A DNA stretch of 33,479 nucleotides. It comes from Stappia sp. MMSF_3263 (GTDB lineage Bacteria; Pseudomonadota; Alphaproteobacteria; Rhizobiales; Stappiaceae). The stretch spans positions 1 through 33,479 of the forward strand of contig NZ_JASHIK010000030.1 in NCBI RefSeq assembly GCF_030733745.1, given 5' to 3'. Of the stretch, positions 1 to 33,479 are shown one piece after another (the first letter of the stretch is position 1; every line of letters starts with the position of its first letter). The translations under genes were made by a program, and so were the position numbers. The notes beneath the pieces are model-generated. The model was not told the origin of the DNA and ran no database searches. It saw only the letters and a program-made list of their open reading frames with translations.

Positions 1-1120
1 CCCCGGCAGCGCCGTGGCCGCCCGCCCCGCCATTGCCGGCGACCGACTGGGTGAAGACGCCGTCGGAGAATTTCTCCCGGGTCAGGATCGTGCCGGTATT
101 GGTGACGTTGATCGTGCCCCCGTCGCCGCCATTGCCGCCGATCCCGCCGATACCCGTACCGCCCGTGCCGCCATTGCCGCCGGATGTCTGGACGAGCACG
201 GCCGTGACGTTGATCTCGCTCGTCGTGATGCTGCCGCTGTTGGTGAGCGTGGCAAGGCCGCCATTGCCGCCATTGCCGCCTCTGGCCCCGACATGCACGT
301 GCCCCAACACGCCGCGTTCCGAGACCCCTCCGGTATTGCCGTCTCCGCCGATGCTGCGCACCCGGACACCGACATAGGCGCCGTTGCCGATCGTGATCGT
401 GCCGCTGTTGTTGATCGTCGCCGCCCCGCCATGGCCGCCGGCACCGCCCTGCCCGCCGGCAAGTCCCGTGAACGCGCCGAGAACCAGGTCATCCGTGGTG
501 CCACCGCCCAGGCCGCCGGCCCGTCCCGTGCTGGTTGCCTCCAGCGCGGAGCTTTCGTCGCCGCCCACCGTCAGGGTTCCCGCATGGGTCAGCGTCACCG
601 TGCCGCCCGCCCCGCCGGTGCCGCCGGCCCCGCCGCTGACCACCTGGGACCTGGTCGAGACGCCGCCGTTCCCGGCCAGTCCGCCAACCGCCAGGACGGC
701 GTGTCCGGTAATGTTGGTGGTCAGCGAGCCGTCGACGAGGAGATTGACCGTCCCCCCGCTTCCGCCCGCGCCGCCCGGCGCGCCGATGATCGCGACACCG
801 ATGTTGAGTTCGTCGCCGTTGCCGCCCTGGCCGCCATTCGAGACGACACTGGTCGGAAGCACCGTGCTGCCCGGCGAAGTGCCCACGCTGCACGCCACCG
901 TCCCCCCGCTTCCGCCGGCTTGGGGCAGCACCGTCCCGTGACCATCGGCGCCCGCGCCGCCGTTCCTGACGATATGCAGTGTGCTTCCCGCGCCCGATGC
1001 CTCGCAGGCGGGAAGTGTTGCGCCGTCCGCAAGGGCAGCGCCTGAAATCATGATCGCGATGAGGGAAGTTCCAAGCCGCAGCCGGTCGTGCACATGCCTG
1101 TGTCGCGCGGCCTTGGCCAT
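1..1120 (-). CDS. Secreted Gly-rich autotransporter-like protein, 5' part only
   Basis: An open frame begins at ATG 1120 and stays open to the left edge (373 codons), so the C-terminus is missing. The ATG follows AAAGGA with good spacing. Residues 1-32 form a signal peptide: basic start, hydrophobic stretch LGTSLIAIMISGAALA, then a likely cleavage before DG. Two cysteines (C39, C77) could form a disulfide in the mature N-terminus. The rest is built of degenerate GGxGG blocks alternating with short beta-strand segments of the type ATINNSGTITIG and ATLTNSGSITTS. That pattern is typical of passenger domains of type V autotransporters; PE_PGRS-like proteins look similar, but this one has a Sec signal. 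A C-terminal beta-barrel would be expected outside the window. The role (surface adhesion or matrix) is inference. The gene follows fdsD on the same strand after 168 bp in which I see no convincing terminator. Confidence 0.8.
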   Translation of the reverse strand, partial: MAKAARHRHVHDRLRLGTSLIAIMISGAALADGATLPACEASGAGSTLHIVRNGGAGADGHGTVLPQAGGSGGTVACSVGTSPGSTVLPTSVVSNGGQGGNGDELNIGVAIIGAPGGAGGSGGTVNLLVDGSLTTNITGHAVLAVGGLAGNGGVSTRSQVVSGGAGGTGGAGGTVTLTHAGTLTVGGDESSALEATSTGRAGGLGGGTTDDLVLGAFTGLAGGQGGAGGHGGAATINNSGTITIGNGAYVGVRVRSIGGDGNTGGVSERGVLGHVHVGARGGNGGNGGLATLTNSGSITTSEINVTAVLVQTSGGNGGTGGTGIGGIGGNGGDGGTINVTNTGTILTREKFSDGVFTQSVAGNGGAGGHGAAG

Positions 1121-1288
1121 CGTCAATTCCTTTGAAGAATACCGATATCCCTTGATTAGTCTTTGATTCTCGCCCTCTTGTCCATGAATCAGGCGGATTT
1201 CCGCGGGCGCGCGGGTCCGGCACGCGACGCCCTGCGGCCCCGTTGGCAATGCAAACCGTTCCTGATTGAAAAACGACTGCCGAACGGC

Positions 1289-1504
1289 CTATCCGACCTT
1301 GCGGATGCTCGGCGCGGCATCGAGAACCAGCGGATCGAAGCCCGCCCCGCCCTGCTCGATCATGGAGAACAGCTGGGCGCGCATTCTGGGCGCCCAGAAC
1401 TTGCTGATATGATCCGCAACGCCGTCGATCGCTTCCTGGCGTGGCCGCGTGCGGAAGAAACCGGCGATCTGGTTGGCCATGTAGGTGAGTTTCTCAGGCG
1501 ACAT
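1289..1504 (-). CDS. fdsD: NAD-dependent formate dehydrogenase delta subunit FdsD
   Basis: A small protein of 71 residues starting MSPEKLTYMANQIAGFF. It matches the FdsD family of short helical accessory subunits found at the end of fdsGBA operons, which assist assembly or stability of the cytoplasmic molybdenum formate dehydrogenase. The ATG at 1504 lies inside the last codons of fdhD (11-nt overlap) and follows GGAAAG, so translation is probably coupled. A longer in-frame reading from 1579 would add 25 residues that lie wholly within fdhD and look unlike the family, so I reject it. The basic/aromatic stretch FWAPRMRAQLF in the middle is typical of the family. It is the last gene of the formate dehydrogenase operon. 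Confidence 0.9.
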   Translation of the reverse strand: MSPEKLTYMANQIAGFFRTRPRQEAIDGVADHISKFWAPRMRAQLFSMIEQGGAGFDPLVLDAAPSIRKVG

Positions 1505-2309
1505 TTGCGTCTTTCCGCGAGTGAATTCGTTCGGGTCTCGAGAAGATTTCGAAGCCGTCCGTCCGGCCAAGACCGACAAGGCATATGCCGGCCCCCTCGG
1601 CCGTCTCGACGGCGGCGGCGGTCGGCGCCGACGCGGCGACCAGCACGCCGCAACCGGCCATCGCGGTCTTCTGGACGAGATCGACCGACGCCCGGCTGGT
1701 GATCAGCATGATCCCGGAGGCGGGCGCGATGCCCTTGCGGACGAGCCCGCCGACGAGCTTGTCGAGCGCATTGTGCCGGCCGACATCCTCGCGCACCGCC
1801 AGCATGCCCTGTCCCGGCAGCCAGAAGCCGGCCGCATGCGCCGACCTTGTGGCATCATGAAGCGGTTGATGCGCGGAAATCGCCGCCATGGCCTCGCGGA
1901 TCTCACCCGCCGCCACCGGCGCCAGCCGGACCGTGACCGGCGGCGGCGGCCGCATGGCCTCCTCCAGGCTGTCGATGCCGCACAACCCGCAGCCGACGGG
2001 ACCGGCCATCGACCGCCGGCGCTCGTTCAGCCGCCGGCCGGCCTTCTCGGCAAGCCAGATCCTCAGGTCGATCCCGCGCACCGCCCGCACGGCCTCGACC
2101 GAGACGATCTCCTCGCGCGTGGCAAAGCCCTCGGTGATCGAGAAGCCGGTGGCGAAATCGTCCAGATCGGCGGGCGTTGCCATCATCACCGCCTGGGTCG
2201 ACCCGTTGTAGCTGAGCGCGACGGCCATCTCTTCGGCCAGCTCGCGCGTCGAGGTGGCGAAGCGGCCGTCGCGGCAGACGACACCACTGACGGGGCGATG
2301 CGTCGCCAT
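1494..2309 (-). CDS. fdhD: Formate dehydrogenase accessory sulfurtransferase FdhD
   Basis: 271 residues, the normal length for FdhD. In this family the protein passes sulfur from a cysteine desulfurase to the bis-MGD molybdenum cofactor before insertion into formate dehydrogenase. The CxxC loop needed for sulfur transfer is present as CGLC (C107, C110). The conserved block REDVGRHNALDKL lies at 173-185, and the cofactor-binding N-terminal part contains ATPADLDDFATGF. The start at ATG 2309 is 2 nt after the fdsA stop, with a purine-rich site inside the fdsA end. It lies between fdsA and fdsD, so cofactor maturation is encoded with the enzyme. In fds operons this gene is sometimes called fdsC. 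Confidence 0.96.
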   Translation of the reverse strand: MATHRPVSGVVCRDGRFATSTRELAEEMAVALSYNGSTQAVMMATPADLDDFATGFSITEGFATREEIVSVEAVRAVRGIDLRIWLAEKAGRRLNERRRSMAGPVGCGLCGIDSLEEAMRPPPPVTVRLAPVAAGEIREAMAAISAHQPLHDATRSAHAAGFWLPGQGMLAVREDVGRHNALDKLVGGLVRKGIAPASGIMLITSRASVDLVQKTAMAGCGVLVAASAPTAAAVETAEGAGICLVGLGRTDGFEIFSRPERIHSRKDANVA

Positions 2310-2311
2310 GG

Positions 2312-5179
2312 CTACTCGGCCGCCTCGATGCGCCGCGACAGCGTGGAGAATTCCTCGTATTTCTCCTGCCAGTCGGTCGGGCCGTTCGAGGGCATGACCT
2401 GCACCGCGGTCACCTTGTATTCCGGACAGTTCGTCGCCCAGTCGGAATAGTCGGTGGTGATGACATTGGCCTGTGTCGTCGGGTGGTGGAAGGTCGTGTA
2501 GACGACGCCCGGCGACACCTTGTCGGTGATCTTCGTCCGCAATGCTGTCTCGCCGGACCGGCTGGCGAGCTTGATCCAGTCGCCGTCCTTGACGCCGCGC
2601 ACCTCCGCGTCATGCGGATGGATCTCCAGCAGGTCCTCCGCGTGCCACACCACATTGCCGGTGCGCCGGGTCTGTGCCCCGACATTGTATTGCGACAGGA
2701 TCCGGCCGGTGGTCAGCAGCAGCGGGAAGCGCGGCCCGGTCTTCTCGTCCGTCGCGATATAGTCGGTGCGGATGAACCGCCCCTTGCCGCGCACGAACTC
2801 GTCCACATGCATCACCGGCGAGCCGTCCGGGGTCTTGTCGTTGCAGGGCCACTGAACCGAGCCTTTCTCCTCCAGCAGCGCGTAGGAGACATTGGCGAAG
2901 CTCGGCGTCGTCGCCGCGATCTCGTCCATGATCTGCGAGGGATGGGTGTAGCTCCAGTTGCCGCCCATCGCGTTGGCGAGCATCTGGGTCACCTCCCAGT
3001 CGGCATAGCCGTTCCTCGGCGCCATCACCTTGCGGACCCGGTTGATCCGGCGTTCCGCGTTGGTGAAGGTCCCGTCCTTTTCCAGGAAGGTCGAGCCGGG
3101 CAGGAACACATGTGCGTAATTGGCCGTCTCGTTGAGGAAGAGGTCATGCACGATGACGCAGTCCATCGCCGCAAGGCCCGCCGACACGTGCTTGGTGTCC
3201 GGGTCGGATTGCAGGATGTCTTCGCCCTGGCAGTAGAGACCCTTGAAGGTGCCGTCGACCGCCGCGTCGAGCATGTTAGGGATCCGGAGCCCCGGTTCGT
3301 CGGAGATCGAAACGCCCCACATGCTCTCGAAGATGTCGCGCACCTCCTGCCCGTTGACATGGCGATACCCCGGCAACTCGTGCGGGAACGAGCCCATGTC
3401 GCAGGAGCCCTGCACGTTGTTCTGGCCGCGCAAGGGGTTCACGCCGACGCCCGGCCGGCCGATATTGCCGGTCAGCATGGCAAGGTTGGCAATGCCGATG
3501 ACGGTGGTCGAGCCCTGGCTGTGCTCGGTCACGCCAAGGCCGTAATAGATCGCGCCGTTGCCGCCCCTGGCATAGAGCCGCGCGGCCTCGCGCAGGTCCT
3601 GCGCGGGAACGCCGGTCAGGCTTTCCACCGCTTCCGGGCTGTGCTTTTCGTCCGAGACGAATTCCGCGTAGTCGGCGAACGCGTCCTGGTCGCAACGTTC
3701 GCGAATGAAGGCCTCGTCGAACAGCCCTTCCGTGACGATCACATGGGCAAGGGCCGTCACCACGGCGACATTGGTGCCCGGCCGCAAGGCCAGATGATGG
3801 GCCGCCTCCACATGCGGGGTCTTGACCAGGTCGATGCGGCGCGGATCGACGACGATCAGCTTCGCCCCCTGGCGCAAGCGCTTCTTCAGCCTCGAGGCGA
3901 AGACCGGATGCCCGTCGGTCGGGTTGGCGCCGATCACCACCACCACGTCGGTCTGTTCGACACTGTCGAAATCCTGCGTGCCGGCGGAGGTGCCAAAGGT
4001 CTGTCCGAGGCCGTAGCCGGTGGGCGAATGGCAGACCCGGGCGCAGGTGTCGGTGTTGTTGTTGCCGAACACCGCGCGGGTCAGCTTCTGCACCAGGTAA
4101 GTTTCCTCGTTGGTGCAACGCGAGGAGGTGATGACGCCGATGGCGTCCTTGCCCAGCTCATACTGGATGGCGCGTAGCCGCGTCGCCGCGAAGGACAGCG
4201 CCTCCTCCCAGGAGACCTCCCGCCAGGGATCGGTGATCTTCTCGCGGATCATCGGGTTGAGGATGCGGTCCTTGTGCGAGGCATAGCCATAGGCGAAGCG
4301 CCCCTTGACGCAGGAATGGCCGCGATTGGCCTTGCCGTCCTTGTAGGGCACCATCCGCACCAGCTCGTCGCCGCGCAGCTCCGCCTTGAACGAGCAGCCG
4401 ACGCCGCAATAGGCGCAGGTCGTCACCACCGACCGGTCGGGCGTGCCGATCTCGATCACCGACTTTTCCTGCAGGGTCGCCGTCGGGCAGGCCTGCACGC
4501 AGGCGCCGCAGGAGACGCATTCGGAAGCGAGGAAATCCTCGTGCATGCCGGCCGAGACCCGGCTGTCGAAGCCGCGCCCCTCGATGGTCAGCGCGAACGT
4601 GCCCTGCACTTCCTCGCAGGCCCTGACGCAGCGCGAGCAGACGATGCATTTCGCCGGGTCATAGGTGAAATAGGGGTTGCTTTCGTCCTTCGCCATCCAT
4701 TGCGGATTGGCCTCGCCCGAGGTGTTCTTCGCCCTGAAATGCGTGTCGACGGCCTCGTAGCGCACGTCGCGCAGGCCGACCGCGCCGGCCATGTCCTGCA
4801 ATTCGCAATCGCCATTGGCCGCACAGGTCAGGCAGTCGAGCGGATGGTCGGAGATATAGAGCTCCATCACCCCGCGCCGGAGGTCCTTCAGCCGGCCCGT
4901 CTGGGTGCGCACCACCATGCCCGGCTCCACCGGCGTGGTGCAGGAGGCGGGCGTCCCGCGCCGGCCCTCGATCTCGACGAGGCAAAGCCGGCAGGAGCCG
5001 AAGGCATCGACCATGTCGGTGGCGCAGAGCTTCGGGATCTTGATGCCCGCCTCCACCGACGCGCGCATCACCGACGTGCCTTGCGGAACGGTGACGTCGA
5101 AACCGTCGACCGTCAGGGTGACCATGGTCTCGGACGTTGCCGCCGGTGTGCCGAAATCGGTTTCCTTGATCAGGGTCAT
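2312..5179 (-). CDS. fdsA: NAD-dependent formate dehydrogenase catalytic alpha subunit FdsA
   Basis: 955 residues. Oxidises formate to CO2 at a bis-MGD molybdenum centre and passes electrons through Fe-S clusters to FdsB. Visible in order: a [2Fe-2S] ferredoxin-like domain (C52, C63, C66, C80); a NuoG-type cluster H112-C116-C119-C125; two ferredoxin [4Fe-4S] motifs (C178, C181, C184, C188 and C221, C224, C227, C231); a [4Fe-4S] motif at the start of the Mo domain (C255, C258, C262, C290); then the Mo-bis-MGD domain. The active-site block DTCARVCHSPT gives Mo ligand C383 and H384, and NPLRGQNN gives R584. These fit Rhodobacter capsulatus FdsA C386, H387 and R587 with a constant offset of 3. 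It is a Cys, not selenocysteine, enzyme. It starts 4 nt after the fdsB stop; the GGAG lies in the fdsB end. Confidence 0.98.
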   Translation of the reverse strand: MTLIKETDFGTPAATSETMVTLTVDGFDVTVPQGTSVMRASVEAGIKIPKLCATDMVDAFGSCRLCLVEIEGRRGTPASCTTPVEPGMVVRTQTGRLKDLRRGVMELYISDHPLDCLTCAANGDCELQDMAGAVGLRDVRYEAVDTHFRAKNTSGEANPQWMAKDESNPYFTYDPAKCIVCSRCVRACEEVQGTFALTIEGRGFDSRVSAGMHEDFLASECVSCGACVQACPTATLQEKSVIEIGTPDRSVVTTCAYCGVGCSFKAELRGDELVRMVPYKDGKANRGHSCVKGRFAYGYASHKDRILNPMIREKITDPWREVSWEEALSFAATRLRAIQYELGKDAIGVITSSRCTNEETYLVQKLTRAVFGNNNTDTCARVCHSPTGYGLGQTFGTSAGTQDFDSVEQTDVVVVIGANPTDGHPVFASRLKKRLRQGAKLIVVDPRRIDLVKTPHVEAAHHLALRPGTNVAVVTALAHVIVTEGLFDEAFIRERCDQDAFADYAEFVSDEKHSPEAVESLTGVPAQDLREAARLYARGGNGAIYYGLGVTEHSQGSTTVIGIANLAMLTGNIGRPGVGVNPLRGQNNVQGSCDMGSFPHELPGYRHVNGQEVRDIFESMWGVSISDEPGLRIPNMLDAAVDGTFKGLYCQGEDILQSDPDTKHVSAGLAAMDCVIVHDLFLNETANYAHVFLPGSTFLEKDGTFTNAERRINRVRKVMAPRNGYADWEVTQMLANAMGGNWSYTHPSQIMDEIAATTPSFANVSYALLEEKGSVQWPCNDKTPDGSPVMHVDEFVRGKGRFIRTDYIATDEKTGPRFPLLLTTGRILSQYNVGAQTRRTGNVVWHAEDLLEIHPHDAEVRGVKDGDWIKLASRSGETALRTKITDKVSPGVVYTTFHHPTTQANVITTDYSDWATNCPEYKVTAVQVMPSNGPTDWQEKYEEFSTLSRRIEAAE

Positions 5180-5183
5180 GGGT

Positions 5184-6722
5184 CTACTCCGCCGCTTCGG
5201 CCAGGGGCCGGGGGGTGAAATCCTGCGGGAAATGCGTCAATGCGCTGACCACGGGATAGGGCGTGAAGCCGCCCAGCGCGCACAGCGATCCCGCCTTCAT
5301 CGTCTCGCACAGGTCCTTCAGCAGAACGATCTGCTCGTCCGGCCGGTCTCCCCTGGCGATCCGGTCGACCGTCTCGACCCCGCGCACCGCGCCGATCCGG
5401 CAGGGCGTGCACTTGCCGCAGCTCTCGATGGCGCAAAACTCCATGGCGAACCGGGCTTGGCTCAGCATGTCGACGGTGTCGTCGAAGACGACGAGGCCGG
5501 CATGGCCGATCAGGCCGTCCTGCGCCGCGTAGTCCTCGTAGCCGAAGGGCGTGTCGAACAGCTCGCGCGGGAAGTAGGCGCCGAGCGGGCCGCCGACCTG
5601 CACCGCCTTCACCGGCCGGCCGCTTGCCGTGCCGCCGGCGATCTCGTCGACGATCTCGGCAAGGCTGAGGCCGAAGGCAACCTCGAACAACCCGCCCCGC
5701 GCCACGTTTCCGGCGATCTGCAGCGGGATTGTACCACGCGAGCGGCCCATGCCGAAGTCGCGATAGAACGCGGCGCCGCGTTCCAGGATGACCGGCACGC
5801 TCGCCAGCGAGATGACGTTGTTGACCACGGTTGGCCGGCCGAGGAACCCCTCCAGCGCCGGCAGCGGCGGCTTCGCCCGCACCACGCCGCGCTTGCCCTC
5901 CAGGCTGTTCAAGAGCGAGGTCTCCTCGCCGCAGACATAAGCGCCCGCGCCGACACGGATCTCCATGTCGAAGGCGTGGGCGGAGCCGAGCACCGAGCCC
6001 CCGAGCATCCGCTCCTGCCGGGCGATCCTTACCGCCTCGCTCATCACCTCGATGGCGTCGGGATACTCGGAGCGCAGGTAGACGTAGCCCTTGGTCGCCC
6101 CGACCGCGAGCCCGGCGATCGCCATCCCCTCGATCAGCGTGAAGGGATCGCCCTCCATCAGCATCCGGTCGGCGAAGGTGCCGCTGTCGCCCTCGTCCGC
6201 ATTGCAGACGATGTATTTCTGCGGGGCATCCGCGCCCGCGACGGTCTTCCACTTGATGCCCGTCGGGAAGCCCGCCCCGCCACGGCCGCGCAGGCCGGAC
6301 TCGGTCACTTCCTCGACGATCTCCGCGCCCGTCATGCCGATCGCCCGGCGCAGGCCCGCAAGCCCGCCATGCGCCTCGTAGTCGGCAAGCGACAGCGGAT
6401 CGACGACGCCGCAGCGGGCGAAGGTCAGCCGCGTCTGCCGCTTCATCCAGTCCAGTTCGTCCGTCGGGCCGAGGGCCTTGGGATGATTCTCGGACGCCTC
6501 GAACAGGCCCGCGACATCCGCCACATCCATCGGGCCGAACGCAAGCCGGCCGGCGGCCCCGTCGATCTCCACCAGCGGCTCCAGCCAGACCATGCCCCGG
6601 CTGCCGTTGCGCACGATTTCCACATCGACGCCGCGCTGCCGCGCCTGCGCCTCGATCTCGGCCGCGACCGCATCGGCGCCAAGCGCCCTGGCCGCCGCAT
6701 CCCGGGGAACGAAGATCCTCAT
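5184..6722 (-). CDS. fdsB: NAD-dependent formate dehydrogenase beta subunit FdsB
   Basis: 512 residues from ATG 6722, which overlaps the fdsG stop as ATGA. A longer in-frame start at 6815 would run inside fdsG and is rejected. The diaphorase subunit transfers electrons from FdsA to NAD+. The N-terminal ~75 residues form a thioredoxin-like domain. The NuoF-like core follows: the FMN-binding loop GLRGRGGAGFPTG (143-155), NADH-binding GAGAYVCGEETSLL (258-271), and a [4Fe-4S] site from ESCGKCTPC (C435, C438, C441) plus C481 in SLCALGG. The fusion of the thioredoxin-like domain to NuoF is typical of FdsB and related HoxF-type subunits. It is translationally coupled on both sides. Confidence 0.97.
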   Translation of the reverse strand: MRIFVPRDAAARALGADAVAAEIEAQARQRGVDVEIVRNGSRGMVWLEPLVEIDGAAGRLAFGPMDVADVAGLFEASENHPKALGPTDELDWMKRQTRLTFARCGVVDPLSLADYEAHGGLAGLRRAIGMTGAEIVEEVTESGLRGRGGAGFPTGIKWKTVAGADAPQKYIVCNADEGDSGTFADRMLMEGDPFTLIEGMAIAGLAVGATKGYVYLRSEYPDAIEVMSEAVRIARQERMLGGSVLGSAHAFDMEIRVGAGAYVCGEETSLLNSLEGKRGVVRAKPPLPALEGFLGRPTVVNNVISLASVPVILERGAAFYRDFGMGRSRGTIPLQIAGNVARGGLFEVAFGLSLAEIVDEIAGGTASGRPVKAVQVGGPLGAYFPRELFDTPFGYEDYAAQDGLIGHAGLVVFDDTVDMLSQARFAMEFCAIESCGKCTPCRIGAVRGVETVDRIARGDRPDEQIVLLKDLCETMKAGSLCALGGFTPYPVVSALTHFPQDFTPRPLAEAAE

Positions 6723-7198
6723 GCGCCCACCTCTGCCAGCAGGGCGACGGCACGCGCCTCGTCCACCCGCCCGACAAGGCGCTCGTCCACCATCGCCGCC
6801 GGAGCGCAGGCGCACAGCCCGAGGCAGAAGACCGGTTCAAGCGTCACATTGCCGTCCGCCGTCGTCTCGTGCCAGTCGACGCCGAGCCTTTCGCGCATCC
6901 GCTCGGCAACGGCATCGCCTCCCATGGACTGACAGGCCTCGGCACGGCAGACCTTCACCACATGCCGGCCAGCGGGTTTCTCGCGGAAGTCATGGTAGAA
7001 CGACATCACGCCATGCACCTCCGCTCGGCTCAGGTTGAGACCTTCGGCGATCACCGGCAGCGCACCGGCCGGGACGAAGCCGAATTCTTGCTGCACCGCA
7101 TGCAGGATGGGCAGGAGAGGCCCTTCGAGTTGGGCAAGTTCTTCGACAACGGCGCTCGTCCGCTCCGCGATCTCTTGCGATGACAACTGCAAAACCAT
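6719..7198 (-). CDS. fdsG: NAD-dependent formate dehydrogenase gamma subunit FdsG
   Basis: 159 residues, NuoE-like. The subunit carries a thioredoxin-fold [2Fe-2S] cluster bound by C84, C89, C125 and C129 (KVCRAEAC and FCLGLC; C131 is also nearby), and forms the NAD-reducing module with FdsB. The N-terminal helical part contains HAVQQEFGFVP and VHGVMSFYHDF, as in NuoE. The start at ATG 7198 follows a strong GGGAGG site. It is the first gene of the fdsGBA-fdhD-fdsD cluster. The 91 bp upstream, and the lysR end, must hold the promoter if it is not co-transcribed from lysR. Confidence 0.96.
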   Translation of the reverse strand: MVLQLSSQEIAERTSAVVEELAQLEGPLLPILHAVQQEFGFVPAGALPVIAEGLNLSRAEVHGVMSFYHDFREKPAGRHVVKVCRAEACQSMGGDAVAERMRERLGVDWHETTADGNVTLEPVFCLGLCACAPAAMVDERLVGRVDEARAVALLAEVGA

Positions 7199-7256
7199 TT
7201 ATTCCTCCCTCGCCGTGCCGGCATGACGGAACCTCTGCAATACAGGGCGAAACATC

Positions 7257-7268
7257 AACAGCGCTGTT
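7257..7268. promoter_or_regulatory. Palindrome AACAGCGCTGTT upstream of fdsG, possible LysR-type site
   Basis: A perfect 12-bp palindrome 59-70 bp upstream of the fdsG ATG. It is followed by a wider inverted pair, CCGTTG at 7269-7274 and CAACGG at 7301-7306, the second inside the 3' end of the lysR gene. LysR-type regulators often bind dyads at this distance from a start codon. That the adjacent LysR binds here is inference from position alone. Confidence 0.35.
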
Positions 7269-7289
7269 CCGTTGAGCGATTGCACATTT

Positions 7290-8198
7290 CTATAGATGAG
7301 CAACGGACTCCAATTTTTTACTTGCCGAAACCTGCCGCGCCAGACGCAGCAGCGCCGCGATCAGCGGTGCATGCGGCTCGCGCCGGGTTGTCACCAGACC
7401 GACCATCGTGCCGACATCGGGTTCGGTGACCGGGATGATCCGCAGCGTTTCGCTTGCAAACGTCTCCGCAAGGCTCTGCGGCACGATCGTCGCCCAGCGC
7501 CCGCTGCGCACATGTGCCATCAGGGCCACGATCGAATCCGACTCCAGTGTCGGCGTCACGTCGGCATTCATCTCGGCGAGCATGCTGTCGACGATGCGGC
7601 GGTTTTGCATGCCCCGTGTCAGCAGGCAGAGCGGCACACGGCCGACCTCGCGCCAGGTGACCCGTTTTCGCTCGCTCAGTGGCGCGCCGCGCGTTGTCAC
7701 CAGACAATGGCTTTCCCGGTAAAGCGGGACCTGGACGACCCGGCCGACGGGTTCGTTTCCAAGATACGTGACGCCGGCATCTATCTCGAGATTCTCCAGC
7801 AGCGACAGGATGTCTGCGGAAGACCGTGACAGGATGGAATAGCGCACTCCCGGATTCTGCTCGGCGAACGGCATCGTCAGTTTCGGGACATAGGACAGCG
7901 CCGTGGGGATCGCGGCGATGCGCAAGTGACCGCTGAGGCCGTCACGCACCGTCTTGATCTCCTGTTGCATTGTCCGCACGTCGGCGACCAGCCGCCGCGC
8001 CCAGTCCAGCACCCGCTGGCCCTCCGGCGTCAGGCCCTGATAGCGCGAGCCGCGCAGCACCAGCAGCACGCCGAGTTGCTCCTCGAGCTGCTTGACGGCC
8101 GCCGACAGGGTCGGCTGGGTCACCCCGCACTCCTCCGCCGCCCGGCCGAAATGCCGCTCGCGGGCAAGCGCCATGAACATTTCCAGCTTGTCGATCAC
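7290..8198 (-). CDS. LysR-family regulator next to the fds operon
   Basis: 302 residues from a GTG start at 8198, preceded by GGAGG with 6-nt spacing. A longer frame from 8312 lacks such a site and would add 38 residues before the usual LysR start. Winged HTH at residues 1-60 (DKLEMFMALARERHFGRAAEE, TQPTLSAAVKQLEEQLG), linker helix, then a two-lobed effector domain with IAAIPTALSYVPKL and the C-terminal block GRWATIVPQSLA. It is transcribed in the same direction as fdsG, 91 bp upstream. By position it probably controls fdsGBA in response to formate or a related acid (an FdsR role), but the ligand cannot be read from the sequence. It lies 85 bp downstream of the carrier gene, from which a GC-rich hairpin separates it. 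Confidence 0.9.
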   Translation of the reverse strand: MIDKLEMFMALARERHFGRAAEECGVTQPTLSAAVKQLEEQLGVLLVLRGSRYQGLTPEGQRVLDWARRLVADVRTMQQEIKTVRDGLSGHLRIAAIPTALSYVPKLTMPFAEQNPGVRYSILSRSSADILSLLENLEIDAGVTYLGNEPVGRVVQVPLYRESHCLVTTRGAPLSERKRVTWREVGRVPLCLLTRGMQNRRIVDSMLAEMNADVTPTLESDSIVALMAHVRSGRWATIVPQSLAETFASETLRIIPVTEPDVGTMVGLVTTRREPHAPLIAALLRLARQVSASKKLESVAHL

Positions 8199-8237
8199 GA
8201 CCGGCCTCCGCACTGCATGGCCGTTTCCGGCCAGACA

Positions 8238-8268
8238 GGACCCGGGCACGGGGAACGCGCCCGGGTCC
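8238..8268 (-). terminator. GC-rich hairpin after the OFA carrier gene
   Basis: Perfect 10-bp inverted repeat GGACCCGGGC / GCCCGGGTCC with an 11-nt loop, 16 nt beyond the carrier stop codon. No U-tract follows on the minus strand, so it would be a weak intrinsic terminator or a 3'-end stabiliser that lowers read-through into lysR. Confidence 0.55.
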
Positions 8269-8283
8269 AGGTAACCGTGGTGA

Positions 8284-9999
8284 TCAGGCTTTCGCCGGTT
8301 CCGCCCCCTCAATGGACTCCATGTGATGTTTATCGGCCACCGGCCGCACCATCGCGTTCGCCACCAGGGCGATCACCAGCAGGGCCGCCATGGCATACAT
8401 GGTGGTGTTGTAGAGGCTGGGCGTCGGATCGACGGTCCCCGGGGGCGCGATCTCCATCAGTTGCGCCACCGTCACCGTCTTGGCCGCGACAAGCTGGTCG
8501 AGCTGGTCGACGCCCGCGCCGAACTTCTCGGCGAAGGTTGCCGGATCGATCTTGGATGCAAGATCCGAGATCGCGTTGGTCAGCGACATGTTGCGCAACT
8601 GCGTGATGGCGAGCGGGCCCAGCACGCCGGCGGTGCTCCAGGCGGTCAGCAGGCGTCCGTGGATGCCGCCGACATACTTGGTGCCGAAAATGTCCGCCAG
8701 ATAGGCCGGGATCGTCGCGAAGCCGCCGCCATACATCGTGAAGATGATCATGGTGGCCGCATAGAACATGACCAGCCATGTCACCGCCGGGTTCACGCTG
8801 ACCTGCGCCGCCGCGAAGGGAATGGACAGATACAGGATGATGCCCAGGACGAAGAAGCAGTGATAGGTGTTCTTGCGCCCGATATAGTCCGACGTCGACG
8901 CCCAGAAGAACCGGCCGACCATGTTGAAGACCGAGATCATGAACACATAGGTCGCCGCGAAGGCGGAGTTCACGATCATCGGCAGGGTCGTTCCGAAAAT
9001 CTCCGACATCATGGTCTTGGCGACACCGATCACGCCGATGCCCGCCGTCACGTTGAAGCACAGCACGATCCACAACAGGTAGAATTGCGGCGTCTTCAGC
9101 GCCTGGTCGATATGGACGTTGTTCTGGGTGATCATCTTGCGCGAGGCGGCATCGGCGCTCGGCGGCGTCCAGCCGGCCGGGAGCCAGCCTTCACGCGGCA
9201 CCCGGTAGGAGAAGGCGGCGATGATCATCACGAAGAAATAGACGATGCCGAGCGTGAAGAACGTGCCCGCCGCTCCGGTGTTTCCCGTGCCCACCACATA
9301 GATGCCTTCCTGCAGCGGGACCGGAGCGGCCGCCACCTGCTTCGCCCCGGCGATCACCACCTCGACCAGTTGGCCGTTCACCTCGGCCATCCGCTTGCCG
9401 CCCTCGGTGACAAGCTCGACGGCTCCTTGCGGGCCCAGATAGTCGGGCGCCTTGTAGAACAGGCCGAGCAGGTATTCCTTGATCGGCGTCGCGATCATGG
9501 CGCCGCCGCCAAAGCCCATGATGGCCATGCCCGTCGCCATGCCGCGCCGATCCGGGAACCAGCGGATCAGCGTCGACACGGGCGAGACATAGCCAAGGCC
9601 GAGGCCGCATCCGCCAAGCACGCCATAGCCGAGATAGAGAAGCCACAGCTGGTGCGTCATGATGCCGACGCCGCCGATGATGAAGCCGCCGCCCCAGCAC
9701 ATCGCGGCGACCACGCCCACCATGCGCGGCCCGACCTCTTCCAGCCACTTGCCGGCAAAGGCCGCGGCCAGACCGAGAAACACGATGGATACGGAGAAGA
9801 TCCAGACCACGGACGACAGGCTCCAGTCGCCGGGCGCCGCGGCAACCACGCCGAACTGCTTGATCAGCGGCGGATTGAAGATGCTCCATGCATAGACGGA
9901 GCCGATGCACAGATGGATGGCGATCGACGCCGGCGGAACCTTCCAGCGGTTGAACCCGTCCTCTGCGACGATGTGTTGTTTCTTCAGCCTGTCAAACAT
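8284..9999 (-). CDS. OFA-family MFS transporter (oxalate/formate type), long form
   Basis: 571 residues from ATG 9999, with GGAGGAG 9 nt upstream. A major facilitator carrier with about 12 membrane segments. IHLCIGSVYAWSIFNPPL in TM1 and the loop WFPDRRGMATGMA are typical of the oxalate:formate antiporter (OFA) family. It is well over 100 residues longer than classic OxlT. The extra length is two inserts of about 60 residues, at about 183-244 (between TM5 and TM6) and 471-531 (between TM11 and TM12). These are equivalent places in the two halves and both predicted periplasmic. Flanking formate dehydrogenase genes suggest that formate, oxalate or another small carboxylate is carried; lactate- and pyruvate-type substrates also occur in the family. 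An NtrC-type kinase/regulator pair lies upstream, and its own 5' region has a sigma-54 promoter, so it is probably induced by that pair. Confidence 0.9.
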   Translation of the reverse strand: MFDRLKKQHIVAEDGFNRWKVPPASIAIHLCIGSVYAWSIFNPPLIKQFGVVAAAPGDWSLSSVVWIFSVSIVFLGLAAAFAGKWLEEVGPRMVGVVAAMCWGGGFIIGGVGIMTHQLWLLYLGYGVLGGCGLGLGYVSPVSTLIRWFPDRRGMATGMAIMGFGGGAMIATPIKEYLLGLFYKAPDYLGPQGAVELVTEGGKRMAEVNGQLVEVVIAGAKQVAAAPVPLQEGIYVVGTGNTGAAGTFFTLGIVYFFVMIIAAFSYRVPREGWLPAGWTPPSADAASRKMITQNNVHIDQALKTPQFYLLWIVLCFNVTAGIGVIGVAKTMMSEIFGTTLPMIVNSAFAATYVFMISVFNMVGRFFWASTSDYIGRKNTYHCFFVLGIILYLSIPFAAAQVSVNPAVTWLVMFYAATMIIFTMYGGGFATIPAYLADIFGTKYVGGIHGRLLTAWSTAGVLGPLAITQLRNMSLTNAISDLASKIDPATFAEKFGAGVDQLDQLVAAKTVTVAQLMEIAPPGTVDPTPSLYNTTMYAMAALLVIALVANAMVRPVADKHHMESIEGAEPAKA

Positions 10000-10209
10000 G
10001 CACCAATTCTCCTCCCATGCACGAATATCCGGGCATTCGGCGAAGACGGTCTGGCCGGTGCCGGCAATCGACATCCTCTCCCGGCCGGACCTTTCGGACC
10101 GGATGCCCGCTGCCGGTTGCATCGTCCCGCCAGAGGCCTCCCGCCCCTGGCCGGGAGCGGCAGCCCCCGAATGAAAGCGGGAGCTGCGTCCAGGCAGCGC
10201 CATGACATG
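10000..10209 (-). other. About 200-nt structured 5' leader of the OFA carrier
   Basis: The 360-bp gap between the kinase gene and the carrier gene holds the sigma-54 control region (10210-10333) and this leader. From the predicted transcription start near 10199 to the ATG there are about 200 nt. Within it, GCTGCCG (10109-10115) pairs with CGGCAGC (10158-10164), and just inside, CTCCCG (10138-10143) pairs with CGGGAG (10152-10157), giving one compound hairpin. No matching riboswitch class is recognised. No reading frame here looks like a gene. Confidence 0.4.
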
Positions 10210-10225
10210 AGCAAGTTCGAAGCCA
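10210..10225 (-). promoter_or_regulatory. Sigma-54 (-24/-12) promoter for the OFA carrier
   Basis: The minus strand reads TGGCTTCGAACTTGCT. Against the known sigma-54 consensus TGGCACGNNNNTTGCW it keeps TGGC and TTGCT exactly, with the required GG-10-GC spacing; only two of the three bases after TGGC differ. The base before is T, as preferred. Transcription would start near 10199. An intact sigma-54 activator (GAFTGA motif) is encoded about 2 kb away. Confidence 0.8.
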
Positions 10226-10243
10226 ACTCGAGGAAATAAGTGT

Positions 10244-10256
10244 TATCAATGACTTG
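10244..10256. promoter_or_regulatory. IHF-binding consensus between enhancer and sigma-54 promoter
   Basis: TATCAATGACTTG fits the IHF consensus WATCAANNNNTTR at every position. The site is part of a palindrome (TATCAA-TGAC-TTGATA, 10244-10259), so it also fits on the other strand. It lies about 46-60 bp upstream of the predicted start, between the -24 element and the two palindromic sites, where IHF normally bends DNA for NtrC-type activators. Confidence 0.65.
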
Positions 10257-10278
10257 ATAGAAAACGGCTATTCAGGAA

Positions 10279-10291
10279 GGTCAATTTGTCC
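10279..10291. promoter_or_regulatory. Proximal enhancer-like site GGTCAATTTGTCC
   Basis: Imperfect palindrome centred about 86 bp upstream of the predicted sigma-54 start. It matches the distal site at 11 of 13 positions, and the centre-to-centre distance is 42 bp (four helical turns), so both would face the same side of the DNA. Probable binding site of the response regulator encoded at 12416-13819. Confidence 0.6.
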
Positions 10292-10320
10292 GGCCCCCCG
10301 GGCGAAACGCTGCATGGCAT

Positions 10321-10333
10321 GGACATTTTGTCC
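10321..10333. promoter_or_regulatory. Distal enhancer-like site GGACATTTTGTCC
   Basis: Perfect dyad GGACA-TTT-TGTCC centred about 128 bp upstream of the predicted sigma-54 start. Together with the proximal copy it gives the paired upstream activating sites usual for NtrC/DctD-type regulators. Confidence 0.62.
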
Positions 10334-10359
10334 GCCATCGGCAGCTTGACCTTCGCCTC

Positions 10360-12415
10360 TCAGGCCTCCAGTGGCGAGATCTCCGGCGGGGAGGTCTCCG
10401 GTGGGGAGGTCTCCGGCAGCCAGATCGTGAAGATGGTGCCTGTTCCCGGTGTGCTGTCGACACGGATGTCCCCGCCCTGCCGGCTGACCAGCGTCTGCGT
10501 GATCGACAGGCCGAGGCCCGTGCCCTGCCGGCTCTTGGTCGTGTAGAATGGGTCGAAGACCCGCTCCAGCACCTGCGCGCTCATGCCAACGCCCGTGTCG
10601 GCGACCTCGACGGTCACACCTTCGGTGCCGTCCCGGGTCGTGTCGCGCGTCTTCAGCGACAGGACGCCGCCTTTCGGCATCGCGTGCACCGCATTGACGA
10701 TCAGGTTGATCAGCACCTGCTGCAGCTCCGTCCGGTTCATCAGCACCGTGCGGCGGGCCAGCGGCTCGCGCCGGACCTCGATCTCGGTCTTGCGCAGCAG
10801 ATGGCGCACCAGCGGCAGGCAGTCGGAAATGACCTCGTCGGGTGCGTGGCGGTCGGCATAACCGGCATACTCGTCCGGCTTGGCGAATTGCAGCAGCTTC
10901 ATCACGATCTGGTTGATCCTGTGCACCTGCTCGTCGATCAGCCGGATCTCCGTGCCCGCGACCTCGGCCCGTTCTCCAAGAAGCATCCGGAGCACTTCCA
11001 GGTTCCCTTGAATGACGGCGATCGGATTGTTGATCTCGTGGGCGACGCCTGCGGTGATCTCGCCGATGGCCGCCAGCTTCTCCGACATGATCAGCTGCTT
11101 GGTGGTTTCCTCGAGCTGCCTGTTGGCCTGCATCAGGTCGCGCGTTCGCTCCTCGACACGGTCGTTCAACTCCTCGTTCCAGGATCGCAACTGCCGGTCG
11201 CTCTCCTGAACCAGGTCGAGCAGGTGGTCGAGATGCTGCGCCACGCGGGCGATTTCGTCGCTCTCGCCATTGGAGCGGGTGCGGGCGCCAAGGTCGCCGC
11301 GTTCCACCCGCGCGATCGTGTCCGTCATCCGCTCCAGCGGCTTGAAGACGCCCCGCGCCCAGCGCAGGAACATCGGCACGCTGCCGGCGGTGACGACCAC
11401 GAAGCCGAACAGGACGGCAATGAGCGTCGCCAGCTTTTCTTCCTGGAACGGCGTTTCCAGAAAGCCGACATAGAGCATGCCGACCCGCTCGCCGCGGCTG
11501 TCGACGATCGGCTCGTAGGCGGAGATGTACCAGTCGTTGACCACGAAGGCGCTGTCGAGCCAGACCTGCCCCTGCCCCAGGACCCGCTCGCGCACCGCCG
11601 CCGAAACCCGCGTGCCGAGCGCCCGGCGATCCTCGAAGAGACGCACATTGGTGCTGACGCGCACATCCTCCAGGAAGAGCGTCGCCGTTCCCTGGCTGCC
11701 CTCCGGAAGGCTCGCCTCGCGGTAGACCAGGTCATTGATCGTGTCGATGAACACCAGGTTCTGGTTGAGCAATATCCCCCCGACAAGGGCGGCCGAGGAA
11801 CTGCCGGGCATCATCACCGGGCTTGCCGAATGCACGATCATGCCCCTTGTCTCGGTGGTGCGCGCGCTCGGCACCGCGTTCGGCGTCGGAATAAGGTCAA
11901 GGCTCGCGCGCGCCGCCAGGTCCGGCGAGATGCCGGCAAGGTCCTCGCCCTCGAAAATGTCGACGCTGGTCGCCGGTTCCCCGTTCATCGCCTTGGCGAT
12001 CACCGGCCAGTCGCGGCCGGGCGGCGGCCGGGCGCCGGCGGGCGAGGCAGCCCGCACCGCGCCCTGTCCGCTTACGAGATAGAGGAAGTCGAGGCCCAGC
12101 GCCTCCCGGCGGCGCTCCAGCAGGGCGGCCAGTTCGCCGCTGTCCCGGCTTGCCAGGATATCGCGAAACTCCGCCGACTGGCCGAGCGCGTCGATCCGCT
12201 CGCCGGAATTCTCCAGGATCCGCGTGAAATACTGATGGGCGATGGTCAGGTCGCCATTGACCTTGGATTTCAGCAGGGAATCGAATTTCGAGTTCCAGCG
12301 CACCATCGCCCAGCCGAGGAACAATGGCAGCACGACCAGCGTCGGCAGCAGCGCGATGGCGAGCAGCCGGACCCGGACGGAGAGACGGCTGCGGTGGGCC
12401 GACGCCCCCTTGGCC

Positions 12416-12423
<8 letters not shown>
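10360..12423 (-). CDS. Membrane sensor histidine kinase with Cache-type sensor and HAMP
   Basis: 687 residues. TM1 at about 19-40, a periplasmic ligand-binding region of about 290 residues with Cache-like features (DTINDLVYREASLPEG, VNDWYISAYEPIVDSRGERVGMLYVG), TM2 at about 331-353, HAMP (RWARGVFKPLERM...RVERGDLGART), a coiled linker (about 410-450), then HisKA with phospho-acceptor H462 in AGVAHEINNPI. The ATPase domain has N-box N577, DTGVGM (609-614) and GTGLGLS (634-640). All catalytic motifs are intact. It starts 8 nt inside the end of the response regulator gene, so the two are co-translated. It probably senses an external small carboxylate and activates the adjacent sigma-54 regulator (DctB/DctD-like logic). 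The C-terminus ends in tandem PETSP units. Confidence 0.93.
10361..10420. repeat. 15-bp tandem repeat at the 3' end of the kinase gene
   Basis: Units of 15 bp at 10376-10390, 10391-10405 and 10406-10420 share the core GAGRTCTCCGG; 10361-10375 is a degenerate fourth copy. Being a multiple of 3 they keep frame, and encode PETSP PETSP PEISP before the final LEA and stop. A small coding minisatellite, so copy number may vary among strains. Confidence 0.8.
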
Positions 12424-13819
<1,396 letters not shown>

Positions 13820-13849
13820 GAGCTCCCCCCGGCTTTTGCTGTCGTTTTA

Positions 13850-13862
13850 TGTCTATTTGTCC
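13850..13862. promoter_or_regulatory. Possible autoregulatory site of the NtrC-type regulator
   Basis: TGTCTATTTGTCC matches the proximal carrier site GGTCAATTTGTCC at 11 of 13 positions and keeps the TTTGTCC half intact; the other half is degenerate. It lies 31-43 bp upstream of the regulator ATG, within the probable promoter or leader. Confidence 0.4.
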
Positions 13863-13941
13863 CCAGGGATAGCACAGCCCGACGCCCGACATAACGCCCC
13901 GGAGCGAATTCCGCCCGTCCTTATGCCTCTTGCGTGGTGTT

Positions 13942-13958
13942 TTGTTATACTATAACAA
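13942..13958. promoter_or_regulatory. Zur-like operator overlapping the promoter of the riboswitch operon
   Basis: TTGTTATACTATAACAA is a perfect 8-1-8 palindrome. Its inner 15 bases match the core TGTTATANTATAACA of the Zur consensus established in gammaproteobacteria; the alphaproteobacterial consensus I remember differs somewhat, so the assignment is not certain. It contains TATACT and TATAAC, which resemble -10 boxes, so a bound repressor would block the promoter. It lies 123 bp before the riboswitch. Alternatives: another Fur-family protein or a GntR-type regulator, or control of the divergent regulator gene. Confidence 0.55.
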
Positions 13959-14080
13959 TCATGCCGCTTCGCAGCCAGCCGCCCGGCCCCGGCCGGACCC
14001 CGTTGCAACCGGTGGATCTTCCGATGCCCTCTCGCCTTTATGTTGACGCCCGCCCGGCCGGCAACTATCCCTTGTCATCA

Positions 14081-14247
14081 CGTGCTGGTGGCCCGGATTT
14101 CAGGTCTGGGCTGAAAAGGGAACGCGGTTCAAACCCGCGGCTGCCCCCGCAACTGTGAGCGGCGAGCGACCGGTCGATGGCCACTGGAGAGATCCGGGAA
14201 GGCGACCACGTCGTGACGACCCGCGAGCCAGGAGACCTGCCTGCACG
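14081..14247 (+). promoter_or_regulatory. Cobalamin (AdoCbl-type) riboswitch
   Basis: Contains the conserved core GGGAAC (14118-14123), the GCGGCTGCCCCCGCAACTGTGA block (about 14136-14157) and the B12 box GAGCCAGGAGACCTGCC (14225-14241), in the right order. The closing helix pairs CGTGC (14081-14085) with GCACG (14243-14247). It lies in the leader of the plus-strand methyltransferase/ABC operon and should lower its expression when cobalamin is plentiful. Confidence 0.95.
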
Positions 14248-14374
14248 TTTGTTCTCGGTCCGGGCGGGGTGCACCGGAGCGCTTGGTGCGCCCGTTCCAG
14301 CCGATCGTGCGTGCTTCGCGTGTCTGCGCTCTCCCTTCCGGCCCTGCCGATGCACCGGATGCGTGGATGAGCGA

Positions 14375-15184
14375 ATGACGATTGCGACAAGGTTTCCCGT
14401 TGAGGCCGACAGGACGAATTTCTCCGTCAAGGACGAGATTCGCGACTACTGGACAACCCGCTCCGAGACCTTCGATCTCTCCTTCGGGCACAAGATCCGC
14501 ACCGATGCGGAGCTGCTCGCCTGGGCGTCCCTGTTTCGCCGTCACGGGCGGATCGCCGACGGCGCGAAGGTGCTGGAGCTCGCCTCCGGCACCGGCGAGA
14601 TCACCCGCGTGCTGGCGCGTCTCGGCTGCGACATCGACGCCATTGATCTTTGCGAGGCGATGATCGAGCGGGCCCGGCGCAAGCACCCCGAAACCCGCGT
14701 GCGTTTTCATCTCGGCGATGCCGAGAACACCATGATGGCCGACAACGCCTATGACGCCGTTGTCTGCCGGCACCTGGTGTGGACGCTGGTCGACCCCGCC
14801 GCCGCCTTCGCCGACTGGTGGCGCGTGCTGAAGCCCGGCGGCCGGCTCGTCATCGCCGATGGAGACTGGGTCTCGACCACGGCCCTCTCCCGTCTTCTCA
14901 TGACCCTGTCGCGGAAGCTCGACCCCCTTCGGGGCAACCGCCCCCTGTGGGACCAGGCGGCGCACGAGCGGATCATGGCGCAGGTTCACTTCCGTGAGGG
15001 CCTTAAGGCCCGCGAGCTTCACCTGATGCTGGCCGATGCGGGCTTCACCGACATCCAGGCCGACACGCTCTCGCAGGTGCGCCGCCGCCAGTGGCAAGCC
15101 GCGAACTGGAGCGAGCGCCTGCGCCTTGCCGCAACCTATGGCGGCCGCACCTTCCTGCTGTCCGCCACCAAACCCGCAGCCTGA
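14375..15184 (+). CDS. Class I SAM-dependent methyltransferase under riboswitch control
   Basis: 269 residues from ATG 14375. The frame is open further upstream, but an earlier start would lie in the riboswitch. The Rossmann SAM-binding fold shows motif I LELASGTGE (67-75), acidic D91 at the end of beta-2 in IDAIDLCEAM, motif II DAENTMMADNAYDAVVCRH (115-133) and post-motif WRVLKPGGRLVIADGDW (149-165). This is the Methyltransf_11/UbiE-like small-molecule type. The N-terminal segment IRDYWTTRSETFDLSFGHK is distinctive. The substrate is unknown. First gene of a cobalamin-riboswitch operon with a DMT carrier and a nickel/peptide-type ABC importer, so it may modify a metal ligand; it does not resemble nicotianamine synthase or known corrin methyltransferases (CobA, CobI, CobJ, CobM types). 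Confidence 0.9.
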   Translation: MTIATRFPVEADRTNFSVKDEIRDYWTTRSETFDLSFGHKIRTDAELLAWASLFRRHGRIADGAKVLELASGTGEITRVLARLGCDIDAIDLCEAMIERARRKHPETRVRFHLGDAENTMMADNAYDAVVCRHLVWTLVDPAAAFADWWRVLKPGGRLVIADGDWVSTTALSRLLMTLSRKLDPLRGNRPLWDQAAHERIMAQVHFREGLKARELHLMLADAGFTDIQADTLSQVRRRQWQAANWSERLRLAATYGGRTFLLSATKPAA

Positions 15185-15212
15185 AGCCCGCTGCCTGCCC
15201 CCCCAGAACCGG

Positions 15213-16169
15213 ATGCCTTCCCGCATGACACACCCCTCTCTCGCGGAGCCCGCGCCCGCCAGCGACAACCCCGCCGCCGGCATCGCACTCCGGCTGGCCG
15301 CAACGGGCCTCTTCGCCAGCATGTCGCTGTGTGTCCGCCTCGCCTCCTTCGAGGCGCCGGTCGGGCAGATCGTGTTCTGGCGCAGCGCCGTCGCGCTGGT
15401 GCCGATCGTCATCTACCTGGTGATCATCGGCCGGTTTCCGGCAGCCCTTGCGACCCGCAATCCGCTCGGGCATCTGCGCCGCAGCGCCTTCGGCTGCGCC
15501 GCCATGTTCTTCTCCTTCCTGTGCCTCGCCTATCTGCCGCTGGCGCTCGCCACCGCCCTCGGCTTCCTGGCTCCGCTGGTCGCCATTCCCTTCGCCATGT
15601 TCTTCCTGAAGGAGCGACCGGACCCGCTGGTGATCGGCGCCGCCGGCCTCGGGTTCGCCGGCATCGGGCTGATGCTGGCACCCGCCTTCAACGGGCCGGA
15701 GCCCGACCTCTCGACGCTTCTGGGCGTCGCCGCCGGGCTTGCCTGCGCCATCACCACCGCCTCGGCGAAGGTCGAGATCAAGCGGCTGACGGCGAGCGAA
15801 CCGGCGGGCACCATCGCCTTCTACTTCGCGCTGGTCTGTGCCCTTGCCGGCCTTGCCACGGCGCCCTTCGGCTGGAGCGATGCCCACGGAACAACGCTCC
15901 TGTGGCTCGTCGGCGCGGGCCTGTGCGGCGGCCTTGCCCACATCGCCATGACGGAGGCCGTCGCCCGCGCTCCCGTCTCCACCCTCGCCCCGTTCGAATA
16001 CACCGCGATGATCTGGGCAATGGGCTTCGATCTTGCCGTCTTCGCCCTTGTTCCCGCCCCCCTCAGCCTTGTCGGCGCGGTGGTCGTGGTCGCGGCCGCG
16101 GCCCTCGTCGCCTTCGCTCCCAGGTTGAGATTTTTCCGCAATTCCGCAGCGCAAAGGATGACACCATGA
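15213..16169 (+). CDS. EamA/DMT-family transporter
   Basis: 318 residues from ATG 15213 (a second in-frame ATG at 15225 is possible; neither has a strong ribosome site). About ten membrane segments in two EamA repeats. The first repeat has LASFEAPVGQIVFWRSAVALVPIV and LPLALATALGFLAPLVAIPFAMFFLKERP; the second has GLAHIAMTEAVARAPVSTLAPFEYTAMIWAMGFD. Such drug/metabolite transporters export amino-acid-like compounds. In opine metallophore (cnt) clusters a DMT protein, CntI, exports the metallophore next to a Nik-type ABC importer, so a similar role is a reasonable hypothesis here. The gap after the methyltransferase is 28 nt, and its stop overlaps the next start as ATGA. Confidence 0.9.
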   Translation: MPSRMTHPSLAEPAPASDNPAAGIALRLAATGLFASMSLCVRLASFEAPVGQIVFWRSAVALVPIVIYLVIIGRFPAALATRNPLGHLRRSAFGCAAMFFSFLCLAYLPLALATALGFLAPLVAIPFAMFFLKERPDPLVIGAAGLGFAGIGLMLAPAFNGPEPDLSTLLGVAAGLACAITTASAKVEIKRLTASEPAGTIAFYFALVCALAGLATAPFGWSDAHGTTLLWLVGAGLCGGLAHIAMTEAVARAPVSTLAPFEYTAMIWAMGFDLAVFALVPAPLSLVGAVVVVAAAALVAFAPRLRFFRNSAAQRMTP

Positions 16170-17728
16170 GCCTTGCACATCTCTCCCGCCGACATCTTCT
16201 GGCCGGCTCGGCGCTTCTGGCGGGCGCAGCCGCCCTGCCCTCGCGCCTTGCCACGGCGGCGGCCGGCGGCCCGCAGCTCCGCATCGCCCAGCCCTGGGAG
16301 ATCCGCTCCACCAATCTTGCCAATTCCGGTTATTCCTTCACCAGGCCCGGCATCGTCGAAACCCTCATGGCGGTGGACGAGCAGGGACGCCTGGAAGCCG
16401 CGCTGGCGGAAAGCTGGTCGGTCAACGAGGACGCGACGCGCTGGCGGCTCGGCATCCGCGGCGATCTCGTCTTTCACGACGGCACGCCGTGCACCGCGCG
16501 CGAGGTCGCAGAGAGCCTCGAGCGCCTGATCGGGGAAACGCTCTATCTCCAGCGTGCCGGCATCGCCGCGATCGATGTCGAGGGCAATGATCTCGTCTTC
16601 TCGCTGGACGAACCGTTCGGCCCGTTCCTGTCCTATCTCGTCGACAATTCCGCCGCCATCGTCGCGCACTCGTCCTTCTCCGCCTCCGGCGCGATCGAGC
16701 GGCCCGTCGGCACCGGCCCTTTCCGTCTTGACGAGCTGGAACTTCCCCATGCCATGCGGCTGGTGCGTCACGATGCCTGGCGCGGCGGCATGGGCACGGT
16801 GGAGACGGTGCAATACGACGCCGTCCCCAATGGCGAAACGCGCGGCAACATCGCCATCGCCGGCGACAGCGATCTGGTCTTCAACATCCCCGCCCCGAGC
16901 ATTCGCCGTGTCGAGGCAACCGGCCTGATGACGATCGACCGGCCGGTCGTCCCGCGCGTTCACACCCTGATGCTGAACTGCGCCAAGCCGCAATTTTCCG
17001 ACAAGCGTTGCCGCCAGGCCATCAACATGGCCCTCGACCGGCAGGCGATCGCCACCGGCATCATGCGCAACCCGGCGCTCGCCGCCACCCAGTACATGCC
17101 GCCGGTCCTCGCCAACTGGCATTTCGATGACATCGCCCCGCACGCGAAGGACGTTGCGGCCGCCAACGCGCTGCTTGACGAAGCCGGCTGGGAACGCGGC
17201 GCGGACGGCATCCGAATGAAGGACGGCGTCCGCTTCTCCGGCGAAATCCTGACCTTCGCCAACCGGCCCGAGCTTCCGGTCATCGCCACGGCCATGCAGG
17301 CGCAGTTCCGCGAGATCGGCTACGACCTGGCCATCGGCGTCGGCGAATGGACGGCAATCTTCGAGGCGCAGCGCGACGGCAGCCTTGACATGGGTCTGAC
17401 CTCCCGCAACCTGGCGATCGTCCCGGATCCGATCGGGACGGTCGCCGCCGATTTCGCCAGCGACACGATCCCGCCGGGTGCGGCCGGAACCACGGGCTGG
17501 AAGAACGAGGAACTGCGCACCCTTGTCGCGCGCTACCTGCGGGAAGCCGACGCGGAACGCCAGGCCGAGCTGCGCCGAGGCATCATCGGCATCATTCACG
17601 AGGAGGTGCCCCTGATCCCGGTCGTCTGGTACGACCAGATCATCGCCATCAACAAGCGCCTGTCCGGCTTTCGCGGTGATCCGTTCGAGCTGCGTTTCAA
17701 CCTGCAAGACGTGTCCCTGTCGGGATGA
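16166..17728 (+). CDS. Tat-exported peptide/nickel-type (SBP family 5) binding protein
   Basis: 520 residues from ATG 16166 with AAGGA 9 nt upstream. The N-terminus SRRHLLAGSALLAGAAAL is a twin-arginine signal with a cleavage region near ATAAAGG, so the protein is exported folded. The mature part is an SBP_bac_5 (DppA/NikA/CntA-like) protein: ESWSVNEDATRWRLGIRGDLVFHDGTPCTAREV, RPVGTGPFRLDEL, KRCRQAINMALDRQAIATGI and a C-terminal EEVPLIPVVWYDQI are family landmarks. It binds the ligand for the permeases encoded next. Dpp, opine-metal and nickel-chelate binders all belong to this family; the riboswitch and Zur-like operator upstream favour a metal or metal chelate over peptides. Overlaps both neighbours by 4 nt. 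Confidence 0.92.
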   Translation: MSLAHLSRRHLLAGSALLAGAAALPSRLATAAAGGPQLRIAQPWEIRSTNLANSGYSFTRPGIVETLMAVDEQGRLEAALAESWSVNEDATRWRLGIRGDLVFHDGTPCTAREVAESLERLIGETLYLQRAGIAAIDVEGNDLVFSLDEPFGPFLSYLVDNSAAIVAHSSFSASGAIERPVGTGPFRLDELELPHAMRLVRHDAWRGGMGTVETVQYDAVPNGETRGNIAIAGDSDLVFNIPAPSIRRVEATGLMTIDRPVVPRVHTLMLNCAKPQFSDKRCRQAINMALDRQAIATGIMRNPALAATQYMPPVLANWHFDDIAPHAKDVAAANALLDEAGWERGADGIRMKDGVRFSGEILTFANRPELPVIATAMQAQFREIGYDLAIGVGEWTAIFEAQRDGSLDMGLTSRNLAIVPDPIGTVAADFASDTIPPGAAGTTGWKNEELRTLVARYLREADAERQAELRRGIIGIIHEEVPLIPVVWYDQIIAINKRLSGFRGDPFELRFNLQDVSLSG

Positions 17729-18678
17729 TGCAGCTCGCCCGGATCATCGGCGCCCGCCTCGCGCAGGCGGTCGCCGTCGCCCTCGTCCTGGCGACGCTGT
17801 GCTTTGCCTTCGTTCAGACCCTGCCCGGCGACCTCGCCCTCAGCGTCGCCGCCGCGCGCACGGGCCAGGACCGGCTGACCCCGGAACTGACGGAGCGCAT
17901 CCGCCGCGAGGAAGGGCTCGACCGACCGCTGCCCGAGCAATATGCGGGCTGGATCGGCCGGCTCGCCAGCGGCGACCTTGGCGTCTCGATGGTCAGCGGC
18001 AGGCCGGTGATCGAGGAACTGGCGACCCATGCCCGGCTGACACTTGTGCTCGGACTGACCGGCTGGCTGCTCTCCTATCTGGTCGCCATCCCGCTGGGTC
18101 TGGCCGCCGGCAGGCGTCCCGGCGGCTGGCTCGACCGCGTCACCCAGGGACTGGCGGTGCTGCTCGCCTCGACGCCGGCCTTCCTTGTCGGCGTGCTGCT
18201 GATCTCGCTGTTCGCGCTCTGGCTTCGCTGGCTGCCCCCGGCCGGCTACCGTTCGACCGCCCACATGGTGCTGCCCGCCCTGACGCTTGCCCTTGGCCTT
18301 GCCGCCTATTCCGTGCGGGTCGTGCGCAACGCCGTGGTCGACGTCCACTCCGCCTTCTTCATGACCTATGCGGAGATCCGCGGCCTGCCGCCCGGCACGG
18401 CATTCCGGCGCCATGGTTTGCGCAATGCCGCCATCCCGGTCGTCACCTTCATGGCGCTGCAGATGGCCTACATGATTGACGGTTTCGTCGTCGTCGAGAC
18501 GCTGTTCGGCTTTCCTGGCCTCGGCAACCTGCTGATCCGCTCGCTGCTCGCCCGCGACATTCCGATGATCATGGGCGCCGGCCTGCTGATCGGCCTGGTC
18601 TACGCCCTTGCCAACCTTGCGGCGGACCTTGCCTGCTACCGGCTCGACCCGCGCCTGCGACGGATGGGCAGCGCATGA
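17725..18678 (+). CDS. ABC permease, DppB/NikB type
   Basis: 317 residues; ATG 17725 overlaps the binding-protein stop (ATGATG, so 17728 is an alternative start). The first permease of the peptide/nickel ABC family. N-terminal TM1 followed by FVQTLPGDLAL and EEGLDRPLPEQYAGWIGRLASGDLGVSMVSGRPV, then five more membrane segments. The cytoplasmic EAA-like loop is YAEIRGLPPGTAFRRHGLRNAAIP, followed by the GFPGLGNLLIRSLLARDIPM block typical of DppB. Complete, with no frame problem. It pairs with the frameshifted DppC-type permease downstream. Confidence 0.93.
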   Translation: MMQLARIIGARLAQAVAVALVLATLCFAFVQTLPGDLALSVAAARTGQDRLTPELTERIRREEGLDRPLPEQYAGWIGRLASGDLGVSMVSGRPVIEELATHARLTLVLGLTGWLLSYLVAIPLGLAAGRRPGGWLDRVTQGLAVLLASTPAFLVGVLLISLFALWLRWLPPAGYRSTAHMVLPALTLALGLAAYSVRVVRNAVVDVHSAFFMTYAEIRGLPPGTAFRRHGLRNAAIPVVTFMALQMAYMIDGFVVVETLFGFPGLGNLLIRSLLARDIPMIMGAGLLIGLVYALANLAADLACYRLDPRLRRMGSA

Positions 18679-19501
18679 ACATTTCCGATCTCGCCCGCCC
18701 GCACCGTCGGCACCCGCCATACGGCCTTGTCGCCGGCCTGACGCTTGCCGGCCTCCTTGCCGTATCGAGCCTTGCCCCCTTCTGGCTCCCCCTGCCGGAC
18801 CCGAACCGGCAGGACCTGATGGCGGTGCTGGCGCCGCCGGGAGCCGGCCATCTGCTCGGCACGGATCACCTTGGCCGCGACATCCTCTCCCGCGTTCTTC
18901 ACGGCGCCCCGCGCTCGCTCGGCATCGCCCTTGCCTGTGTCGCCTCGACGGCGGTTCTGGGCGTGCTGCTCGGTCTCGCGGCCGGTTCTCCGACACTCTC
19001 ATCATGCGCCTCGCCGACCTCGTCCTTGCCTTTCCCGGCCTGTTGCTGGCCCTGCTGCTGGCCGGGCTCACCGGCGGCGGCCTGCTGCCCATGGCGATCG
19101 GCATCCAGATTGCCCTGTGGCCGCTCTTTGCCCGCATGGCGCGCGCCAACGCGCGCGTCGCCTTGCAGGAAACCCATGTCGAGGCCGCCCGGCTCGCCGG
19201 CTTCTCGTCAGGGCACATCCTGCGTCATCACTTGTTGCCGCCCGTGCTGCGCCAGACCGTCTCGCTTGCCGCGCTCGGCGTCGGCTCCGCGATCCTGACG
19301 ATTTCCTCGCTGGGTTTTCTCGGCCTTGGCCTGGAGCCGCCCACACCTGAATGGGGCGCGATGATCGGCGAACTGCTCCCCTATGCGCCGGAAGCGCCGG
19401 TGCAGATCCTGGCGCCCTGCCTTGCCATCGTCGCAAGCGTCTTCGCCTTCACCCTTGTCGGCAAAAGCATCGCCGCGCGTCTCGCAGGAGGACAGGAATG
19501 A
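18675..19501 (+). pseudogene. ABC permease, DppC/NikC type, with frameshift
   Basis: Starts at ATG 18675 (ATGA overlap with the previous gene). The first ~103 residues are normal for DppC: APPGAGHLLGTDHLGRDILSRVLHGAPRSL, then GVLLGLAAG. At about 18978-18986 homology moves to another frame, where it continues as GRFSDTLIMRLADLVLAFPG, the EAA loop ETHVEAARLAGFSSGHILRHHLLP and SSLGFLGLGLEPPTPEWG, ending at 19501. Family members have a few more residues between LAAG and the aspartate of DTLIMR, so a deletion of 3n+1 nt (about 10-13) is the simplest explanation, possibly between GCGGCCGG-type repeats. If real, the product would stop early (207 residues, wrong sequence after ~103) and the importer would be dead; the ATPase start overlaps the end of this gene. 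An assembly error is equally possible. Confidence 0.8.
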
Positions 19502-20994
19502 CCACGCACGCCTTCTCGCTCGATCGGCTTGAAGTTCTCGACCGGTCCGGAACGCCGCTTGTGAGCATCGGCCCGCTGGCGTTGCGGCCCGGAGAGATCC
19601 TCTGCGTCATCGGCGAGACCGGCTCCGGCAAGAGCCTGCTTGCCCAGGCGGCCATGGGCCTGCTGCCGCAGGAGCTTCACGCACGCGGCACGTTTCGCTT
19701 CGCCCACGGCAAGGCAGTCGATGCGCGGGACCGCCAGGCTCTTCGCACACTTTGGGACCGGGAAACCTGCATCGTGCCGCAGGAGCCGGCGGCCGCCCTC
19801 GATCCGCTTGCCCGCATCGCCCGGCAACTTGTCGACCCCGATGACGGATCGAAGGCCGCCGACTTGCTCGCCCGGGTCGACCTCCCGGCCGCGACCGGCG
19901 GCCTCTATCCTTTCGAGGTCTCCGGCGGCATGGCGCAGCGCGTCCTGATCGCCAACGCCGCCGCCAGTCCGGCCGGGCTCGTGATCGCCGACGAGCCGAC
20001 CAAGGGCCTCGACACCCATCGCATCGCCCGGGTCACCGGCCTTCTCCGCCAGCTCAACGACGAGGGAAAGACACTTCTCGTCATCACCCATGATCTTGCC
20101 GTTGTTCGCGCGCTCGCCGGCCGCGTCGCGATCATGAAGGACGGGGAGATTGTCGAGACGGGCGAGACGGACGAGGTCCTGTCGCGGCCACGGCATCCCT
20201 ATTCGCGCGCATGGCTCGCCGCCGATCCCCGCAACTGGCCGGCCTGCCCGACCTGCCTTGCCTCCGACGACGTCGTGCTCGCGGCACACGGCCTCAGCGC
20301 GGCGCATCACCCCGCCCGCCCCCTTTTCCGCGATCTCGACCTGCATGTGCATCGCGGCGAGGTGCTGGCCGTCACCGGCCCCAGCGGCGTCGGCAAGAGC
20401 ACGCTCGGCAACGTGTTGCTTGGCTTGTTACCGCCACTGCACGGTGAGGTATCATGGCGCGGTTGCGACATCCTGAGGGATCGCGGCGGATTGCGGCGGC
20501 TGCGGCGCCGCTTCCAGAAGCTACACCAGGATCCGGCCACGGTCTTCGCGCCGCATCGCGGCATCGGCGCCCAGCTGCGCGATGTCCTCGCCCTTTCGGC
20601 CGCCCGCCCGGACATGGAGGCCCTTCGACCGGTTCTCGAGCGCCTGCATCTCTCCCCGGCCCTGCTTCACCGCCGCATCGGCGAGGTATCGGGCGGCGAG
20701 GCGCAGCGGCTGGCGCTGGCCCGCCTGCTGATGCTCGACCCCTGGCTGATCGTCGCCGACGAGCCGACATCCCGGCTCGATCCGATCGTTCAGCGCGAGA
20801 CGATGATGCTGTTGCGCGACTGCGTCGCCGAACGCGGCTTGTCGCTGGTTCTGGTCAGCCACAACGCCGAGCTGGTCCGGGCGGTCGCCGACACTGTTCT
20901 GCACCTGGACGGGGTGACGCCGGGCCGGCAGGAACCGGTCGCGGCCTGCCGGCAGCCGCTGCAACTTGACGCTCCGCTGGAGGCGGTCGGTTAG
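19498..20994 (+). CDS. Fused two-domain ABC ATPase, DppD-DppF/NikD-NikE type
   Basis: 498 residues from ATG 19498 (ATGA overlap; GCAGGAGG upstream). Two complete nucleotide-binding domains in one chain. The first has Walker A GETGSGKS (39-46), signature VSGGMAQR (141-148), Walker B LVIADEP (161-167) and the switch His in ITHD. The second has Walker A GPSGVGKS (294-301), signature VSGGEAQR (397-404), Walker B LIVADEP (417-423) and SHN. The oligopeptide-type linker RPRHPYSRAWLAADP follows the first domain; the cysteine pair CPTC (250-253) lies in the linker. It powers import by the binding protein and permeases encoded upstream. Fusion of the D and F subunits is common in nickel/peptide systems. 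Last gene of the riboswitch operon. Confidence 0.93.
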   Translation: MTTHAFSLDRLEVLDRSGTPLVSIGPLALRPGEILCVIGETGSGKSLLAQAAMGLLPQELHARGTFRFAHGKAVDARDRQALRTLWDRETCIVPQEPAAALDPLARIARQLVDPDDGSKAADLLARVDLPAATGGLYPFEVSGGMAQRVLIANAAASPAGLVIADEPTKGLDTHRIARVTGLLRQLNDEGKTLLVITHDLAVVRALAGRVAIMKDGEIVETGETDEVLSRPRHPYSRAWLAADPRNWPACPTCLASDDVVLAAHGLSAAHHPARPLFRDLDLHVHRGEVLAVTGPSGVGKSTLGNVLLGLLPPLHGEVSWRGCDILRDRGGLRRLRRRFQKLHQDPATVFAPHRGIGAQLRDVLALSAARPDMEALRPVLERLHLSPALLHRRIGEVSGGEAQRLALARLLMLDPWLIVADEPTSRLDPIVQRETMMLLRDCVAERGLSLVLVSHNAELVRAVADTVLHLDGVTPGRQEPVAACRQPLQLDAPLEAVG

Positions 20995-21002
20995 ACAAAA
21001 AT

Positions 21003-21061
21003 GCGACAATTTCGATAAATTACGCTGCAATTTGACGCAGTTTTTTGTTCGAAATTGTCGC
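21003..21061. repeat. 12-bp perfect inverted repeat in an AT-rich patch
   Basis: GCGACAATTTCG (21003-21014) and CGAAATTGTCGC (21050-21061) pair perfectly; flanking A-T and G-T pairs extend the stem to about 16 bp. The 35-nt interior has a small CTGC/GCAG hairpin (21025-21040) followed by six T (21041-21046). It begins 9 nt after the ABC operon stop and is clearly AT-richer than its surroundings. Part of the interior, CGCTGCAATTTGACGC (21023-21038), is a one-mismatch copy of CGCTGCAACTTGACGC in the 3' end of the ATPase gene. A transcription terminator or 3'-end element is likely; a mobile remnant is possible. Confidence 0.6.
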
Positions 21062-21138
21062 GTTTGCACAAGTCTGCCGGAACGATTCCGTCGTTTCAGG
21101 CACCGCTCCGGCACTCCGGCTGCTGCGCGGGACAGCCC

Positions 21139-21165
21139 TTGTCCCCGCAGGGTGAACGGGGACAA
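21139..21165. terminator. Hairpin between convergent genes
   Basis: Perfect 9-bp inverted repeat TTGTCCCCG / CGGGGACAA with a 9-nt loop, between the plus-strand ABC operon and the minus-strand GntR gene (36 nt beyond the latter's stop). No strong U-tract on either side. Probable shared or bidirectional terminator or insulator. Confidence 0.5.
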
Positions 21166-21200
21166 CCGCGATCACGTCCAGCCTGGAACGACCGCCGACA

Positions 21201-21911
21201 TCACGGCGCCAGCGGGGCCGAGAGGATTTCCAGGCATTCCTGGTCGGACCGCCGCTTGCCCTTCTGGCGGGCCTGCGGGTCGGTTTCCGGCAGCGACAGC
21301 GACCGGTTGATGATCAGGATATGCTCCTGCAGCAGGGCCCGGGCGGCCTCGAATTCCCGGCGCGCGACGAGGTCGCGCAGTTCGATATGCTCGGCGAAGG
21401 AGCGGCTCCAGAAATTGCCCTCGCCGGATTGCAGCCGGGCGCGCAGCGCCTCCAGCGCATTCGCCGTCAGGTCGTAGGCCTTCTCCAGGTAGCGGTTGCC
21501 CGCCATCTGCAGGATCGCCCTGTGATAGGCGCTGTCGGCCCTGCTGTAGAGCCACCATTCGCCCACATCAATGGCGTGCTGCATCTGCGAAATCGCGCCG
21601 TTCAGCCGATGCACCAGGGCGTCCGGATCCCGCGCCAGGGCCGTATCCAGCGCCTCGCGTTCGAGCATCGCGCGGAAGCGGCTCATCGCCTCCACGTCCT
21701 GCCGCGAGGGAGTGACAACATAGGTACCCGCCTGCGGCACGATGGTGACAAGTCCCATGTCGCGCAGGTCCATGAAGGCCGCGCGCACCGGCGCCTTGCT
21801 CATGCCCAATGCCCGCGCGATCTGCTCTTCCGACAGCCGTTCGCCGAACTCGAACTTGCCTGAAACGATGGCCTCGCGAAGCCGCTCGCAGGCGTCCTGG
21901 GTAAGTGACAA
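21201..21911 (-). CDS. GntR-family (FCD) transcription regulator
   Basis: 236 residues from TTG 21911, chosen because AAGGAG lies 6 nt upstream and the product then begins SLTQDACERLREAIVSG, the usual GntR start. A TTG at 21989 in the same frame would add 26 atypical residues without a good ribosome site. Winged HTH with GERLSEEQIARALGMSKAPVRAAFMDL and QAGTYVVTP. C-terminal FCD domain with the metal/ligand set D126, H130, H175 and H197. Divergent from the dehydrogenase/TRAP operon; the 18-bp palindrome between them is the likely operator. FCD regulators usually bind small organic acids as inducers, fitting a role as repressor of the TRAP operon. Confidence 0.92.
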   Translation of the reverse strand: MSLTQDACERLREAIVSGKFEFGERLSEEQIARALGMSKAPVRAAFMDLRDMGLVTIVPQAGTYVVTPSRQDVEAMSRFRAMLEREALDTALARDPDALVHRLNGAISQMQHAIDVGEWWLYSRADSAYHRAILQMAGNRYLEKAYDLTANALEALRARLQSGEGNFWSRSFAEHIELRDLVARREFEAARALLQEHILIINRSLSLPETDPQARQKGKRRSDQECLEILSAPLAP

Positions 21912-22020
21912 GGCCCTCTCCTTCCCGGTCCGGGTGCGATCCAACGCGGACGACAAGCCTGAAATCACCTGAATTCCGGACTTTTTCAAGCGCGATAAAA
22001 ACCGTTTGACATTCCATCAA

Positions 22021-22038
22021 ATTCTAGAATTCTAGAAT
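22021..22038. promoter_or_regulatory. 18-bp perfect palindrome, probable GntR operator
   Basis: ATTCTAGAATTCTAGAAT equals two abutting TTCTAGAA octamers flanked by A and T. It lies 47 bp before the dehydrogenase ATG and 10 bp after a perfect TTGACA -35 hexamer (22006-22011), so a bound repressor would cover the -10 region of the plus-strand promoter. No ideal -10 is visible at 17-bp spacing. Located in the GntR/dehydrogenase divergent gap. Confidence 0.7.
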
Positions 22039-22084
22039 AGATACGTCAATCGCCAATCGCGTCTCCCAATTCCAAGAGGTTTCC

Positions 22085-23122
22085 ATGACCCGCCTTCGCC
22101 TGCTCACCCCCGATGCCCAATACCCGGACGATGCCGAAATCGAGAGGGTTACGGCCGGCGAGCTGGTCGACTGGGATATCCACCGGGAGCGCAGCTTCGA
22201 GCGCCTGCCGGAGGCGGTGCTGCGCGGTTGCGACGCGATGGTGGTGTGGCACGAGATGCCGGTGACACGGGAGATGATCGCCAGGCTGGAACGCTGCCGG
22301 ATCATCGTGCGGGCCGGCGTCGGCTTCGACCACATCGATCTCGAGGCGGCGGCCGCCGCCGGCATCCCTGTCTGCAACACACCCGACTACGGCACCAGCG
22401 AGGTGGCCGACCACGCCATCGCCCTGATGCTGACCCTGCGCCGCGGTATCGGCTCCTACCACCGCAACCTGATGGCCTCGCCCCAGGAAGGCTTCGACCA
22501 TGCCCGCGCGCCGCTCCTTGCCAGGCTCAGGGGCAAGACCTTCGGCGTTGTCGGGCTCGGTCGCATCGGCATTGCCGCAGCGCTGAGGGCCAAGGCCTTC
22601 GGCATGCGGGTTCTGGCCTACGACCCGCTCGTCTCCCGCGGTACGGAGATCGCCGCCGGCGTCGACCGCTGCGACAGGCTGGAGGAACTGCTCGCCCAGA
22701 GCGACGTCGTCAGCCTGCACTGCCCGTTGACGCCGCAGACGCTGAAGATGATCGACGCCGGGCGGCTGGCGCAGATGCGCCCGCACGCGGTGCTGATCAA
22801 CACGGCGCGCGGCGCCATCATCGACATCGACGCCCTGCTCGACGCCCTGCGCAAGGGCACGATCGCCGGCGCCGGCATCGATGTGCTCCCGGTCGAGCCG
22901 CCCTCGCCCGAGGACGCCATCGCCCGGGCCTATGCCAACGGCGCCGACCCGATCGTCGGGGAACGGCTGTTCGTCACCCCGCATGCGGCCTGGTCGAGCC
23001 CGGAAAGCGTCGCCGACGCCCGCCGCCTGTCGGTGGAGACGGCCATGCAGTTCCTGCGCGAGGGCAGCCTGCGCAACCTCGTGAATTCACCGAGCGCGGC
23101 ACCGCTGAGCGGCGTCGCCTGA
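22085..23122 (+). CDS. D-isomer-specific 2-hydroxyacid dehydrogenase
   Basis: 345 residues; ATG 22085 follows AGAGG at 7 nt. NAD-binding Rossmann loop GLGRIG (157-162) with acidic D180 at the end of beta-2 (AYDP), and the catalytic triad R242 (INTARGA), E271 (DVLPVEPP) and H300 (TPHAAW). The N-terminal part RAGVGFDHIDLEAAAAAGIPVCNTPDYGTSEVADHA resembles CtBP/phosphoglycerate dehydrogenase relatives. It interconverts a D-2-hydroxy acid and the 2-oxo acid. It is the first gene of the GntR-controlled operon with a TRAP transporter of a type that can carry oxo acids, so it probably acts on the imported compound or its product. Not likely to be SerA, as the context is catabolic and no ACT domain is present. 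Confidence 0.93.
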   Translation: MTRLRLLTPDAQYPDDAEIERVTAGELVDWDIHRERSFERLPEAVLRGCDAMVVWHEMPVTREMIARLERCRIIVRAGVGFDHIDLEAAAAAGIPVCNTPDYGTSEVADHAIALMLTLRRGIGSYHRNLMASPQEGFDHARAPLLARLRGKTFGVVGLGRIGIAAALRAKAFGMRVLAYDPLVSRGTEIAAGVDRCDRLEELLAQSDVVSLHCPLTPQTLKMIDAGRLAQMRPHAVLINTARGAIIDIDALLDALRKGTIAGAGIDVLPVEPPSPEDAIARAYANGADPIVGERLFVTPHAAWSSPESVADARRLSVETAMQFLREGSLRNLVNSPSAAPLSGVA

Positions 23123-23209
23123 CACGGACAACCGACTTCGCGGGAAGCACCCGCGACACGATCCAAGGACATGGGATCAGCCAAACATGTCCACCCTGGG
23201 AGGAAGACC

Positions 23210-24226
23210 ATGAGAAAGACACTGTTCAACGCCGTCGTGGCGGCTTGTCTGATGACCGGCACCAGCGCCGTGGCGCAGGAGTTCCAGTTCACGTTCCAGT
23301 CGGTCGATCCGGCGGGCAACCCGAACTTCGCCATCCAGCAGGCCTGGACCGATCGGGTGAAGGAGATGTCCGGCGGCCGTCTTGCCATCGAACTGCTGCC
23401 GGTCGGCGCCGTGGTCGAATACAACGAGACCCAGGAAGCGGTCGGCTCCGGCATCCTCGACGGCCATATCACCGACGTCAGCTATTTCTCCGGCAAGGAT
23501 CCGGCCTTCGGCCTGATCGCCAACCCGACCGGCGCCTGGTCGTCGCCCGACGAGATGTTCCGCTTCATCAACTATGGCGGCGGGCACGAACTGATGAACG
23601 AGCTGGAAGGCCCCTATGGCCTGCGCTTCATCGGCGCGACCACGACCGGCCTTGAAGGCTTCGTCTCACGGCGTCCGCTCAACGGCGTCGACGACCTCAA
23701 GGGCCTGAAGGTCCGCGCGCCCGAGGGCCTCATCCAGGAAGTCTTCGCCGCGGCCGGCGCCGTGCCGGTCAACCTGCCGTATTCGGAGGTCTACACCGCG
23801 CTCGACAAGGGCGTGATCGACGCGGCCGACTCCACGGTCTTTTCGACCAATCACCAGCAGGGCCTGCACAAGGTCGCCGCGCACCCGGTTTATCCCGGCT
23901 TCCACTCCATGCCGCTCGTCGAGGTGTCGATGAACCTGGAGAAGTGGAACGCCCTGCCGGCCGACCTGCAGGCGATCCTCACGGTCTCCGTCCGCGACTT
24001 CGCGCAGGATTCCGTCGCCACCCTGTCGATGAACGACCTGAAGGCCTATGCGGAAGCCACCGCCGACCCGAACATCACCGTCCATGACTGGTCGGCGGAT
24101 GAGCGGGCCAGGTTCCGCACGATCGCCATGGACCAGTGGGCCAAGGTCGCCGAGCGCTCGGAGAACGCGCAGAAGGTCTACGACAAGCTGACCAGCTACC
24201 TGAAGAGCCAGGGCCTGCTGAACTGA
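23210..24226 (+). CDS. dctP: TRAP transporter solute-binding protein DctP (TakP-like)
   Basis: 338 residues from ATG 23210 with GGGAGGA 6 nt upstream; an in-frame ATG at 23171 lacks a comparable site and would bury the signal peptide. Sec signal MRKTLFNAVVAACLMTGTSAVA, cleavage before QE. DctP fold with the substrate-binding arginine R169 in LKGLKVRAPEG, followed by GAVPVNLPYSEVYTALDKGVIDAAD. HPVYPGFHSMPLVEVSMN is seen in the TakP-like subgroup known to bind 2-oxo acids with a cation. It captures the substrate in the periplasm for DctQM. Followed by a GC-rich hairpin that may raise its mRNA level over the membrane genes. Confidence 0.93.
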   Translation: MRKTLFNAVVAACLMTGTSAVAQEFQFTFQSVDPAGNPNFAIQQAWTDRVKEMSGGRLAIELLPVGAVVEYNETQEAVGSGILDGHITDVSYFSGKDPAFGLIANPTGAWSSPDEMFRFINYGGGHELMNELEGPYGLRFIGATTTGLEGFVSRRPLNGVDDLKGLKVRAPEGLIQEVFAAAGAVPVNLPYSEVYTALDKGVIDAADSTVFSTNHQQGLHKVAAHPVYPGFHSMPLVEVSMNLEKWNALPADLQAILTVSVRDFAQDSVATLSMNDLKAYAEATADPNITVHDWSADERARFRTIAMDQWAKVAERSENAQKVYDKLTSYLKSQGLLN

Positions 24227-24239
24227 TACGGCAGGACCG

Positions 24240-24265
24240 GGGCGGGGGCGGCATCGCGCCCGCCC
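24240..24265 (+). terminator. Intercistronic hairpin after dctP
   Basis: Stem GGGCGGGGGCG / CGCGCCCGCCC (one mismatch) with a 4-nt loop, followed by a pyrimidine run CCTTCTTCTCC. It begins 14 nt after the dctP stop and 64 nt before dctQ. It probably gives partial termination or 3' stabilisation so that binding protein exceeds permease. Confidence 0.5.
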
Positions 24266-24329
24266 GCCTTCTTCTCCGAACGACCGGACCTCCCCGACAG
24301 CACCGTGCACCAGACCGGAGTGGCTTCCC

Positions 24330-24920
24330 ATGCCTCCAGCGCCGGACCCGCGTCCCAAAACCGCCGACACAACCGCCGCGCCGCGCGAGTGCCTGCCGCA
24401 GGCAGGCCTGCTCGGCTGGGTCATCACACGCATCGCGCGCCTTTTCGCGGTCGGCATCCTCATCGCCATGGCCGTGCTCGTCGTTGAAATCTTCCTGCGC
24501 TACGTCTTCAACTCACCCACCACCTGGGCACACGAGACGTCCACCTTCCTGAGCGCCGTCACCTTCATCTTCGGCGGTCTCTACTGCGTGGCGCGCAACA
24601 CCCATATCCGCGTCGTGCTGCTCTACGACATAGTCGGCGCACGGCTGCGCAACCTGCTCGACGTGCTGATCTCGATCGCCTGCCTCTGCGCCAGCGCCTT
24701 CTTCGCCTGGGCGGCCTGGCTGATGGCGATGAAGGCAACGTTCCGTCCCGATGGCAGCTTCTTCCTGGAGACCAGCGGCAGCGCCTGGAACTCGCCCGCC
24801 CCGGCACTCCTGAAACTGTTTCTTCTCCTCGTCCTCGTGACGATGAGCGTCCAGTTCCTGCTCCTCACGCTCAACCACCTGCGCGGCCCGGTGCCAACCG
24901 AGAGGCACGACGATGCTTGA
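24330..24920 (+). CDS. dctQ: TRAP transporter small membrane subunit DctQ
   Basis: 196 residues with four membrane segments (starting at about 38, 67, 111 and 160) after a polar N-terminus rich in Pro. EIFLRYVFNSPTTWAHETSTFLSAVTFIFGG is the conserved DctQ segment (R-x-x-F...W..E). GGAGTGG precedes ATG 24330. Its last codons overlap the start of dctM by 8 nt, so the two membrane subunits are co-translated. It works with DctP and DctM for ion-driven uptake. Confidence 0.9.
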   Translation: MPPAPDPRPKTADTTAAPRECLPQAGLLGWVITRIARLFAVGILIAMAVLVVEIFLRYVFNSPTTWAHETSTFLSAVTFIFGGLYCVARNTHIRVVLLYDIVGARLRNLLDVLISIACLCASAFFAWAAWLMAMKATFRPDGSFFLETSGSAWNSPAPALLKLFLLLVLVTMSVQFLLLTLNHLRGPVPTERHDDA

Positions 24921-26241
24921 CCTTCTCGATCTCGGACTGAACCTGAAGGCGCTGGGCATCGAATACGGCACGCTGGTCCTGTTCGCCCTGCTCGTGGTGC
25001 TGCTGCTCACCGGCATGCCGCTGGCCCTCGTCACCCTGCTGGTGGCCCTGGTCTTCGCGCTCGGCTGGTTCGGCCCCAACGCGGTGCCGCTGATCACCAG
25101 CCGCGTCTATTCCTTCGTCTCGTCCTTCGTCTTCGTCTCGGTGCCGATGTTCGTGCTGATGGCGGCGATCCTCGACCGCTCCGGCATTGCCCGCGATCTC
25201 TTCGATGCCATGAAACTGGTTGGCGGCCGCCTGCGCGGCGGCGTGGCGGTCCAGACCATCTTCGTCGCGGTCATTCTCGCGGCGATGAGCGGTATCATTG
25301 GCGGCGAGATCGTGCTGCTCGGCCTTGTCGCCCTGCCCCAGATGCTGCGGCTCGGCTACGACCGCCGGCTCGCCATCGGCGTCGTCTGCGCCGGCGGCGC
25401 GCTCGGCACCATGGTGCCGCCCTCGATCGTGCTGATCATCTACGGCCTGACAGCGAATGTGTCCGTCGGCGAGCTCTTCACCGCCGCCTTCGTGCCCGGC
25501 TTCATGCTGGCCGGGCTCTATATCGGCTACATCCTGCTGCGCTCCTACACCGATCCCGCGGTCGCGCCCCCGCCCCCGGACGAGCGTCCCTCGTTTGCCG
25601 AGATGCTGCCGCTGCTGCGCGGCCTGGTTCTGCCTATACTGGTCGTCTCCGTCGTGCTTGGCTCGATCTATGGCGGCATCGCCTCGGTGACGGAAGCCTC
25701 CGCCATCGGCGTTGCCGGCGTCATCGTCTCGACGATCCTGCGGCGCGAATTCTCGTTCGCGATGCTGCTCGACGCGGCGATGCACACGCTCGGCACGGTC
25801 GGCATGATCATGTGGATCGGCATCGGCGCCAGCGCCCTTGTCGGGGTCTACAACCTGATGGGCGGCATCCGCTTCATCTCCTCGCTGATCACCGGCGTGT
25901 CGGATTCTCCCACCGTCATCATCCTGCTGATGATGCTCATCCTCTTCGTGCTGGGCATGTTCCTCGACTGGGTCGGCATCGCGCTGCTGACCATGCCGAT
26001 CTTCGTGCCGATCATCATCAAGCTCGGCTACGACCCGGTCTGGTTCGGCGTCCTTTTCGCCATGAACATGCAGGTGTCGTTCCTGACGCCGCCATTCGGA
26101 CCGGCCGCCTTCTACCTCAAGAGCGTGACGCCACCGGACATCTCGCTCGGCGAGATCTTCCGCTCGCTGCTGCCCTTCATCTGCCTGCAGGTGATCGCGG
26201 TCGGGTTGCTGATCGCCTTTCCGGGCCTCGCGCTCTACTGA
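24913..26241 (+). CDS. dctM: TRAP transporter large membrane subunit DctM
   Basis: 442 residues, about 12 membrane segments, the ion-coupled translocation subunit. Family landmarks: [16 protein letters not shown] near the N-terminus, [67 protein letters not shown] and the C-terminal [16 protein letters not shown]. The [13 protein letters not shown] variant in place of the more common small-residue loop is in keeping with the TakP-type subgroup. Ends 37 bp before the GMC oxidoreductase gene. Confidence 0.94.
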
Positions 26242-26278
26242 CCCAGCCTCGCCACCGGCAAGACACTCGGGATACCCA

Positions 26279-27886
26279 ATGACGCCCAAGATCGACGGCG
26301 ACTACGACTACATCATCATCGGCGCGGGGACCGCCGGATGCGTCCTCGCCAACCGCCTGAGCGAAGACCCGCGCAACCGCGTCCTGCTGCTGGAGGCCGG
26401 CGGCCGGGACACCCATCCCTGGATCCACATCCCGGTCGGCTATCTCTACTGCATGGGCAATCCGCGCGCCGACTGGATGCTGCGCACCCAGCCGGAGCAC
26501 GGGCTGAACGGCCGCGCGCTCGCCTATCCGCGCGGCAAGGTGCTGGGCGGCTGCAGCTCCATCAACGGCATGATCTCCATGCGCGGACAGGCCGCCGACT
26601 ATGACGGCTGGGCCGCGCTCGGCAACACCGGCTGGAGCTGGCAGGACGTGCTGCCGCATTTCCTGCGCTCCGAGGACCGGCCGGGCGGCGACGGCCCGCT
26701 GCACCGCGAGGGCGGCGAGTGGAAGGTCGCTCGCCAGCGGCTGAAATGGCAGCTGCTGGAGGACGTGCAGGCGGCGGCGGCGGAAATGGGCATTCCCCGC
26801 AGCACGGATTTCAACTCCGGCGACAACGAGGGGGCGGGCTATTTCGAAGTCAACCAGAAGAACGGTCGGCGCTGGAGCGCGGCCCGCGCCTTTCTCGCTC
26901 CGGCCATGAAGCGCTCCAACCTGCGCGTTCTGACGGGTGCGGAGGTGACCCGCATCACCATCGTGGACGGCCGCGCCGTCGGCGTGGTCTTCACCCGCGC
27001 CAACAGGGTGAACGAGGCCCGCACCCGGGGCGAGATCCTGCTGGCGGCCGGTGCGGTCCACTCGCCGGTGCTGCTCGAAATGTCCGGCATCGGCCAGGGC
27101 GAAGGGTTGAAGGCGGCCGGGGTCGAGGTGCTGCACGAGCGGGACGAGGTGGGCGAGAACCTGCAGGACCACCTGCAGCTGCGCATGGTGTTCCGTGTCG
27201 AAAACGCTCTGACGCTCAACCAGATCGCCAACTCGCTGACCGGCAAGATCGCGATGGCGGCCGAATATCTGTGGCGCCGATCGGGCCCGCTGTCGATGGC
27301 GCCGAGCCAGCTCGGCATCTTCACCCGCAGCGGCCCGGACAAGGCAACGCCCGATCTTGAATACCACATCCAGCCGCTGTCCACCGACCGGCTCGGCGAG
27401 CCGCTGCACCCCTATCCGGCCGTCACCGTGTCGGTGTGCAACCTGCGCCCCGAAAGCCGGGGAACGGTGCACCTTGCCCGCAGTGCAAAGGGCAACGCGC
27501 CGGAAATCTCGCCGCGCTACCTGACGACATCCGGCGACCAAGAGATCGCCCTGCGCTCCCTGCGCCACGCCCGGACGCTGATGACCATGCCTTCCTTGCG
27601 GGGATACGCGCCGCAGGAGGCCCTGCCGGGAGCCGGGATCGTCTCCGATGTGGATCTCATCCGCGCTGCCGGCGACATCGGCACCACGATCTTTCATCCC
27701 GTCGGAACCTGCCGCATGGGTGCCGACGAGCAGGCCGTGGTCGATCCGCAATTGCGCCTGCGCGGGCTTGAGGGGCTCAGGGTCGTCGATGCCTCGATCA
27801 TGCCCCGCATCGTCTCCGGCAACACCGCAACGCCCGTGGTGATGATCGCCGAGAAGGCAGCCGACATGATCCTGCGCCCCGCTTGA
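26279..27886 (+). CDS. GMC-family FAD-dependent oxidoreductase
   Basis: 535 residues. FAD-binding [18 protein letters not shown] (GxGxxG at 15-20) with E39, GMC signature [12 protein letters not shown] (86-97), and a catalytic pair typical of GMC alcohol dehydrogenases/oxidases, H473 in [10 protein letters not shown] and N515 in [10 protein letters not shown]. Resembles choline or polyol/alcohol dehydrogenases of the BetA group. It probably oxidises an alcohol group of the imported compound or a downstream intermediate; the substrate cannot be read from sequence. No signal peptide, so cytoplasmic. Ribosome site weak (GGGA). Lies between dctM and a FAH-family gene, all on the same strand. Confidence 0.92.
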
Positions 27887-27935
27887 GCGGCCCTTGCGGC
27901 AGCACATTCCGTTTCAAGACCCGAAAGGACGACGC

Positions 27936-28784
27936 ATGAAGTTTCTCCGCTTTGGACCGAAGGGTGCGGAAAAGCCCGGCTACCTCGACGAGGCCGGCAC
28001 GATCCGCGATCTCTCGGGCCTCATCGACGATTTCACGCCGGAAACGCTCTCCTGTGAGACGCTGGACCGGCTCAAGGACACCGACCTTGCCGCCCTTCCG
28101 GCAGTGCCGGCCGGCACCCGCATCGGCCCGTGTGTCGGTGCGGCGCGTAATTTCTACGCGGTCGGGCTGAACTATGCCCGTCACGCGCGCGAGACCAACA
28201 ATCCGGAGCCGGCCGAGCCAGTGATCTTCTCCAAGTCGACGTCCTGCATCTGCGGACCCGACGACCCGATCATCCTGCCCAAGGGCTCGGTGAAGACCGA
28301 CTGGGAAGTGGAGCTTGGCATCATCATCGGACGCGAATGCGAATATGTCGGGGAGGCCGACGCGCTCGGTCATGTCGCCGGCTACTGCACCCTCAACGAT
28401 GTCAGCGAGCGCGCCTTCCAGATCGAGCGCGGCGGGCAATGGATCAAGGGCAAGTCGGCAAGGAATTTCGGTCCCATCGGCCCCTGGCTGGTGACGCCGG
28501 ACGAGGTCGGCGACCCGCAGGACCTCGCCCTGACGCTGTCGGTCAACGGCGAGACGATGCAGGCGAGCTCGACCTCGGACATGATCTTCGGCGTCGCGAC
28601 GATCATCTCCTACATGTCTCGCTTCATGCGGCTGATGCCCGGCGACATCATTGCCACCGGCACGCCGGAGGGCGTCGGGCTCGGCTTCACCCCGCCGCGC
28701 TTCCTGCGGGCCGGCGACGTGGTGGAACTTTCCGTGGAGAAGCTCGGCGCCCAGCGCCAGACCGTGATCGCCCACGGCGGCTGA
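27936..28784 (+). CDS. Fumarylacetoacetate hydrolase (FAH) family protein
   Basis: 282 residues from ATG 27936, preceded by AAAGGA at 8 nt. FAH fold: AARNFYAVGLNYARHARE, then the divalent-metal ligands E124 and E126 in DWEVELGIIIG and D155 in TLNDVSERAFQ; C-terminal GDIIATGTPEGVGLGF. Such proteins are acylpyruvate hydrolases, oxaloacetate decarboxylases or hydratases acting on 2-oxo acids such as 2-keto-3-deoxy sugar acids. As last gene of the dehydrogenase-TRAP-GMC operon it probably cleaves, decarboxylates or dehydrates a 2-oxo acid intermediate. Confidence 0.92.
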   Translation: MKFLRFGPKGAEKPGYLDEAGTIRDLSGLIDDFTPETLSCETLDRLKDTDLAALPAVPAGTRIGPCVGAARNFYAVGLNYARHARETNNPEPAEPVIFSKSTSCICGPDDPIILPKGSVKTDWEVELGIIIGRECEYVGEADALGHVAGYCTLNDVSERAFQIERGGQWIKGKSARNFGPIGPWLVTPDEVGDPQDLALTLSVNGETMQASSTSDMIFGVATIISYMSRFMRLMPGDIIATGTPEGVGLGFTPPRFLRAGDVVELSVEKLGAQRQTVIAHGG

Positions 28785-28827
28785 GGGAAGCGCCGCCCGC
28801 CAGCAGGGACGGGGTCAAAACGCGAGC

Positions 28828-28855
28828 CCGCGCATCCCGGTTACAAGATGCGCGG
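28828..28855. terminator. Terminator-like hairpin between convergent operons
   Basis: Perfect 9-bp inverted repeat CCGCGCATC / GATGCGCGG with a 10-nt loop, 43 nt after the FAH-family stop and 30 nt beyond the minus-strand permease stop. No U-tract. Its position between converging operons suggests shared termination. Confidence 0.55.
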
Positions 28856-28885
28856 ACACGCGTTGCCTCCAGATGGGCCCTTCCG

Positions 28886-29644
28886 TCAGAAAAGCCGATA
28901 GAAGAACACGCCGCTCATCACGATCCCCGTCACCACGATCAACATCCGCAGGTGAGGTTTCGAGATCTTTCTGGACACGCCTGCACCGGCAAATCCTCCG
29001 GCGATCGCGAACACGGCCATCATCGCCGCGGGCCGCCAGTCGATGAGACCTCCGACCGCGAAGACGGCAAGAGAAGCGCAAGAAAGGAAGAACGACAGAA
29101 GGTTCTTGAGGCCGTTCATCAGCGGCAGGCTGGTCATGCCCAGAAGGGCAAAGAGGGCAAGAAGCACAATCCCCAGACCGCCGTTGAAGTAGCCGCCATA
29201 GACGGCAACCAAGAAGACCCCCAGCGAAGGCGGAATGCCGCCCCCGCGCATGAGCGGAACCATCCGCTCGCCAAGCGCGAAGATGGCGGTGGCGAACAGG
29301 AGCAGGCCCGGCACGATCGCGTTGAACATGCTGGCGGGCGTTACCGTCAGCAGAAATCCGCCGAGAATGCCCCCGGTTATGCCCACGGCACAAATTCGCA
29401 GCAGCATGCCGGCATCCAGCGTCTTCAGCTCCCGCCGGAACCCCAGAGCCCCGCCGACATAGCCCGGCGTCACGGCGAACGCGCTGGTGGCATTCGCGAT
29501 GACGGGGGGAACGCCCACATAGACAAGGGCGGGGAAGGTCAGAAAACTTCCCCCGCCGGCAATCGTGTTGAGAATGCCGGCCGCAAAAGCGGCAGCGGCA
29601 AGCAGCCCCCAATCCGCAAAGGAATGAACGGACGCGATCAGCAT
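28886..29644 (-). CDS. TauE/SafE-family membrane permease
   Basis: 252 residues, about eight membrane segments. NTIAGGGSFLTFPAL (26-40) is the first-half TauE/SafE signature, followed by GVPPVIANATSAFAVTPGYVGGALGFR; the second half repeats the fold with NGLKNLLSF and GGLIDWRPAAMM. Family members move organic anions such as sulfite, sulfoacetate or other sulfonate- or carboxylate-derived compounds, often outward. ATG 29644 overlaps the preceding gene by 7 nt. Last gene of the six-gene minus-strand operon; in such a context it may export a product or inorganic anion released by the pathway. Confidence 0.92.
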   Translation of the reverse strand: MLIASVHSFADWGLLAAAAFAAGILNTIAGGGSFLTFPALVYVGVPPVIANATSAFAVTPGYVGGALGFRRELKTLDAGMLLRICAVGITGGILGGFLLTVTPASMFNAIVPGLLLFATAIFALGERMVPLMRGGGIPPSLGVFLVAVYGGYFNGGLGIVLLALFALLGMTSLPLMNGLKNLLSFFLSCASLAVFAVGGLIDWRPAAMMAVFAIAGGFAGAGVSRKISKPHLRMLIVVTGIVMSGVFFYRLF

Positions 29645-30702
29645 GAGAGAAAATCGCGCACCCGGCCGCGGAGAAAGTCCCTGTCCGCCGGGCTTTTCAC
29701 CGGATTGCCAGCCCTGTGCCCCCAGGGCGAGTCCAGGCTGGCTATGCGAACGTCACCCAGATGCGATGCCTCGGCCTTCACGTCGGCTTCCCGGAAATAG
29801 AGATCGCGGCGGGCGGGAACGAGCAGGGCGCGGGCGCGCACGGCAGTGATCGCCTTGACGAGATCACCCCCGTGGCGATCGTTGGCCGAGATATCGGCCG
29901 CCTGCCAGGTGGCGATGTGAGACAGAAGATTGTCGGCGTTCCTTTCGGTGAAGGCCGCCTCCCAGTAGCCTTCGAGAAAGCTCTCCAGACTGTCGTAACC
30001 CAGAGTTCGCCAACACTCGTCGCGGTAGAAGGCCTGCGAAAGCGCCCAGCCGGCATAGAACCGCCCGAGCGCCGGCAAGGCGCGCTCCGGCGCTCGCACG
30101 AAGCGGCCGGCGTCGGCGTCATAGGCGCCATCCGTCGTCAGCACCGCGCTGGCGCCTTCGAGGAAGACATGGTTGTGCGCCGAGGTCTTCGCCGTGGCGC
30201 AGATGGCGATGAGATTGGCGACATCACCGGGAAACAGCGACGCCATGTGCCAGGCGACCTGCCCGCCCATGGACCAGCCCGCCGCCACCGCGATGCGCCG
30301 CACACCGAAGAACCGCTCAAGGACGAATTTCTGCGCGAGCGCATTGTCATAGGCACTCACCAGGGGAAAAGGTTCGCCGGCCGCGAAGGCGGCACTGTTG
30401 CTGGGCGAGGTCGAAAGGCCGTTTCCGAACAGGTTGGCGATCACGACGAAATAGCGTACCGGATCGAAAAGGGACCCGGCCCCGACCATCCACTCGAAAT
30501 CGCGATGGCTGGCCCCGAACGAGGTCGGAATGACGACCGCATTGTCGCGCCGGGCATTGAGATGCCCGAACGTCTTCACGACCATCACGGCCTCGTCCAG
30601 CGCCTCGCCGGATTGCAGCCCGATGCGGCCGAGCGAAAGGTGCAACGCGCCGTCCGCGCCAACGGCGGCCGCGCCGGGATCAGAGGATTTCGCAGACATC
30701 AT
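29638..30702 (-). CDS. Alpha/beta hydrolase, homoserine O-acetyltransferase (MetX)-like
   Basis: 354 residues from ATG 30702. The frame is open to 30900, but the extra part lies inside the reductase gene. Alpha/beta-hydrolase fold with nucleophile S144 in AAGWSMGGQVA, probable acid D300 in LVPARRDLYF, and H329 in SPWGHRAGNP. The segment VVIPTSFGASHRDFEWMVGAGSLFDPVRYFVVIANLFGNGLSTSP matches the MetX-like group. The nucleophile motif is GWSMGG rather than the GGSMGG usual in MetX, so it is more likely a hydrolase or transferase in a catabolic path than a methionine enzyme. Overlaps the reductase end by 23 nt and the next start by 7 nt. Confidence 0.88.
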   Translation of the reverse strand: MMSAKSSDPGAAAVGADGALHLSLGRIGLQSGEALDEAVMVVKTFGHLNARRDNAVVIPTSFGASHRDFEWMVGAGSLFDPVRYFVVIANLFGNGLSTSPSNSAAFAAGEPFPLVSAYDNALAQKFVLERFFGVRRIAVAAGWSMGGQVAWHMASLFPGDVANLIAICATAKTSAHNHVFLEGASAVLTTDGAYDADAGRFVRAPERALPALGRFYAGWALSQAFYRDECWRTLGYDSLESFLEGYWEAAFTERNADNLLSHIATWQAADISANDRHGGDLVKAITAVRARALLVPARRDLYFREADVKAEASHLGDVRIASLDSPWGHRAGNPVKSPADRDFLRGRVRDFLSC

Positions 30703-31306
30703 CGAAATCGAAGCGCGGGTGACGTGGAAACAGGCATTCGGGATCGCCGTGGCCAAGGCCGCAAAGGAAGTTGGTGCGGACCTCGGTTCCCTGCCAGAAT
30801 GCCTGGTCGACACCCGCGTGGTCGAACCCGGAGAGCGGCCCGCAGTCGAGGCCCACGGCGCGTGCCGCCAGCATGAAGAACCCGGCTTGCAACGTGCCAT
30901 TGCGGATCGCGGTCATGCGCGCCCGCTCGGAATTCTCAGGACCGGCGAACCACTCACGCACGGCCGGACGGTGCGGAAACAGAACCTCGAACTGCTCATA
31001 AAACGCCAGGTCGTACCCAAGGATCGCGGTGACCGGCGCGGCCCGCACCTTGGCAAGGTTGCCCTCGTCGATGAACCCGAGCAGCTTGTCCTGCGCAGGG
31101 CCCGGCCGGACGAACTTCACGCGCATCGGCGAGCAATTGGCCGAGGTCGGTGCCCAACGGGCCAGCGCCCAGATCCGGTGCAGTTCCGCATCGAGAACCG
31201 GCGTGTCCTTCCACCCGTTCTGGCTGCGCGCATCCACGAAGATACGCGTCACCAGGTCCTCGGCACAGGGGCTCAACGCGCCGAACAGGCCGGTCGCGCA
31301 GCTCAT
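30680..31306 (-). CDS. RutE-like nitroreductase-family reductase
   Basis: 208 residues. FMN-dependent nitroreductase fold of the RutE/HadB subgroup: IFVDARSQNGWKDTPV, WAPTSANCSPMR, APVTAILGYDLAFYEQFEVLFPH and TLQAGFFMLAARAVGLDCGPLSGFD follow E. coli RutE closely. RutE takes part in pyrimidine degradation and reduces malonic semialdehyde to 3-hydroxypropionate. No other rut gene is present, so I read it as an aldehyde, enoate or nitro reductase recruited to another pathway. Start ATG 31306 overlaps the lyase stop as ATGA. An aldehyde-forming lyase lies directly upstream, which makes reduction of its product plausible. Confidence 0.9.
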   Translation of the reverse strand: MSCATGLFGALSPCAEDLVTRIFVDARSQNGWKDTPVLDAELHRIWALARWAPTSANCSPMRVKFVRPGPAQDKLLGFIDEGNLAKVRAAPVTAILGYDLAFYEQFEVLFPHRPAVREWFAGPENSERARMTAIRNGTLQAGFFMLAARAVGLDCGPLSGFDHAGVDQAFWQGTEVRTNFLCGLGHGDPECLFPRHPRFDFDDVCEIL

Positions 31307-32211
31307 CGTGCCAGCGCCTCTTCCTCGGGCATGATCGTCTCGACAACCGACTTCAGCCTGGCATGCGCGTCCGCACCGAGCGGAGCGACCGGCGCGCGCG
31401 CGGGACCGGCACTGCGCCCGGCCATCGTCATCGCCTCCTTGATGACGACGGGGAAGGAGCCGAGAACCCAGGCCGCGCGCAAGGGCGACAGCAGGTCGGA
31501 AATACGCCGCGCTTCCGCCAGATCGCCCGAGACGGCGGTGTCATGAAGCTTGACCAGGAGACGCGGAAAGACATTGCAGGCCGGAGAGACCGCGCCATGT
31601 CCGCCATTGACAAGCATGGAAAGCGTCAGGGTGTCGCGCCCCGAAAACAGCAGCGCCCGGCGGTCCGTCGTCACCAGGTACTCGACCGACTGCGTCATGT
31701 CGCCGGCAGAATCCTTGATGCCGACCACATTCGGCGCCGCGTTCATCACCGAGACAAGGGTCTGCGGGGCGATGTTGACGCTGGTACGCGGCGGATTGTT
31801 GTAGAGGAGCACGGGAAGCTTCGTCTCACCCGCCAGACCGATGAAGTGCGCCGCCAGCTCGCTCTGGTTCGGCTGGACGAAATAGGGCGTGATCAGCATC
31901 GCCATGTCGACGCCGATCTTCTCTGCCGCAGCGAGCACCCGCCGTGTTTCCGTCAGGTTCGATCGTGCGCAACCGGCCACCACGGGAACCCGTCCGTCGA
32001 CCGCCTTCACGCAGCGCTCGAGCAGCGCAATGTGTTCCGCCTCGTCCAGCGAGAAAAACTCACCCTGGCTGCCGGCAACCGAAATTCCATGGACACCGCA
32101 GGCCAGATACCCCTCGATCAGCGTATCGAGCCTGTCGAGATCCAGTTCCTGGTTCGCGGTGAATGGCGTCGCAAGGGCGGGTGACATGCCGTGGAAGCGT
32201 TGCAGGTCCAT
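31303..32211 (-). CDS. DapA/NanA-family lyase or aldolase
   Basis: 302 residues, TIM-barrel of the dihydrodipicolinate synthase/N-acetylneuraminate lyase family. Schiff-base lysine K166 in VVGIKDSAGD and catalytic tyrosine Y137 in LLYNNPPRT are both present. The usual GTTGE loop is GSQGE (47-51), which argues against lysine-biosynthetic DapA and for a lyase with another 2-oxo-acid substrate. Members split or dehydrate 2-oxo acids, often yielding pyruvate plus an aldehyde. Start ATG 32211 with CGGAGA upstream. Lies between the ABC ATPase (26-nt gap) and the RutE-like reductase (4-nt overlap). Confidence 0.92.
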   Translation of the reverse strand: MDLQRFHGMSPALATPFTANQELDLDRLDTLIEGYLACGVHGISVAGSQGEFFSLDEAEHIALLERCVKAVDGRVPVVAGCARSNLTETRRVLAAAEKIGVDMAMLITPYFVQPNQSELAAHFIGLAGETKLPVLLYNNPPRTSVNIAPQTLVSVMNAAPNVVGIKDSAGDMTQSVEYLVTTDRRALLFSGRDTLTLSMLVNGGHGAVSPACNVFPRLLVKLHDTAVSGDLAEARRISDLLSPLRAAWVLGSFPVVIKEAMTMAGRSAGPARAPVAPLGADAHARLKSVVETIMPEEEALAR

Positions 32212-32237
32212 GAGTTCGGGTCTCCGAGGATTTCAGT

Positions 32238-33026
32238 CTAGTTCACGCCCATAAGCGCGCTGAGCTGGGTTACGTACTGGCCGAAGCGCGGGTCTTCCCG
32301 GGTTGTCTTGGGATCGCGCGGCCGCGGCAGATCGATCCTGACATCGTTGATCATCCGTGCCGGCCGGTCCGACATGACGAGCACGCGGTCCGACAGGAAA
32401 ATGGCTTCCGAGATGCTGTGTGTGATCAGGACGACCGTCTTCCTGATCTTCTGCCAGAGGCGCAACAGCTCGACATTGAGCTGGTCGCGCGTCAGCGCGT
32501 CGAGGGCACCGAAAGGCTCGTCGAGCAACAGCACCTTCGGCTGCGCGATCAGCGTCTGGCCGAGTGCGGCCCGCTGCTTCATGCCACCGGATATCTGGTG
32601 CGGGTACTTGTCGCGAAACCCTTCGAGCTTGAGAACCGGCAGGATCTCGTCGACACGGCGCGAGATTTCCTCGCGCGCGATGCCGCGGACCTCGCAGTTG
32701 AGCCTGATGTTCTTCTCGACAGTCAGCCAGGGCAGCATGTTGTGGGTCTGGAACACGACACCCACCTGCTCGCTGTGCCCCGTCAACGGCTGACCGAGGA
32801 GGCTCAGTTCGGCACCGTTGTCGGGCGCGATCAGGCCGGCAATGATCCTCAGGATCGTGCTCTTGCCGCAACCGCTCGGCCCCAGGATCGAGACGAACTC
32901 CGCCTCCCCGATGGTGCAGTTGACGTCTTCGAGAACCTTCAGCGCGCCGAAGGTCTTCGACAACCCGCGGATGCTGATGGCCCCGGCGGATGCATTCGCA
33001 TCCGCCGGGATGAGCTGGCTCGTCAC
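32238..33026 (-). CDS. NitT/TauT-type ABC transporter ATPase
   Basis: 262 residues. Walker A GPSGCGKS (49-56), Q-loop in VVFQTHNMLPW, signature ISGGMKQR (145-152), Walker B VLLLDEPFGALD (165-176) and the switch His in LITHS. The sequence type is that of TauB/SsuB/NrtD, importers for nitrate, sulfonates, thiamin precursors or aromatic acids. No permease or binding protein of this type is in the window; they may lie past the right edge, upstream in the same operon. ATG 33026 overlaps the VOC gene stop as ATGA. With a TauE/SafE permease at the operon end, a sulfonate or similar anion is a fair guess. Confidence 0.94.
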   Translation of the reverse strand: MTSQLIPADANASAGAISIRGLSKTFGALKVLEDVNCTIGEAEFVSILGPSGCGKSTILRIIAGLIAPDNGAELSLLGQPLTGHSEQVGVVFQTHNMLPWLTVEKNIRLNCEVRGIAREEISRRVDEILPVLKLEGFRDKYPHQISGGMKQRAALGQTLIAQPKVLLLDEPFGALDALTRDQLNVELLRLWQKIRKTVVLITHSISEAIFLSDRVLVMSDRPARMINDVRIDLPRPRDPKTTREDPRFGQYVTQLSALMGVN

Positions 33027-33418
33027 TTCGACGCCCCGACCCAGCCGTTGTGCGAGACATCGAAAATGATGCCGTTCGGGTCGAGGAACTTCATCTCGTA
33101 GTAGAGAGAGTCCTTGGACAGCGGCAGCTCCTTGAAGAAGGTTCCGCCATTCTTCTTGATCAGGTCGCTCTGCTCTTCGAGATCGTCCACCCAGAACCCG
33201 ATGTGGTTGATCGCGATGTCATCCTTGTTGCGGCCGGCCCATTCGTCGGCCTTGTACTGAAGCAGCGCGAGCGTGACGGTACCGTCGGACACATAGGTAC
33301 CGGAGGCGAGCGGCGAGTCGGTCTGGCCGACGATCTCCATGCCCAGTGCATCGACATAGAACTGTGCCGCCGTGGCGTGGTCCTGAACTTGGATGGCAAC
33401 GTGACGTAGCTTGGCCAT
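33023..33418 (-). CDS. VOC (glyoxalase/dioxygenase superfamily) protein
   Basis: 131 residues, two beta-alpha-beta-beta-beta modules of the vicinal-oxygen-chelate fold. Probable metal ligands H6 (RHVAIQVQD), H72 (INHIGFWVDD) and the glutamate in SLYYEMKFLDPNG. ATG 33418 follows AAAGGAG at 7 nt. VOC enzymes act as lyases, isomerases, dioxygenases or resistance proteins, so the reaction is open. It is the first gene of the operon seen in this window; 61 bases upstream reach the right edge, so earlier genes could exist. Confidence 0.9.
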   Translation of the reverse strand: MAKLRHVAIQVQDHATAAQFYVDALGMEIVGQTDSPLASGTYVSDGTVTLALLQYKADEWAGRNKDDIAINHIGFWVDDLEEQSDLIKKNGGTFFKELPLSKDSLYYEMKFLDPNGIIFDVSHNGWVGASK

Positions 33419-33479
33419 TGAGATTCTCCTTTGGCTTCATGTGGATGTGGTAACTGCGTCTTTGGCGGGCGCGGCTCAG

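Follow-up and report, generated by a model that had tools for sequence, protein, structure and literature searches.

Organization of the operon

The window (the whole stretch of Stappia sp. MMSF_3263 DNA analysed, 33,479 nucleotides) carries an operon in which a predicted Zur-like operator and a cobalamin riboswitch precede genes for a methyltransferase, an EamA carrier and a Nik/Opp-type ABC importer (Table 1). The methyltransferase start codon was picked from an alignment with relatives (A1), from which locus L021, with a stop codon, was omitted. A twin-arginine motif was read by eye in the binding protein. The gene content and order described in the initial annotation, six coupled genes, are present, but the fifth gene is split over two frames. 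The spacing between conserved motifs of its NikC halves is 164 nt, 13 nt shorter than the 177 nt found in 5/5 relatives, and this shortening is either a true deletion or an assembly error. The second permease, as read from the sequence, thus looks broken in Stappia sp. MMSF_3263, a point overlooked in the initial annotation, and the importer may therefore be non-working in this organism.

Table 1. Positions of the operon genes and associated elements in the window.
Feature	Position	Strand	Evidence or remark
Predicted Zur-like operator, palindrome TGTTATA-C-TATAACA	13943..13957		Unique exact match in genome; matrix score 29.0
Cobalamin riboswitch aptamer	14069..14258	+	RF00174, 133 bits, gathering score 31.5
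Class I SAM-dependent methyltransferase, 269 aa	14375..15184	+	PF08241, 83.4 bits; alignment A1; AlphaFold model pLDDT 87
EamA/DMT carrier, 314 aa	15225..16169	+	PF00892
SBP_bac_5 (Nik/Opp-type) binding protein, 520 aa	16166..17728	+	PF00496, 220 bits
NikB-type permease, 316 aa	17728..18678	+	PF00528, PF19300
NikC-type permease, frameshifted near 18990	18675..19501	+	Two pieces match NikC models separately
Fused double ABC ATPase (NikDE-type), 498 aa	19498..20994	+	PF00005, two stretches
Inverted repeat 3′ of operon, 17-nt arms, 94%	20999..21065		Possible terminator

A Zur-like box and a cobalamin riboswitch precede the operon

The palindrome TGTTATACTATAACA (13943-13957) has arms, 13942-13949 and 13951-13958, that are 100% complementary. 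The 15-bp Zur core has its single site without mismatch in the 5.02-Mb genome at this position, whereas base composition would predict about 0.0003 such sites per genome, and a chance origin of the palindrome was ruled out by this sole exact match. When up to three mismatches were allowed, the backwards control pattern gave more sites across the whole genome than the Zur motif (21 versus 15). Only near-perfect sites are thus informative, and the three-mismatch matches were set aside. No other site in the window reached a matrix score of 15. The genome also contains a Fur-family gene (C25:6591, 32.7 bits) adjoining zinc-importer-like genes and Zur-like boxes, a candidate for the Zur homologue whose absence the initial annotation had held would tell against it. 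The perfect palindrome with a Zur core that had been noted is thus borne out, and the box is a predicted Zur-like operator.

The riboswitch, likewise noted before, was confirmed by a match to RF00174 that spans the whole model (positions 1-189 of 189) and lies far above the gathering score. The box is 107 bp upstream of it. No sigma-70-type promoter was found in a scan of 13830-14400. The stretch 3′ of the aptamer (14259-14420) folds no better than shuffled sequences (z -0.32) and gave no expression-platform signal. A divergent reading frame, with its start at 13819, lies beside the box; the box is 124 bp from this start and 418 bp from that of the methyltransferase, and could alternatively, or also, act for the divergent frame.

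Zur-like boxes are common at related importers

Sites were scored with a matrix trained on eight boxes at zur, cobW or znu genes, and a cut-off of 18 was applied. Among related Nik/Opp importers a Zur-like box is present in 29 of 34 loci and five fail. In 26 loci a site scoring at least 18 is no more than 600 bp away from the binding-protein gene, the starts of many of these genes being estimates; in three more (the window, L142 and L143, the last two being part of the training set) such a site is found at the operon head. No site of at least 18 was seen in 375 kb from 22 other loci. L141, the closest ortholog, lacks a riboswitch, and its box is weak, with a score of 13.5 that falls under the cut-off. 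Orthologous operons devoid of a Zur-like site, which the initial annotation had set against its proposal, are therefore not the rule, though L141 is such a case. Of 30 listed binding-protein matches 3 were opened; one list of 24 entries was covered except for G003:C49, G002, G011, G000:C3, G010, G015, G036 and G043, and all 17 entries besides the window were fetched from another.

Zinc-starvation genes neighbour the related importers. Together with the boxes, which mostly occur there in the absence of a nearby riboswitch, and a precedent in Paracoccus denitrificans (PMC5387054, discussed below), these neighbours would agree with another Zur-controlled Nik-type importer serving zinc only, where the riboswitch was acquired along with the methyltransferase or restricts import on grounds that have nothing to do with cobalt. 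Such an importer is nonetheless unlikely, as a riboswitch also lies directly upstream of the Nik binding-protein gene in G056 and G073, and 1-1.7 kb upstream of it in G402, G349, G277 and G449, and as the methyltransferase is common to riboswitch-controlled operons of the cbtJKL type.

Box and riboswitch recur together at importer-type genes

To gauge how often the two elements coincide, 104 riboswitches from 26 genomes were considered (100 of those listed, from 25 genomes, and four of G000). A Zur-like box was found within 300 bp of 13 of them. All 13 fall among the 42 riboswitches at importer-type genes and none among the 62 elsewhere (hypergeometric chance 2e-6), the label being a loose one (tblastn 1e-6 within 1.8 kb, with DUF1636, the methyltransferase and a few weak ATPase/SBP matches included) and the genomes having been picked for holding relatives, with sister species counted separately. 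The zinc and B12 inputs proposed initially are thus both present as elements, and their pairing recurs at related importers; this double control as a wider pattern had gone unremarked.

The box is 107 bp upstream of the riboswitch in both S. meliloti RCAM1115 and SM11, 92 bp in S. kummerowiae and 50 bp in Sinorhizobium sp. K101. The order is reversed in G056 and G073, where the box is 3′ of the riboswitch, so that a serial arrangement does not hold generally. The operon might instead answer to cobalt or B12 only, the box serving the divergent gene at 13819 or going unused. The shorter distance of the box to the divergent start would suit this arrangement, as would the many methyltransferase loci with a riboswitch and no box (L119, L170 and the Ensifer/Rhizobium loci L005-L010). 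It is made quite improbable by the equal spacing of the two elements in S. meliloti and by the location of 13/13 riboswitch-near boxes at importer-type operons.

The methyltransferase is linked to chelate importers

The window methyltransferase is a Methyltransf_11-type protein, and its structural model resembles small-molecule methyltransferases. The nicotianamine synthase (NAS) profile PF03059 gave no match to it, and of the model's 1978 fold matches the 50 listed include no NAS; a CntL/NAS identity was ruled out on these two results. PF03059, which covers NAS-like CntL, was matched in 0/30 genomes, with the control matched in Methanosarcina acetivorans. The statement that the locus lacks a nicotianamine synthase therefore stands. 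PF10100 (opine dehydrogenase CntM) was likewise matched in 0/30 genomes, its controls also being without any match.

Linkage was scanned at 37 loci, reduced to 36 when L121 was dropped. A chelate importer lies near the methyltransferase-family gene in 36/36 loci, 33 of which were found through the methyltransferase alone, and a riboswitch lies upstream of the linked importer in 11 and is absent in 25. The dropped locus, from S. medicae, has a riboswitch and a similar gene set, but its methyltransferase gave no match to the window family and no Zur-like box was found. Neither riboswitch nor box was seen in the stretch examined at S. chiapasense L279 and E. adhaerens L281. Of 30 listed methyltransferase matches eight were opened, and from one list of 20 loci the weak matches L023 and L024 were left out. 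The recurrent zinc-plus-B12 control of chelate importers singles out this unassigned family as one whose enzymes are likely to act on a metallophore.

The EamA carrier was tried as a stand-alone marker and ruled out, since a FecBCD importer is adjacent to it in only three of nine plasmid loci opened (L170, L174 and L177, as opposed to L169, L171, L172, L173, L175 and L176). L171 has a general ABC importer, and at L176 siderophore-type genes lie several kb away.

Proposed model for zinc- and B12-dependent control

We infer Zur binding, a single promoter, the metal and its ligand, what the carrier and the enzyme do, and the gate logic as follows. The operon would serve the uptake of cobalt and/or zinc in chelated form, with the Nik/Opp-type importer taking in the complex of metal and small ligand. 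Free ligand would be exported by the EamA carrier, and the methyltransferase would tailor the ligand, or methylate it after import and thereby release the metal. Transcription would start at a single promoter upstream of the riboswitch, which Zur would block when zinc is ample, while the leader riboswitch would block expression when B12 is ample. Acting in series, the two controls would form an AND gate, and expression would require a shortage of zinc and of B12 together. Cobalt and zinc are readily confused by cells, and such a gate would hold a chelate importer of broad range closed while zinc is plentiful. A cobalt/zinc-chelate importer with a ligand exporter and a ligand-modifying enzyme, on when both zinc and B12 are short, is a reading to which we give an even chance.

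A wider version is tentative and may well not hold. Rhizobiales would place cobalt-type chelate importers of the unrelated ABC families FecBCD and Nik/Opp under Zur/B12-riboswitch coincidence control, because both metals are bound by the imported ligand or because cobalt serves as a substitute for zinc, and the methyltransferase would mark an undescribed non-opine cobalt/zinc metallophore pathway that includes S. meliloti cbtJKL. The recurrent zinc-plus-B12 control bears on how cobalt uptake is kept from importing zinc, or the reverse, and the pattern very probably includes the experimentally studied S. meliloti cobalt importer.

Comparison with known importers

The best family models of the importer are Nik/Opp models, as would be expected of an ordinary nickel or peptide importer. 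The scores are, however, far under the nickel equivalog cut-offs (231.9 versus 600 and 170.6 versus 393 bits for NikA models, 220.8 versus 447 for NikB), and E. coli NikA residues that we take to be nickel-ligand contacts are not kept in the binding protein, as judged by eye from phmmer alignments. An ordinary nickel importer was ruled out on these two counts. With control signals of the zinc type and B12 in addition, an ordinary Nik/Opp importer of nickel or peptides is very unlikely.

Zincophore clusters contain EamA exporters, Opp or FecCD importers and, in some, extra methyltransferases, according to the portion of PMC7438024 drawn on here, and the cnt-like parts list of the initial annotation agrees with this. 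The window operon resembles opine-type (cnt) clusters in pairing such an exporter (EamA or MFS) with such an importer (PF00892, PF00496, PF00528, PF00005), but lacks NAS/CntL.

In P. denitrificans, pden1338-1344 comprises a COG0523 gene, two hypothetical genes and a Nik/dipeptide ABC importer, is Zur-controlled and rises more than 8-fold in zinc-depleted medium (PMC5387054). The initial annotation had suggested an undescribed system; that report has already placed a Nik/dipeptide-type importer under Zur control. The likeness to the window operon was judged from gene order alone, and no riboswitch, methyltransferase or EamA carrier is named in the portion used here.

B12-riboswitch control of cobalt importers is also published and not new. 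In Clostridium tetani and Desulfitobacterium hafniense a NikABCDE-family system is reported to lie behind a B12 riboswitch, as the Nik-type importer does in the window, whereas no Zur site, methyltransferase or carrier is named in the part of the source cited (PMC2667541). CbtJKL of Sinorhizobium meliloti is described, in the part of PMC7689651 relied on, as a cobalt importer with a cobalamin riboswitch. The methyltransferase-linked S. meliloti locus (L118, L282) is very probably this proven importer, an assignment made through replicon, gene order and riboswitch rather than locus tag. It differs from the window operon in having FecBCD-type instead of Nik-type subunits (PF01497 and PF01032 are not found in the window, where the subunits are SBP_bac_5 and BPD_transp_1) and in lacking an EamA carrier. 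The window operon appears to share with it riboswitch control and a linked methyltransferase: in S. meliloti, too, a Zur-like box lies 107 bp upstream of the riboswitch and the gene that follows encodes a methyltransferase belonging to this family, with 46% identity.

The operon and its control elements

The exact 15-bp Zur core was found once in the own genome of the window (G000; 5,024,014 bases in 50 contigs), with ~0.0003 matches expected from base composition, and lies in a perfect palindrome 107 bp ahead of a cobalamin riboswitch (see table). Both elements had been named in the initial annotation and are borne out. When up to three mismatches were allowed, the backwards control gave more matches (21) than the motif (15), and therefore near-perfect matches alone were counted. 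A scan for sigma-70-type promoters ahead of the operon recognised none, and folding of the expression platform 3′ of the aptamer showed nothing unusual.

Six coupled genes had been described. The order holds, as does the coupling from the EamA carrier onward, where stop and start codons overlap or almost touch, but the second permease (NikC) is not intact. Its conserved motifs are 164 nt apart, compared with 177 nt in 5/5 relatives examined, and its halves lie in different frames. The gene is thus broken in the window sequence, by either a real deletion or an assembly error.

Features of the window and of the comparison loci
Sequence	Feature	Position	Remarks
Window	Zur-like box	13943-13957	perfect palindrome TGTTATACTATAACA
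Window	cobalamin riboswitch	14069-14258	full-length, 133 bits
Window	genes 3′ of riboswitch		class I methyltransferase, EamA carrier, SBP_bac_5 binding protein, two permeases, fused double ATPase
Window	inverted repeat	20999-21065	17-nt arms, directly 3′ of last gene of operon
L077 (G000:C25:1-20000)	Zur-like boxes	8855; 10029
L077	riboswitch	12091-12308
L079 (G000:C3:56000-68000)	CbtA cobalt-transporter gene (PF09490)	7584-8285	behind another cobalamin riboswitch of own genome
L121 (Sinorhizobium medicae plasmid)	two divergent cobalamin riboswitches	4125-4736
L141 (closest ortholog)	CobW match	7918-8232	ahead of methyltransferase
L005-L009	pseudoazurin gene	~8537-8986
L119	pseudoazurin gene	9774-10205
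L170	pseudoazurin gene	12265-12690
L020 (Paracoccus sp. S-4012)	chrB-a RNA (RF03078)	10537-10627	near methyltransferase locus

Zur-like boxes at Nik-type importer loci

Eight boxes at zur, cobW or znu genes served to train a position weight matrix, which was then run over 34 loci with binding-protein relatives (the window, 30 genome loci and 3 plasmids). In 26/34 the binding-protein gene had a site scoring at least 18 no more than 600 bp away. With the operon-head sites at this cut-off in the window, L142 and L143 the total becomes 29/34, so that orthologous operons devoid of a Zur-like site, which the initial annotation held would refute its proposal, are not the rule. The boxes of L142 and L143 belonged to the training set; without both loci the count is 27/32. 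Background sequence (375 kb from 22 other loci) held no site of at least 18 and two of at least 15. The five loci without a qualifying site were L121, L141 (a weak box of 13.5), L148 (21.0, but 1.6 kb off), L156 and L157. Zinc-starvation genes (Fur-family, COG0523 GTPases, a hisI paralogue, znuA-like, aztABC, DUF1826) adjoin several loci. The EamA carrier adjoins the Nik importer in 15 of the 34, and a FecBCD importer in 3/9 plasmid loci opened.

Co-occurrence of box and riboswitch

Riboswitches were located in 41 genomes, and 104 from 26 genomes (100 fetched and 4 of G000), all chosen for holding relatives of these genes, were examined. A box of at least 18 within 300 bp accompanied 13/104: 13 of the 42 with importer-type genes downstream and none of the 62 without. 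The chance of all 13 falling among the 42 by random placement is 2e-6, sister species being counted apart; judged by eye, they represent about eight separate contexts. No more than one such riboswitch turned up in any of eight shuffle rounds, and none with the backwards matrix. Widening the search to 600 bp upstream and 1200 bp downstream of the riboswitch raised the number with a box to 15/104. In two genomes (G056, G073) it lies between riboswitch and Nik binding-protein gene, G056 having one on each side.

The expected pairing thus recurs, but L141, whose methyltransferase, carrier and NikB are 65%, 68% and 66% identical to those of the window, has no riboswitch. The CobW match there spans just 49 residues at 92% identity, as if cut short.

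A second zinc/B12 neighbourhood in G000, L077, carries a Fur-family gene, zinc-importer-like genes, DUF4198 and CobW with Zur-like boxes, followed by a riboswitch, DUF1636 and FecBCD-type genes. DUF1636, a family without known function, occurs in Nik-type and FecBCD-type operons with Zur-like boxes or riboswitches at L139, L142, L143, L121, L178, L183, L214, L240, L265, L270 and L272. Downstream of one of the two L121 riboswitches lie DUF1636, a different methyltransferase, Nik genes and an EamA carrier.

The methyltransferase family

Thirty-six methyltransferase loci were compared: the window, L118, L119, L123, L141, L170, 18 of the 20 loci from one search and 12 strong matches outside G000. 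Each has a chelate importer close by, of FecBCD type in 34 and Nik type in two (window, L141). The methyltransferase alone led to 33 of them, all with FecBCD genes; L141 and L170 were reached via other operon genes, and the window was the starting point. A riboswitch precedes the linked importer operon in 11/36 (window, L005-L010, L012, L118, L119, L170), the methyltransferase of L119 being on the opposite strand, and none was found there in the other 25; one of these, L084, has a riboswitch ahead of a neighbouring Nik operon. The operon is patchy, because 0/13 other genomes of the genus have a strong methyltransferase match. Among the 50 PDB matches listed (of 1978), those closest to the AlphaFold model (pLDDT 87) were small-molecule methyltransferases, including ones for phosphoethanolamine, teleocidin and mitomycin. 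In the riboswitch-controlled operons of L005-L009, L119 and L170, a gene for pseudoazurin, a blue copper protein that might act as electron donor for the metal chelate, lies between FecBCD genes and methyltransferase.

The S. meliloti locus

The pSymB-type replicon of S. meliloti carries, after the riboswitch, genes for a binding protein, a permease, an ATPase and the methyltransferase, in this order. Published CbtJKL is a cobalt importer on pSymB with a BtuF-like binding protein and an adenosylcobalamin riboswitch (PMC7689651). As gene order and riboswitch fit, this locus is very probably cbtJKL, identified by replicon, order and riboswitch rather than by locus tag. Each of two strains has two cobalamin riboswitches on this replicon; the other one in RCAM1115 precedes an annotated cobalt transporter and has no Zur-like box. 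Zur-like boxes precede the riboswitch of the cbtJKL-methyltransferase operon by 107 bp in RCAM1115 and SM11 (25.0 each), 92 bp in S. kummerowiae (30.3) and 50 bp in Sinorhizobium sp. K101 (26.9 and 27.3). Their letters vary between species yet fit the matrix. L012 has box (24.2), riboswitch, FecBCD and methyltransferase in the same order, its CobW gene pointing the opposite way. L005-L010, L119, L170 and L121 have a riboswitch without a box.

Proposed working and relation to known systems

From these sequence features we conclude that the operon would function like a metallophore system. The chances seem evenly balanced that it encodes a cobalt and/or zinc chelate importer with a ligand exporter (the EamA carrier), a ligand-modifying enzyme (the methyltransferase) and Zur plus riboswitch control. 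In the window these two inputs would form a serial gate, with Zur acting at the promoter and the riboswitch acting in the leader, and the operon would be expressed only when zinc and B12 are both low. As the elements are ordered differently elsewhere, the gate may not be the same in every lineage. How near the two metals stand for such cells is shown by S. fredii, in which genes under Zur control respond to both cobalt and zinc (PMC7029138). Several observations count against the proposed reading: L141 lacks the riboswitch and has a weak box, the carrier adjoins a FecBCD importer in just 3/9 plasmid loci, promoter scan and folding of the expression platform gave no signal, and NikC is broken in the window sequence.

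NAS/CntL (PF03059) was absent from 30 genomes with a working positive control, which upholds that part of the initial annotation; for the opine dehydrogenase CntM (PF10100), 0 matches in 30 genomes came with an uninformative control. Publications already describe Zur control of a Nik-type importer (PMC5387054) and the regulation by B12 of importers for cobalt and of the Nik family (PMC7689651, PMC2667541). No description of Zur box and cobalamin riboswitch together was found in the literature searched, mainly openly readable papers.

A published parallel is pden1338-1344 of P. denitrificans, which combines a COG0523 gene with two hypothetical genes and a Nik/dipeptide importer. Its expression increases >8-fold in zinc-depleted medium, direct Zur control being discussed as somewhat unusual (PMC5387054); its likeness to the Nik-type loci is by gene order alone. 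The part list of opine-type zincophore clusters, in which an importer of the Opp or FecCD kind occurs with an EamA exporter and additional methyltransferases (PMC7438024), is the same as here; the operon is not assigned to the opine family. The S. meliloti locus, like the window, has its box 107 bp ahead of the riboswitch, but its importer is of FecBCD type, whereas that of the window is Nik-type.
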